Assembly: GCA_016196565.1 (NCBI GenBank)
Contig: JACPXK010000034.1
Location: 51,288-115,287 of the forward strand
From: Candidatus Omnitrophota bacterium
Lineage (GTDB): Bacteria > Omnitrophota > Omnitrophia > Omnitrophales > Aquincolibacteriaceae
DNA: 64,000 bases
Direction of reading: 5' to 3'
Positions 1 through 64,000 of the stretch are shown in pieces. The position numbers and the translations under genes are program-made. The notes below the pieces were generated by a model. The model worked only from the letters and a program-made list of their open reading frames with translations. It searched no databases and was not told where the DNA came from. The stretch's first letter is position 1. Each line of letters opens with the position of its first letter.

Positions 1-198
1 GAGATAGAATCTTATCAAGAAGCCATTCGTCTTAAACCCGATTATGCCCAAGCCTATTACAATTTGGGGTACAGTTTGGAACAGCAGGCAAAGCCCAAAG
101 AGGCCGCCCTGGCCTATAAAAAAGTGTTACAGATTATGCCGGCTCATAACAATGCCCGTCAGGGTTTAGCACGGGTTGAGTCATCGGATAAATCATAA
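1..198 (+). CDS. TPR-repeat protein, C-terminal end (partial)
   Basis: The window opens inside this gene; 65 codons remain before TAA at 196-198. The residues show two tetratricopeptide helices pairs: a unit with EAIRLKPDYAQAYYNLGYSL followed by EAALAYKKVLQIMPAHNNAR, with the usual A/Y/G/P spacing of TPRs. TPR proteins are scaffolds for protein binding, so no specific role can be given. The next gene has its own promoter, so this one probably belongs to the unit lying upstream of the window. Confidence 0.8.
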   Translation, partial: EIESYQEAIRLKPDYAQAYYNLGYSLEQQAKPKEAALAYKKVLQIMPAHNNARQGLARVESSDKS

Positions 199-208
199 AT
201 TCTCTCTA

Positions 209-237
209 TTGACATCATAAAATTTCACTGCTATAGT
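209..237 (+). promoter_or_regulatory. sigma70-type promoter for the 284 gene
   Basis: TTGACA, a 17-bp spacer and TATAGT. The likely transcription start is near 244, giving a leader of about 40 bases. It would drive the operon 284 gene-lptE-holA. The only SD-like string in the leader is CGAGG at 265-269, 14 bases before the ATG, which is weak. Confidence 0.75.
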
Positions 238-283
238 ACGTCCCGCTGCAAAAATCACCTAAGTCGAGGCAAACCATTAAGTT

Positions 284-3200
284 ATGAAAATTAGGACCAT
301 CCTCCTTTTACTGCTTTCGATTTCTCTTATTCTTCCTCAAAACTCATGGGCTTATTGGGTTTGGTCGCCTGAAGCCGGTAAATTTGTCAATCCGGAAGGA
401 ACCACCCAAGATGAAGCGAATGAAAAATTTGATTTCGCCATGCAGCTTTATAAGGAAAAAAGTCTCGATGAAGCTTTTGATCAATTCAGAGATTTAATCA
501 AAAAACATCCCGCTTCAAAAATGGCGCCCGAGGCCCAGTACCGGATCGGAATTATTTTTGAGGAAAAAAGCGATTACAAAAAAGCCTTTCAAGCCTATAA
601 AACCATTGTGGAGTCCTACCCGCAAAGTGACCGCGTAAACGAAGTGATCGAACGCGAATTCCGCATCGGCAATCTTTTCTTTTCCGGCAAAAAAGCAAAA
701 CTGATGGGGCTTGAGATTTTGCCTTCGCTTCCCCGCGCGGTAGAAGTTTTTCAGCACATCGTCAAAAGCGCGCCTTATAGCGAATGGGGGGATAAATCGC
801 AATTCCATTTGGGACTTGCCTATAAGAAATGGGGACATTACAAAGAGGCGATGGAGGCCTTCCAAACCTTGGTGGAGCAATACCCCAAAAGTATTCTCAT
901 TCCCGAAGCCCGGTATCAGCTCACTGAAACTGCTTTTCTTCAATCTTCTGCGGCCCATCGCGATCAACGTGCGCTGGAAGAGGCCTCCACTCAGGTGGAT
1001 AGCTTCTTAGAACGTTATCCGGATGCCGGGGTTTCTGAGAAGGCCTTAAAAATCCGGCAGGAAATCGACGAAAAGAATTCCGAAAAAAATTATCGTATCG
1101 GCCTCTATTATGAAAAAGAAAATTTTCTCTCCAGCGCTCTTATTTATTATGCCGATGTCGCGCGCCTATACCCTCATACGCAATGGGGCAAGAAAGCCGC
1201 CGAAAAATTAAAATCCCTTAAAGAGCCGGCCACTTATCTCACCGAACAAAGCAAGGAACTTGATCAGCAAATCAAAATTCTCGAGGCTAAATTAACGGGG
1301 CTTGAAGAAACCACAAGCGATATAGAAAAAGACCGCCTGAAACGGGAACTCAAGCGCTTGGAAGAACGTCAAAAAGCTTTGGAGAAGAATAAATCTCAAA
1401 GCATGAATCGCCGCGAAGAGGATTTGAAGCGGCGTCAGCGTGAGCTTAAGGACAAATACAAAAAACTCGAAACCAAGAAAAAACTTCTCAAGAAAAATCC
1501 TTCCGAAGATCTCAAAAACGCCATTGACCGCTGGCAGGCCTCCCTGGATCAGGAAGCCGATGATCTCCGCAATGAAAAAACCCAAGTCAAAGAATGGCGT
1601 TCCGATCTCGGGCTCAAAGACAGGACCTCGTATTGGGATATCCTTCCTTTTGTGGGAGAACCGGGTTCGGCCCTGGAGCGTGTGCGGCGTGTAGAGGCCA
1701 AGAAACTTTACAAGGTTTCAGAAGAGAAAAAGGCCCTTTTGGATGAAAAGGAACTTCTTTACAAACATTACGGCGAATTGACGATGCTCGTCAAACAATT
1801 GGAAGATGAAAAACTGGGAATAAGCAGTGGGAATATCCCCCTGGGTGTCAAAACGAAAGAAGCGGTCAAGGCCCAGCAGAAAAAACTCAAAACTTCTGCC
1901 GCGGAAATTGAATGGCTTGAAAAGCAGATAGAGCAAAAACGTGCCTTTTATGAAAAGCAGTACGGTTCCTCCGCCGGATGGTTCTCTTGGATCAAGGCGC
2001 CCCAAAAAATCGTTTCTTCCTCCGCCGGTGTCGTCGCGGAGTCTCTGGATAAATCCGTGGCATGGGTAAATCCTTTTGATTCTAAGGGGCCTTCTCTTGA
2101 AAAGAAGAGTCTCGAGGAACTTTTGGAATTGGAAATGCATTTGAAAGAAAAAATCAATGCCCAAAATAACATCGTCGATGCCTTAAACCAAGCCTTTAAT
2201 GAAGAGCTGGCCTTTCAAGAGCAAAAACGCTTGCTTGCGGAACTGGAAGGAAAGGAAAAAATCGATGTCGGCCAACTTCGCAAATCCATCAAACAGATTG
2301 AAAAAAGTATCCGCAGCCGCTACGAAGAAATTCAAGACGGCCATGAACGCAAAAAGAAGCTTTTGAATCAATTGAATGAAATTTTTCATCAAAGACAGTC
2401 TAGCGAAGTGGGCTGGCAGAAAACCGGCAGTACGATCGCGGCCCCGGCCAAAGGTTTTGTGGGTTTTTGGCGTGCCTTTCTTTTTGGTTTGCCGGATAAA
2501 GATGTGGAGTTGACCAAAAGAGCATCTTCCTCTTCCGTGCTGGAAGATGCCAATGTGGCCTACGATATAAAAAAGCTCAAAGAAGACATCGAACTTGAAA
2601 GCCTTTTGATTGAATCAAAAAGCCGGGAAATCAATCAGCTGGAAAAACAGCTTGAGATTTTAAGGGCGAAAGCGTCTTTGGCCGGAGGATTTAAATTCCG
2701 TTCGTCCTTCGTTAAAGTGCCTTATGCAGTGATCGGCGAGGCGATTGACAGCGCCAAGAGGCTCGTTCCCAAGAAAGAACGCCAAGATCTTTTGATTCAT
2801 CAATTGGATGAAAAAACCAAAGAATTGCAATCTCTCAAAGAAGAATTGAAAGCTGTGCGCCAGGCTATTTCGATCAAAGGCGGAAAGACGGAAGCGCCCG
2901 AAATTGTTTCGATTCCGCCAGAAGCTCGCAGCGAAGACAAAACCGTCGTTGAGGATGAGACCGCGGCTGTTTCCGGGCAACCGGCCTCGGATCAAAATCG
3001 TTTGAAGCAGCAAATTCAGGCTTTGGTCGAAGAGCTGGAAGTTCGCCGCAGTGTCTATGAAAGGGAAAAAGCGCTTCTCGAGGCTCAGTGGGCAATCTTA
3101 AAAGTCCGCAGCGGTTCTTCTAAAAAAGCGGTGATCAAAAGCAGTGAGCAGCTCGTCGCCGAAGGAGAAGGACTCAAGCAAGAGATACAAGATGTCGTTG

Positions 3201-3448
3201 ATCAAATCCGGGAATTGATTGCCAAGGAACAGGAATTGGAAAAAAAGGAGTCGCATATTCTTTCCAAACGCATTACTAAAATTGATCTTTTGGTTCCGCG
3301 CGTCAATTCGAAATCGGCTTCCCAGGATCTTTTGACCGAACGCGAGCGGCTTGAAAACCGCGTGACCCAGCTTGAATCGCGCAATCATTTCCTTTCCAAA
3401 GAACTCGAACGGTTTCAACTACCAGAAAATCCCAGCACACCCCGATGA
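284..3448 (+). CDS. Exported TPR / long coiled-coil protein (BamD-like N-terminal region)
   Basis: 1054 residues. Residues 1-23 form a signal peptide (hydrophobic LLLLLSISLILP, likely cleavage after SWA). Residues about 45-310 contain four or more TPR units of the outer-membrane assembly lipoprotein kind (AMQLYKEKSLDEAFDQFRDL, then AYKTIVESYP, AFQTLVEQYP), similar to BamD/YbgF, but there is no lipobox cysteine. From about 315 to 1045 it is mostly charged coiled coil (runs of E, K, L, Q) broken by a few short segments rich in W, G and P such as GWFSWIKAPQ. This points to a long periplasmic rod attached to a TPR head. It is the first gene of an operon: its stop TGA overlaps an in-frame ATG of the lptE reading frame. 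A role in envelope assembly is inferred from the TPR type and from lptE; I do not recognise the whole protein. Confidence 0.8.
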   Translation: MKIRTILLLLLSISLILPQNSWAYWVWSPEAGKFVNPEGTTQDEANEKFDFAMQLYKEKSLDEAFDQFRDLIKKHPASKMAPEAQYRIGIIFEEKSDYKKAFQAYKTIVESYPQSDRVNEVIEREFRIGNLFFSGKKAKLMGLEILPSLPRAVEVFQHIVKSAPYSEWGDKSQFHLGLAYKKWGHYKEAMEAFQTLVEQYPKSILIPEARYQLTETAFLQSSAAHRDQRALEEASTQVDSFLERYPDAGVSEKALKIRQEIDEKNSEKNYRIGLYYEKENFLSSALIYYADVARLYPHTQWGKKAAEKLKSLKEPATYLTEQSKELDQQIKILEAKLTGLEETTSDIEKDRLKRELKRLEERQKALEKNKSQSMNRREEDLKRRQRELKDKYKKLETKKKLLKKNPSEDLKNAIDRWQASLDQEADDLRNEKTQVKEWRSDLGLKDRTSYWDILPFVGEPGSALERVRRVEAKKLYKVSEEKKALLDEKELLYKHYGELTMLVKQLEDEKLGISSGNIPLGVKTKEAVKAQQKKLKTSAAEIEWLEKQIEQKRAFYEKQYGSSAGWFSWIKAPQKIVSSSAGVVAESLDKSVAWVNPFDSKGPSLEKKSLEELLELEMHLKEKINAQNNIVDALNQAFNEELAFQEQKRLLAELEGKEKIDVGQLRKSIKQIEKSIRSRYEEIQDGHERKKKLLNQLNEIFHQRQSSEVGWQKTGSTIAAPAKGFVGFWRAFLFGLPDKDVELTKRASSSSVLEDANVAYDIKKLKEDIELESLLIESKSREINQLEKQLEILRAKASLAGGFKFRSSFVKVPYAVIGEAIDSAKRLVPKKERQDLLIHQLDEKTKELQSLKEELKAVRQAISIKGGKTEAPEIVSIPPEARSEDKTVVEDETAAVSGQPASDQNRLKQQIQALVEELEVRRSVYEREKALLEAQWAILKVRSGSSKKAVIKSSEQLVAEGEGLKQEIQDVVDQIRELIAKEQELEKKESHILSKRITKIDLLVPRVNSKSASQDLLTERERLENRVTQLESRNHFLSKELERFQLPENPSTPR

Positions 3449-3464
3449 TTTTTAGAACGTTTCA

Positions 3465-3549
3465 CGTCATCCTGAGCGACCCTAAAGGACCACTCCGTGG
3501 AGCGAAGGATCTCCTTCGAGATTCTTCGTCCTTCGGCCTCAGAATGACG
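3465..3549. repeat. Dispersed 'GTCATCCTGAGCG...AGAATGACG' repeat, copy 1
   Basis: About 85 bp with ends that are roughly inverted (GTCATCCTGAG / CTCAGAATGAC) and an inner GGATCT...CTTCGGCCTC. It is the same family as the copies at 6889-6952 (inverted), 8151-8214 (inverted) and 38770-38828. Here it sits between the 284 gene and lptE and its last bases supply the ATG of the mature lptE reading frame. Confidence 0.8.
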
Positions 3550-4047
3550 ACTCTAGCTATCTTCCTTCTTTCCGTCTCCGGATGCGGTTACACCCGTCAC
3601 ACCACGCTTCCCCAGAATATGAAAACGATTTATGTGGGAACGGTGATCAATCAAATTCCCGTCAGCCATGTTTACGCTTATCAACCGGGGCTTGAAATCG
3701 ATATCACCAACGCCATTATCCGCCGTTTGCATCGCGACGGTAATTTACAGGTAGTTCCTAAAGATCAAGCCGATGTCATTCTCGAAAGCAGCCTCATGGG
3801 TTTTGAACAAGAGGGGCTTCGTTTTACCAGCCTTGAATCGGTCTCGGAATATAAACTCTTTATTGTTTTGTCCCTTAAATTGACGGATCGGAAAACGCGC
3901 CAAGTGATATGGGAGGAGCCTAATTTCACGGGAGATACGGAATATTTCGTCAGTGTGATCCGCTCTCTGTCGAGGCAAGAGGCCGCTCAAAGGGCGGTGG
4001 ATCGTTTGGCCAAGAATGTTGTCGACCGCATTGTGGAAGATTGGTGA
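3544..4047 (+). CDS. lptE: LptE-family LPS-assembly lipoprotein
   Basis: 167 residues from ATG 3544. The start chosen gives a clean lipoprotein signal: MTTLAIFLLSVSGCGYTRH, with lipobox VSGC. LptE sits in the outer membrane as the plug of the LptD lipopolysaccharide translocon. The body matches the family: GY after the cysteine, a VG(T)VxNQ strand, then a two-layer alpha/beta core ending in AAQRAVDRLAKNVVDRIVEDW. The frame is open back to an ATG at 3445 that overlaps the previous stop, but residues 1-33 from there are only a translation of the dispersed repeat, so the annotation would hide the signal peptide. The 3' end overlaps the holA start, an order (lptE-holA) also seen in E. coli. No good SD precedes 3544; coupling or readthrough from 3445 cannot be ruled out. 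Confidence 0.85.
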   Translation: MTTLAIFLLSVSGCGYTRHTTLPQNMKTIYVGTVINQIPVSHVYAYQPGLEIDITNAIIRRLHRDGNLQVVPKDQADVILESSLMGFEQEGLRFTSLESVSEYKLFIVLSLKLTDRKTRQVIWEEPNFTGDTEYFVSVIRSLSRQEAAQRAVDRLAKNVVDRIVEDW

Positions 4048-5003
4048 GTTCCTTTAAAGTCCTGACCCTCTTTGTCGGCGATCCCTTTCTCGCCGAAGAA
4101 AAATTCCAGAATAGCCTGGGTGAAATAAGAAAAAAAATCGCAGGCGAAATTCCCGTCCAGACCTTCCGCCTTTTTGAAACACCGCTCGAATCCATTCTGA
4201 CCGAAGCCCGCACCCTTCCATTCCTGGCCCCGGCTCAAATTTTCCGCATTAAAGACGCTGAACGTCTTAAAAAAGGCGATTTAGAAATTCTGGGTGAATA
4301 TTTAACCCGTCCATCTCAGACGACTTTTATTTTTTTTGAGGCGCAAACCCTTGAAAAAAAAGGAGGGCTTGCCGATCTTATCGGAAGCGCAGGGGCGGTT
4401 TGTTATCTTGATGAAGATCAAAAACAGGCCTCCGGCCTGCGCCTGATTCAGGAGAAATTGAAAATGTTTGATAAAACCATAACCCCGGCGGCGCGTCAGG
4501 AATTGATGGGAAGAATGGGGGACACACCGGTACTTCTTGATTCGGTGCTGGAACAATTGATTCAGTATGCGGGCAGCGAAAAAGAGATCACAGAAGACAT
4601 GGTCGAAAGTTTTGCTGAAAAAACCCAGACACCGGACGGTTTTCAATTGATCAATGCCTTGGCCGGTCAAAATAAGCCGGAAGCCTTGCGCGTTTTAAAG
4701 GAACTTCTCGCTAAAAATGATGAAGACGTTATTTCACTTTTAGGGCTTTTGCATTGGCAGCTGCGTCGTTTTTGGCTGGGGCGTACCCTTTTAGAAGAGG
4801 GAACTTCGGAAAATGTCCTTCTCAAACGTTGCGGAATTTATCCCAAGCAGGCGCCATTTTTCATGCGCCAAATCCGCCGTTTTTCCTTGAAAGGGCTCGA
4901 ACGGGCGGTGGAGGGGCTTTTTCAAATGGATTGGAAACTTAAAACCGGACGGACCGAAGGGCCGGCAGCGCTTGAGGCTTGGGTTTGTGAAATTACTTCT
5001 TGA
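4044..5003 (+). CDS. holA: DNA polymerase III delta subunit
   Basis: 319 residues. GTG at 4044 overlaps the lptE stop (GTGA); a TTG at 4041 is the other option. HolA opens the beta clamp within the clamp-loader complex. The family pattern is visible: N-terminal LTLFVGDPFLAEE, then RTLPFLAPAQIFRIKDAERL, the domain II lid, and a C-terminal helical domain with LINALAGQNKPEALRVLKELL and LLGLLHWQLRRFW, as in the HolA collar. Length is normal (about 320-345). It is the last gene of its operon and runs 11 bases into the convergent rpsT. Confidence 0.9.
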   Translation: MSSFKVLTLFVGDPFLAEEKFQNSLGEIRKKIAGEIPVQTFRLFETPLESILTEARTLPFLAPAQIFRIKDAERLKKGDLEILGEYLTRPSQTTFIFFEAQTLEKKGGLADLIGSAGAVCYLDEDQKQASGLRLIQEKLKMFDKTITPAARQELMGRMGDTPVLLDSVLEQLIQYAGSEKEITEDMVESFAEKTQTPDGFQLINALAGQNKPEALRVLKELLAKNDEDVISLLGLLHWQLRRFWLGRTLLEEGTSENVLLKRCGIYPKQAPFFMRQIRRFSLKGLERAVEGLFQMDWKLKTGRTEGPAALEAWVCEITS

Positions 5004-5253
5004 GTTTGGCCAGAAATGCCGCGATGCGGGATTTCTTGCGGTCGGCGCGGCCGCGCGGGATAATGCCGCGGGAAACCGCACGATCATAACGGGAGATCAC
5101 TCGCCCGGCGAGTTCCTCGGCTTTGGACCGGTCGCCGGAAAGGCTAAGAAGCTTTTGGTTAAGCGTTTTAAGTTCGGAAATGGCCTCTTGATTATTGGCC
5201 TTTTTTTTGGCGTCACTTCTCATCCGTTTTTTTGCTGAAGCAATATTAGGCAT
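4993..5253 (-). CDS. rpsT: 30S ribosomal protein S20
   Basis: 86 residues, lysine- and arginine-rich, starting MPNIASAKKRMRSD and ending AFLAKLKK, a close match to bacterial S20, which binds 16S rRNA early in 30S assembly. The frame is open further upstream but the start at 5253 is fixed by the family N-terminus and by an AGAGG Shine-Dalgarno 8 bases before the ATG. It has its own promoter at 5288-5316. The neighbour across the divergent gap is murJ, an arrangement (rpsT next to murJ/mviN) also known from Proteobacteria. Confidence 0.95.
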   Translation of the reverse strand: MPNIASAKKRMRSDAKKKANNQEAISELKTLNQKLLSLSGDRSKAEELAGRVISRYDRAVSRGIIPRGRADRKKSRIAAFLAKLKK

Positions 5254-5287
5254 GAAAAAAACCTCTTTCTTAGGTAAAAGTCCGCAA

Positions 5288-5316
5288 ACTGTAACACAAC
5301 AGCCCATCCCTGTCAA
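5288..5316 (-). promoter_or_regulatory. rpsT promoter
   Basis: On the minus strand TTGACA, 17 bp, TACAGT; start point near 5281, giving a leader of about 28 bases with the SD at its end. Its position argues that murJ begins downstream of it (5324) rather than at the earlier in-frame ATG 5252. Confidence 0.75.
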
Positions 5317-5323
5317 TCCTCCC

Positions 5324-6925
5324 ATGAATGCCCCTAGCGGGAAAAAACATTTGATGAAGGCGGCGGGGTTGATGGGCCTGATGACGCTTGCCAGCCGCAT
5401 TTTGGGGATGATCCGGGATATTGTCAGTGCCAAAAATTTCGGCATTAGCTGGCAATGGGACGCCTTTCTCTATGCTTTCATGCTGCCCAATTTTTTGCGC
5501 AGAATTGTCGCCGAAGGCGCCCTTTCCAGTGCGTTTATTCCGGTTTATACCGAGACGCTCAATCAACATGGCAAAGAAGCAGCCTTCCGTTATGCGCAGC
5601 TCCTTTCTACCTTAATCCTCACCAGTCTTGCCCTCTTTCTCTTGGCCATGGAAATTGTTTTGTATTTCGCGCTTAAAATCCCGGATCTTCCTGCGCGCCT
5701 TTACCTTATCTTCGATTTTCTCAGGTATCTTTTTCCTTATCTTTGGCTGATCAGTTTTTTCGCCATGGGCATGGGAGTGCTTAACTGTCACAATCATTTT
5801 TTTGCGCCATCCCTTGGACCGGTCATTCTCGATATTTTTTGGATTGTGGGAGTGGTGTGGATTATCCCGCATGCCGGGTCACTGCCGGAAGAACAGCTTC
5901 GCTGGCTTACCGTCATTTTGTTGCTTTCCGGCTTTGTGCAGGTAGCGGTTCAAATCCCGCCTTTGCGGGCTTTAGGATTCCGCTGGAAAATGGTTTTTGA
6001 TTTTATGGATGCAAGCTTACGAAAAACCGCCCGTCTTTTTTTTCCCGCGCTTTTCGGGTTTGCGGTGGTCCAAATCAATCTCCTCATTGATTCCACGATG
6101 GGGTATATGGCGGGTCCGGGAGCCAATTCGAGTTTGTGGTATGGAAACCGCATCATGCAATTTCCGCTGGGGGTATTCGCGATCGCGATGGGAACGGCGC
6201 TTCTTCCGGCTATCGCGCATCATGTGGCCCGTAAGGAAATTGACGAAGCCAGAAAAACCATGGCCTTTGCCATGAGGAATGTCTTTTTTATTATTCTTCC
6301 CTGTACCGTGGGGCTTATTGTTCTCAGCCAGCCGATCGTGGCCATGCTCTTTCAGCGCGGTGAATTTGATATCACCTCAACCCAAAGAACCGCCGCGGTT
6401 CTTACGGCGTATTCCATCGGTTTATTTGCTTATTCCGGACAAAAAATCATCACGGCAGGATTTTATGCGGCGCAAGACACAAAAACCCCGCTTTATCTGG
6501 GATTTGCAGATTTGGCGGTTAATGTGACTTTGAATTTTATTCTTATGCAATTTTTCAGAGAAGCCGGTCTTGCCTTGGCCACCTCCCTTGCCGCTATTTT
6601 AGAATTTTTCCTGCTTTGTTTCCTTTTCAACCGCAAAATTTTTTCCTTTCCTTTCCGGGAAGTCGTAAGTTCGTTTGCCCGTGTCCTGATTGCTTCCCTT
6701 GTCATGGGAGGCATCACAGCGTTAACTTATCACGGACTCTCCGGAGCTTTTCCGGGCGCCGCCATTTTTGAGATGTTGATCAAGGTTTTCGGAAGTATTA
6801 TCGTAGGTGCCGCGGCATACATCGTTTTTTGTTTTATTTTGCGCGTCCGAGAATTGCAGGAAGCGGTAAGTTGGATGCTGAAAAGAGCCGTCATTCTGAG
6901 GCCGAAGGCCGAAGAATCTAAATAG
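5324..6925 (+). CDS. murJ: Lipid II flippase MurJ
   Basis: 533 residues with about 14 membrane helices, MOP superfamily. MurJ moves lipid II across the inner membrane for peptidoglycan synthesis. Diagnostic stretches are MTLASRILGMIRDIVSAKNFG (here split for length: MTLASRILGM, IRDIVSAKNFG), FMLPNFLRRIVAEGALSSAF, and FPLGVFAIAMGTALLPAI. Starts are possible at 5252, 5324 and 5354; 5324 is taken because the rpsT promoter fills the space before it and the family starts shortly before this helix. The last 10 codons (VILRPKAEESK) are encoded by a dispersed repeat that also carries the stop codon, so the natural C-terminus has been replaced by repeat sequence. Confidence 0.92.
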   Translation: MNAPSGKKHLMKAAGLMGLMTLASRILGMIRDIVSAKNFGISWQWDAFLYAFMLPNFLRRIVAEGALSSAFIPVYTETLNQHGKEAAFRYAQLLSTLILTSLALFLLAMEIVLYFALKIPDLPARLYLIFDFLRYLFPYLWLISFFAMGMGVLNCHNHFFAPSLGPVILDIFWIVGVVWIIPHAGSLPEEQLRWLTVILLLSGFVQVAVQIPPLRALGFRWKMVFDFMDASLRKTARLFFPALFGFAVVQINLLIDSTMGYMAGPGANSSLWYGNRIMQFPLGVFAIAMGTALLPAIAHHVARKEIDEARKTMAFAMRNVFFIILPCTVGLIVLSQPIVAMLFQRGEFDITSTQRTAAVLTAYSIGLFAYSGQKIITAGFYAAQDTKTPLYLGFADLAVNVTLNFILMQFFREAGLALATSLAAILEFFLLCFLFNRKIFSFPFREVVSSFARVLIASLVMGGITALTYHGLSGAFPGAAIFEMLIKVFGSIIVGAAAYIVFCFILRVRELQEAVSWMLKRAVILRPKAEESK

Positions 6926-6952
6926 AGATCCTTCGCTACGCTCAGGATGACG
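6889..6952. repeat. Dispersed repeat, copy 2 (inverted)
   Basis: 64 bp, CGTCATTCTGAGG...CTCAGGATGACG, reverse orientation to copy 1. It encodes the MurJ C-terminus, its TAG stop, and the spacer just before uvrC. Confidence 0.85.
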
Positions 6953-6960
6953 CAAGCAAT

Positions 6961-8520
6961 ATGACAACTCTTACTCTTCGCGAAAAAATCGAAAAACTCC
7001 CGTTTACTCCCGGTATTTACTTGATGAAAGATGCGGAGGGAGAAATCCTTTACATCGGCAAGGCCCTCTCGCTGCGCAAACGTGTCCGCTCTTATCTCGT
7101 CAATCGCCTGGAGCTTCCCAAAATTTCGATTTTGATGAAAAAAGTTTGTGCGGTGGACTATATCGAAACCTCGACAGAAGTCGACGCCCTTTTGCTTGAA
7201 GCCCAACTCATTCAAAAATATCAGCCCCGTTACAATAAGGAGCTCAAGGACGACAAAAGTTATCCCCTTTTGAAAATCACGAACGAACGTTTCCCCAGGA
7301 TCCATCTAACGCGCAACAAAAACGATAAAAAGGCCGCTTATTATGGGCCGTACACGGACGCCAAGCTTTTGCGCGAGGCCGTCACGCTGATCAATGCGCT
7401 TTTTCCCATTCGTAAATGCCAGCGTCTGCCGAAAACCGCCTGCCTTTATTATCACATCGGCCAATGCTTGGCTCCCTGCATCAAACCGGAGGTCAAAACC
7501 GAATATGACCAGGTCGTCAAAGAAGTGCGGGATTTTCTCGGCGGAGGAAAGAAAAGTTTTGTGGAGTATTTGAGTGAGCGCATGGAGGAAGCGGCAGGGG
7601 AGCTCCGTTTTGAAGACGCACAATATTTCAAAGAACAAATCGAAGCCTTATCAAAACTGAGGAAAAAACGTTTCTCTTTGAAGAAGCCTGAGGCTGCCAT
7701 AGCGCTTTCTGCGACTTTAGAACTCAGAAAATCGCTGGGCATGGAAAAACTTCCGGAAAAAATTGTTTGTTTTGATGTTTCCAATATTCAGGGGGACGAA
7801 GCCGTGGCTTCCAAAGTAAGTTTTTACCGCGAACTTCCGGACAAATTGGAATACCGCCGCTATAAAATCAAAACCGTTACCGGCATCAATGATTATGCCA
7901 TGATTCAGGAAGCCTTGAACAGGATGCTTGCGGGGATTAAAGAAGGCCGTGAAACTTTTATTCCGGATATTATCATGATTGACGGGGGAATCGGACATTG
8001 GAATGCGGCCTATGAAGTGATGAAGTGTGAAGGGTTTGAAAATACAAAATTGATTTCCATCGCCAAACGCTTCGAAACGATTTATGGGATACGGCCGCGT
8101 CATTCTGCCCTAAAGGACTGCCCTGACTTCTCATTAATAATTAAAAGAAAGTCATGGGCTGAGGCCCGAAGGGCCGAAGAATCTCGCGAGATCCTTCGCT
8201 CCGCTCAGGATGACGAGCTAAAAGGTCCAGTCGATTTGAAGCTGCCTTCCAATTCTTCAGCTTTATACCTCCTTCAAAAAATCCGTGACGAAGCCCACCG
8301 ATTTGCCATTGCTTATCACCGTCTACTTAAAGAAAAGAATTTAACCCGCTCGGAACTTGACGTCATACCGGGAATCGGGAAAGCGCGCAAAAAAATCCTC
8401 CTCGAACAGTTTGACTCTATGGAGGAACTCAAGCGTGCGGGCATCGAGCAACTCGCCGGTCTTCCTGGGATGAGCAAACCCGCTGCCCGTCAAATTTGGG
8501 ATTATTTCCACCCCAATTAA
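6961..8520 (+). CDS. uvrC: Excinuclease ABC subunit C
   Basis: 519 residues (family usually about 590-620). UvrC makes both incisions around DNA lesions with UvrA/UvrB. N-terminal GIY-YIG nuclease: PGIYLMKD then EILYIGKA, residues 18-35; cysteine cluster region with CLYYHIGQCLAPC; UVR motif about 200-235; RNase H-like C-terminal nuclease with VCFDVSNIQGDEAVAS and DIIMIDGGIGHW; tandem helix-hairpin-helix (IPGIGKARKKILLE, GLPGMSKPAARQI). Between FETIYG and the conserved DEAHRFAI block, a loop that is normally about 15 residues is about 45 residues, because a dispersed repeat has inserted in frame (AEARRAEESREILRSAQDDE). The gene starts 8 bases after another copy of the same repeat; no SD is visible. 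Confidence 0.93.
   Translation: MTTLTLREKIEKLPFTPGIYLMKDAEGEILYIGKALSLRKRVRSYLVNRLELPKISILMKKVCAVDYIETSTEVDALLLEAQLIQKYQPRYNKELKDDKSYPLLKITNERFPRIHLTRNKNDKKAAYYGPYTDAKLLREAVTLINALFPIRKCQRLPKTACLYYHIGQCLAPCIKPEVKTEYDQVVKEVRDFLGGGKKSFVEYLSERMEEAAGELRFEDAQYFKEQIEALSKLRKKRFSLKKPEAAIALSATLELRKSLGMEKLPEKIVCFDVSNIQGDEAVASKVSFYRELPDKLEYRRYKIKTVTGINDYAMIQEALNRMLAGIKEGRETFIPDIIMIDGGIGHWNAAYEVMKCEGFENTKLISIAKRFETIYGIRPRHSALKDCPDFSLIIKRKSWAEARRAEESREILRSAQDDELKGPVDLKLPSNSSALYLLQKIRDEAHRFAIAYHRLLKEKNLTRSELDVIPGIGKARKKILLEQFDSMEELKRAGIEQLAGLPGMSKPAARQIWDYFHPN
8151..8214. repeat. Dispersed repeat, copy 3, in frame inside uvrC
   Basis: Same family and orientation as copy 2 (GCTGAGGCCCGAAGG...CTCAGGATGACG). 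It preserves the uvrC frame and adds about 20 codons. A second degenerate fragment, CGTCATTCTG near 8098, suggests that the whole of 8098-8214 is inserted material. Confidence 0.8.
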
Positions 8521-8573
8521 ATATAGCAATTTCTAGTATTTTTAATCATCCCCGCCCCCTGTCTTTTCAAGGT

Positions 8574-8602
8574 TTGCATGCGTTTTCCCGATGTGGTAAC
8601 TT
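8574..8602 (+). promoter_or_regulatory. Candidate promoter of the giant ORF
   Basis: TTGCAT, 17 bp, TAACTT, ending 12 bases before the ATG at 8615. The predicted start point is about 6 bases upstream of the ATG, and no SD exists, so the mRNA would be close to leaderless. Confidence 0.4.
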
Positions 8603-8614
8603 TTCCCAATCTTT

Positions 8615-10140
8615 ATGCCCGCTTATCTCAAGTACATCCCTGATTTTAAAAGAGTTACGGCATTCCTGACATGCTTTTGCTATGTCTTAACGCTGGGACT
8701 TTTTGATCATCAAACAAATGCTTACGCGCTGACGAATACTGCAGCCAATATTCCAAAAGCGGTATCTGTTTGGGATGCCTGGCAAGAAATTTCTATTCCA
8801 AATGATGCCGGCATCGTGGAAAAAGTTTTTCGCGGTACCTCCGATACAACCGTTTTTCTCATTCAAGACCTTCACGCTTCTTCTTCGGCTCAAAAATCCA
8901 TTCAAAGGCTCACCGAATTTTTAATGGAACACTATGCGGTCAATACGGTAGCGCTCGAAGGTGCCGCGGGGGATTTAGATCCCGTGCTTCTTCGCGCTTA
9001 TCCGGAACCCGAAAGACTCAAAAAAGTATTAAGCGAATATCTCGAGGCAGGTGAAATTTCGGGTGCCGCGATGTTGAGCGCATGGGACGTGAAAAATGCC
9101 CGCTTTACCGGCGTTGAAGATTGGAAACTCTACGAGCAAGGGTTGGAGGCTTTTTTGTGTTCTCTGGCGGCAGAAGGGGAATGGAAACCGCATCTTGATA
9201 AGCTTCGATTGAAAGTTAAAACGCTTCAAGAAAAATATTATTCTCCCCAAGCTTTGGAATTTGTCCGGCAGTTGAATTTATGGCGCAAAGACTTTTCGAA
9301 TTTTGCCGAGTTTTTAAAATTTCTTAATAAGCTTAATAAACAAAACCAAAAGGAAAATCAAAAAGTTTTGTATCCTCACCTTTGGCAAGTCTTGAATCTT
9401 TTAGAATTCGAAAAATCTCCGGACTATCGAATGATTGATCAGGAAGTGCAAACGCTTACGGCGGCTTCATCTTCTCGCGATGACATGATTGGCCTCAATC
9501 AATGGAAACAGGCTTTTCATACCGGGCAAATGGGTCCGGTGGAAATGGCGGAACGTCTTCTTACGCTCAATCCTCAATTAAAAATTTCCGGAAAACTTCA
9601 GGAATTGATACGAGATCATCAAATCTTGAAAGGCGCCCTTTCTTCTTCACTCATGAGCGAAATGGAGGGTACCATCAAAGAAGTTAAAGCAAAGCTGCTT
9701 ACGACACCCAAAGAAAGAGAAATCGATGAGCTGGATGAAAAAACGGAATGGCTTGAAGATTTGTCTAAGTTTCAGCTTACGCGTGAGAAGTGGGATAAGA
9801 ACCCTGACGTCACTTCACTCAGGATGACAGATGCCCATCGATTTTATGAAATCGCCGTCAAACGCGAAGAAACGATGCTGAGCCGGCTAAAAACTCTTGT
9901 GGCAAAGCAAAATGTCATTTTTGTGGCCGGAGGTTTTCACAGTCCTGGAGTTCAAAAAGATCTCGAGAAGTCCGGCATCTCTTATGTGCTTTTGACCCCT
10001 CATGTTGATTCTGTTCCAAATCCCAAATTGTATTTTGATCAAATGCAGGGAAAATTTTCCTGGAGGTCTTATTTGAAACCGCAAAATGGCCGCGTGAATT
10101 TATACGACGCCTTTATGCGCGCGGTGCGTGATAAACTTCT
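8615..10140 (+). other. Giant ORF module 1: signal peptide and ChaN/TIKI-like domain
   Basis: After the signal-like segment, residues about 80-465 resemble the ChaN/TIKI (haem-uptake/TraB-like) fold: VFLIQDLHASSSAQKSIQRL near residue 80, then VALEGAAGDLDP, and a late FVAGGFHSPGVQ block followed by SYVLLTPH. These correspond to the early His, the E-G and the late GxxH positions of that superfamily. Assignment is by pattern only; whether it is a haem binder or a metalloprotease is open. Confidence 0.45.
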
Positions 10141-13100
10141 TACCCGTTCCACGTCACAATATCAAATCAAACTCTGGCGTGATAATTTAATCCGCCATTT
10201 GGCGGATGAAAAACGAATCGAGCAGGCCTCAAGCCACACCCGTTTTCTCGACGAAATAACGCCCGCGGGTCAAGACAATACGCTTCTCAAAAATCTTCAG
10301 GCGAAATGGGAGGTCCGTTTCAAAGCCTTCGCCGACGGCCTCCGCCGCCTGGAACGCGAAGGAAAATTAGACAACGCAAACATTGCCCGCCTTTTTCAAT
10401 CTCCTGCCTCCGCCACTTACATTCAAGCAGAGCCATTGGTGCAAGGGGCAGAACTCTCAGACATTTTACTTCATCCCAAAATGTTAAAGCCTCGTTCTGA
10501 GCTGCGAAGTCTGGAGAGTCTTGATGCGCTCAAACGAGAAGTGCTGGAAGAAATTCAAAAAAGAGAAACCTTATTATTTTTTAGGGAAGAGTGGGATACA
10601 AAATCCTTTATCCATTTTGTTAAAGGTCAAGCCAACGCTCTTAAGATTAAAATTTCGTTAAAAAAACAACCATATTGGCATTTTCTTTTGGACGCTCTGC
10701 AGCGTATTTTGTTATTTCCTTTTCTAGGAATTAATGCATTGGTCCACGGAGAATTTGCCGCAAGCACGCACTTTTTCTCATCGGCTATTGACCATGTCCT
10801 TCTGTTTTCATTGCAAGCTGATGCTCCTCATATCTTTGCATATTACAAAAAGCCAGGAGACCAAGAAATCCGGGTTTGGGCTCACTTTGCCCCTTATTTT
10901 GGAATCTATTTTATGCCTTGGCTATGGGGGTTTTTTTTCACGCAAAAGTTGTGGTCACTCGGACATTTTACAGCTTATGCGATTTACGGAATTATTGGCT
11001 TTTACCTTTATGGTGTTCATGAAAATAATCCCAATGTAAAAAATCATGAATGGGCGCATGCCTTTCAATATGTTTTATTAGAGCGTATCCGACGGAAATT
11101 AAGTCTTAAAACAATTTATGAAGTTTGGAAATTAATCCCCAATGAACATGTTATGGAACGTGCCGTGCCTGGCATGTGGGACCTTGCTATTTCTCCAGAA
11201 AAAATCGCGAGCGATTTATTTGACAGCGTTCGGACCGGCTGGAAAAAACAGCTTGAAAAAGCAAAGCCGGCCCGCTCTGAAATGCGAAGTCAAACAGTCG
11301 TCGATGAAGAAGCCGCAGATAGATATCTTAAGTATGTAGTTACGAGCCTTGTTGTTCAAATTAAAGACCCAAACAAAAAAAGATGGGCATTGAATGGAAG
11401 AAATTTGAATCTTTTCCGAAATGCTTTGGTTTCGGGCAAATTAGACAGTCATGAAAGAAAATGGGTCGTTGAATCTCTGCCGATCTTTCTGGAAGACTAC
11501 ATCCCAGGGCCTTTCCGGTATGAAAACGTTGATTGGAATCAAATTCTTCTGACCTTATCCGATGTGAGGGTGGAAGTCGATAAACATGTTCTCTTAAAAG
11601 TTATTCTTAAATTCGTTCAAAATACGCAGACTCATCCCGAGGTTTTTGCCGGCTCTGATTGGAATCGTTTTCTCATGTTTGCTTACAATCTCGCGACCTT
11701 TACGGCTGATCCGGGAAAGGAATTGCTGGCAATCATTCCACCTTTTCTTGAGCTTGCCAAAAAACATCCAAAAAAATTCAGAACCACGAACTGGGAGAGT
11801 CTCTACCAAGCATTTTTTAGGAGGCTTGTCGAGAGTTTGATGAATGATGGAAAAATTACTACCTACGAGGAAATTTCAAAAGTTGCAAAAAGTTTTATGG
11901 AACTCGATCCAGAATTTGAACTTGAACTTGATCCGGATTTGCCCGAGAAAGAAATCATCGACGCGATCGAAAATTTTAAATTTTTAGAAGAGGTAGTAAG
12001 GCGATGGTCGGTTCTCATAAAAAAAATCATTCTAAGCAAACCCCATTTGCTTGCACGATTGAAATCCCATCAACATCTCATCGAGGAAAATATCCGTCCT
12101 GGTTTTGGTTTGGTGGTGAAAAAGCATCCAGAAATTCCTCTCGACCAGTTAGTTACCCTGGGTGCCAAAAGTGGAGCGGGAACGGAAAAAAGAGAAATTG
12201 TGCTCACTCCCACTGCGGACGCTGCAGAGTTAGCCGGTAAAATTGATCAGATGCGAGATCAAACGGGAAGTGATGAAATACAACTTTCCATTGGTTACGA
12301 TACAGGCATAGACGGACAGTTAGAAGATCGCGGCAAATTCATAGCCTTATGGCTTTATATTTCTAACACCTATTTGCCGCGTTTTCATCCCCTTAAAAAA
12401 ATTCATCAAAGAGATGGCGGTGCGGCTCATGGTCTTCTGATTCGGGGAGAAGACATGGTGATTCGGTGGGAAGGCCAGCAAAAAGGACGCCGGCTGGATT
12501 ATGTTTTTCGATTGCCGCCCTATCTCAAAGGAAAAAGTTTGGCCGCTTTGATACGGCAAGTGCAGCTTTTGAGTTTGGGAATGCTTTTGGCCTGCGAAGA
12601 AGAGTCTGCTCATGAATTGTTTTGGCTAGAGCCTTCTTGGATGGATGATCGCATGAAAGCGATCGCCGAAACTTACCGGGAATTTGAGCGGAATTTTATC
12701 GCGTTTTTGAGAAGTTATGACCACTATTCAAATTCGGAAGATGTTTTAGAAGTTTCCGAGCATGACGCACGCCTTGGGGCCATGAGCTTATACCGGGTTG
12801 AAGAAGCGTTATTTCCTAAATACCGGTGGCTGGTTCCTCTAAAAACCATACAGCCTGACAAGAAAGACGTGAGCTGGAATCGATTATTGCCTTCAATGCG
12901 CGCTATCGAAGCGAAAATGCTTCATCGAGGAGCCACTGAAAAATCTTTCGGATCGGGACTTAGATTGGCGGTCGGCGCGCAATTTATTCGAGACTCCCGT
13001 AATTTAGGCTATCAAACCGCGGAAATCATCGAAGACTTGTTGAAAGCGAATAAAGATGAAATTAAACCGTCCAAAACTCTCGAAAGTTACGATCCTTTTA

Positions 13101-16100
13101 TTACTCCCTCGAACCGTGAGGCCACAAGATATTATTTGCAAATCATGTCGCATGCTTTAAAAATTGATCCCGCGTTGTGGAATCGTTTGCCTGATCCAGA
13201 GGCTTTTGGAGCGGCATTGAAAGAATATCAAATAGAAATTCCCCGGCGAAGCGAGCTTCGTTCAAAGCGGATTCGGCCGGTAAATCGCCCGGCAAAACTT
13301 CCTGATGAAGACGAACCTATCGAGATACCGGAATATGTCCCTGCACCGGCCGAAGAGCCTTCGGAGCCTGAGCGCGAGCCTTATGTCGATCCCATTCCGC
13401 AGCCGGACGAAGAACCCGTTCCCGTAGGAAAATCTCGTTCTGAAACTCGAAAAATTAAAATAGCCAGTCTTGCCTCAATCTCAAAAACTTTGAAAGAAAT
13501 TGCTTTGCTGCGCAAAAAAGACGATGACGATCAAGCGGCGGAACTTCAAATATTGCTTTACCGGTTGATTTATCAATTAGGGTTAAGGGGCCGGATGCTT
13601 TATCCGAGCATAGGCAATGATACTTTAGCTTCGTATTTTTTTGATGTTAAGGCCATCAATCGATATGGCGGAGTAGGTAATAATGGCTCTATTCCCTTAG
13701 CGACACAGATCCGGAAACTTGAATCTGAATTTTTAAAGAGTCACGGACTTTTACCCAAGCACACGAAAAGAAAGAAAAGGCTGAAGGTTTATTCCGTAGA
13801 TAATTTCAAGTTTATGAATTCACCGTATGTTAAACAGCTTTTAAAGAATGGCCGGAAGGTTGATATTGTTTTGTTAAAAGGTTTTGTGCATTGGGGGAAT
13901 TATTACGCCTCTAGTTCATTTCCGGATCCAGGTGAAATTGAGCAAGGTATTCGTAAATTCATCGAGGATGTTGACTCGCATTTATTGCGTGACGGAGGAT
14001 TTGTTGTTCTTGCTGAGGAACATGATTTGGTTTTGCGAAGGTATCTTAAAAATTTGGGTTATCGAAATTATTTGGAAGAATTAGAAAAATCTGGAGCAAT
14101 TGATGATCACCTGAAGCGAAAAATAGAAGCCGCCTTTCGAGGGACAGGAACGGATATCCCTCGTTACACGGGCGGCAAGAAAATCGGTACGGTGGATACT
14201 TCCTTTGCCGGACCCATCACCATTTTTCAAAAAGTTCCACCTTCCGCGCTTCGCTCCGAAGTGCGAAATCTGGAGAGTCTTGATGCGCTCGAAAAGCAGG
14301 TATTGAAGGAAATCCGGGAAAATCAACCTTCCTCCCTTTTCTTGGGAGGGTGGGACATCAAAACTTTTATTCGCTTTGTTGAAAACCAAGCAAGGGCTAT
14401 TGGAGTTGAAATTAAACGGAAAAATTTGCCCTATCGTACCTTTTTTGGGGAAACCCTAGGACGCATCTTTCTGTTTCCTCTTAAAGGGATTTATGCCTTG
14501 ATTCAAGGCAAATACGTTATCGGAACGCACTATTTATTATGGGGCTTTAGCCACGCCGTTTTGTTTTTATTGCAAGCGAATTCTCCGCATGCCTACTTGA
14601 AGTACGAGGGGTCGAAAATCAAAGAGATCGGAGTCTGGGCGCATTTTACCCCGTATTTCACAGGTTATGTGATGCCATGGCTGATGGCTTCTTTTTACAC
14701 AAGAGAGTTATGGTCACGCGAACATTTTTCGGCTTATGTCGTCTATGGAATTTTGAGCCTCTTATTCTACTTCGTTCATGAAATTGCCCCTGATGTGAAA
14801 AGCCATGAGTGGGGGCACGCCTTTCAGTATATTTTATTGGAGCGCATTCGCCAGAAACTGAATCTTAAAACACCCGCTGAAGTTTGGAATTTAATTCCGG
14901 ATGAATATTTTTCCATAGAACACGCCGTGCCTTCTGAAATGACACAGACCTACAGTGTTTCGCCAAAAGAAATCGCGCGTGACTTATTTGATAACATTCG
15001 AACCGGCTGGCAATGGTCGCTCTGGAATGAATTACGCTATCGGGCTTTAATTCAAGACAATAGTTGGGGCGAACCTGCCAAAGAATATTTAAATGTCTAC
15101 CGTAGTTTGCTCTCCCGCTCCGAAACGCGGCGTACTTATCCGGAAGAAGCCGAACAACTGGTCCGCTATGTCAGGGAAGGCAAGCCGGATAAATTTTTTA
15201 ATCCTGCCATAGAACCTTTCGCCGGCGCGAGTCAGGGAAGAAGTTTCAAAATGCCGGTATCGTCCGGCCGCGTGACTTTCGGGACTTGGGATGATGATGA
15301 TGAAAAGCAGCACAGTCTTCAATTGAGATTGCCCGGATCGATTTTAAAAGAAGTTGCAGCAGGTTCCTTGGAGGTAAAGACCAAGGCGGTTTTTAAAAGG
15401 GATTTGCCGCCGGGTTTCAAAGATCAATGGACTTTGGAAGTTGAGGTTCCTGGCAAAAAAGAAACAAGGAAATTTTATTATCGTTTTGAATCTCCCAACC
15501 ATTTGAGATTTATTCCTTCGGATGCTAAACATGATATTGTTTTCTTTTATTTCGCGGAAATCTATAACGACCCCGGCCTTCCTCCCATGCGAGAGAAAAA
15601 ATTGATTATGAATGGAAGGGCTGATGCTGCTCATAAAAAAGTTATTTATTCTTTTGGGCAATCGTATCAGGACCCAAGGATGGTAAAAGATATTCAATTT
15701 ACTCTAGCCGATGTTCCCGACAACCAGCCTGCCGTGATAAGCCCTTATTTTGACCCAGGGATAAAGAAGTGGTTTCTGAAAATAGAAGTTTCTCATCCGG
15801 CCTATCCCAAGCCTCTTTATTATCGATTTGACCGCAATTATTTTCACGGACTGCGCCTCAGCCGGTATGGCGATGCCAGTTTGGCCGAATTGCGGAAAAT
15901 CCTTCGCGAAAATATTCAAAAAGCCCCGCGTTTTGAAGACCTCAAAACCTTAAGGGCATGGTATGACAAAAAAACCGCGGAGGATTTACCTCATCCCGTT
16001 TATCCGAACCGGAAAATCAGCCTTAATCGAGCGGTTCATAGGCTGGGCAAAGCTCAAAGAATCAAATATCGGCATAAAGTGGAGGGAGAACTTATAGGCT

Positions 16101-19100
16101 GGAATTTTCTGCAAAGGCACAAGTGGCTTCTTAATCTCGAAAAAACTTTTGATGCCACCCCGCAGGGAGTGGTTGATTATATCGATTGGCACGACGATCA
16201 GCTTGACGACAAACTGGCCACGGAACCTCAATTTGGCGGAAAAAAAGCCAGTTTCATGTATGTCGCTTTGGCCATCATTCAAGCGGAAAAAATCAAAGGT
16301 GCTTCCACAAGCTTTTGGAGGTATGTGGGCGATGCGCATAAAGCCATTGAATTTAAGAAAAAAATTTCCGAGAGAACTATCAAAATTCTATCCCAAGAAC
16401 CAAATCTCAGATACGAACAAATTCCCGGCCAAATCCCCGGCTGGCTTTACCGGGAAATAAAACCAACCCGTATTTTTCCTAAAAAAAATGGCGCCAAACA
16501 TGCGGAATACGTTAGAGGAATTATCCGTATGGCTTACCTGCTTTATCTTAGGGATTTGATCCAGCAGCCCACGGCTCGCCGCCGCTCCGAAGCTCGTCAA
16601 GAACTTCAAAGAGCAGTGCCTGAAACACGGGTTTCAGGCCGCTCGGAAATGCGGGCGGCATGGCAAGGCGGGCCTTTTGAAAAAGAGGTTTATGAGCTTT
16701 GGCATCATTTGGATGATCGTGTGGAAGCCAATGAGATTTTACGAAAGCTTAAATTAAATAAAAACTTCGTCGCGGGAATGTGGCTTGGGCAAATCGAATA
16801 TGAGAAATGGCAAGACAGTGTTGGGGGTCCGCCGACCCCTTGGGACAATTTTTTACAAGAAATATGGGAAAGCGTAAAACCTCATGTGCTTCCCAAAGGT
16901 ATCGATCCCTATTATTTGGCTTCCTTTGTAAAACTTCATGTCGCAAATGCCATTCAGCATGCCGTATCCAGAAATGGCCGCGCTATTCTTTTAGTTCTCG
17001 CGAAGGATAACGGTCAAATAGAAGAAGATCCTGAGTTTTGGATTTATTTATTGGATTCCGGACCGGGAATGAATGCTTTTGAAATCGAACACGCACAGTA
17101 TCGTACAAGATCGACAGAAGGCCCTCAGCATAATCTGCCCGCACTCAGAAGAGAAAAAAATCTGGAGGATTCTGATGACTGGGTCCACGTGTCCGATGAT
17201 ACTTTGTATTATCAAAAAACCCGGTCTGTGGATATTCCGGCTTTTGAATCCCCGAAAAAAGGTTTTCTCTTTGCCCTTCATCTTGATCCCAAGGCTTATC
17301 GTCTTTTTGGAACCTTAGAAAAGGAAGGAGATGAGATTGAGATAGATCCTGCCGCCATCGGTGAAAAGTGGATTCATCTTGTGGATCATCCTTTCTTTGA
17401 ACCGCTTTCTCCTTTAATGCAACAGAGTGTCAATCGTGGACGGGGTAAGGGGGAGGAAAGCGTTGAAACGAGCACACCCGAATATTTTATCCGCTATGCC
17501 CCAAGCGACGATGTGAATTATGTCGGGATTAAAAATATGATGACGGGGGATGATCCGAAATGGATATTTATTCTTGATGATGAAGTGGTTTTTGATCCTA
17601 GTCTGGGATTGGAAGGAAGAATTAAAAACGGCAAACTCATTTTAAGACGCCTTCGTCCCGCCGCCGGTATTCCTGACCCCATGGAAATTTTTGTTCCTGC
17701 CGAAAAACAAATTTCTATCGAAGAGCCATTACTTCCTCTTTCTGATGATGAAATAGTCCGATTGCGGGAAAAATGGAGTGCGAAACAAAAAATCCTTCCT
17801 GAAGAAATTATAAAACTGATTTTGCGGGCTCTAAAAGATATTGAACAACAACCACAAACGCATTTGGCATGGAGACTCATGGGGGACATGTCTCAAGAAA
17901 GCCCGCCGCTGAAGGAGATCTTAGCCAAAGGGATAATCGCTTATACGAAAGTAGGTTCTTTCCCTCTTTATCAACGCAAATGGCTAAGAACACTGAAGGC
18001 TTTCCTCGCGGAGAATTTTTCCCGCTCTGAAATGCGGACGGATCAAACTGAAAAACTCATCCTGGATCTTGGGCTAAATCAGAAAAAGGTGCGGGAAGGA
18101 GCCGTACGTGAATTATCAAAAAAAGGATTGCCGATTCTTCCTGATCTCATTGGCGCTTTTCATCAGGACAATCCTCTCATCCGGCATGGAATTGCTTGGG
18201 TGATTGGGAAAATAGGAGGACGTTACGCGGCAGGCGCCGTCCCTGTTTTGACAGATGCTCTGCAAGACCCGGTGTTGGGGGTCCAGCTTGCTTCCATTTG
18301 GGCGCTCGGGCGTATCGGTCCTATCGCGGGACGAAATCCGAAAGTGATTCAAATTCTGGAAAAACATTCCGGAAGAAAAAGAAAAACGAAATTGAGCGAT
18401 GCCGCGGCCTTCGCCTTGGAGAAAATCGATCCTCTGGAATTGCAAGAGCCTTCCCGTTCAGGATCTAAAAATCCTTTCTGGCTTAAAAGCATTCAATTTG
18501 CCCGTGACCCCGAAGGAAGAGAAGTCCTGCCCTCCAGCATGACTTTTCAATGGGGATATTTGCATGAAGTAAAAGTCGCGTTGCATCATGAAATCATTCG
18601 GGACATCGCCAAGGGACAATTGGAGCATGCCTTACAGGATATCAAAGAACAAGGCTATGACATTCGAATCGGAAAACAATATGTGGGAGGTTTATTACTA
18701 GTTCTTCATCATGCGGAGGAAGATGTGACCTTAGATCAGTCTCCGGGCAGTGTTGTGGCCGAACTTGACGAAGATGTACGCAACCCAAGTTATCTTCAAT
18801 TTCCTGAGGTCCTGGAAAAATGGTGGGGAAGATTAAAGGGAAGCGGGGTAGGGCCGGCCAATAGCCGCCTTCATCCTTCCCGACGCCAGCAATCAACCAA
18901 CGGCAAAACAAAAAGAGACTTGATAGAAGCCCGCCTTAAAGCCATTTGGGGAAATCCTCGTTTAGGAACGCTGCAGGCATTGATCGCGGAGCACATTCAA
19001 AGAAAAACCCCCGGCCTTGGGGCCTTGATCCTCAGGATGGACACTGAAAATCCTCAAGCTTTCGGAGGGGCCGCCAGCGAACTTCTGCAAATTTCTCAAC

Positions 19101-22100
19101 TGGAAAAAAGTATTCGCGGAGCTCGAATTATCGGATTCGGTTTTGACGTGGGAAGAAAAGGCCTGCCTCAAGACATTGACGGTTTTCTTTTGGTGGACAA
19201 AGATCACCGCGATTTTTTGAGGCCCGAGCAAAGCCGGGAATTTCCAAACGGGCTTTATTTTGTGGAGGCCAAAAGAAACACCAGTGAAAAAGAAAAGGCC
19301 ATGAAAAGAGTTGTCAATCGGACTTTGCGGGACCAGATTCCCGATTATATTTTGGGTGTTGAAAGGCTGGAAAGAATGATGACGGAAAAAATGAATTTGG
19401 CGGTGCAGGGAGTGTTTCTTATGGTGGGCGGGCCGCAGACATTAAAGGCTGAGGGCAATGGATTTTATGTATGGCGTTCTGAAGAAAATATTCCCGTTTA
19501 CATTATGGCCGGTTCCGCCAATGGATTTAAGCATTCTTCTCAGGCCATTCCTTTTCCTCAAGCAAAGGCCATGGACGAATTGGCCGAAGAGTCCGCGGAG
19601 GCTTCTTCGATTTTGTTATCGTATTCCGAGTCCGCCCAAAAAGGTCTCTTTGCTCCGGCTGTGACGCCGTTTCCTGATTGGGATTTTCCGCCGAAAAATC
19701 TCCAGCTTAAATCGGAGCTGAGAATGACAAAACCTTCCTTCCTTGCCAAAATCGATGAGGAAGAAAAAAGACGTGTGCTGCAGGCCACTGAAATTCATGG
19801 CTCGGAATTTCGCGGCAAAAGATTAATGGTTCAAGACCTCGAGCGGCTCGGCATGGTCCCGGAATACAAACTTGTTCTCGACGGCAGAACCATTTATCTT
19901 CCAAAATTAATTTATGATATGGGGCATGACGGCCGGGTTGCAACCACGCTCTTTGTTCAAGACGATCAGCGTCCGGGAGAATCGGCAAATTATGAGCGTT
20001 ATGTCGCAAGGACTTATTACCGCAGCAATTCTCATGGCGGCTCATTGCGTTATTTGCCGTCCGTCACTTCCTATGACGGAAGAAATATTGAGCATTTTGA
20101 TAAAGGTTTTGATGAAAATTCCATTCCCGCGCCCTATGAAATCTTCAAATCGTTTTATGAAATTTTATTTGCTCATGGGGTCGGACAAATTGAAGATTTT
20201 GAGGACCGTGAGCGAATGTTTGCCGGGACCACTCATATCCGGGTTTATTCTCAGGGTCCAACTCGGGATGAATCAGATTCGGAGCCGGGCCAAACCTATT
20301 TTGCGACGGTGAATGCTAAAGGAGAAGTGCTCAATTCAGATTCTCACTCTTATGGGAGCAATTCTGATCCTACACCGCCCGAAAAAGTTGGCGTGACCAA
20401 TCCCGAAAAGGCCCCGAATCTTGAAGATTTAATCGACGAATTTCCCATTTTGTCCGGAATGAGTGATGGAATTCCGGACCGGATCCGCCTAGGGGGAGAA
20501 AGCCTCCAACCTCCGGACCCATCGGGGTCTCAAAACAAGGTTGAAGTAAATCTTCCGGATGGAACACGCATGAGTTTCAAACGCAAACAATACCAGAGTG
20601 AATATTTTCTCGAGAGCCTAAAACGGCCGGATGGGTTTCTTTATGAGTATAAGTATTCTGATGAAGATGGCGCCGGCTTCCGCCATTTCAGATCGGCTTT
20701 TATCGGAGAAGATAGTGGCATGAGCGGTAGAGGTTATTCTATCGCTGAATCGTACGGAACTTATCATTATGTGGAGTCGATATGGGGTGAAAAACATATT
20801 TTTGATTCTTTGGGGCGTTTGATACGGATTGATCCCAAGCAGGGAGATCCTATTTATTTTGATTATGGGCTCATGACCGCCCGCGTTTTGGATTCTAAAG
20901 ATAAAACACAAACACTCCGTTATATTTTTGTGACGGACAAACACAAGCGCAGCATGATTCCTTCCATTGAAGAATTAAAGTCTCCGGTCAATAAACTTGG
21001 ATTACGCAGCGAATGGGTTAAAACGCGCTCTCTGACCATGCCGCTTTATGAATATTCCGGCAGCCAAGCGAGTTATTTTTTTGATATCGAGGATCGATGG
21101 GGGCCGTATTTCGGTCTGTGGCGTGGTTATCACCGGCATATTCGTTTGATTCAAGATTTTCATCGCAAATTTATCGGCGAACTGACTCTCGAAGAACCAA
21201 AACCGAAGGTGATTGCCGCCATTCCCATGATGCCTCGGATTCCGCCTTTGCTTGCCCTGGATCAACTTGAAGACGCATCTCCAAAAAATAAGGGGGACAA
21301 GCAAACGGTGGAGGAGCAAGAAGAAACTAATGCGGGGCTCACGCAGGCGATGTGGGAAACTTTTGTGGCGAGTGAAATAGCTGCCGCAACGGAAAGGCCA
21401 CCGTTTGAAAGGCCCGGCGCCAAAAAAAGTGAAAAATTACAGATCGGCGGTGTCGTTTATGAGGTTGAGCTGAAAGATTATGGTGATTTGGCGCTGCAAG
21501 AAGTCGGCAAAGATTATCGCTCCGCTTCCATTAGTTTTTTTGCTATTCAAAACGGAGATGTTGTTGTTCTTGGAAGAAGTGGTAAGGTCAAGGAAGACGA
21601 AGACAAGGGGCCGAAAGCCCACGCCATCAAGGTAGAAGACGGCACGGTTTCGAAAATTCATGCCCAGATTAGCTTTGAAATCCTGCCGGCTCCTCATCAG
21701 CCTGGTTTTATTCTCATCAAAGCCTATGTGAAGGATTTTAAATCCAGAAACGGAACAAGAATAGCCGGCAAAAAAATCACACCGAATCGGCGCATTCTCC
21801 TGGTCCAGCACATTATTCAAAACCCTTTCCGCAGTTACCGCTCCGAAGTTCGAGTTTCAGGCCGTTCCGAAGTGCGGGATATAAATCAACTTCGCATTAG
21901 AATAGGCCGTCTTAAAAAGCATATTCAAAAAATTGAAAATGATGAATATGTGCCCATTATTTACTTTGGAGATAAACATGGACAGGCTGAAGATCTTGAA
22001 AAAATTCTTCGCAAAGTAAAGGTTGCAGAACAAAAAAACCGTCCTTTGAGCATTGTTGGGCAAGGAGACATTTTTGCGGATAGCCCAAATAACAAACGGG

Positions 22101-25100
22101 TTTGGGAAATTTTAAAAGAGTTAAAACGAATTTCAAGTCGCTCTCCTTCCATCAAAATCGATTGGATTTTTGGCAATCACGAAGTTTGGATGGTTAGGTC
22201 TTTATTGCTCGATGATAAGGTGACTCGTGAGTATTGGATGAAATGGGTCGGCCAAAAAATGATGGATCAATTAGGAGGCGAAGAAAAAACTCAAGAATTG
22301 GCTTTGTGGCTGCTCGAAAACTCTAAGTTTTTTCATAAGGACGAAAGGGGTCTTTTCCATGTTCATGCTGGGATTCCACTCAGAAGAGGAAGGGCAAACC
22401 TTAAACAATTAGAAGCCTGGCAAAAAAACCTTGCAACCATACAAGCGAAATTGAAAAGCGATCCCAGTTATTTGAATCGTCAGAATAATCAGGAAAAAGT
22501 GAAAATGCTTTTTGAGGAAGCGACTCCTCTTTATTGGCTTTGGCCTCATGAATGGCTGCTTCAAATCATGGAGGATAAGAAAAATATAAAAAAACTCGCC
22601 AAATCGTTAAAAGATGTCTCCACAATAACACGGACAAAAAAACCTGGGCCTCATGCCCGAAAAGTGGAAGGGGAATTAAATGATAAGCCTTGGTGGATGC
22701 GTCATTGGATTGCTTTGACTGAATTTCAAAGGGCGGCATTTGAAAGTGCGAAACTGAAAAGGCCTGGCTCTCAAATCGACAAAGTCCAACTGGATCAAAT
22801 GCTTCAAGATATTGATGCTTATGGCATTGTGCTTGGCCATGCCCATACGCAAGAGGTCGTGAATTTAGACGGGCGTATTTTTTTGATCGCTGTCGAGGAA
22901 CCGGGCGCCGGTGATCCGGGGCATTTAGTTTTTGATCGAAAAGGTATTGCTTTTCATTCAATAAAACGCAAAAAAGAAATACTTCTCACAAAAACTCAAA
23001 TCTTGACCGGGCTTCGTGAGGAATTATCACGTTTGCAAAAACTTCTTTCCCGCTCAGAAACTCGTCATGAGTTTCAAAGAGCTGTGCCTGAAACATTAGT
23101 TTCAGGCCGTTCCGAAATGCGATTGGATGAAGATAAGTTTGTGTCATTAATCAAACAAGCGATGGCAAAAAAAGGAGAAGAGGGAAGCATTCCGGTCCTT
23201 TGGTTTGTGAAGGGGGAGGAAGAACACGGCGTTTACATCAATCAAAAATTTGCGGAAGAACATCGGCAAGAATTTTTGGAAGGAGTTCGAGAGTTAAACC
23301 GGTTTTATAAGGCCAAATTAGGCATGCCGCTGAACGGGATGATTTCTTATGTGCTTCTGGGCGAGTTTCCGGAATTTTATTTGGAGCAGGCTTACACCAT
23401 GGTGCTAATGGCTGTCGGGCATGTCTTGGGTTTCTGGAAAATTTATCCGGATTGGAATGCCGGAGAAAAACTTTCGGAAGACCAATGGGATAATTCTAAA
23501 ACACGGCTTCCCTATATTCACAAAATCAATACTCCGCTTATCGATTCACCCCCAGTTCCGAGCCATCCCCCCCTTGAGCGAATTATCGAGTTGGCAGAAC
23601 GAAATGGCAAAAAGGCCTTTGAAAAAATGGTTTTGTTAAAGGAGTTTCTTAAAGGAGATTTTGGAACGGTCCGGTTCAGCGTTTGGGACCCTAAGTTTAT
23701 ATTGAGTCCGGTCGCACATCCCGCCGTTTTATCTTTAGAACCGGGAAAACAGACAAAATATATTCAAGAACTGCAGCTTGAAATTACTCTGCTTGAAATA
23801 AAAGACGGCCGCGTGAAACTTTTGGTCAAAAGTTTCGAAAATCGCAATAAATTTGTCTGGGACAAAATGATCGAAAATATTTTTAGTTTTCAAAATAATT
23901 ATCCCGATGACCCTGTTTTGGAAATACGCTTGGCTCAAGGTGATTTCAAAGTGACGTGGGATGTGGAAAGAAACGGAAGCCAGGAAGAATTATCCTTGCC
24001 CATTTTGTTGGAAGACGAAACTTCTCTTACGGAGGAACGCCAGGAGGAATTTTTTTCTTATATCGAGGAACAAGCAAAGCTTAGAGAAGGAAATATTCCT
24101 TTTAAGGTAGGATTTGACGAAAAGTCTTTTGAGGTTCAAATCACGAAAAACGCTGATCCCTCGAAAATTACATCCATAAGGCTCATTATTAGGTCTGAAG
24201 CAAGGGTGAAAAATAGTAAAAATACGGCGTATGAAATGATGATCAAAGAATTTGATCTGGCTCGTGTCTCAGCGCTCTTTCTTCCGGAAACGGATATGCA
24301 GGCTTTTCGAGCTGAGATAATTGCCCAAGGCTCAAAACGTTTTATCGGAGCCAAGGGGGTTGACCTTGGTATGAGCGATCCTTTTTCTTTCGGGTCCAGC
24401 CAAGGATGGCAAATTTCCACGGAAAAACCTTTCGATGGAAATACACGGTTTAAATTGCATCACCCGTCCCACGGAAATGGCCGGGATTTTTTGGCCTGGG
24501 GGATTGTGAGAAAACAAAGCGATGATCAGAGTATCCTTACCGGGCTGAGGTCAGAACTTCCGGCCGATGTGGGACGTGCCATGTCTCAAATTTCGGATTT
24601 GGGCCATGGAGAAATTGTTAAAGCCCTGCTCGATCTTCTTTCTAAACCTGAAAAGACAAAATCTTACGTGCTTTCGAAAGGATATCAGACCTTGGCGAAA
24701 TTTTTCTCCGACCTTACGGAACGCGAAAAAGAGGAAGTCAGCACCCGCCTTCTGAAAGCATTTCCCCGTCATGAGGCTTCAAAAAAAGAACTGATGATCG
24801 CATTGCTTAATTTCGGAAATCGCATGAAAGATGAAGGGCTTCGCAAACAAATAGCGTTTGCTTTAAGTGACGGCATAAAACCCCATTTGAAGGATTTGAG
24901 AAATAAAAAATCGAAAATCGGCTCGGAATTGGCGAAGCTTCTTTTAGGTATCAACGATAAAGAATTTAAAGCGAGATGGATAAGAGGGATTTTGCCCTTA
25001 TGGATGACAGAGCCGCAAGAAGAGAAAGAAGCGCTTTCGAATTTTCTTAGTAATTGTTTGTTTTTTCACACGATCGATCCTGAAGATATTGCCAATGCCG

Positions 25101-28100
25101 TGAAATTATTTCCGGCCGGAATCGTTCCGGATGTTATCCGGGAAATGAAAGAATTATTGACATCAATTTCCATCAATCCGGTACTTCGCCAAACATTGGA
25201 AGACATGTTGTTTGAAATCGTGGAAGACCCCAGCTATGACCCGGAGTTTCAGATAGCGGCGGGACCCAAACCTTTTGAACATCGCGTCAGGATGGTGCCT
25301 TATTTGGTTACCCGTTTGCTGGATGGCGTCGGGCCGGGAGCCAGTGTCATGGCCCTTTATTTAAGTCAGGAAGAAAACGAATGGCTTGCCGAAAGGAACC
25401 TCGACAGGCATTACGGGCATGTTTTTGACGCTTTTGCCTATGTCCGGTTTTATGTTCGGGGTGGCACGCTTGTGGTCGGTGAAATTCAAAGTGACGATTA
25501 CCGGCATTATCACAAACATCCGGAGGCCCATGAACGTTACCGCGATTGGTGGAATGTCCTTAACCGTTATCTTGAAATTTACGCGTCCGCCCGCGGGCTT
25601 CGAAGAATTATTTATCCGGAGCCAGAACTCGTCAGCCGGCGTTGGAATACCCGAATCTTTGCTTTTCAGGTCAATCAATTCCTTTTGAAGCTTAAGCATT
25701 TTCCTCTGCTTCTCTATTTATTTCGTAGGATCCAGCGGATTTTGGGCCAGATCTTCCTTTTTTTAGAATTTCTCGACCGCTGGCATCTTCTTCCGTTTGG
25801 ATGGCTGCTTCGAAAAATTAAAATAGACCGGCCGCCGACTAAAGAATTAGTAAGAGTGCTCTATGCCCAAAATCCGGAGCAATCGGGTTATAAGCTTGAA
25901 ACGTTTCCCGTCCCGATAAATTGGGAATACGGACTTCGGATGACCCGGGGACGTGTCCGCTATTTGGAACCGGATGGAGATTTGGGAAAATTCGACAAAC
26001 AAATGGAGCTCAGGGACGGCTCCTTTGAGAAAATCTTCCATAAGATTATTTCACGGACGGTATTGTTTCAGCTGGAATTGAAAAATAATTTGACGGTTTT
26101 GAATTTGGCCTCGTTTCCCAAAGAGCTGCGCGCTACCTTTGCCCATATGCTAACGCAGGTCATAGGGCACGAAGCAAACAATCTAATGCTTTTTTTCATG
26201 GACCCGGCGTATGTCCTCAAGGTTGCCCGGGACAATCATAAAACGGCGGATGAATTTATAAAATGGCTTGAAACGGGATCGGACCAACGCCATCCGGATG
26301 ATTATTTGAATGATTGGATGATGGCGTTAGAAAAAGTGATTGCCAGAAGAAAAGAAAGTGTCAGGGATCTCATCAAAGAGGGCGCTTCGGATTCCGAAAT
26401 TAGCTCGGCCGTCACTTCGTGGATGGAGGGCGAACAGCAGTATGCGGATTTAGAAAAAATAAGACAGCTTGAGATCAATGTCAAATTGGATTTGTTTCGT
26501 TTGGGTTTTAGCCATATGGGAGCGTTCGCGTCTAAATTTGTAGAAAAAATCAAACCGCTTATCCATGAGGCGTTCCGTCATTCACCTTCGGGCCGCTCCG
26601 AAGCTCGTCAAGAGCTTCAAAGAGCTGTGCCCGAAACATCGGTTTCGGGCCGCTCCGAAGCGCGGATTGATTTGCAACCCGATGAAAATTTTCACCGGGC
26701 TTACCGAGATCCTGAATATCTCAAAGATCATCGAACCGGTCTGAAGAATTTTATCAATTGGGAGTTTTTGGGAGATCCTCATTTCCGAGGATGGAAACAA
26801 GGTTTGGAGGGAATTTATCCGGGAGACAGGCAAAAACAAGAAAGCGTGATTGGAGAAATTAATCTTCAAAGGTATCATGCTCCGCGCGATCTTTTTATTC
26901 CCGCTATGGCGGTGGAGCGTTTCGAAGATCGTCAAAAGGCTTATTACGACGATATTGCTTTTCGTTTTGGCGACGGGGGGTTGGTCCCCAAACCCATGAT
27001 GATGGTCCTCATGCTTGCTGCTTTGGATTTGAATCCGAATAAAATCATGCTTCACCTCGATGCGCGCAGTCCTGATGAACTCGCGGTAAGCAATTATTTG
27101 GTCAAACATGCCGTTGCCGTGATGCCTAACCGGGCCCTTGCTGAGTATGCCAAAAGAAGTCTCGAAAAAAATGGCCGCAAAAATATAAAAATCACAACCG
27201 GTGAAACGAAAGAATATCTCAACGGGGACCCTTACGATGCTGTGGCGATTTGGAATCCCATTGCCAATGTTCCGCAAGAACTGTTGGACCGGCTCCCGCA
27301 GGATGGAAGAATGGTTGTTCCGTTTGGAAACGTGGACCAATACGTCGTTCGATTGGGAATCAAAAAAGATGGGAAAATAAAATGGACAGATCTTCTCGAT
27401 AGCCGTCAAGCCGGGTTTTTGAAAGAGGCTTTCAATCCCCGCTCCGAAGCTCGTACCAACACCGATGTGTTGGTACCGCTAGACATTTCTGAAACTCGAA
27501 GTTTCAGAAAGCGTCAAGAGCTTCAAAGAGCTGTGCCCGAAACATCGGTTTCGGGCCGCTCCGAAGCACGGATGGAGGAAACAGTGATTTTTCCGGCCGT
27601 TCAGATAGAAAATTGGCGGACGGAAAATAATCCTGATTACTTAAGAATGTTGGAAATACAAAATACTCGATATATGGTCCCTGATCTTACTACTTTGTTG
27701 TACGCTAACGTAAAGCAGGGTCCTGCAATGGATTTTATAGAAATGGATCTAAAACTTTTGATTTTGTATTTGGCTTCCGAGACACCGATAGATTTTGATC
27801 AGTGGCAGGTTGGAAATAGGGTGACTTTTGAGTTTGATGGCGAACGCGAATCTATCTATGTCACTCCGGAAATGTTCGGTAGTTTTATCAAACCGCTTTT
27901 GGGGCATCTCCAAGATCACGACCGTCAGATCAATCTTAATGCTTATCTTTATCACGCACTTTGGCAATTGAGAAAGTGGGCAACACACCCTTGGTTTACC
28001 GACGATCTTTATCAAAAAATAGTCCCGAGGGTTACCAATCTCCATCCGAGGACACTCCTCAATTTTCCGCCTTTGGATTTAGAGGACTCTGAAGTCCGCT

Positions 28101-31100
28101 CCGAAACGCGAAGTCTTACTGCCGAAATAGATGTCGATTTGACCCTTCACGGCGATGGCTTGATTATTTCGCTTGGGACCATTAAAGAAAGTTGGGACAC
28201 GAATTTTCCTGAAGGAAGCTACGCGGCGGTGATTTTCGATGAGAATGCCGCTACGGAACGGAAAGGCGCGATTAGATTTTATGGGAATGCTCCTCAAATT
28301 AAAGAGCAATTAAGTCTGGGGCAGCCTTTGACGCTTTCCGCTGCTTATGCTCAATCTGGTCCATCGAAAAAAGGATATGTCCGGCGCGCTTACCGCCAAT
28401 TGCTGCTTTCACCTCAGATTAATAAAATTATTTCACCTTACGAAGAAATCGTCGGCCTGAGTTTTGAAGGGGCCGCGATGCATCATTGGCTGAATAGACA
28501 ACGAGACCTTTCCGTCACTTTCAATGGTAAAAAAGAAAAATCGAAATATTACTTTAATCTGCTGGGCATGCAGGTAAAAAATTTCATTTTGGTGGGTATT
28601 CTTAAAATCATCGAAATGGCGATTAGCTTGTTTGTCCGCGTCACTTTAGTCCGCCCTTATCTTCCGTCTCACTGGCATACCGCGAAAATCGAATTGTCCG
28701 CAAAACCTAAAACGGATTTGGCCCGGTGGATTCACAGGGCGGGGGAGTTGGCCGGTCAGGACAAAATAGGATCAAAGGAATTAGAAAAGATAATCAGGTC
28801 CGTCCCGCGCGTTCTAAAGCGCGATGAAACAAAATGGCTGAGATACATTTTGCGCGAATTGACCACCTACATGAACGACCGTGACGTCGTGTCGTACAAA
28901 GAAGGCAATAGTATTTCCGAAGAAGATCAGTCATGGATACGGCTTTTTATCGCTTTAGGGGTGGCTGTGCTCGCAAATCCGTCGGCTCCTGTCGAAGAAC
29001 TTCGCAAATTGGATCAAGTGATTGAGAAATTCAATCAGCGTTATCCTCAAAAGGCTTGGAGTTTTTCTCTCACTATTTTCATGCAGCTTGCCTTAAATGA
29101 TTTGGCCACGGAAGATCTCATGCCGGTTTTTCGGCGGCTTGCGGGCAATGGAACACGCCTGCCGGGAGAATACAAATACCGGATGGCGGCATTTACCTTA
29201 TTTTTATTAGGCATGCATGTCAGGTCCATCACCACAGCCAACAAAGAGCCTGAAACAGATTTTAACCCCAAGCGCAGTTTTGGTTTGGCGGTACGGACCA
29301 TTGAATCGGAAAAAAAATCGGAAAAGTGGGGCGATGATGTTCCTCGCGCGCTGCGGGAAGAATTGCTCATAAATTTAAAAGTCGGCTTAGTTCATTTTGT
29401 TTTGGGCTCCTCTCCTTATTGGGATCTTGAATCAAATGTGATGCGTAAATATCCCTTAGGCCGCACCATTCTTCATCCGGAAGATATTCCCAAATTCATT
29501 CCTTTACAGGAATTAATATTTCCCCACCGCGCGCTTTTAAAAAATGTCATTAACGAGATCAAACAGAAAAGCATGGATGCCGGTGTTTCTTTCGCGGGAA
29601 CAACCGTGTCTTGGATTACCCGGTGGTTCCTCAAAATTCATCAACAAGGGGAAAAACCGCCTTATCCTTGGGACCGCATTCTGCTTAACCCTTTTCCTTC
29701 AGAGCACGTGCCCTGGTTCGTCTATTTTTTTGCCGAAGAATACATTGAGCAAGAACGTATTTTGCAAGATCTTACCGATGCCGGCTTGACAAAACAAATG
29801 TATGAAGATTTGCTCGAACGTTTAGACGCTTTTAAAGCCGTCAAACGCTCTGAAGCGCGAACGATATCCGAGAGCTCATTTAATTCCGACGATGAACGTT
29901 TGTTCCGGGTCCTGGGGCTCTCCGAGCAAGAAGTCAGAAATCCTTTAGAATCTCTTCTTACCAAAAAAATCGTTCAACGTCTTTCAGAAAATTATGCTTG
30001 GGTTCGTCTGGCGGAAAAATTTGTCGAAAAATATCATCATCCGGCGTTATCTTCCAATAAGCCTTTCGAAATATGGGTGGAAATCATTCAGCGGGCTTTA
30101 CGGGAGCCAAAGGTTATTGATTTTATTCTTCATTCGCGGCGTGCCGTTATGACGGCGCCCCGTGCCTTGATATTGGGAAATAATCTGCGTACAAGTGATA
30201 GTACAATCGCCCACGCCCAAAGGCTTTTAGGTCGTATGCTTCCTTGGGATGTGAGGACTATAGTGGGAAAAACCCTCAAAGAAACATACGCTAGAGTTTG
30301 GATGCATGCCGCAAGTGATCCTGTCTCGATAGAAAACGCCGTTCGTGAGCCCGTGTCAGAACGATTTCAAGCCCTCTATAAATTCAACGAAAGAGAAGGG
30401 CTTCCTCTTACTTTGACGGATGAAGAAATTCCCAAAGATGAACATGCAATTAGCGGCCAAATGCACGCGCTTTCCTTGGAAACTATTTTAGCAAGGGACA
30501 TGGCTCAATGGATTTTAGAAACACGGCCTGATATTGTCGAAAATTTTGCCCAGCCAATAAAAGATTTTCATTTTGAATTCGATGGCAATAAAGTTTACGA
30601 AGCTCATATCGATTTGAAAACAACCGAAACTTCTACGATATTGAACGCAGATTTAATGCTGATTTCCTCTGATTTCATGCCGAGAGATAATTTTACTTTT
30701 CGGGGCCAATTTCAAGATGTTTTAGGACAGCAGTTACTTCGCTATATTCAAGCCAATGTCGTGACATTGTCTATTTATAATGAAGTTGCAGCGGAATTAT
30801 CAAATCCTAAGAGCCGGTTATTTCAGGATGTTCAAAATGCCTTTTCGTCAAGAATCAAAAAATCCAATGAGCTTGCTGTTTTCATCCAAGATGGTGTCTG
30901 GGATTTTGCGTATGAGCACATTGGCTTGAAAGCGCTGGTTGAAAAATTAGCAGAGAAAATCAAGGCTTTTGGATTAAGGATCGCTTCCGACGGCTATGTG
31001 GATTTAGGCAGCCTAAGAGTTAATCCCGAAGATTTTATTTTTGGCAGTGTAGGAAATGCGGTGAATGACTTGATTCGCTCCGGCCAGGCGTCCCACGTCA

Positions 31101-34100
31101 CGGCCAAGTTTGCGCAAGCGATTTTACAGGCCGTGCAAAATCCATCCGCACCTAGCTCCAGCCGTTTGGCGCAAAGAATCGTGGATGATGCATTTTCTTA
31201 TTTTCAGAAGGAATTAATCCGAGAAGGTTTTAATCGCGATAAGCGAATCATTACGCGTCCGCCTTATCGTTTCCGGCAGGATGATAAAAATCCTTATCCG
31301 ATTCCTTATCGTTTCGCCCATCCTCTAAGCGCTTCTCATTTTTCCCGCTCCGGAGCTCATCAAGAGCTTCGAAGAGCTGTGCCCGAAACATCGGTTTTGG
31401 GCCGCTCCGAAGCGCGGATGACGACCAAGATGCAATCTTCTGCAATATTAACAGCTAGCTACCGCGAAGAGATGGAACAGATGGGGTTGCTTTCAGACGA
31501 AAACTTGTTGGATTATCAAGAGCAACTAGAAGCTTTCATCGATCAACAATCTGAAAATATCGACGAGCAAGGGGATGGGCTGATTTTTAAAAAATTTCTT
31601 CCATCGCTGAAGGTTGTTGTTTCGGTTCTTTTGCTAATTGCGTTGGCCAATCTTCAATTCAACAAAAATCCAGCACTAAAATTCTGGGTTGCCATTTTGG
31701 ATTTAATAGCGATAGTCCTAAGCCCGACACTAGTCTTGATTTTGACTCATCGAAACTTAATTAAGGGACGTCAATATTTAAAGGATGCCCGGACTTCTCA
31801 TCAAATCGTTATGTATGAATTAGAGAAAAGAGGTTTGCGTTCCGAAGCGAGGATAAGCGATGAGGATAAAACGGATCCAAGAGGGATGATACCGTCGAGA
31901 AGTTTTCTTGAGGCGTTGGGATTGAAAGAGCCAAAATCCCTTTCGCGAATTTTGCAAAGTCATCCTGACGAACTTATCGAAAGAATCACCAGCGCATTAA
32001 AAAATAATTCTGATTTGATTCTATGGGCGCAAGAATACGTCCAAAGCCATTTTAAAGGCATGAGTTTGAGTGAGAGCGTTGCCCAAATTTCATTAAACAG
32101 GGTTCACCAGGAAGCGCTTGTGAATCCAGCCCGGGTTTTGGCGATTTTTTTAAGCCACGCGCTAGTACTTTTAAGCCGGCGGGGATTTTTAAAACGTTCT
32201 ACTTTGATGGCGACAAATCTTGCTTTAAAAAGACCGGATGCGAGTCTTCTGGCGGATATTTTTAAAAAAGGCCGTCAGGCATTTCCGCAAAACCGGCTAA
32301 TTGCCAAAAAAATCGAACCGCTTAGTTGGCTTACTTTTAACAGTCATCTGAAAGATGAGATACAACAGGAATTTAAACGCCGGCTCATCGATTTCGAAAA
32401 AACCGGGCTCATCCGTCAACGCTTTTTCTCATCCTCAGACCGGTGGAAAGCAGTTCAAAAGGATGAAGACCTTCACGGTCTTTATTTTCTTCCCGCCCGG
32501 CGATTAACCCTTCAAGAGGACCGGATTATCGGATATGAGCTTGGAGATGTTGACGGATCCGAACCTCAATTTCATCGATTTAGACGTTTGATTTCACTGA
32601 CGGACGCCCAGGCGCGGGAAAAAATCCAGAACGGCGAGCCTTCTTGGGCGTCATTTTATGCCAAGCGCGTTTTAGAAGCCCCCATGACCGAGCAAAGATT
32701 GTTTTGGGCCCAAAACGATTTTATCGATGAAGAAATTCGCCGTGCCGTTCAGCCGGCCTATTTAAAAATGGCAGAGCCTTTTATTAAATCCAATTTGCAA
32801 TACTATCAATCCATTCACGCCTTGCCGGAGCGTGATTTTCAAGCCTTGCTTAAAAATTATAGCAGGGAAGAGAATTTTTCCGATTGGGGAAATCCGCAAA
32901 GTCATATTAATCCTCAGAATGTTCGCCAGAAAGCGATTAGGCATATCCAAGCACGGCAAACGGGACAAGATAGACGGATTGCCAAAATCGAAAAACGTCT
33001 TGCTGAATTGATGTCGGGTATGAACTTTGACGGTATTTCCGGAGACGCTTCGGAAATACCAATTTTGGAAGCAAGACTAGAAGCGATGCAAAAAAGGGCA
33101 GGTCGTTTGCGTGGGGCGCTCATGAGTCTCGAAACCGAGTTAAATATGAAAGAATTAAAACGCCAAGCCGTAGAATGGTTTTTTAAAAAATTCCTTTTTC
33201 CTTCCGTTCTTCTTATTGCGTCTCATCGAATAACCCATTCCCGCTCCGAAGCTCATCAAGAGCTTCGAAGAGCTGTGCCCGAAACATCGGTTTTGGGCCG
33301 CTCCGAAGCACGGGGCCCTGGATCCGATGAAAAATTGACCCCGGAAGATAAGGAGCGATTGATTCGTCTGTTGATGTCCAGAACAAAAATCACAGATGAC
33401 CCTGAAGATATACGCAGGGATTTAGACGGTTTATTGGGAAGAAAGTATCAACAGGAAAGAGATGAGATCGTCAGAAAAGTAAACGAAAAGTGGCGGATCG
33501 CGGACCGGGTTTTATTGGTCCTTAATACACTTTTGCAGTTTCTGAAAAATTCAGAATTTAAAGATTTGGTCCGTGAAGAACAATGGGCGCCGGTCATAGA
33601 AGATGCCCGGAAAGCTGATTATAAGGGGATAGCAACTATGGTGCAGGATATTGATGGAGAAATTTCCCAACGTCAATTAAAAGACGGTCAACAGGATCCT
33701 GCCGATGAAAAGGCTGACGACAAGTGGGGACCCAACATGCGGTACTTATTAGCACTGGTCCGCTCCGAAGTGCGAGCAGTGTCTCTAGCCGAGCGGCTTC
33801 AAAATGCTGAAGCGCGCCGCCGCAGAGTTCAAGATGCCCATAATGCAATACCGCCGGGCAAGCAACCTTCTCTTACAGAGTTTGCCGCATCGTTAACTAT
33901 AGGCAGGAGGATTGCTTATAGAGATTTAGTAAAACTTGGGCTTTTAGATTCGGGTAAGATTAAAATCGAAAAGCATCTCATGGGCGAACCGCTTAAAACC
34001 CGTCGTCAAAAGGTGAAAGAGGCACATGATGCAATACCTGCAGGCCAGACAGCTACTGTTGCAGATATTGTTTCCTTCCTTGACGATCTTTCGGTGAATG

Positions 34101-36520: not shown

Positions 36521-36565
36521 TTGCAACTGGTACCCCTTCCGCAGGTACAGGGTTCAGCTGTTTAG

Positions 36566-36594
36566 ATGACATTTCCCGAGCTTCCTTTTATAAT
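36566..36594 (+). promoter_or_regulatory. Promoter of the 36603 gene, leaderless
   Basis: ATGACA, 17 bp, TATAAT ending 8 bases before the ATG. The start point would fall within a few bases of the ATG, so there is no room for an SD. Confidence 0.65.
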
Positions 36595-36602
36595 ACCCGG
36601 CC

Positions 36603-37592
36603 ATGACTCCTTCAACCGCCCTCGCTAAAAAAGAAACCCAAACACTCGCGAACTATTCCGTTTTGCTCCGGCGTGTCCGTGAAACCATCGCTGCCGGCAA
36701 AGTCCGTGCCCAAAAGGCCGTCGAAGCCGAATTCGTACGAACCAAATGGGAAACTGGAAAACTTATTCACGAACATATCCTTCTTAATCAGGACCGCGCG
36801 AAATATGGGGAACAGGTGATCAAAAAACTTTCGAAAGATATTGGAACGAGTGATAGAGAACTCCGATATCTATTGGAATTTGCAAGGACTTACCCAATTT
36901 GGCAGACGTCTGCCAAATTAAACTGGGGACAAATTCAAGCGCTTCTTGCAATCAATGACGGTGATCAACGGGAAATTCTTGCTACTCAAGCCCAAAAAGA
37001 AAACTGGTCTGTTAAGAAAGTTCGTGATGAAATCAGAAAACTCAAAGCCGCCAAAAAAATTACGGTTTCAAAAATGCCGTCCCCAAAACTTGCTGAAATC
37101 AAACCCGGCACACTTGGCGTTTACAACGTTCTAGAAATCGAAGGGAAGAAATTCCTCGATCTTGGGTTTTGCGTTTATCTTGAAATCAAAGGCAAAGGCC
37201 CTAAAATTACCAACCCTCCCATGTCGGCGCTTTATACTTATGAAGCAGAAGTCTTGGAGGTTTATGACGGTGATACCTTTCACGCCCTGATTCATCTTGG
37301 GTTTGGAATGTATTTCAAAGAACGTTTGAGGCTTCGCCGTCTCAACGCTCCCGAAATTGAAACTGCTGAAGGTGTTCAAGCCAAAAAAGTTTTGCAAAAA
37401 GCATTGAAGATCACAGCCCCGGAGGGGATTTCAAAATCCCCCCGGGCAGTAATTAGCACATCGGTGCTAATTAAGACCTCCAAAACTGACGACCAATACG
37501 GCCGCTACCGCGTCGACATCTGGGTGAACGGCCAAAACATCGACCAACAACTCCTCAATTCCGGTTTGTTTGAGTTGAGGGGGGATGTGTGA
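36603..37592 (+). CDS. DUF1016-N / thermonuclease (SNase-like) fusion
   Basis: 329 residues. Residues about 17-165 match the DUF1016 (YhcG) N-terminal domain: LLRRVRETIAAGKVRAQKAV, TKWETGKLIHEHI, YGEQVIKKLSKDIG, LLEFARTYP, LNWGQIQALL. The usual PD-(D/E)XK half of YhcG is absent; instead residues about 215-325 are a Ca-dependent thermonuclease fold: VYDGDTFHALI, RLRLRRLNAPEI (catalytic Arg region), and DDQYGRYRVDIWVNGQNID with the second Arg. No signal peptide, so a cytoplasmic nuclease. In the SNase domain, two palindromes at 37418-37473 add about 19 residues in a loop without breaking the frame. Function unknown; DUF1016 proteins are tied to DNA-handling and defence loci. Confidence 0.8.
   Translation: MTPSTALAKKETQTLANYSVLLRRVRETIAAGKVRAQKAVEAEFVRTKWETGKLIHEHILLNQDRAKYGEQVIKKLSKDIGTSDRELRYLLEFARTYPIWQTSAKLNWGQIQALLAINDGDQREILATQAQKENWSVKKVRDEIRKLKAAKKITVSKMPSPKLAEIKPGTLGVYNVLEIEGKKFLDLGFCVYLEIKGKGPKITNPPMSALYTYEAEVLEVYDGDTFHALIHLGFGMYFKERLRLRRLNAPEIETAEGVQAKKVLQKALKITAPEGISKSPRAVISTSVLIKTSKTDDQYGRYRVDIWVNGQNIDQQLLNSGLFELRGDV
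37418..37473. repeat. Pair of palindromes inside the thermonuclease gene
   Basis: Hairpin 1 pairs GGGGATTT with AAATCCCC and continues with a further CCCGG/CCGGG pairing. Hairpin 2 is TAATTAGCAC-ATCG-GTGCTAATTA. The ACATCGGT centre is the same as in the 57-bp elements of the giant ORF, with a different stem. Confidence 0.8.
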
Positions 37593-37610
37593 CATTCTCC
37601 TTCCGGTTTG

Positions 37611-37619
37611 TGATATAAT
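37611..37619 (+). promoter_or_regulatory. Extended -10 promoter before prfB
   Basis: TGATATAAT (TGn plus perfect TATAAT) with only a weak -35 (GTGACA at 19 bp). The start point is near 37626 and prfB begins at 37657. Confidence 0.55.
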
Positions 37620-37656
37620 TCCCGGCTTATACAAAACAAAAAGGACAGGGATTGCG

Positions 37657-38767
37657 GTGAAAGAAGAAATTGATAGTCTGAATCATAAAATTCACGATCT
37701 CACGGAGAAGCTTCAAGAGATCAGGAGGTATCTTTGACCTCCCTACGCTTGAAAACGAAATAGAATCTCTCAATCAAAAAATGGCCCAAGCCGGTTTTTG
37801 GGACCGTCCTCAGGAATCCCAGGAAACCATCGAACGTCTTAAATCTCTCAAAAAAATCGTGGAGCCGTGGCAAAAGGCCATGAAAACCGCGTCCGATCTC
37901 GGCGAACTGTTGGGACTGTTGGATGAAAATCAGGCGGATTCCTTAAAGGAAATGCAGTCCGAGATGCGGCAGTTGGAACGCGATATCGAGACTTTGGAGT
38001 TTCAAAGACTTTTATCCGATCCTTTCGACAGTCATAACGCCATTGTCAGCATCAATGCCGGAGCGGGCGGAACGGAGTCTTGCGATTGGGCCGCCATGTT
38101 AATCCGTATGTATCACCGTTGGGCGGATCAACAGGGCTATAAAGTAGAGAGTGTTGATTTGATGCAGGGGGAAGAAGCCGGAATCAAAAGCGCAACCTTC
38201 ATCGTCCAAGGGGCTTACGCTTACGGCTACCTCAAGGCGGAATCCGGAGTGCATCGTCTGGTAAGAATTTCTCCTTTTGATGCGAATAAAAGACGGCATA
38301 CTTCTTTTGCCTCCGTGGATGTGATCGCGGAAGTGGACGATATTCCCGAAGTGGAAGTCAAAGACGCCGACATACGCATTGATGTTTACCGCGCGGGAGG
38401 AGCGGGCGGCCAGCATGTGAATAAAACTTCCAGTGCGGTACGTATTACTCACATTGCCACGGGCATTGTGGTGCAGTGCCAGAACGAGCGTTCGCAGTTT
38501 CAAAATAAACAGGTGGCCATGAAAATTTTGAAGGCCCGAATTTTCGAAAGATACCGCCAGGAAAATGAAGAAGCCCTTAAATCCAAATACGGGCCGAAAA
38601 AAGAAATTGCCTGGGGATCGCAAATCCGTTCTTATGTGTTTCATCCTTACAGCATGGTCAAGGACCACCGGACGAATGTGGAAACCTCCAATGTTCAGGG
38701 CGTGATGGACGGCGATTTGGATGAATTCATTCACGCCTATTTGAAAAAATATGTTGGCAGAAGCTAA
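37657..38767 (+). CDS. prfB: Peptide chain release factor 2 (programmed +1 frameshift)
   Basis: RF2 releases peptides at UGA and UAA. The gene starts at GTG 37657 after AGGACAGGG, reads 26 codons, and meets in-frame TGA at 37735. The site is the classical one: AGGAGG (37723-37728), TAT, CTT, TGA, C. Shifting +1 at CTT-T continues as DLPTLENEIESLNQKM, giving about 369 residues. The main frame shows the RF2 tripeptide SPF in RISPFDANKRRHTSF and the catalytic GGQ in RAGGAGGQHVNKTSS. Frameshifting is autoregulated: low RF2 slows termination at the TGA and favours the shift. A dispersed repeat follows the stop codon. Confidence 0.95.
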
Positions 38768-38769
38768 CA

Positions 38770-38828
38770 CCGTCATCCTGAGCGAAGCGAAGGATCTAGA
38801 TTCTTCGGCCTTCGGCCTCAGAATGACG
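38770..38828. repeat. Dispersed repeat, copy 4, between prfB and secA
   Basis: 59 bp, CGTCATCCTGAGCGAAGCGAAGG...CTCAGAATGACG, same orientation as copy 1 and the best-preserved palindrome of the set. Confidence 0.9.
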
Positions 38829-38842
38829 AATACGGAGTTTAA

Positions 38843-41425
38843 ATGATTCAATTTGCATTACAGAAAATATTCGGCACTCAAAATACGCGGACGCTGAATA
38901 AAATTTGGCCGATGGTCCATCAAGTCAATGCCTTTGAAGATGCCGTCTCCAAACTGACAGACGGCGAACTGCGGGCCAAAACAGAGGAGTTCAAAAAACG
39001 GCTGGCCGGCGGCGAAACCCTCGATCAAATTCTCCCGGAAGCCTTTGCGGTGGTCCGTGAAGCCTCCAAACGCACGGTCAAAATGCGCCATTTTGATGTT
39101 CAAATCCTGGGCGGCATTGTGCTTCATCAAGGCAAGATTTCCGAAATGTCGACGGGAGAAGGTAAGACTTTGGTGGCGACCCTTCCTATATATCTGAATG
39201 CCCTGGAGGGCAAAGGGGTTCATCTTGTGACCGTCAATGACTACTTGGCCCGCCGCGACCGGAATTGGATGGGGCCGATTTATGAATTCCTCGGCCTAAC
39301 CGTGGGCGTGATTCAGCATGACATGCCTCATGATGCCCGGCAAGCGGCTTATCTAGCGGACATTACTTACGGGACTAATAATGAATACGGATTCGATTAT
39401 TTGCGTGACAACATGGTGAATGCTCTCGGCCATCGTGTGCAGCGGCCGCTTCATTACTGTATTGTGGACGAAGTCGATTCTATTTTGATTGATGAAGCCC
39501 GTACCCCGCTTATTATTTCCGGACCGGCCGAAGAATCCACGGACAAATATTACAAAATCGACCGCATCATTCCGCGCTTGAAGCCCGAAGCCGATTATAA
39601 AATCGATGAAAAGGCCCACACCGTATCTTTGACCGAAGACGGGGTCAAACACTGCGAAGAACTTCTCGGCATTGACAATCTTTATGAGAACACGCAAATC
39701 GATTTAATCCATCATATTAATCAGGCCCTGCGTGCGCACGCCCTTTTCAAAAAAGATGAAGAGTATGTGGTCAAAGAAGGCAAGGTCATCATTGTCGATG
39801 AATTTACCGGCCGGTTGATGCCGGGGCGCCGGTTTTCAGACGGACTTCATCAGGCCCTTGAAGCCAAAGAAAATGTAAAAATTGAGCGTGAAAATCAAAC
39901 TTTGGCCACCATCACCTTTCAAAATTATTTCCGCATGTATAAAAAACTCGGCGGCATGACGGGCACGGCAGCGACCGAGGCGGTGGAGTTCGAAAAAATT
40001 TACAAATTGGATGTGGTGGTTGTTCCCACCAATCGTACATGCGTTCGTGAAGATCATGCTGACTGCATTTACCGTACCGAGCGCGAAAAATTCAATGCAG
40101 TCGTTGAAGACATTCTGGAAGAACATAAAAAAGGCCGTCCGGTACTTGTGGGAACCGTCTCGATTGAGAAGTCCGAACGAGTCAGCCAAATGCTGGCGCG
40201 CAAAAATCTGCCTCATACGGTTCTCAATGCGAAATACCATGAAAAGGAAGCCGAGATTATTGCCCAGGCAGGACAAGAAGGGGCCATTACGATTGCTACC
40301 AACATGGCCGGCCGGGGAACGGACATTGTGCTTGGAAATAGTGTTGCCAATAAAGGCGGTTTGGCCGTGATCGGGACCGAGCGGCATGAAGCGCGGCGCA
40401 TTGACAATCAGCTTCGTGGACGTTCCGGCCGTCAGGGAGATCCCGGTTCTAGCAAATTTTTCATCGCGCTGGAAGACGATTTGATGCGTATCTTTGGTTC
40501 CGACCGTATCTCCGGCATCATGCAAAAGCTCGGCATGCAGGAAGGGGAAGTGATTCAGCATCCTCTGGTTTCAAAATCCATTGAAACTGCCCAAAAACGC
40601 GTGGAAGGCCGCAACTTTGAAATCCGCAAACACTTGCTCGAATACGACGACGTCATGAACCGCCAGCGCGAAATTATTTACGGCGAGCGCGACCGTTTTC
40701 TCCGCGCGGAAAATGTGCGCGAACATATTTTCGAAATGATTGAAGATGGGGTGGAAGGATTACTCGGAACTTACATGCATCCGGATGTTAAGGAAGAAGA
40801 TAAAGACCCTGCGGCATTGGCCCAAGCCCTTGCGCTAAAATTCGGCACGGATTTTATCGGAATCGTCAAAGAGAACGCGGATCATCTCGATTTTCTTCGC
40901 GAAGATATTTTGAAAAAAATCCGGGAACGTTTTGAAATCCGGGAACGGGAATTCGGGCCGGAACGCATGCGTTTTCTCGAAAGTTATATTCTCCTTCAGG
41001 TCATCGATTCCAAATGGAAGGATCATTTGCATAGTTTGGATGATTTGAAAGAAGGGATTGGACTGCGCGCTTACGGCCAAAGGGATCCTTTGATCGAATA
41101 CAAAAAAGAGGCCTTTGATCTTTTCGGCGGCATGATTGATAGTATTAAAGAAGAAGGCGTGGAACTTTTATTCCGCGTTCAGACGGTGAAGGAAGAAATG
41201 GCCCAAGCGACTCTTGAAGTTTCAAAAGCACAGTTCCTTCATCCTGAGGCCCAGAAAATCACCGATGCTATTGGTCCCCGGGAATCCTCACTGCTTCATG
41301 AAGAAAGTCCGGCACAAACGCCCGAGCCGGCTCGCCGCGACCATGATAAAGTCGGCCGCAATGATCCTTGCCCTTGCGGCAGCGGTAAAAAGTATAAAAA
41401 ATGCCATGGTATCAATGAGCCGTGA
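38843..41425 (+). CDS. secA: Preprotein translocase ATPase SecA
   Basis: 860 residues. SecA drives secretion of unfolded proteins through SecYEG. Motifs: Walker [15 protein letters not shown] (about residue 98), [20 protein letters not shown] (Walker B and following), [17 protein letters not shown], motif [17 protein letters not shown]. It ends with a SecB/lipid-binding zinc motif [14 protein letters not shown] (CxCx8CH). SD GGAG lies 6 bases before the ATG. The stop overlaps the GTG of lnt. Confidence 0.96.
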
Positions 41426-42981
41426 AAAGGCAGCAGATTTTTTCCGCGGCTCTTTCCGGTATTCTTCTCGCCCTTAGCTTCCCTAAATTTTCTTTTGGAT
41501 TTTTGGCCTGGATTGCCCTCGTCCCGCTTCTTCGTTCACTCAAAACCGCCTCCAATGCCAAACAGGGGATCATCCTCGGTTTAATAACCGGGCTTATTTA
41601 TTTTGGACTTTCTTTGCACTGGTTGATCTATGTTTCGACTTTCGGCTGGGTGTTCGTGGCCTTTTTAGAAACCTCGTTTCTCCTTATTTTTTGCTGGGCC
41701 GCATTTCGATTTTTGCGCCTTGAAAATTATTTGATTCAAGCTCTCGGCATTGCCCTCGCTTGGATGAGCGTCGAGATTTTCCGTTCCGAAATGCCGGTTT
41801 TTGGTTTTGGCTGGAATCTTATCGCTTATTCTCAATCCGATTATCTTTGGATGATTCAAGCCGCCAATACGGTGGGGGCTTACGGCCTCGGCTTTGTCAT
41901 TGCATTCGTGAATGTCTGCCTGATGCAAATAGCAGCAGAAGGTACCAGGTACCTTTCGAAGAAAAGCCAAAAGGTACCTGGTACCATTTGGTTTTCACTT
42001 CGTTCGCTCGTAATGACAGGAATTGTTTTATTCTTACTCCTCGCACACGGCATTTATCATTTTCATCGTCACCCGCCGCCGGGTGGGGTGGCTCGGATTT
42101 CACTCATTCAGGGAAATATTCCGCAAAGTGTCAAATGGGCTCCCATGGCCAAAGAGCAAATCCTCAAAATTTATTCTAAATTGACCGAACTGGCTTCTTT
42201 CGAAGAACCGGATTTGATTATTTGGCCCGAGGCCGCGTTTCCGGGCTATTTCAATCATGATCTTGTCTCCGAAGAAATTTTAAATCTTGCCCAAAAAGCG
42301 GATGCCCCTTTGCTGATCGGGGCCTTGGCCCTCGAAGATGAAGACAGCGCTTACAACAGCGCTTATTTGATTAATCGTGAAGGAAAAATCGCGGACCGCT
42401 ACGACAAACTTTTTCTCGTTCCTTTCGGCGAATACGTGCCGCTCAAACCAATTTTGGGCTGGCTGGACCCCATTGCCGAAACTTTGGGCATCAGTGATTT
42501 CCGGGCGGGAAAATCGCCCCTGATTTTCAAATTGCAAAATGGGGAACTCCCGTTTTCGGTTTTGATTTGTTTTGAAGATATTTTTCCCAATCTTGCGCGC
42601 CGTCTGGCCGATGACGGAGCGCAATTCTTAAGTGTGATCACCAATGATGCCTGGTTTGGACCGACCGGCGCCCCTTATCAGCATTTGCAGGCCTCCGTTT
42701 TCCGGGCCGTGGAAGAGGGAATGCCGGTGGTGAGGGCGGCCAATACCGGGGTGTCGGCTTTCATTTCTTCAAAAGGAGAGGTGATGGATCGTGTGCGGGA
42801 TCGTTCCGGAAAAGATATTTTTGCGACCGGCCACAAAACCCTTGGAATTCAAGTTTCCTCTCAGCCTACCCTTTACCGGCGCGGGGGATGGTTAATTCCT
42901 TATGCCGGCATTCTCGCCTTTGTTATAATGCTGATGATTTTTCCGCCATCAAAAAAGCAAAAGGTAACTGGTACCTTCTGA
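41422..42981 (+). CDS. lnt: Apolipoprotein N-acyltransferase
   Basis: 519 residues. Lnt adds the third acyl chain to lipoproteins at the inner membrane, so this organism makes triacylated lipoproteins and has an outer membrane. Six N-terminal membrane helices (about 5-200) precede a nitrilase-fold domain with the catalytic triad visible: E in [13 protein letters not shown] in [17 protein letters not shown] in [10 protein letters not shown]. The GTG start overlaps the secA stop (GTGA). In the loop before the last helix, residues about 174-200 are encoded by an inverted repeat (41941-41985) and a fragment of the dispersed repeat (LRSLVMTG), without loss of frame. Confidence 0.93.
41941..41985. 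repeat. Perfect inverted repeat inside lnt
   Basis: 16-bp arms GGTACCAGGTACCTTT and AAAGGTACCTGGTACC around a 13-bp loop. Related fragments with GGTACC/AAGGTA occur at about 42959-42978 (lnt 3' end), 36529-36535 and 54112-54124. The repeat is followed by ATTTGGTTTTCACTTCGTTCGCTCGTA-like dispersed-repeat sequence to about 42020. Confidence 0.9.
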
Positions 42982-42989
42982 TAATCTCC

Positions 42990-44123
42990 ATGACTCAGAC
43001 ACCGGAAAAAATCAAAGGCTATGCCACGCAGGAAGGCACCGGCTCATATAAAGAACGTTTTTCGGGACAATTTGCCGAAGGGCATTTCCGTCAAAGAGAA
43101 GGTCTGTGGTTTTCTTCTCTGGGAATCGGCAGCTATTTAGGAGGAGCCGATGAGGCCACCGATCATGCTTACGAAGAGGCTTTAAAGGAAGCCATTGGCT
43201 CGGGAATCAATGTGGCTGATTCCGCAATCAATTACCGGCATCAGCGCAGTGAACGCAACTTTGGCCGGGCGCTTCGTCAGCTGATTCAAGAAAATAAAAT
43301 CAAACGCGAAGAAATTATTTTATGCACCAAAGGAGGCTTCATCCCTTTTGATGAAGATGAACCCAAAAATCTTTCCGCCTATTTGAAATCCACTTATGTC
43401 GATACGGGACTCCTTCATGCCGGGGATGTGGCTCAAAGCTGTCATGCCATAACCCCGGTTTATTTGGAAGATCAACTTCAGCGCAGCCTTGATAATCTGG
43501 GAGTCGAAACCATCGATATTTATTATTTGCATAATCCGGAAACCCAGCTGGCGGATTTTGACCGCAAAATATTTTCAGAGCGGCTTCGCCTGGCTTTCGA
43601 ATGGCTGGAAGAAAAAGTCCGGGAGGGGAAAATCAAAAGGTACGGAACCGCAACATGGCAGGGATACCGGGTTCCGTCGGAACAAAAAGAATATCTGGGG
43701 CTCGAAGAAATTTCACTTTTGGCGCGTGAAGCGGGCGGTCCGGGCCATCATTTTAAAGTGGTTCAGCTTCCTTTTAATCTCGCTATGCCGGAAGCCTGGA
43801 TTTTCCCGAATCAGTCGTACGGCGCTAATCAAGTTTCTTTGCTTAACGTTGCCGAACGCTACGGCATTACGGTTATTGCCAGTGCTTCTTTGCTTCAAGC
43901 GCGGCTGGCAGGAAAATTACCGGAATTTTTCACCCGGCATTTTCCGGGTTTTAAACATTCCTCGCAATGTGCCCTTCAATTTGTCCGCTCGGTTCCGGGT
44001 GTTACCACTGCTTTGGTGGGGATGAAAAACAAAGCCCATATCAAAGAAAATCTCGACACAGTGAAATTCCCGCCGCTCAGTGAAGAAGAATTGGTGATGA
44101 TTTTTCAGAAGGCTGAAGAATGA
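42990..44123 (+). CDS. Aldo/keto reductase family oxidoreductase
   Basis: 377 residues from ATG 42990; the frame is open upstream into lnt but that part is not family-like. The (beta/alpha)8 NADPH-dependent reductase fold is recognisable, with the catalytic tetrad: D and Y in VADSAINYRHQRSERNFGRAL, K in ILCTKGGFIPF, H in DIYYLHNPE. Late cofactor-binding region: QFVRSVPGVTTALVGMKNKAHIKENL. The protein is longer than a typical 320-residue member owing to an insertion at residues about 120-150 (YLKSTYVDTGLLHAGDVAQSCHAI). Substrate unknown. There is no evident SD; it lies 9 bases after lnt and is probably co-transcribed. Confidence 0.85.
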   Translation: MTQTPEKIKGYATQEGTGSYKERFSGQFAEGHFRQREGLWFSSLGIGSYLGGADEATDHAYEEALKEAIGSGINVADSAINYRHQRSERNFGRALRQLIQENKIKREEIILCTKGGFIPFDEDEPKNLSAYLKSTYVDTGLLHAGDVAQSCHAITPVYLEDQLQRSLDNLGVETIDIYYLHNPETQLADFDRKIFSERLRLAFEWLEEKVREGKIKRYGTATWQGYRVPSEQKEYLGLEEISLLAREAGGPGHHFKVVQLPFNLAMPEAWIFPNQSYGANQVSLLNVAERYGITVIASASLLQARLAGKLPEFFTRHFPGFKHSSQCALQFVRSVPGVTTALVGMKNKAHIKENLDTVKFPPLSEEELVMIFQKAEE

Positions 44124-44127
44124 TCTG

Positions 44128-44340
44128 TCAAGCCGCCCACTTAAGTTTTCTATTGGATTGGGCGCATTCCCGAAGATAAAGATTAATCAGCTTTTGATAG
44201 GGGATATCCATTTCCAAGGCCATCGATTTGAAATAATCGATAATGTCCTGGCCTAAACGGATTGTGACCTGCTTTTTTAACCGCTGGGCAAAAGAGTTTT
44301 TCCGCCCTTTTAATTTTGTGAAGCTATATTCTTTTCTCAT
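44128..44340 (-). CDS. brnA: BrnA-type antitoxin (ribbon-helix-helix)
   Basis: 70 residues. The C-terminal half, KKQVTIRLGQDIIDYFKSMALEMDIPYQKLINLYLRECA, has the strand-helix-helix pattern of CopG-like antitoxins (quoted here in parts: VTIRLGQDIIDYFKSMA, IPYQKLINLYLREC). BrnA binds and blocks the BrnT ribonuclease and represses the operon. Its ATG overlaps the ancestral stop of brnT (TAATG), the normal coupled order. Because the toxin is broken, this is an orphan antitoxin. Confidence 0.8.
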   Translation of the reverse strand: MRKEYSFTKLKGRKNSFAQRLKKQVTIRLGQDIIDYFKSMALEMDIPYQKLINLYLRECAQSNRKLKWAA

Positions 44341-44565
44341 TATTTTCTCCTCTTTTCATAGTAATCGCGCTCTTTTTGCGTTGCTTTCCTGGCCGAGATA
44401 ATCCGAACGACAGAATCGGTCTTCGCCCTCCGAATGATCAGGGTCAAAAAACTCGACCGCATGCTCATCGAAGAAAACCGTCTGTGCTTCCTCAAAAGAA
44501 ATACGATGTTTCTTCTGATTCAGCTTGTTCTTTCTCTCGTCCCATTCGAAGCGTATGTCGTCCAT
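44340..44565 (-). pseudogene. brnT: BrnT-type toxin remnant
   Basis: The N-terminal part is normal BrnT: IRFEWDERKNKLNQKKHRISF, then EEAQTVFFDEHAVEFFDPDHSE and GEDRF. The family C-terminus, VVRIISARKATQKERDYYEKRRK, is present just downstream but in another frame, ending at the TAA at 44340-44342. Between them the usual block of about 20 residues (the LGLS...LLVVV strand pair) is missing. An internal deletion has therefore removed part of the fold and shifted the frame; translation from the ATG stops early after 69 codons. The remnant is unlikely to be toxic. Confidence 0.8.
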
Positions 44566-44582
44566 ATTTACAATGTAAATAT
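44564..44582. promoter_or_regulatory. Palindromic operator at brnT start
   Basis: ATATTTACA-N-TGTAAATAT, a perfect 9-bp inverted repeat overlapping both the -10 and the start codon of brnT. This is the expected place and kind of site for autorepression by a dimeric RHH antitoxin. Confidence 0.6.
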
Positions 44583-44606
44583 AACAGGATCTTCAGCCCG
44601 TTTCAA
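44578..44606 (-). promoter_or_regulatory. brnT-brnA promoter
   Basis: Minus strand TTGAAA, 17 bp, TATATT, ending 12 bases before the ATG; near-leaderless transcript. Confidence 0.6.
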
Positions 44607-44735
44607 GAAGAGAAACCGCTCCTTTGAAAAGAAGGTGGTTTAACGTATAATCCTCAACATTAAAAGTTGCATAAGCAGTTAACGTCGCTTTCTTTGGGCA
44701 CGTCTGTTTTCTGGGTTTGTATTAGGAGGAGATAA

Positions 44736-45683
44736 ATGGTTCAGGCATTGGGAAAACTAAAAAAAATTGATTTGAGGGTTGTCTGGGAGCATGAAGCGCT
44801 TTCTTTTACTAAATGGTTGTCTCGAGAGGAAAATCTTGAATTGTTAGGCGAAGAGCTCGGGATCTCAATTAAACTTCTTAAAACCGAAGCCAATGTAGGC
44901 AGTTTTAATGTTGACATTTTGGCAGAAGAAGAAGGGTCCGATAGGAAAATCATTATTGAAAACCAGTTAGAAACAACAAATCATGATCATCTGGGAAAGT
45001 TGATTACTTATGCATCAGGCATAGATGCTGAAGTGATTATTTGGATTTTTAAAGAAATTCGGGAGGAACATCGCCGTGCCATTGATTGGCTTAATGAGCA
45101 TACAGATGAAAGCATAGATTTTTTTGCAGTTAAAATGGAAGCATGGAAAATCGGCGATTCTTTGCCGGCACCCAAATTCCAAATAATCAGCAATCCGAAT
45201 GATTGGGCAAAAATTGCTAAGGCTAAAACTGAAGAAAGCAGATTGACCGATACGAAGCTTTACCAGTTAGACTTATGGAATAATTTTAAGAAATATGCTT
45301 CCGAACACAATCTAAGTTTAAATCTGACAAAAACTTGGCCCCGGCATTGGTATAGTTTCAGTATAGGGAGTTCCGCATGCATTCTCTCATTGACGGTTAA
45401 CACCAAATCAAAGGAACTTAGCTGCGAACTATACATCCCCGATGATAAGGAGTTTTTCGACTTTTTATTTGAAAAAAAAGATGAGATAGAAAAAATTTCT
45501 AATCTAAAGCTCGAATGGATGCGTCTTCCAGAGGACACAAAAGCTTCACGGATTAAAACTTCAAAAAAATTCGAGGTGATTGGAAATCCGGATTTCTCAA
45601 AATATAAAGAAGCTTTCGAATGGATGCGAGTTAATCTGGAGAATTTTAAAGAAATATTCAGCAAATATTTGTCATCTTATTGA
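44736..45683 (+). CDS. DUF4268-type PD-(D/E)XK nuclease-like protein
   Basis: 315 residues with a strong SD (AGGAGGAG, 44725-44732). The N-terminal half has the restriction-nuclease-like core of this family: GSFNVDILAEEEGSDRKIIIENQ (D...ExQ arrangement), followed by TNHDHLGKLITYASGIDAEV, IIWIFKEIREEHRRAIDWLNEHT. The C-terminal half has the DUF4268 region with KYASEHNLSLN and YKEAFEWMRVN. Such proteins occur singly or near restriction and defence genes; the substrate is unknown. Base composition is more AT-rich than the neighbours, which fits acquisition. Confidence 0.75.
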   Translation: MVQALGKLKKIDLRVVWEHEALSFTKWLSREENLELLGEELGISIKLLKTEANVGSFNVDILAEEEGSDRKIIIENQLETTNHDHLGKLITYASGIDAEVIIWIFKEIREEHRRAIDWLNEHTDESIDFFAVKMEAWKIGDSLPAPKFQIISNPNDWAKIAKAKTEESRLTDTKLYQLDLWNNFKKYASEHNLSLNLTKTWPRHWYSFSIGSSACILSLTVNTKSKELSCELYIPDDKEFFDFLFEKKDEIEKISNLKLEWMRLPEDTKASRIKTSKKFEVIGNPDFSKYKEAFEWMRVNLENFKEIFSKYLSSY

Positions 45684-45725
45684 AGGTAGGATAAATACTG
45701 AATTGGGGTCGGGTCAGGGGCATGT

Positions 45726-46442
45726 GTGAGTAACAGGCTATTTGAAAAAATCGTTGAGAAATTGCGCAGGGAAGCATTTCGAACTAAAAAAATCTGGCAT
45801 CGTAAAAGCGCATGGAATGAGATGAAGATGATGGATGGCGGCAAGTTCGCTACGTCAGTGAATATCGAAAAAGCCGTCAATGTAATCGAAAAACAAATCA
45901 AATTATTTTGTGAAGACCCTTTTAAAAATGGCCGAGGGGGAGGAAAAGAATTTTGCTCCCTAAGAAAGATCATCACGAAGGCAAGCAAAGAAGAAGCCCG
46001 AATGGAAAGGGCATTAGTGATTTCGGTACCTGCTTTATACAATCGATTCAATTTTTTGTCAGGTTTGACGGCGAAAGAATATAACGGTCAGGCAAAGCAC
46101 ATGACCGTTGATTTGGTGAACGGGGACAAAAATTGCAGGGTGGTAAATTCTTTTATTGAATTAAAGGCGGGAAATAACACGAGTGAGAACCCGCTAAGTG
46201 CTCTTTGTGAAGTCGTTATGTATTTTTTGCTTTTCAAAAAAGTAAAGGAAAAGACAAAATTACCCATCGGGCAAGCAAAACAATTTAAGCTAGTCGTTTT
46301 AGCGCCGAAAGAATATTACCGGTATTTCGATGACGATCAAGATAGCGATATGCGTAAAAAGATTGCATCTTCAATGACAAAGTGTCTGGGAATTACCTGT
46401 GAATTTGAAAATTACCGTGATGCCTTGTCAAACGGGAAATAA
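45726..46442 (+). CDS. Hypothetical protein with PD-(D/E)XK-like core
   Basis: 238 residues from GTG 45726 (AGGGG 6 bases before). I do not recognise the family. The centre, HMTVDLVNGDKNCRVVNSFIELKAG followed by an alpha helix SALCEVVMYFLLFKK, has the D-x(n)-ExK layout of PD-(D/E)XK nucleases (core motif SFIELKAG). No signal peptide or membrane segment. It lies 42 bases after the DUF4268 gene on the same strand and may belong to the same accessory unit. Confidence 0.6.
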   Translation: MSNRLFEKIVEKLRREAFRTKKIWHRKSAWNEMKMMDGGKFATSVNIEKAVNVIEKQIKLFCEDPFKNGRGGGKEFCSLRKIITKASKEEARMERALVISVPALYNRFNFLSGLTAKEYNGQAKHMTVDLVNGDKNCRVVNSFIELKAGNNTSENPLSALCEVVMYFLLFKKVKEKTKLPIGQAKQFKLVVLAPKEYYRYFDDDQDSDMRKKIASSMTKCLGITCEFENYRDALSNGK

Positions 46443-46443
46443 T

Positions 46444-47202
46444 TTATAGAAGCGATAACCCGCCGTCGGCGATGAGGGTTTGACCGCAAATCCAATTTGA
46501 TTCCGGAGAGACTAAAAAGGCCACGACGCGCGCTAAGTCATCCGGCTCGCCCATACGTCCGGCCGGCGTTTTCCGGGCAATTTCTTTTTTTAGTTCTGCG
46601 AAATTAGGGTAAGAGCGAAGGGCATCCGTTTCGACGGCCCCGCCCGAAACACAGTTCACCCGTATTTTTTTCGGGGCAAGTTCAACCGCCAGGTATTTTA
46701 CCAGGGTTTCAAGGGCAGCTTTTGAAATTCCGATTGCGCCGTAAGAGGGGAGAAAACGATGGGCTCCCAAACTGGAAATGGCAATGATATTTCCTTCTCC
46801 TTTTTTCTCCATGAACGGAACTGCTTTTTGAGTCAAAGTAAGCAAGGCCTTGGCGTTGATTTCCAAAGATAAATCCCATTGATTGGCTTTAAGCTGATAA
46901 ACCGGTTTGAAAGCCCCCATGGCAGCGTTATGAATCAGGATATCAACGCCGCCTAATTCTTGGGCAGCATGTTGGATGAGTTCTTCGCAGGCTTTGGGAT
47001 CGCCCACGTTAGCCTGAAAGGCTGTAGCTTTTACTCCGCAAGCGATGATTGATTGAACAGTTTGGCTGGCCGCCTCTTCATTGCGCACATAATTGACAAC
47101 CACATTGCTTCCCATTTGCGCCAACCGCAGGGCAATGGCACGTCCGATACCGCGGGAAGCGCCCGTCACAACGGCTGTTTTATTTTGTAAAGGCTTATTC
47201 AT
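46444..47202 (-). CDS. fabL: FabL-like enoyl-[ACP] reductase (SDR family)
   Basis: 252 residues. Rossmann NADPH site TGASRGIGRAIAL at residues 11-23; NAAMG; active site SSLGAHRFLPSYGAIGISK, where Tyr and Lys are spaced Y-x6-K as in enoyl reductases rather than Y-x3-K of ketoreductases; VSGGAVETDALRSYPN and TPAGRMGEPDDLA follow the B. subtilis FabL pattern. It would perform the last reduction of a fatty-acid elongation round. It is divergent from the methyltransferase-dehydratase-ACP-KS operon, so it may serve that pathway. A ketoreductase function is the alternative. Confidence 0.75.
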   Translation of the reverse strand: MNKPLQNKTAVVTGASRGIGRAIALRLAQMGSNVVVNYVRNEEAASQTVQSIIACGVKATAFQANVGDPKACEELIQHAAQELGGVDILIHNAAMGAFKPVYQLKANQWDLSLEINAKALLTLTQKAVPFMEKKGEGNIIAISSLGAHRFLPSYGAIGISKAALETLVKYLAVELAPKKIRVNCVSGGAVETDALRSYPNFAELKKEIARKTPAGRMGEPDDLARVVAFLVSPESNWICGQTLIADGGLSLL

Positions 47203-47274
47203 GGGGCAAGAGCATAGACGGCCGGTCTATAAAAATCAAATAAAAAGTATTCCTTTCGGCCGATTCAGCCTTTG

Positions 47275-47283
47275 TGTTATAAT
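47275..47283 (+). promoter_or_regulatory. Extended -10 promoter of the lipid/polyketide operon
   Basis: TGTTATAAT (TGn-TATAAT), start point near 47290, 32 bases before the first gene. No convincing -35. Confidence 0.5.
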
Positions 47284-47321
47284 TCCTTCGCTTAAAACCA
47301 GTCCTGAACACAGGATCCAGC

Positions 47322-47936
47322 ATGAACATTCGAAATATCCAACGCCATTTGCTTGACGGCGTTGTGAGCCGTTTTCCAGGTCTTGGCCTTGATAAACGGG
47401 CAGAGTCCATGGTTCAGGTTTTTGAGAATGATTTACCTCAAAAAAGCCAAATCCTGGATGTCGGCGGAGGCTGGGGATTTTATGCGGCTCCTTTGGCGGA
47501 ACGCGGGCATCAATTAACAATCCTTGATGTTGTCAAACCGGGAATTCAAAAAGCTCCGGTCATTCTTTACGGGGGAGAACGTTTCCCTTTTGAAGATAAA
47601 AGTTTTGATGTCAGTATTCTGGTGACGGTTCTGCATCATGTTCCGTTTCCGGAAAAAGTGATTGAAGAAGTGCGGCGCGTTACCCGGCACGCGGTTATTT
47701 TAGTGGAAGACCTTTACCATCATAGCCTTGGCCGATGGTGGACCGTGCTGAGGGATCAGCTTTTTAATTTCGAATTTTTCGGGCATCCCTGCAATTTTAA
47801 GAAAAGAGAAGAGTGGCTTTCGCTTTTTGAAAGCTCGGGTTTTTCTCTGAAGTCCGAAAAAAAAATTTATACCTGGCTTGCAGGATTGCGTATTTTAAAC
47901 GGTGTTTTCATTTTTAAATTAAACCCTTCAACGTAA
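47322..47936 (+). CDS. Class I SAM-dependent methyltransferase
   Basis: 204 residues of the UbiE/Methyltransf_11 type. SAM-binding motif I ILDVGGGWGFYAAPLA (about residue 44), motif II acidic ILDVV, then FPFEDKSFDVSILVTVLHHV, the common motif IV/post-I block. The C-terminal third (WWTVLRDQLFNFEFFGHPCNF) is a lid typical of lipid or quinone methylases. It is the first gene of the operon that runs to 52903, so a polyketide, lipid or aromatic head group is the likely substrate. Confidence 0.8.
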   Translation: MNIRNIQRHLLDGVVSRFPGLGLDKRAESMVQVFENDLPQKSQILDVGGGWGFYAAPLAERGHQLTILDVVKPGIQKAPVILYGGERFPFEDKSFDVSILVTVLHHVPFPEKVIEEVRRVTRHAVILVEDLYHHSLGRWWTVLRDQLFNFEFFGHPCNFKKREEWLSLFESSGFSLKSEKKIYTWLAGLRILNGVFIFKLNPST

Positions 47937-47940
47937 GGTA

Positions 47941-48360
47941 TTGTCCCGAGTGAGCGTCGTATCCATTGATAAAATTTTGTGGGTGAAATCCGGTGAAGGC
48001 ATTGCCGCCGCGGGCCATATCCCTCTCGAATCGGAATTCTTTCAAGACCATTTCCCTGATTTTCCCGTTCTTCCCGGAGTGCTCGCTCTGGAAATGCTCA
48101 AACAAACGGCCGAGGCCTATCTGGAAAAAACGAGTCCAGGATCCCAAACGCATTATTTTCTAAAACAAATTCATGCCACTCGTTTTTCCACCTACCTGAA
48201 ACCGGGGGATGAGTGGGAAAGTCACTTAAAATTAATCGCTGAAGAGGGCAATCAAACCCGATGGTCTGCGGAGCTTCTCCATAAGGGGAAAATTGCTGTG
48301 TCGGCTCAGCTGACCATGGAAGGGAAAATTCCTATTTTGACTCAAGGAGGACAAATTTAA
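47941..48360 (+). CDS. FabZ/FabA-like 3-hydroxyacyl-ACP dehydratase
   Basis: 139 residues, hotdog fold. The catalytic His is in FFQDHFPDFPVLPGVLALEM, with the E of the same helix; this is the FabZ signature HFPxxPVxPGVL. It removes water from beta-hydroxyacyl-ACP. TTG at 47941 or GTG at 47950 are both possible starts. It lies 4 bases after the methyltransferase and 1 base before the ACP gene. Confidence 0.85.
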   Translation: MSRVSVVSIDKILWVKSGEGIAAAGHIPLESEFFQDHFPDFPVLPGVLALEMLKQTAEAYLEKTSPGSQTHYFLKQIHATRFSTYLKPGDEWESHLKLIAEEGNQTRWSAELLHKGKIAVSAQLTMEGKIPILTQGGQI

Positions 48361-48361
48361 A

Positions 48362-48754
48362 ATGCAACAAGAGATCGCTTCAAAAGTTCAAGAGGTGCTT
48401 TCCGCCGCACTCGGAGTTGACCGTCAGGAGGTTCGTCCCGACGCGGCTCTTTCGCGTGATTTGGGCGCAGAATCCATTGATTATATCGATATTATTTTCA
48501 GGTTAGAAAAGGCCTTCGACATCAAAATTCCAAGCGGCGATCTTTTTCCCGGCAATATCTTGAACGATGACCGCTTTGTTCAAAGCGGTGTGGTGACTCC
48601 TGCAGGGCTTGCTGAATTAAAGGCGAAAGTCCCGTATTTGAATATTGATGCTTTTGCGCGCGACCCTCAAGTCAGCAAGCTCAGTGATTTTTTTACGGTT
48701 CAAATGATTATTCAATATGTTCAGGATCGTTTGGCCAAAGAAGTGAAGGCCTGA
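48362..48754 (+). CDS. Acyl carrier protein, long form
   Basis: 130 residues, against about 80 for ordinary AcpP. The phosphopantetheine site is DLGAESIDYIDI (Ser near residue 39), followed by FRLEKAFDIKIPSGDLFPG. A C-terminal extension of about 50 residues (FVQSGVVTPAGLAELKAKVP, then DPQVSKLSDFFTVQMIIQYV) makes it a dedicated carrier rather than the housekeeping ACP. Confidence 0.85.
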   Translation: MQQEIASKVQEVLSAALGVDRQEVRPDAALSRDLGAESIDYIDIIFRLEKAFDIKIPSGDLFPGNILNDDRFVQSGVVTPAGLAELKAKVPYLNIDAFARDPQVSKLSDFFTVQMIIQYVQDRLAKEVKA

Positions 48755-48775
48755 GAGGCCGCCCAGGTTTTACGG

Positions 48776-49204
48776 ATGCGCTGGCTTCTCCTTGACGAAG
48801 TGGTTACGATTGCGCGCAGCCGATTTGCCGAAACCCGCAGCCGCATTCCTCAAAGTCCGGTAAGCGCTGAACTCCTTCTGATGGAAATGATGGCCCAGAC
48901 AGGGGCCCTTTTGCTTGGCGCCGAAAATGATTTTCAGGAAGATTTAATTTTCGCCAAGATCGACCGGGCCAATTTTTATTCCGGTTTTCCATCCGGTCAA
49001 AAAATCGAAATTCATGCGACCTCGGATCATTTGCGTCCCGAAGGGGCATGGTTTGACGCCGAGATTAAAGCTTCAAACGGAAAAGTGGCCGACGGACGGT
49101 TTTTTTTGGTCAATGTGGGGCGTTTTGTTCCGACGCAAACAAGACCTGCAACCTTTCATGAGAATTTCATGAATTATTTTAACATTCGCGAAAAGGTAAA
49201 ATGA
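48776..49204 (+). CDS. Hotdog-fold dehydratase-like protein without catalytic His
   Basis: 142 residues. WLLLDEVVTI and the helix SAELLLMEMMAQTGALLLG correspond to the FabZ/ApeP-type hotdog (start strand and central 'hot dog' helix), but where FabZ has HFPxxPVMPG this protein reads RIPQSPVSAE, lacking the histidine. It may be a non-catalytic partner of the dehydratase at 47941, or a thioesterase-like variant. Its end overlaps the next start by 4 bases (ATGA). Confidence 0.65.
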   Translation: MRWLLLDEVVTIARSRFAETRSRIPQSPVSAELLLMEMMAQTGALLLGAENDFQEDLIFAKIDRANFYSGFPSGQKIEIHATSDHLRPEGAWFDAEIKASNGKVADGRFFLVNVGRFVPTQTRPATFHENFMNYFNIREKVK

Positions 49205-50493
49205 GTAAGCGGCGTGTTGCGATTACTGGATTAGGGCTGCTCACCCCCTGCGGCAGAGGATGGCAGCCTTATTGGCAGGACCTTTTGGACAGCCGTTCCA
49301 GCATCCGCCGGATTTCCAGTTTTCAGCTTAACGGTTTTCCCTCCAAATATGCCGGTGAAATTTTGGATTTTGATCCCGCCGTTTATATCAAGCAGCGCAA
49401 ACTTTTAAAAGTGATGTCCCGCGATATTCAGTTTTCCGTTGGTGCCAGTCAGCTCGCCATTGAAGATGCCTTCCTTAAACTCGATCAAATTGACCGCAGC
49501 CGTTTTGGCATTTCGCTTGGCGTCGGCATTATCAATAATGATTTGGATGAAATCGGCGTCGGTATTCGCAGCGGTTTGGACGGCCAAGGCCAGTTTCAAA
49601 TGGATAAATTCGGCCAAGACGGCATACGCGCCCTTTTTCCTTTATGGTTTTTAAAATATCTGCCCAACATGCCGGCCTGTCATATTTCCATTGCCCACGG
49701 TCTGCATGGCCCCAGCAACACCATCACCACCTCTTCGGCGGCCAGCACGCAAGCCATTGGCGAGGCCTTTTTAACCATTCAACGCGGCGACGCCGATTTG
49801 ATGCTTGCCGGCGGAGCGGATTCGAAAATTAACGCCATGGGAATTTCACGTTTTCATATGCTTGGTCTTCTTTCTCAAAGCGGTTCGGCGGCGGCAGATT
49901 TTTCTTATTGTCCTTTTGACAAACGGCACGACGGTATGGTGCTGGGAGAAGGTTCCGGTTTGCTTGTGATTGAAGAGCTTGAGCACGCGCGCAAGCGTGG
50001 AGCCAAAATTTACGGGGAAATCGTGGGCTATGGGTCTTCTTCCGATTTTAATTATGATCCGCGTTCCATTGAGGATTTTAACGGTAAAAAATTGGCCATG
50101 ACGCGCGCCCTTCATAACGCGGAAATGGAGCCGCGGGAAATCGACTTTTTGATGGCTAACGGAAGCGGCATTCCTTCGGAAGATATTCAGGAAGCGCGTG
50201 CGGTGGAATCGGTTTTTCAGGATGCCGTCCAAGATTTGAAAATTACAGCCACCAAACCCATTACCGGGCATCTTGTTTACGGAGCCGGAGGCGTTGAAAT
50301 GGCCGGGGCACTTCTTGCTTTGGACCGGGGAATCATTCCCCCGATTGCCCATTTTGAATCTCCGGATCCCGAATGTGATCTGCCCTTTGTAAAATCCCGG
50401 CCTCAAAGCGAAGAACTCGATTCCTTTCTTTTTAATTCTTTCGGTTTCGGCGGACAAAACGCATCCCTGGCGGTAAGAAAGGCCCAGTCGTGA
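49201..50493 (+). CDS. Ketosynthase-like protein, Cys replaced by Ser (chain-length-factor-like)
   Basis: 430 residues, full KAS II (FabF) fold, starting ATGSKRRVAITGLGLLTPCG-like (protein SKRRVAITGLGLLTPCGRG). The active-site region reads NTITTSSAASTQAIG with Ser at residue 179 where a KS has Cys; the first catalytic His is lost (LMANGSGIPS instead of NAHGTxT); the second is kept in PITGHLVYGAGG. This is the pattern of chain-length factors / KS-beta, which pair with an active KS. The gene overlaps the next, active KS by GTGA, which supports a heterodimer. Confidence 0.85.
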   Translation: MSKRRVAITGLGLLTPCGRGWQPYWQDLLDSRSSIRRISSFQLNGFPSKYAGEILDFDPAVYIKQRKLLKVMSRDIQFSVGASQLAIEDAFLKLDQIDRSRFGISLGVGIINNDLDEIGVGIRSGLDGQGQFQMDKFGQDGIRALFPLWFLKYLPNMPACHISIAHGLHGPSNTITTSSAASTQAIGEAFLTIQRGDADLMLAGGADSKINAMGISRFHMLGLLSQSGSAAADFSYCPFDKRHDGMVLGEGSGLLVIEELEHARKRGAKIYGEIVGYGSSSDFNYDPRSIEDFNGKKLAMTRALHNAEMEPREIDFLMANGSGIPSEDIQEARAVESVFQDAVQDLKITATKPITGHLVYGAGGVEMAGALLALDRGIIPPIAHFESPDPECDLPFVKSRPQSEELDSFLFNSFGFGGQNASLAVRKAQS

Positions 50494-51797
50494 CCCAAAA
50501 ACGGCGTGTGGTCATTACCGGTATCGGAGCCGTAACGCCGCTAGGTCTTTCTGTAGCGGATACTTGGAAAGGGCTTTTGCGGGGACAATCCGGCATCGGT
50601 CCGATCACGATTTTTGACGCCAGCGAATTTCCTTCCCGGATTGCCGGGGAAGTCAAAGGCTTTGATTTTGAAAAATGGCGCCGTCGTGACCCTGCTTTGG
50701 ATCATGCGGGACGCAGCACTTTTTTTGCCCTCAAAGCGGCCGATGAAGCTTGGAGGGATTCCCATTTGCGTCCTTTCAATATCAATTCCGAACGTTTCGG
50801 TATTTATTTTGGAGCGGGTGACAGCGGGATTGATTTCGGCTCTTTCGTCAAAACCGTTTCTTCTTCTTTAGGAAGCAACGGTTCTGTGGTGGACAAAGCT
50901 TTGTACCTCGAATCTTCCGCGCAAAATATGAATGCTTTGAGGGAATTGGAATCCCAGCCCTTCATGACCGTCACTCACATCGCCCGTTATTTTGATATTC
51001 GCGGGCCGGTTTGTAATTGCCTGACTGCTTGTGCGGCTTCAAGCCAAGCTATCGGGGAGGCCGCGGAATGGATCAAGACCGGCTATGCCGACGTTGTGAT
51101 GTCCGGAGGATCTCATTCCATGATTTATCCTCTAGGGGTGGCAGGATTTAGTTTGCTGACCGCACTTTCCACTCAAAATGAAAATCCCCGTAAAGCCTCG
51201 CGCCCTTTTGATAAACATCGGGACGGTTTTGTGCTGGGTGAAGGCGCGGCGGTGGTGATTCTCGAAGAGTTGAATCATGCACTCAAACGCGGCGCTAAAA
51301 TTCACGGGGAAGTAATCGGTTATGGATCGACAGCCGATGCTTTTCGTTTGACAGATATGGATCCGGAAGGCAAGGAAGCCCAGCGCGCTTTGGAAATTGC
51401 CATGCGAAAAGGCGGAATTACTCCCGAGGATGTGGACTATATCAATGCCCACGGAACGGCAACAAGCGTCAATGATTCGGTTGAAACCGTTGTGATCAAA
51501 AAAGTGATGGGCAAGCGCGCCTATTCCATTCCTGTCAGTTCCATCAAATCGATGGTGGGACATATGATCGCGGCAGCGGGGGCGCTGGAAGCCATCGTTT
51601 GTCTTCTTGCCATGCGTGATTCCTTGATTCCGCCCACGATTAATTATGAAGAACCCGATCCGGATTGTGATCTCGATTATGTGCCGAATGTACTGCGCGA
51701 ATCCAGCGTCAAAGTCGCCCTTTCTAATTCTTTTGGTTTTGGCGGACAAAATATTTGTCTTGCCTTGAAAAAATTTTCAGAAAGCGAAATCCTGTGA
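50490..51797 (+). CDS. Beta-ketoacyl-ACP synthase (KAS II / KS-alpha type)
   Basis: 435 residues. Complete catalytic triad: Cys181 in CLTACAASSQAIG, His321 in NAHGTATSVND, His358 in SMVGHMIAAAGALE. It condenses malonyl-ACP with the growing acyl chain. An insert of about 45 residues between 105 and 150 (SSLGSNGSVVDKALYLESS) is longer than in FabF. Together with the Cys-less neighbour it forms a KS-alpha/KS-beta pair as in type II polyketide and aryl-polyene systems. Start GTG overlaps the previous stop and its own stop overlaps the next start. Confidence 0.9.
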   Translation: MTQKRRVVITGIGAVTPLGLSVADTWKGLLRGQSGIGPITIFDASEFPSRIAGEVKGFDFEKWRRRDPALDHAGRSTFFALKAADEAWRDSHLRPFNINSERFGIYFGAGDSGIDFGSFVKTVSSSLGSNGSVVDKALYLESSAQNMNALRELESQPFMTVTHIARYFDIRGPVCNCLTACAASSQAIGEAAEWIKTGYADVVMSGGSHSMIYPLGVAGFSLLTALSTQNENPRKASRPFDKHRDGFVLGEGAAVVILEELNHALKRGAKIHGEVIGYGSTADAFRLTDMDPEGKEAQRALEIAMRKGGITPEDVDYINAHGTATSVNDSVETVVIKKVMGKRAYSIPVSSIKSMVGHMIAAAGALEAIVCLLAMRDSLIPPTINYEEPDPDCDLDYVPNVLRESSVKVALSNSFGFGGQNICLALKKFSESEIL

Positions 51798-52903
51798 GCG
51801 GAATGAAAGCGCTTTTTTTGACCGGAATTACGGGAACCCTGGGTAAAGAGATTATCCGAAAACTTTTAACCACAACCGAGGACCGTCTTTATTTACTTAT
51901 CCGCCGTCAAAACCGGTTTTCGCATTGGGACCGTGTCCGGAAAATTTTGGCGGACATGGGGCTCGAAGTTTTTTTAGGAACGCGGGTTCAGGTGATAGAA
52001 GGCGATATTACGCTTCCCTCCTTTGGTTTAAAGTCCCATGATTTGGAAGTTTTACAGCGGGAAGTGACGGAATTTTATCATATTGCGGCGCTCACGGCTT
52101 TGAACGGGTCCGAGGCCGATTGTATGAAAATCAATTTGGGCGGAACGGAAGAGGCGTTAAAGCTGGCTTGGGAATTCCGTCAAAAAGGCCGGCTCAAAAG
52201 ATTTTTTTATTTCAGCACGGCCTATGTTTCCGGCAGTTTGGAACGGTTTGTCGCGCCCGAAGATGGGCTTCCCAAGACGCCTAAGCATGCCAATTTTTAC
52301 GAATCCAGCAAGTATCAGGCAGAAACAAAAGTCCGAGAAGCCATGAAGGCAGGACTTCCGGTGACCATTTTCCGTCCGAGCATTGTGGTGGGGCATTCCC
52401 AGACCGGCGAGGTTTCAGAATTCAATGTCATCTATCCTTTTTTGAAATTGTTTGTCCACGGTTTTTTATCCAAACTTCCTACCCGGCCGGAAAATTCTTT
52501 TAACATTGTCCCCATTGATTTTGTGGTAAATGCCTCGCTGGCTATCGCAAGCCAGGAAGATTCTTTATCCAAAACCTTTCATTTGGTGACCCAAGAACCT
52601 CCCACGATTGCCACCCTGCTTCAGCTCAGAGAAGCGGAATATCCCGAAATTCCGGAATTGGAAATTCTGGATCCGGATACTTTTTCTAAGGAAAATTTGG
52701 GGATTGAAGAGCAGTTTGTCTATGAAATGCTGGCGCCTTATTTAGGATACTTGAACGGCTCGCTTAGTTTTGATACCTCGAATACCGAAAAAGCGCTCGC
52801 GGGCACGGGCATCCAATTTCCCAAAACAGATTATGATTTTTGCAGGACGTTGATGCAGTATGCCGTCGATTGCGGTTATTTGATTATCCCCGAAAAAGCT
52901 TAA
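51794..52903 (+). CDS. NAD(P)-binding thioester/fatty-acyl reductase-like (NAD_binding_4)
   Basis: 369 residues from GTG 51794 (GTGA overlap). N-terminal nucleotide site LFLTGITGTLGKEIIRKLL, then EGDIT, IAALTALNGSE, and the SDR dyad S...YxxxK in FYFSTAYVSG and FYESSKYQAE. FRPSIVVGHSQTGEVSEFN is typical of the male-sterility/thioester-reductase branch. Members reduce acyl-thioesters to aldehydes or alcohols, which would release a chain from the ACP of this operon. A 3-beta-hydroxysteroid-like epimerase is the alternative. Confidence 0.8.
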   Translation: MSGMKALFLTGITGTLGKEIIRKLLTTTEDRLYLLIRRQNRFSHWDRVRKILADMGLEVFLGTRVQVIEGDITLPSFGLKSHDLEVLQREVTEFYHIAALTALNGSEADCMKINLGGTEEALKLAWEFRQKGRLKRFFYFSTAYVSGSLERFVAPEDGLPKTPKHANFYESSKYQAETKVREAMKAGLPVTIFRPSIVVGHSQTGEVSEFNVIYPFLKLFVHGFLSKLPTRPENSFNIVPIDFVVNASLAIASQEDSLSKTFHLVTQEPPTIATLLQLREAEYPEIPELEILDPDTFSKENLGIEEQFVYEMLAPYLGYLNGSLSFDTSNTEKALAGTGIQFPKTDYDFCRTLMQYAVDCGYLIIPEKA

Positions 52904-52907
52904 ACCC

Positions 52908-54035
52908 CTAGCGCCATTTTGTTTCAGCCTTCGTAAGCGCGAGCCTCATCGCGTCAAAAAGTATTCCCATTAAAAATAGAGCGGCCAGCGGATGCAAAAG
53001 CGCGTAGGCTTTTTTGGCTTTGACGATTCCATTGGCGACGGCACAAATGATCAGAATCATAAAAAGTGTGGCGAGCGGCAGCATCATCCCGTCGGATGCC
53101 CGTGGAATGAATAGGAAGGGAAGGACAGAAAAGATAAAAACACTCATTATTTTTAATGCGAGCTGCCAAGGATTTTTTTCGAAGGCATGAAGAAAAATCC
53201 TCCTCCACCCGCGCCAGATGGATGGAATGGAATCGTACATTCGTGTTCCATAAACTTTGACGCCTAATGCGCATTCGGTGCGTGCCCCGCGTTGTTTGGT
53301 TCTTTTGGCGATCGCGAAATCCTCTAAAAATTCTCCCCGTACCGCTGCGTGCCCTCCAATAGCCTCATAAAGCGAACGTTTCAACATGAGAAATTGGCCG
53401 TTGGCAAAATAGGCCTTGTCCGCGGGATTATTAACCTTTTCCATGGGAAACCAAAGCCCCAAATAACTCATGGCGCAAGGCTGAATGAAATATTCCATGA
53501 AACTTCCGGCGATGCATCGGGGAAGGAGAGTGAGAAGATCAAGCTGGCGGGACAAGGCATGATGCAAGGATTGAGAGAGCGAATAAGGCTCGTGCCGGGT
53601 ATCGGCATCGGTAAAAAGAAACCACTGGCCTTTGGCGGCGGGGATGGCCGAGTGAAGGGCGAAATTTTTTCCGGTCCATCCCGCAGGAGTCGGGGGGGCA
53701 TTCAAGGAAATCAATTTTTGATTTTTAAGTTCTTCGATAATTTGGCCGGTCCGGTCGCTTGAATTATCATTAACCACAATAACTTCGAAGGCAGGATAAT
53801 CTTGCGCCAGAAGGGCTTTTAAGCAGGCGGCAATATTTTTCTCTTCATTTTTGGCGGGCACGATGATCGAAACAAAGGGAGGATTAGAAATGGCGGCTTT
53901 AGGCTTATTAGTAATGGCCGGCATTTGCCAAATCGCTTGCAGGGCGCGCCAACTGCGGTAAATCCAAACGCAAAAGACCAGCCCATAAAATAAAATCCAC
54001 GGATTCAATATCCTCTCCATAATGGCCGAAATCAT
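52908..54035 (-). CDS. Family 2 glycosyltransferase, membrane-bound (HpnB/CrtQ-like)
   Basis: 375 residues from ATG 54035 (a TTG at 54050 and an ATG at 54020 are alternatives). One N-terminal helix, a GT-A domain with VSIIVPAKNEEKNIAACLKA, VIVVNDNSSDRT, LFTDADTRH (DxD), GEFLEDFAIAKR and GWRRIF (the Q/RxxRW-like site), and three C-terminal helices. It is convergent with the reductase gene, 4 bases from its stop, and divergent from the exporter. A role in glycosylating the lipid made by the operon is inferred from position only. Confidence 0.8.
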   Translation of the reverse strand: MISAIMERILNPWILFYGLVFCVWIYRSWRALQAIWQMPAITNKPKAAISNPPFVSIIVPAKNEEKNIAACLKALLAQDYPAFEVIVVNDNSSDRTGQIIEELKNQKLISLNAPPTPAGWTGKNFALHSAIPAAKGQWFLFTDADTRHEPYSLSQSLHHALSRQLDLLTLLPRCIAGSFMEYFIQPCAMSYLGLWFPMEKVNNPADKAYFANGQFLMLKRSLYEAIGGHAAVRGEFLEDFAIAKRTKQRGARTECALGVKVYGTRMYDSIPSIWRGWRRIFLHAFEKNPWQLALKIMSVFIFSVLPFLFIPRASDGMMLPLATLFMILIICAVANGIVKAKKAYALLHPLAALFLMGILFDAMRLALTKAETKWR

Positions 54036-54047
54036 AGCATGGTGTTT

Positions 54048-54097
54048 CAAAAGGGGCCAGGCCCCTTTTGACCAATTCCGTCAGCGCTGACGGAATT
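54048..54097. repeat. Two perfect palindromes between GT2 and the exporter
   Basis: 54048-54070 pairs CAAAAGGGGCC with GGCCCCTTTTG around one base; 54074-54097 is a 24-bp perfect palindrome AATTCCGTCAGC/GCTGACGGAATT. A fragment of the GGTACC repeat follows at 54112-54124. They fill the 98-bp divergent gap, where both genes must start, so they may act as operators or be mobile palindromes. Confidence 0.85.
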
Positions 54098-54133
54098 CAA
54101 AAAACAAATAGTACCGGGGTACCTTCTAAATCT

Positions 54134-56437
54134 ATGTTTAAAAAGTTGGCTGAAATCGTCCTTGTCCTGAAATGGCCGCTCGTTTTGTCCATGATGCTTG
54201 TTTCGCTTCTTACCGGTTATGCGGTTTTTAAGCTTCGCATCGATCCTTCCGTAGAAACGCTTTTCGACAAACGTTCTCCGGAATATCAATATTACCGTAC
54301 CTTTACCGAGCAATTCGGCAGTGATCAGCTTATTGCCGTTGCTATGCGCACGCATGACCTTTTTGAAATTCAGAATCTGCGCAAACTTAAATACCTGACC
54401 GGTGAGATTTCGAAATTTAAAAATGTGGAACGGGTGCTCAGCCTTGCCAATGTCAAAGACATTCAGCACAAATTTTTAGGAGTCAAAGTCATCCCGCTTT
54501 TAAAAGACGTCTTTCAAGGAGAAAAAAATCCGGCAGAAGTCCGGGGCGACATTCTTCGCGATGAATTTTATGTCCATAATCTGGTTTCTCCCGACGGCAA
54601 GGTGGCGACCATCCTGATTTATTTAAAACCATCAACCGGCGAGAAACAGCGCGGCAGCAGTAAGGGGTTAGTGATTGAAAAATTAAAGAACCTGCTTGAT
54701 GCTCATGAAGATTTCGGGGTTAAATTTTATATGGCGGGGGCTCCGGTGGAGCATTATGAATTTGTCCGCCTTATCCGCAGGGATCAATTTGTTTTTGTTC
54801 CGCTTATCGTTATCCTCTTAATCGTGACAACCATGGTGATTTACCGCAGTTTTTCCTGCATGGTTTTGTCCATGACGATCGTTTCTGTCTCTTTGATTTG
54901 GACCATGGGGACGATATCGCTGGTGGGTCAGGAAATGAATCTTGTGACTTCGCTTCTGGCGCCTGTCGTGATGATTGTGGCCATTGCGAATACCATCCAC
55001 ATTATGAATTTATTTTTGGAATTGCGGCCGCATCATCCAAGCTTGCGCAAATCGGTCGTGATGACCATGGAGCATCTTGGGATTCCCAATTTTTTGACGA
55101 ATATCACAACCGTGCTTGGATTTGTCTCATTGGCTTTTAATCCTATTCCGGCTATTCAAAGTTTCGGGATTTTTGCGGCATTGGGCACCTTTTATTCCTA
55201 TGTCGCGCAAATGCTGCTTACCCCCATCCTTCTTCCTATTTTGCCTTACCGCCGGCCGGTAGATGCTTTTGATGAAAAGAATTTTTTTAACCGGGTCCTT
55301 GTGGGATTTATCGAAAAATTTGAATTCCGGTGGAAATGGCTGATTCTTTTGGCGACGATTGTGATTACCGTTTTTTCAATTCAAGGCATTTCCAAGCTGA
55401 GGATTGATACAAGCCTGATCAAGCAATTAAAACCCGATTCCGAGCTGGCAATTTCCACGCGTTTTATCGATGAAAATTTGACAGGGATTTATTCGCTTGG
55501 TTTTGTAATTAAACGTAAGGATAACAAAAGTCTTGTGGATTATGAAACCCTTAAACAGATTGATCAAGTTAAAGAATTTCTGGAATCCAAACCGGAAATT
55601 TCCAATGTCAACAGCGTGACTACACTCATTAAAAAAATCAACAAGGCCAGGGAGGGGGAAGATAAGGATTATGTGATTCCTGATGACCAGGATCAGCTGG
55701 GCCGTTATTTCAAAGGAATGGCAAAATCCAATGACCCTCAGCTTTGGGCCATGATCACAAAAGATTTTAAAGAAGCCCGCTTAGACGCCCGTATGCATGC
55801 TGTGGGAACTCAGGCGGGAGCTTTATTGGAAAAAGAGGCGCGGGAGTATCTGGATAAAACCTTGGGACGGGATTTTAACTATCAATTAACGGGCAATGTG
55901 GTGCTTTTGGGGAAAATGGCGGAAAACTTGGTGCATAATCAAATGGTCGGCTTTATTTTCAGTTTTTTGTCGATTCTCTCGGTCATCGTGATATTTTTCC
56001 GTTCTTTTACCATGGGGCTTTTGGCGGCGATTCCCAATATGCTGCCCATACTCGCAATTTATGGATTGATGGGAATGTTTTCCATTGAACTCTCAACCCC
56101 GACCGCTATGATCTCCAGCATTGTGTTAGGGATGGTGGTGGATGCTTCCATTCATTTTCTCCACCGCTTTCGTTACGAATTTTCCCAGCGTCATAATTAC
56201 CTGCAATCCCTGCATCATACCTACCGGAACGTCGGCCAAGCCCTTTTTGTTTCGACCATGATTTTGGCGGTGGGTTTTGCCTCAAGCGTTTTTGCCAGTT
56301 TTCGTCCTACCGTTCACTTCGGAGTATTGACCAGCTGTACGATAGTTTTTGCTCTAATTTGCACGCTATTGCTACTTCCTGTTTTTATTATTATCTTCAA
56401 ACCCTTTGGCCGCCAGCGACTTTTTAAATTGCGTTGA
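54134..56437 (+). CDS. RND/MMPL-family lipid exporter
   Basis: 767 residues from ATG 54134; the frame extends upstream to a TTG but only through the palindromes. Twelve membrane helices in two sets of 1+5, each after a large periplasmic loop (residues about 35-210 and 430-630), as in MMPL and HpnN-like proteins. Typical blocks: RIDPSVETLFDKRSPEYQYY after helix 1, and NLVTSLLAPVVMIVAIANTIH and PTAMISSIVLGMVVDASIHF in the helical bundles. MMPL proteins export hydrophobic products such as hopanoids, mycolate precursors and aryl-polyene lipids, which fits the neighbouring synthesis genes. Confidence 0.88.
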   Translation: MFKKLAEIVLVLKWPLVLSMMLVSLLTGYAVFKLRIDPSVETLFDKRSPEYQYYRTFTEQFGSDQLIAVAMRTHDLFEIQNLRKLKYLTGEISKFKNVERVLSLANVKDIQHKFLGVKVIPLLKDVFQGEKNPAEVRGDILRDEFYVHNLVSPDGKVATILIYLKPSTGEKQRGSSKGLVIEKLKNLLDAHEDFGVKFYMAGAPVEHYEFVRLIRRDQFVFVPLIVILLIVTTMVIYRSFSCMVLSMTIVSVSLIWTMGTISLVGQEMNLVTSLLAPVVMIVAIANTIHIMNLFLELRPHHPSLRKSVVMTMEHLGIPNFLTNITTVLGFVSLAFNPIPAIQSFGIFAALGTFYSYVAQMLLTPILLPILPYRRPVDAFDEKNFFNRVLVGFIEKFEFRWKWLILLATIVITVFSIQGISKLRIDTSLIKQLKPDSELAISTRFIDENLTGIYSLGFVIKRKDNKSLVDYETLKQIDQVKEFLESKPEISNVNSVTTLIKKINKAREGEDKDYVIPDDQDQLGRYFKGMAKSNDPQLWAMITKDFKEARLDARMHAVGTQAGALLEKEAREYLDKTLGRDFNYQLTGNVVLLGKMAENLVHNQMVGFIFSFLSILSVIVIFFRSFTMGLLAAIPNMLPILAIYGLMGMFSIELSTPTAMISSIVLGMVVDASIHFLHRFRYEFSQRHNYLQSLHHTYRNVGQALFVSTMILAVGFASSVFASFRPTVHFGVLTSCTIVFALICTLLLLPVFIIIFKPFGRQRLFKLR

Positions 56438-56462
56438 CACCCCCTCCTTAGGCCATTAAGAT
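56434..56462 (+). promoter_or_regulatory. Promoter of the yicC-gmk-rpoZ-coaBC operon
   Basis: TTGACA (overlapping the exporter stop), 17 bp, TAAGAT. Leader about 44 bases. A second weaker TTGACT lies at 56465. Confidence 0.55.
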
Positions 56463-56512
56463 ACTTGACTTTCCACATTGAAAATACCTAAAAGGATATC
56501 TCGATTAGCTTT

Positions 56513-57394
56513 ATGATTCGAAGTATGACGGCTTTTGTCCGGGAAGCGGCATCCCCTAAAGAAAGTGACTGGGTAGTCGAGATACGCTCGCTCAATCATC
56601 GCTATTTTGAATTTTCCATGAAAACGCCGGCCGTCTTATTTCCTTTGGAAAACCGGATCCGGGATTTAGTCCAAGAAAAAATCAAACGCGGTAAGGTGAC
56701 TCTTTCCATTAGCCATAATAGCGAAGCCCCGGAAGCAGGGGATTTGAAGCTCAATGAAGAAGTGGTGGCCCGCTACCTTAAGGCGATTCGAACACTTAAA
56801 AAGCGTTTCAAAATGAAGGCCGAGGTATCGGTTCAAGATATTTTAGGACTTCCGGAAGTTTTTAAAGTCGAGAATGGCCGGGAAGAAAATCCCGAAAAGA
56901 TTTGGCATAAACTTGAAAAAGCCTTAAAGCATATGCTCGAAAATGCCAGCCGTGTTAAAGAAAGGGAAGGCAAAAAGCTTGCGGAAGATATGGCGATGCG
57001 GCTTGATAAGATTGAAAAGGCGACACGTCAGATTGAACAGCATGCGTCCGGACATAAAGAACGGTACTTTAACAAATTAAGCGAAAGGGTCAGCCAGATC
57101 CTGGATGACCGCGAAATCGACAAGGAAAGGGTTTCGCGGGAAGTTGCCTTCCTTGCGGAGCGAAGCGATATTACGGAAGAAATCGTCCGGATGAAAAGTC
57201 ATTTGGAACTATTCCGCAGCCGGCTGCGGATTTCCACGGAAGTGGGAAGGGAGCTCGATTTTCTCTGCCAGGAAATGCTTCGCGAAATCAATACCATGGG
57301 AGCCAAATCGCAATTTTTCGAGATTTCAAAAGAAACGGTTTTCATTAAAGGCGAGCTTGAAAAAATCCGAGAACAAGTCCAAAACATCGAATAA
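56513..57394 (+). CDS. yicC: YicC-family endoribonuclease
   Basis: 293 residues starting MIRSMTAFVREA, then VEIRSLNHRYFEF and LENRIRDLVQEKIKRGKVTLSI, the YicC N-terminal domain, and the C-terminal DUF1732 with VAFLAERSDITEEIVRMKSHL and LDFLCQEMLREINTMGAKS. YicC is a stress-related RNase. Its 3' end overlaps the open frame of gmk. The order yicC-gmk-rpoZ-coaBC is widely conserved in bacteria. Confidence 0.92.
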   Translation: MIRSMTAFVREAASPKESDWVVEIRSLNHRYFEFSMKTPAVLFPLENRIRDLVQEKIKRGKVTLSISHNSEAPEAGDLKLNEEVVARYLKAIRTLKKRFKMKAEVSVQDILGLPEVFKVENGREENPEKIWHKLEKALKHMLENASRVKEREGKKLAEDMAMRLDKIEKATRQIEQHASGHKERYFNKLSERVSQILDDREIDKERVSREVAFLAERSDITEEIVRMKSHLELFRSRLRISTEVGRELDFLCQEMLREINTMGAKSQFFEISKETVFIKGELEKIREQVQNIE

Positions 57395-57422
57395 AGAATT
57401 ATCCTCTTCAGGAGAAGGGGTT

Positions 57423-57980
57423 TTGGTGATTGTTTCCGCTCCTTCCGGATGCGGTAAGACCACCCTTGTCGAGCGGCTTTTGAAGCGTCATCCCGATTGG
57501 GTCCGTTCCATTTCCATGACCACGCGTCAGCCGCGCATGGGAGAAAAAAACGGAGAAGATTATTTTTTTGTGACTTCCAAGCAATTTGAAGAAGCCCAAA
57601 AAAATGATGAGCTGTTGGAATCGGCGACTGTTTTTGATCATGCTTACGGGACGCCTAAAAATTTTGTTTTGGATTCTTTGAAAAAAGGCCATCATGTTCT
57701 TATGGCCATTGATGTTCAAGGGGCGAAAAAGGCCAAGAAGGCAATGGGTAAAACAGCCCGGGTCTTGACCTTGTTTGTTTTGCCGCCGTCGGTAAAAGTC
57801 TTGCGCGAAAGGTTGGAAGGCCGTAAAACCGAGTCTCCGGAAGAAATTCAGCGGCGGATTGAAATTGCGCAGGATGAAATTAAAGAGGCTTCTTTTTATG
57901 ATCATACCGTTGTGAATCAAAATCTTGAAGAAACGGTTCATGAAATTGAAGATTTGATTGAAAAATTCCAAAAAGGATAA
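57423..57980 (+). CDS. gmk: Guanylate kinase
   Basis: About 185 residues. P-loop VSAPSGCGKTTLVERLL, then SMTTRQPRMGEKNGEDYFFV (GMP site), and AIDVQGAKKAKK, FVLPPSVKVLRERL and DHTVVNQNLEETV. It makes GDP from GMP and ATP. The frame is open to a TTG at 57357 inside yicC, but GGAGAAGG at 57411-57418 places the start at TTG 57423 or GTG 57426, which matches the family N-terminus. Confidence 0.93.
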   Translation: MVIVSAPSGCGKTTLVERLLKRHPDWVRSISMTTRQPRMGEKNGEDYFFVTSKQFEEAQKNDELLESATVFDHAYGTPKNFVLDSLKKGHHVLMAIDVQGAKKAKKAMGKTARVLTLFVLPPSVKVLRERLEGRKTESPEEIQRRIEIAQDEIKEASFYDHTVVNQNLEETVHEIEDLIEKFQKG

Positions 57981-57992
57981 GGAGAAAAAACC

Positions 57993-58214
57993 ATGCCGTA
58001 CGTACCGCTTCAAAAATTAGTGAAAGAAAAATCGTCGAGCCTCTTCAAGCTTGTACTACTTGCCGCAGCTCGCGCCAATGAATTAGCCCAAGGGGCGCAG
58101 CCTCTTTTGAAATCCAAGTCCAAAAAAGTTTCAACCATTGCGCTTGAGGAAATTTCTGCCGGAAAGGTCAGTTATGAAGAAACTGCTCCCAAAGGAAAAA
58201 AGGCTCAAGGATAA
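57993..58214 (+). CDS. rpoZ: RNA polymerase omega subunit
   Basis: 73 residues, starting MPYVPLQKLVKEK with SSLFKLVLLAAARANELAQG, the omega helix that clamps the beta-prime subunit. SD AAGGAG 8 bases before the ATG. The 3' end overlaps the coaC start by about 40 bases. Confidence 0.9.
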   Translation: MPYVPLQKLVKEKSSSLFKLVLLAAARANELAQGAQPLLKSKSKKVSTIALEEISAGKVSYEETAPKGKKAQG

Positions 58215-58761
58215 AGTCGTACTCCACGTTCTTACGGGGAGTATTGCCGCCTACAAAACAGGAGATTTGATCGAAGCCCTTCGCGGGGAAGGGGCGCGGG
58301 TGATTTGTGTCATGACAGAATCCGCCAAAAAATTTATCACGCCGCTTACCCTACGCGCCATTAGCGGGAACCCTGTTTATCATGATTTTTTTTCACCCGA
58401 CACTCCTTATGACGTGCTGCATACTTCCCTGGCCGAACAAGCCGATTTGATTTTGGTGGCGCCGGCTTCGGCCAATTTTATTGCCCGGCTTGCCGCCGGA
58501 ATGGCGGATGATTTGGCCAGCTGCACCATTCTTGCAGCCCGCTCGCCGGTTGCGATTGCCCCGGCCATGAATGATCAAATGTATGCCCATCCTTTGACGC
58601 AAAAAAATATTCAAATTTTGAAAAGCATTTCCTACCACTTTATCGATCCGGTCAAAGGTCATTTGGTTTGCGGCAAAGAAGCGCTCGGACATATTTCGGG
58701 CCGGCCCCACGCGCGAAATGCTCGATCCGGTCCGGTTTTTATCCAATCTTTCTACCGGTGA
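58174..58761 (+). CDS. coaBC: CoaBC: phosphopantothenoylcysteine decarboxylase part, frameshifted end
   Basis: Flavoprotein half (CoaC) of the bifunctional coenzyme A enzyme. ATG 58174 has GGAAAGG 6 bases upstream. Visible motifs: GSIAAYKTGDLIEALR, active-site HTSLAEQADL, APASANFIARLAAGMADDL, PAMNDQMYAHP and the substrate-flap cysteine in KGHLVCGKEALG. After ALGHIS (about nt 58696) the frame continues out of register for 21 codons. One G fewer in GGG at 58698-58700 would join it directly to AGPTRE of CoaB. In addition about 28 residues of the normal linker (after GxGRM) are missing. Confidence 0.85.
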   Translation: MKKLLPKEKRLKDKVVLHVLTGSIAAYKTGDLIEALRGEGARVICVMTESAKKFITPLTLRAISGNPVYHDFFSPDTPYDVLHTSLAEQADLILVAPASANFIARLAAGMADDLASCTILAARSPVAIAPAMNDQMYAHPLTQKNIQILKSISYHFIDPVKGHLVCGKEALGHISGRPHARNARSGPVFIQSFYR

Positions 58762-59314
58762 AATGGGTTACACCTTGGCCCGGGTTGCGCGGCGCATGAA
58801 ACATAAGGTGACACTGATCAGCGGTCCGGTGGCGGTCAAACCCCCCGCCGGCGTCAAATTAATTCGAGTCACGAGCGCACAAGAAATGAAAAAGGCATGC
58901 CGGCGGTACTTTCCCCGGCATGATGTTTTAATCATGACCGCGGCGGTTTGCGATTTTACGGCAGCTTCCAAGCATGCGCATAAAATTCACCGGACTCGCA
59001 CCAAACAACTTCTTTTAAAACAAACTCCGGATATTGTGGCGGGACTGGCCAAAAAAAAAGGAAGCCGGTTAGTGATCGGCTTTTGCCTGGAAACCGAGGA
59101 TTGGCTTCGCCGGGCTAAAGAAAAGCTGAAGCGGAAACATTTAAACGGTATTGTCGCTAATTTTTATAAGTCAGGACGGCATATCCCTTTCGGAGACAGA
59201 AAAATTACCACGGCTTTGATGGGAGCTGATGGGCAGCCGAAAATGCTTATTCGTCAATCCAAAGCAGCCATTTCCCGGAAGCTTTTAGAGTGGATGGAAG
59301 GCCTAAAAAAATAA
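58718..59314 (+). CDS. coaBC: CoaBC: phosphopantothenate-cysteine ligase part, N-terminally truncated
   Basis: 198 residues from an internal ATG. The body is CoaB: MLDPVRFLSNLSTGEMGY, LISGPVAVKPPAGVKLIRV, MTAAVCDFTAASKHAHKI (active Lys), VIGFCLETED, GIVANFYKSG. The conserved AGPTRE lies just upstream in the same frame (from nt 58700) but without a start codon, so the first Rossmann strand is lost if translation begins at 58718. Either a ribosomal frameshift or a sequencing error in GGG joins the halves, or the ligase is damaged. Coenzyme A synthesis is essential, which makes an error or a second copy likely. Confidence 0.8.
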   Translation: MLDPVRFLSNLSTGEMGYTLARVARRMKHKVTLISGPVAVKPPAGVKLIRVTSAQEMKKACRRYFPRHDVLIMTAAVCDFTAASKHAHKIHRTRTKQLLLKQTPDIVAGLAKKKGSRLVIGFCLETEDWLRRAKEKLKRKHLNGIVANFYKSGRHIPFGDRKITTALMGADGQPKMLIRQSKAAISRKLLEWMEGLKK

Positions 59315-59397
59315 TCTCGAAAACTTGGGCGCCTTGCATATAATACTGCATTCTCAAGCTTTTATCTTTGTTAAAACCATTAACAGGAGGATGTTCG

Positions 59398-59871
59398 ATG
59401 AATAAGCATACTTTAAAAATAGGTTCTTGGGTTTTGGCCATGGCTTTTATTTTTGCCGGATGTGCGACGGAAGGTGGGGGGTTATCGGAACGTGAAACCG
59501 GAGCTCTTCTTGGAGGCGGTACCGGTGCTGGTTTGGGTGCCATTATCGGAAGTCAAAGCGGGCATACCGGCGCGGGAACAGCGATCGGGGCCGGAGCCGG
59601 CGCTTTGGCGGGAGCCTTAATCGGCGAATCCGCTCGCCGTCAAAAAGAACAGACCAAAAAAGAAATCCGCCAGGAAATGATGCAGCAGCAATATCAAGGC
59701 CAGTATGCTCCTCAGCCTTACGGGGCGCCTCAGCAGCAACAGCCCTATTATCCGCCGCCGGCGCAAAGTCAGGAAGTTCATACCAAATACAATCCTCGAA
59801 CCGGGCAGACTTTTCCCGACCGTTATAAGTTTGATCCAAATACGGGAGAAGAACTGCAGCCTCTTCGTTGA
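59398..59871 (+). CDS. Glycine-zipper lipoprotein
   Basis: 157 residues from ATG 59398 with AGGAGG at 59385-59390. Lipoprotein signal with lipobox FAGC (about residue 22). Residues 33-80 are a glycine-zipper pair of membrane helices (ALLGGGTGAGLGAIIG; GTAIGAGAGALAGALIG) as in the YMGG/OsmB/SlyB-type outer-membrane proteins. The tail is rich in Q, P and Y (QQQQPYYPPP), ending YNPRTGQTFPDRYKFDP. Probably an outer-membrane lipoprotein that tunes envelope integrity. Confidence 0.8.
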   Translation: MNKHTLKIGSWVLAMAFIFAGCATEGGGLSERETGALLGGGTGAGLGAIIGSQSGHTGAGTAIGAGAGALAGALIGESARRQKEQTKKEIRQEMMQQQYQGQYAPQPYGAPQQQQPYYPPPAQSQEVHTKYNPRTGQTFPDRYKFDPNTGEELQPLR

Positions 59872-59877
59872 TTTATT

Positions 59878-60978
59878 TTGAAAAATAAAAAATTTCGCAG
59901 AATCGGGATTTTGACGGGCGGCGGCGACTGCCCCGGCCTTAACGCCGTCATCCGCGCCGTAACCAAGACCGCCATTTTCGAATATGGGTATGAGGTTTTT
60001 GGCATTGAAGACGGTTATGCCGGCCTGATCGAAAAGCGCGGTTTTTATCTCACCTCAGAAATCGTTTCGGGAATTTTGACTCACGGCGGAACCATTTTAG
60101 GAACTTCCAACCGTTCGAACCCTTTCCGAATTCCCCGGTCTTATGGAAAGCGCATTATTTTCAAAGATGAATCCAAGCGCGCCCTTCATCATTATAAAGA
60201 GTGGGGGCTCGATGCTTTAGTCGTGGTGGGAGGGGACGGAACGCTTACGATCGCTAAACGCTTAGGTGATCTTGGAATCCCTGTGGTCGGAATTCCCAAA
60301 ACCATTGACAATGATATTTCGGGGACGGATTTTTCGTTCGGATTTCATACGGCAGTGACCATTGCGACCGAGGCTTTGGATAGACTTCATACGACTGCGG
60401 CGTCGCATCACCGGGTGATGATTTTAGAAGTAATGGGGAGGAATGCGGGCTGGATTGCTTTACATGCCGGTGTAGCGGGCGGAGCGGATATTATTTTGAT
60501 CCCCGAAATTCCGTTTCAACTGGAATTTATTTTTCAAAAAGTAAAAGCCCGTCTGAATGAAGGTAAGCGGTTTAGTTTGATGATGGTCGCGGAGGGCGCT
60601 TATGAAAAAGGGGGATCGCCGGTGATCAAAAGGAAAGACAAAAAAAATCCGTATCCCATTAAGCTCGGCGGAATTGGAAAACGGCTGGAGGAAAAAATAG
60701 AAAGACTGGCGGATGTGGAAACGCGGGCAGCAGTTTTGGGACATATTCAGCGGGGAGGATCCCCGGTTCCTGTGGACCGCAATTTAGGAACGCTTTTTGG
60801 GAAAGAAGCAGTTCATCTTATTCGTCAGAATCAGTTTGGACGGATGGTTTGTTTGTCCGGCCAGGAAATTAAATCCATCCCATTGGAAAAAGCGATTCGT
60901 TCCCTTAAAATAGTGCCGCGGCATCATCCCTTAATTCAAGCCGCAAGGTCTGTAGGAACATCTTTTGGAGATCGTTAA
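59878..60978 (+). CDS. pfkA: 6-phosphofructokinase (group III type)
   Basis: 366 residues from TTG 59878. RIGILTGGGDCPGLNAVIRA at the N-terminus, VVGGDGTLTIAKRL, GIPKTIDNDISGTDFSFG, MGRNAGWIALHAG, and LGHIQRGGSPVPVDR. Glycine in GGDG (ATP type) together with lysine in PKTIDND (PPi type) is the mixed group III signature, so the phosphoryl donor cannot be fixed from sequence. It commits fructose-6-phosphate to glycolysis. It lies 6 bases after the lipoprotein gene with no SD. Confidence 0.9.
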   Translation: MKNKKFRRIGILTGGGDCPGLNAVIRAVTKTAIFEYGYEVFGIEDGYAGLIEKRGFYLTSEIVSGILTHGGTILGTSNRSNPFRIPRSYGKRIIFKDESKRALHHYKEWGLDALVVVGGDGTLTIAKRLGDLGIPVVGIPKTIDNDISGTDFSFGFHTAVTIATEALDRLHTTAASHHRVMILEVMGRNAGWIALHAGVAGGADIILIPEIPFQLEFIFQKVKARLNEGKRFSLMMVAEGAYEKGGSPVIKRKDKKNPYPIKLGGIGKRLEEKIERLADVETRAAVLGHIQRGGSPVPVDRNLGTLFGKEAVHLIRQNQFGRMVCLSGQEIKSIPLEKAIRSLKIVPRHHPLIQAARSVGTSFGDR

Positions 60979-60993
60979 AGATTTAAAGTTGCA

Positions 60994-61042
60994 CGTCAAA
61001 GACTAATGTCTTTGACGCGCTTGCGGGAACTTGACGTTCCCG
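60994..61042. repeat. Two palindromes between pfkA and tRNA-Cys
   Basis: CGTCAAAGAC-TAAT-GTCTTTGACG (60994-61017) and CGGGAAC-TTGAC-GTTCCCG (61024-61042). No T-run follows, so not a typical terminator, though hairpin 1 may stop or stabilise the pfkA transcript. Same general build as the palindromes inside genes of this window. Confidence 0.8.
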
Positions 61043-61051
61043 TCTTCGCAG

Positions 61052-61123
61052 GGCGCGGTAGCAAAGTGGTAATGCATCGGTCTGCAAAACCGATATACGG
61101 CGGTTCGATTCCGCCCCGCGCCT
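61052..61123 (+). tRNA. tRNA-Cys (GCA)
   Basis: Acceptor GGCGCGG/CCGCGCC, anticodon loop CTGCAAA with GCA, T arm GGCGG-TTCGATT-CCGCC, discriminator T as required for cysteine. No encoded CCA. Confidence 0.95.
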
Positions 61124-61128
61124 CGCAT

Positions 61129-61215
61129 GCCCGGATGGCGGAATGGCAGACGCAACGGACTTAAAATCCGTCGGGGAGTTAAATCCCTGTGCCGGTTCAA
61201 GTCCGGCTCCGGGCA
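61129..61215 (+). tRNA. tRNA-Leu (TAA)
   Basis: Class II tRNA: acceptor GCCCGGA/TCCGGGC, anticodon stem ACGGA/TCCGT with loop CTTAAAA (anticodon TAA), long variable arm, T arm GCCGG-TTCAAGT-CCGGC, discriminator A. It lies 5 bases after tRNA-Cys, so the pair is co-transcribed. TTTTTATT follows. Confidence 0.95.
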
Positions 61216-61286
61216 GTTTTTATTAATAGACTTAATTATGCTTTTTAATAAGATTTAAGTTATTCATATGCAATGAGTTGCATCAT

Positions 61287-61315
61287 TTGACAAATGACGA
61301 ATGCCCTGTTATACT
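61287..61315 (+). promoter_or_regulatory. Promoter of the secreted repeat protein
   Basis: TTGACA, 17 bp, TATACT; start point near 61322, leader about 49 bases ending in a GGAG SD at 61360. Upstream 61216-61286 is AT-rich. Confidence 0.8.
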
Positions 61316-61370
61316 TTCGCATCCTCATACTTTGGGTAGGTGTGAGGAAATTCTTCTTTGGAGCAAATCA

Positions 61371-63542
61371 ATGACTTTTCATGACAACAGCTCATTTTGG
61401 CCGAAACTTCGGGCCGTTCAGAAATTTTTCCGGCAGGGGATAGCCAGTTTTATTACCGTTAGTTTTATTTTGAATATTGCTCCTGTGCCGATTTATGCCA
61501 TCACGCCGACAGAACAGGAAGTGCTTACCAATACACCTACCCAATCTTTATCAGAGCCTGAGCAAACTTCGTCATCGATTGTTGTCAAAGAAATCGTTCG
61601 GCAGACGACTCAGGATTTTCTCCAAGAAAATGAAATTGCACTTACCCCCGTAACATCCGAAAAATCGAATGAAAATGTTATTACGTCTGATAACGAGCCC
61701 GAAATTACAACTTCCGAAAACGATTCGTTTGAAAATGCTATTTCCAAATTGACTCAAGCCAAAGATTTTGCTGTGGCCATAGTCAAACAAATCAATCAAG
61801 AAAATTTAGTCCATTTAGCAAAACAGGCTTATGAATATGGGATTGCTGTTGTTAAAGGGGTGATTTTGCTTTTTACGAGTCATGAAGAAAATCAATTGAG
61901 TGTTACAGCGGTTTTTAAGAGTTTGCTGGACACCGCAGTTTCTTTTCTGGCCCATTTTCAAGTTGCTCATGGCCAAAGTCCGGCTCAAGAACAACCAAGC
62001 TGGATGGATATTGAAAATGCTTTGGAGGTAGAACATGTAGCAAGCCTGCAAAACGAAGAAGTCCACGTTGTTACTTATGGGGCTCAAGGCGTTGATCCGA
62101 CCGTACGAAATGCTGATTACCTACTGGATAAAATCACGGCAGTTCATGACCCTGCTCAGAAAAGTCTGGAAGAAATCCGCCAGTATGTAGGTGTTGCTGA
62201 AATTCAGGATAAAGACTCTTTAATTCCTTATCGTTCTGATCCGCCTACAATTTTCCCCGGACGGCCTATTTTAAGCCCATTCGGATCTTCATCGAAGTTT
62301 GGACAGCCGGATGCTTTTATTTCTGTCAATCAATCTTCTGATTCCCAGTTCCGTTTAAACTTTGATGTCACCAATACCAGCAGTACGGGCAATGCTTTTG
62401 GCGGCGCTGTGTTCAATTTTGCGGTGTCCGACACTGTCAAATCTCAGGATCTGAGCGGATTTAGTAAATTTAGTTTCGAACTTCGGACCGATAGCGCTTG
62501 TCCGGCCCCTGATTCGCAAGGGTGTCTTAAAATCGAATTTAAAGATACTTCCGGGCGTGTCGGAGCCGTCCGTTTGAGTGGAATCACCTCATCTTTTCAG
62601 CAGGGGGATATTCCAAAATCGCTTTTTCTTCAATCGGAACCCAATTTGGATTTTGTCCACATCAAGGAAATCGTTTTTGTGGTTGAACATGCTAATGTGA
62701 GCCCTAAACAAGGATTCTTTGAAGTCAAAACCGGTGGATTGCATTTTGATGCTTCAATTTCTCCCGATGCGACGAATCCCGATATCACGAAAGTGCCGCA
62801 GGCAGGACGCAAGGATGATGCAGGCAATACGAATTTGATACGTCCGGATTTGACGGGATTCCAGAGCAATAATATGGACAGGCGTCCTCCCGGTACGCTG
62901 GCTGAAAGCCGGCCTGAATTTCAGGACTGGAGTAAAGTGGATGTGAATTTGACATCGGAAACAAGCGCGGAGATCACCTTCAATTTGTTTAACGTTGGCG
63001 GCCAGAAAGTGGGTAATGACGTAGTCCCGACATCCTTTGGGGGAGCTTTTATTGCCTATGACGATCCAAAAACAGATGACAAAGATCCTCTCACGACAAA
63101 TGATATCGAAACGATTAATCTCAATACAGTTTTCCCAAATGGGATTGTGTTAGGGCTGAATCATGGTGGAACAGGGATCACAGAAGTGTTTTTAGAAGTG
63201 ACCGACATTACGGGCAAACAAGATAAGGTGCAGTTAGTCGGGATTGATAGCACCAACCGGCGCTGGAAAGTGTTAGCGAGCCAATTTGATGAAGTGGATA
63301 TCACGAAAATCAAGACATTTGCTTTGACGTTGGCGGGGCGTCATGTTGGGCAGAAGCTGAATGTGGATTGGGGCAATTTTAGTTTTGTGCCAGGGATTGT
63401 AGCGGATGCGACGAATCCCGACATTACGAAAGTGCCGCAGGCGGAACGCAAGGATGATGCAGGAAATACGAATTTGATACGCCCTGATTTGACGGGATTC
63501 CAGAGCAATAATACGGACCGGCGCGCTCCCGGGACGAGATGA
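61371..63542 (+). CDS. Secreted beta-sandwich repeat protein (frame broken at 63538)
   Basis: 723 residues from ATG 61371 (GGAG 7 bases before). Residues about 22-45 are a signal peptide (GIASFITVSFILNIAPVPIYA). After a helical region to about 280, there are beta-rich domains of jelly-roll type (FSFELRTD..CLKIEFKDTSGRVGAVRL) like carbohydrate-binding modules. A unit beginning DATNPDITKVPQ, KDDAGNTNLIRPDLTGFQSN starts at nt 62766 and repeats 639 bp later. In the second unit 176 bp are missing after PGT, which shifts the frame and gives a stop at once (TGA 63540-63542). The remainder is coded in another frame up to the window end. Original protein probably much longer. Confidence 0.75.
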   Translation: MTFHDNSSFWPKLRAVQKFFRQGIASFITVSFILNIAPVPIYAITPTEQEVLTNTPTQSLSEPEQTSSSIVVKEIVRQTTQDFLQENEIALTPVTSEKSNENVITSDNEPEITTSENDSFENAISKLTQAKDFAVAIVKQINQENLVHLAKQAYEYGIAVVKGVILLFTSHEENQLSVTAVFKSLLDTAVSFLAHFQVAHGQSPAQEQPSWMDIENALEVEHVASLQNEEVHVVTYGAQGVDPTVRNADYLLDKITAVHDPAQKSLEEIRQYVGVAEIQDKDSLIPYRSDPPTIFPGRPILSPFGSSSKFGQPDAFISVNQSSDSQFRLNFDVTNTSSTGNAFGGAVFNFAVSDTVKSQDLSGFSKFSFELRTDSACPAPDSQGCLKIEFKDTSGRVGAVRLSGITSSFQQGDIPKSLFLQSEPNLDFVHIKEIVFVVEHANVSPKQGFFEVKTGGLHFDASISPDATNPDITKVPQAGRKDDAGNTNLIRPDLTGFQSNNMDRRPPGTLAESRPEFQDWSKVDVNLTSETSAEITFNLFNVGGQKVGNDVVPTSFGGAFIAYDDPKTDDKDPLTTNDIETINLNTVFPNGIVLGLNHGGTGITEVFLEVTDITGKQDKVQLVGIDSTNRRWKVLASQFDEVDITKIKTFALTLAGRHVGQKLNVDWGNFSFVPGIVADATNPDITKVPQAERKDDAGNTNLIRPDLTGFQSNNTDRRAPGTR

Positions 63543-64000
63543 CAAAGATCCTCTCACGACAAATGATATCGAGAGGATCAATCTTAATGCATTATTTCCG
63601 AATGGGATTGTGTTAGGGCTCGATCATGGCGGGACGGGGCTGACGGAAGTATTTTTTGAAGTGACGGATATTACGGGCAAGAAGGACCGAGTGAAATTAA
63701 CGGGAATTGAAGGGACCGGCAAGAGATGGAATGTACCGGTGGGACGATTTGATGAAGTGGATGTGACGAAGATCAAGACGCTGGTGCTTGGAGCCGAAGG
63801 CCGTCACGTTGGGCAGAAGCTGAATGTGGATTGGGGCAATTTTAGTTTTGTGCCAGGGGTTGTAGCGGATGCGACGAATCCCGACATTACGAAAGTGCCG
63901 CAGGCGGAACGCAAGGATGATGCAGGAAATACGAATTTGATACGCCCTGATTTGACGGGATTCCAGAGCAATAATACGGACCGGCGCGCTCCCGGGACGA
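62766..64000 (+). repeat. Tandem repeat, 639-bp unit then 463-bp units
   Basis: Unit starts at 62766, 63405 and 63868 (GATGCGACGAATCCCGA). The first spacing is 639 bp (213 codons, in frame); the next is 463 bp, i.e. 176 bp shorter and not a multiple of three. Copies 2 and 3 are nearly identical over 137 bases and both end at CCCGGGACGA, which is also the last base of the window. Confidence 0.85.
63538..64000 (+). pseudogene. Out-of-frame continuation of the secreted repeat protein
   Basis: Open in frame 63538 to the end of the window: DDKDPLTTNDIERINLNALF, then GIVLGLDHGGTGLTEVFFEV, TDITGKKDRVKLTGI, and NVDWGNFSFVPGVVADATNP. It is the second half of repeat unit 2 and the start of unit 3, shifted by one base relative to the 61371 gene. 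It has no start of its own. Either the gene is broken or the assembly has collapsed repeat copies. Confidence 0.75.

Follow-up and report, generated by a model that had tools for sequence, protein, structure and literature searches.

A giant mosaic open reading frame of an Omnitrophota bacterium, with a common head, about 20 unlike modules and a recurrent five-residue joint that may mark cut sites

Results

A single giant frame in a row of ordinary genes

The stretch of 64,000 nucleotides analyzed here (the window), from an assembly labeled Candidatus Omnitrophota bacterium, contains an open reading frame (ORF) of 27.9 kb that runs on the forward strand from an ATG through 9301 codons to its sole, terminal stop (Table 1). 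The window is free of N, and the remaining five frames of the same stretch hold 297 to 590 stops, so that the single open frame of the original prediction stands. Because translation with table 11 meets no interruption, neither an unusual code nor a frameshift needs to be invoked. The secA product of the window is 77% identical to its counterpart in G004, a genome labeled Omnitrophota, and the ORF lies above the 20 kb that mark the giant ORFs of that phylum. In another genome, G008, the genes stand in the order seen in the window (a TPR gene, lptE, holA, murJ, uvrC, a giant, prfB, secA and lnt), and the same row recurs in G004 with no giant, the uvrC and prfB alignments there being about 205 bases apart. 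An ortholog with the same module order, for which the original prediction had proposed a search, did not emerge at this locus: the syntenic giant of G008 matches the window giant in the head (30% identity) and in no further segment at E 1e-5. A DUF1016_N gene (36603-37592, forward strand) sits between the giant and prfB; no match to it was found in the syntenic regions of G008 and G004, and a 32% match lies upstream of prfB in G003.

Table 1. Features of the giant ORF, in window coordinates (bit scores are from Pfam scans of the whole chain, except for the tRNA-like gene)
Feature	Coordinates	Strand	Remarks
Giant ORF	8615..36520	+	9301 codons plus stop; frame read under table 11
Head module, aa 1-626	8615..10492	+	signal-like start; EreA/ChaN-like predicted fold; common to giants
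27 RSExR joints, aa 627 to 9257	10493..36385	+	plus RSEAH at aa 8210 and KSELR at aa 3699
HEXXH module copy 1, aa 632-886	10508..11272	+	motif; putative function
HEXXH module copy 2, aa 1885-2167	14267..15115	+	duplicate of copy 1
76-nt in-frame palindromic element copy 1	16579..16654	+	
GHKL-like module, aa 2681-3136	16655..18022	+	motif only
HEAT_2 repeats, aa 3178-3268	18146..18418	+	Pfam, 48 bits, above curated cut-off
FHA-containing module, aa 3704-4408	19724..21838	+	common with giant P0001
FHA domain, aa 4318-4400	21566..21814	+	PF00498, 24.1 bits, curated cut-off 20.7
Metallophosphatase module, aa 4422-4812	21878..23050	+	PF00149 at aa 4447-4540; 44% identical to P0015
76-nt element copy 2	23047..23122	+	
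76-nt element copy 3	26590..26665	+	
PCMT-like domain, aa 6101-6260	26915..27394	+	Pfam, 58.1 bits, above curated cut-off
76-nt element copy 4	27496..27571	+	first part diverged
76-nt element copy 5	31342..31417	+	
76-nt element copy 6	33238..33313	+	
HTH-like tandem repeat module, aa 8388-8907	33776..35335	+	7 units by eye
tRNA-like gene	35546..35621	-	antisense within giant ORF; Rfam 56.4 bits
C-terminal segment	35702..36517	+	ends in Ala; likeness to other giants' tails only suggestive

A head followed by unlike cargo modules

The 9301-aa product starts with a sequence that, judged by eye, is signal-like as predicted, and continues as a long succession of unlike sequence: an N-terminal head module, as in the other giants of its family, and about 20 unlike cargo modules, most of them bordered by the pentapeptide RSExR. 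The expected chain of single, unlike domains within one ORF is borne out by the Pfam matches (FHA, HEAT_2, PCMT and metallophosphatase), and among these the predicted FHA and PCMT-like domains pass their curated cut-offs in the whole chain. The supposed distinctness from nonribosomal peptide and polyketide synthetases (NRPS/PKS) and from adhesins holds as well, since Pfam scans of the whole chain and of modules alone reported no domain characteristic of NRPS, PKS or repeat adhesins. The suggested module-by-module profile search added the metallophosphatase, which reaches the cut-off in a scan of its isolated module (PF00149, 30.8 bits, cut-off 21.5), and a marginal match of the HTH-like repeat region to PF01035 (27.3 bits, cut-off 27); it returned no match for HEXXH copy 1 or for the GHKL-like module. 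The tandem repeats taken for HTH units are present, with marginal Pfam support for their nature, and the HEXXH and GHKL motifs are present, the protease and ATPase activities that they suggest being putative. The two HEXXH modules, for which no Pfam family was reported with copy 1 run alone and both within the whole-chain scan, are mutual duplicates with 49% identity, and their dN of 0.33 against a dS of 1.29 points to divergence under purifying selection. The metallophosphatase module used as a query matched one of 7997 scored candidates, on a 3495-base contig that itself carries RSESR, and no relative encoded by a separate gene was found in that search. A structure model of the junction from the FHA domain across the joint to the phosphatase had a mean pLDDT of 42 and was unusable.

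The head is about 600 aa long, and its modeled fold is closest to EreA/ChaN-like proteins. The likeness to these proteins is suggested by the predicted fold of this part of the giants, and a comparison with Pfam and with the sequences of solved structures gave no match worth naming. Among the heads, the candidate catalytic residues His87, Glu115, Glu168 and His442 are invariant in all 18 sequences aligned, and the head might, on the strength of the model, be a hydrolase. Relatives of the head were confined in our searches to Omnitrophota and Elusimicrobia/Endomicrobia. As a query, it matched two of 7996 scored candidates, P0013 on a 3047-base contig and P0014, which is named as partial; eight stretches matched in viral contigs, none of them a relative. 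By hydropathy, a hydrophobic stretch was seen near the start of 49 of 53 giants as against 8 of 24 controls.

A recurrent pentapeptide at the module borders

RSExR, which the original prediction had missed along with the palindromic elements and the antisense tRNA-like gene described below, stands at most module borders of the window giant, with x mostly L, V, A, M, T or I. The 27 motifs of this ORF compare with 0.22 expected from composition, and in six frames the window yields two further matches, both on the reverse strand. In a set of 52 giants (266,691 aa), 387 motifs stand against 6.8 expected. The set leaves out P0001, P0006-P0009 and P0011 (0-4 motifs each) and L001, L004, L013, L018 and L030, and it includes 36 giants fetched later by the head alone; of these, all 28 from G002-G009 carry 1-14 motifs, and the eight from G010 and G011 carry 0 or 1. 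When a script ranked five-residue motifs with and without one wildcard, RSExR or RSELR came first in 12 of 13 distinct giants, the exception being an Elusimicrobia giant (L004, the same gene as G002C7, was left uncounted). The 18 giants chosen for carrying RSExR hold 207 motifs against 3.4 expected. Their one-residue variants, pooled, are in no excess (170 against 180.5 expected), and a few single variants are: RAExR (25 against 5.2), KSExR (12 against 2.7), RSExH (6 against 0.9) and RNExR (7 against 2.0). RSExR was absent from a set of 200 complete ordinary ORFs that total 71,072 aa and come from loci of motif-bearing genomes; 1.37 were expected, so that avoidance is not significant. In almost all giants, different codons spell the four invariant positions, TCN being the favored choice for Ser and CGN for the leading Arg, yet the residues R, S, E and R do not change; the motif is therefore kept at the protein level.

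None of 23 curated domains in seven giants has the motif inside it, as against a mean of 5.2 under random placement, which gave zero in 0.1% of trials (P 0.001); the closest domain borders are those of FHA (9 aa), GDE_C (13), HPr (14) and PCMT (16). The ten residues on each side are disorder-prone on the TOP-IDP scale (z 5.0 and 7.3), with an excess of Pro at position -2 and of Ala, Ser, Thr and Asn at position +1. The spacing of the motifs is irregular, and its median of 361 aa is in the range of a normal protein. Four motifs lie within homologous blocks, one of them clearly inside the metallophosphatase of P0005, and some long stretches, as in G002C7, string together several domains with no motif between them. 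Met directly follows 14 of the 387 motifs, with 7.2 expected, and internal starts at the joints are therefore not a general rule.

Homologous modules in different surroundings show how the borders relate to the joints. Homology between the FHA-containing modules of the window giant and P0001 stops at RSExR in both. In P0015, the metallophosphatase is preceded by a HAD domain rather than by FHA, and RSE-type joints adjoin it there too. Two giants of G008 contain between them three copies of a 750-aa module; for one pair of copies, the homology stops at RSELR on both sides of the comparison, and for the other it continues 60-130 aa beyond the common joint. These comparisons indicate that giants exchange cargo at or near RSExR joints.

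Palindromic elements that carry the joint

Six copies of a 76-nt palindromic element lie in frame within the giant ORF. Each is made of two hairpins, and its ends encode RSExR. Four copies that were folded gave z scores of -3.3 to -5.2, and over the six copies 94.8% of cells are paired; two pairs are changed on both sides, a count that does not exceed the shuffle control (103 of 500). No copy was found elsewhere in the window with a 31-nt core query that recovered four of the six known copies. Rickettsia palindromic elements are likewise hairpin-forming palindromes that lie in frame inside ORFs; the repeats of the window differ in that their ends encode the joint motif and in that the window search found them inside the ORF alone. 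They illustrate a route by which a giant may gain further joints, and RSExR may have spread by copying.

RSExR could also be seen as a scar at the DNA level, a residue of copying or recombination between giants, for example via these elements, with no role in the protein. The motif at the ends of the elements, double motifs spaced 18-20 aa apart in other giants, the preference for TCN and CGN codons, and the coincidence of module ends with joints are all in line with such an origin. Yet the codons vary behind constant residues, one-residue variants show no overall excess, and the core pattern of the element has no match in 114 loci from other genomes, although RSExR abounds there. We therefore regard a scar as an improbable account of the joints.

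A family of giants with a common head and C-terminal end

The window ORF is a member of a family of giant mosaics, with many per genome, found here only in Omnitrophota and Elusimicrobia. Its members have the head, the joint motif and the C-terminal end in common, and their cargo differs even at the same locus. The candidate new system of the original prediction is thus confirmed as a mosaic, not as a lone protein but as part of a large family. In an out-of-sample check, 24 of 27 giants ended in Ala, as does the window giant. A tail module profile matched in 6 of 11 genomes; with an hhalign E of about 0.05 for the tail of the window giant, we do not claim it as a member. Giants of Elusimicrobia and some of Omnitrophota (L023, L024, L026-L028, L032, L036, L037 and G011) have the head and no RSExR, and mostly a final Ala where the end is seen, so the motif is not essential to all giants; those lacking it may use another joint or none.

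In several genomes N-free frames reach up to 13,048 aa, and the 16 giants retrieved from G008 total 92,773 aa, about 8% of its 3.5 Mb. A frame of 26,995 aa (G003:C5) was discarded as mostly undetermined or masked letters, a fault that the lengths of some other long frames, whose sequence was not retrieved, may share. Such N-free frames weigh against the notion that giants are decaying fusions, formed from duplicated genes by loss of stops, or artifacts of assembly, as do a dN well below dS between duplicated modules and the head, joints and C-terminal Ala common to giants. In the window, the ORF reads through an antisense tRNA-like gene near its 3' end, which has an 8-nt anticodon loop by eye and to which ARAGORN gives no anticodon name; this gene and the seeming loss of some active sites would suit decay, an explanation that is already hard to hold and that we rate as the least credible.

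Cargo of the relatives and its ordinary counterparts

HPr, a PEP-utilizing enzyme, histidine phosphatase and sigma-70 region 4 are among the cargo of the relatives, as is a series of glycogen enzymes accompanied by domains of PPDK and glutamate dehydrogenase; several giants have no or nearly no Pfam match. Many of the cargo modules of relatives are divergent paralogs of housekeeping proteins (HPr, PFK, PGK, SecA and glycogen enzymes). The best-scoring copies of PGK, PFK, HPr, SecA and phosphorylase are mostly separate ordinary genes, and giants carry further, diverged copies. PGK was matched in 22 of 29 genomes, 21 of them with an ordinary ORF of 395-493 aa, and the ordinary genes score about 1e-150 as against 1e-35 and 1e-37 for extra copies in long frames; in G022, PGK was matched solely within a frame of 2740 aa (E 6.5e-77). 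Ordinary ORFs encode PFK in 29 of 29 genomes, HPr in 11 of 11 and full-length phosphorylase in 7 of 11, with no such phosphorylase found in 2, and SecA was matched in 18 of 20, in some as contig-end pieces only. The idea that giants are the sole source of essential enzymes is thus mostly rejected, the exception being G002, where the only GDE_C found sits in a giant in an assembly that may be incomplete. The original prediction had set its single chain against relatives with the modules as separate genes; this holds in part, with separate genes present for PGK, PFK, HPr, SecA and phosphorylase. The giant copies of these are extra and divergent, and for the metallophosphatase of the window the search above found no separate relative.

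Judged by eye against active-site motifs that we take to be diagnostic, HPr, one histidine phosphatase and the lysine region of phosphorylase seem intact, while another histidine phosphatase, a Nudix module and the PCMT module of the window seem to have lost theirs, the last lacking the glycine-rich SAM-binding motif that is presumably a PCMT feature.

The consecutive domains GH77, GDE_C, DUF3417, phosphorylase and starch synthase in G002C7, together with the fact that the only GDE_C found in that genome lies in this giant, raise the prospect of a multienzyme chain in the cytoplasm, its start an anchor or unused and its modules channeled or coregulated enzymes inside the cell. Against this, the window giant and most scanned giants combine unrelated domains, hydrophobic starts are general, and PFK, HPr and phosphorylase score best in copies encoded by genes of their own; we hold such a chain to be very improbable.

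Discussion

Giant ORFs are known in Omnitrophota (Seymour et al. 2023, PMC10066038; PMC11573180; PMC12057145), where, going by the accessible part of the first account, they have been an open puzzle: very long, with few recognizable domains and no clear function (PMC10066038). That part describes them as poorly conserved, with adhesin or transmembrane features, and the window giant resembles them in phylum, in an ORF over 20 kb, in its few recognizable domains and in their presence in many genomes; the account, in that part, makes no mention of a common head, an RSExR joint or a C-terminal Ala (PMC10066038). With these three signatures, many giants fall into a single family of defined units: the sequence itself shows where a module begins and ends, modules of different giants become comparable, and processing becomes testable via ends at RSExR. 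A literature search for the strings RSELR, RSEVR, RSEMR and RSEAR returned alginate-lyase papers only, and one for Omnitrophota polyproteins, for polyproteins more widely and for giant proteins found no such account, an earlier description being possible in giant-gene literature outside its coverage.

The reading that we favor, with confidence somewhat short of even, is that the window ORF encodes an exported polyprotein in which RSExR most likely marks cut sites. The chain would be exported through Sec and its modules would fold separately; an arginine-specific protease would cut at RSExR, in the simplest case behind the second Arg, and the released modules would serve as separate envelope or secreted proteins, the housekeeping paralogs among the cargo of relatives presumably having been repurposed. 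This fits one leader, protein-sized units, a five-residue separator, flexible surroundings and a small residue after the second Arg, and a recurrent separator between protein-sized units, as expected of polyproteins, is indeed found in the giants. We count in its favor the statistics of RSExR, reordered homologous modules bordered by it, the hydrophobic starts, the apparent purifying selection and the active-site motifs that some cargo seems by eye to keep; against it we count the motifs inside homologous blocks, the multidomain stretches free of motifs, the giants free of RSExR and the seemingly inactive cargo. An analogy may be drawn with plastid proteins of Euglena and dinoflagellates, which are made as polyproteins processed at short conserved linkers and likewise join one leader, protein-sized units and a short recurrent separator. 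These repeat one protein, whereas the window giant has unlike units, a bacterial host and a processing that we infer.

A wider form of this proposal is possible but rather doubtful: a phylum-wide polyprotein system of Omnitrophota with many genes per genome, the head as a possible hydrolase, interchangeable cargo, an Ala tag and a dedicated arginine protease. As parts of that same proposal, and with the same doubt, cargo would be swapped so fast that syntenic giants keep only the head in common, and it would amount to a parallel exported set of paralogs of housekeeping enzymes and machines.

Alternatively, the giant might stay uncut as a whole mosaic scaffold in the periplasm or on the surface, with RSExR as a linker or as a docking motif for a partner such as a chaperone, an export factor or an envelope component. 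Most facts are explained equally well in this way, since identical motif statistics do not separate cutting from binding, and the giants free of RSExR have the head and C-terminal Ala too. Peptides of the giant ORF of V. archaeovorus have been reported and an extracellular coat proposed, according to the accessible part of that account (PMC10066038). On the other hand, the joints are irregularly spaced, and the cargo of relatives includes complete paralogs of soluble enzymes (HPr, glycogen enzymes), which make no obvious scaffold. We consider an uncut scaffold a serious contender, though one that is probably not the answer. If polyprotein cutting as favored above does occur, it would represent a bacterial polyprotein strategy on a scale for which we know of no parallel; if the giants remain uncut, many of them would carry RSExR as a short docking motif that is new.

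SecA- and HPr-like segments in other long frames

Divergent SecA-like segments, 24-39% identical, occur in frames of at least 2,300 aa in G005:C59 (L114), G006:C47 (L112), G008:C42, G011:C25 (L113), G012 and G017, all apart from the ordinary secA; the whole frames that hold them may contain N. At G006:C49 (13957-14886), three HPr-like segments follow one another within one 7884-aa frame.
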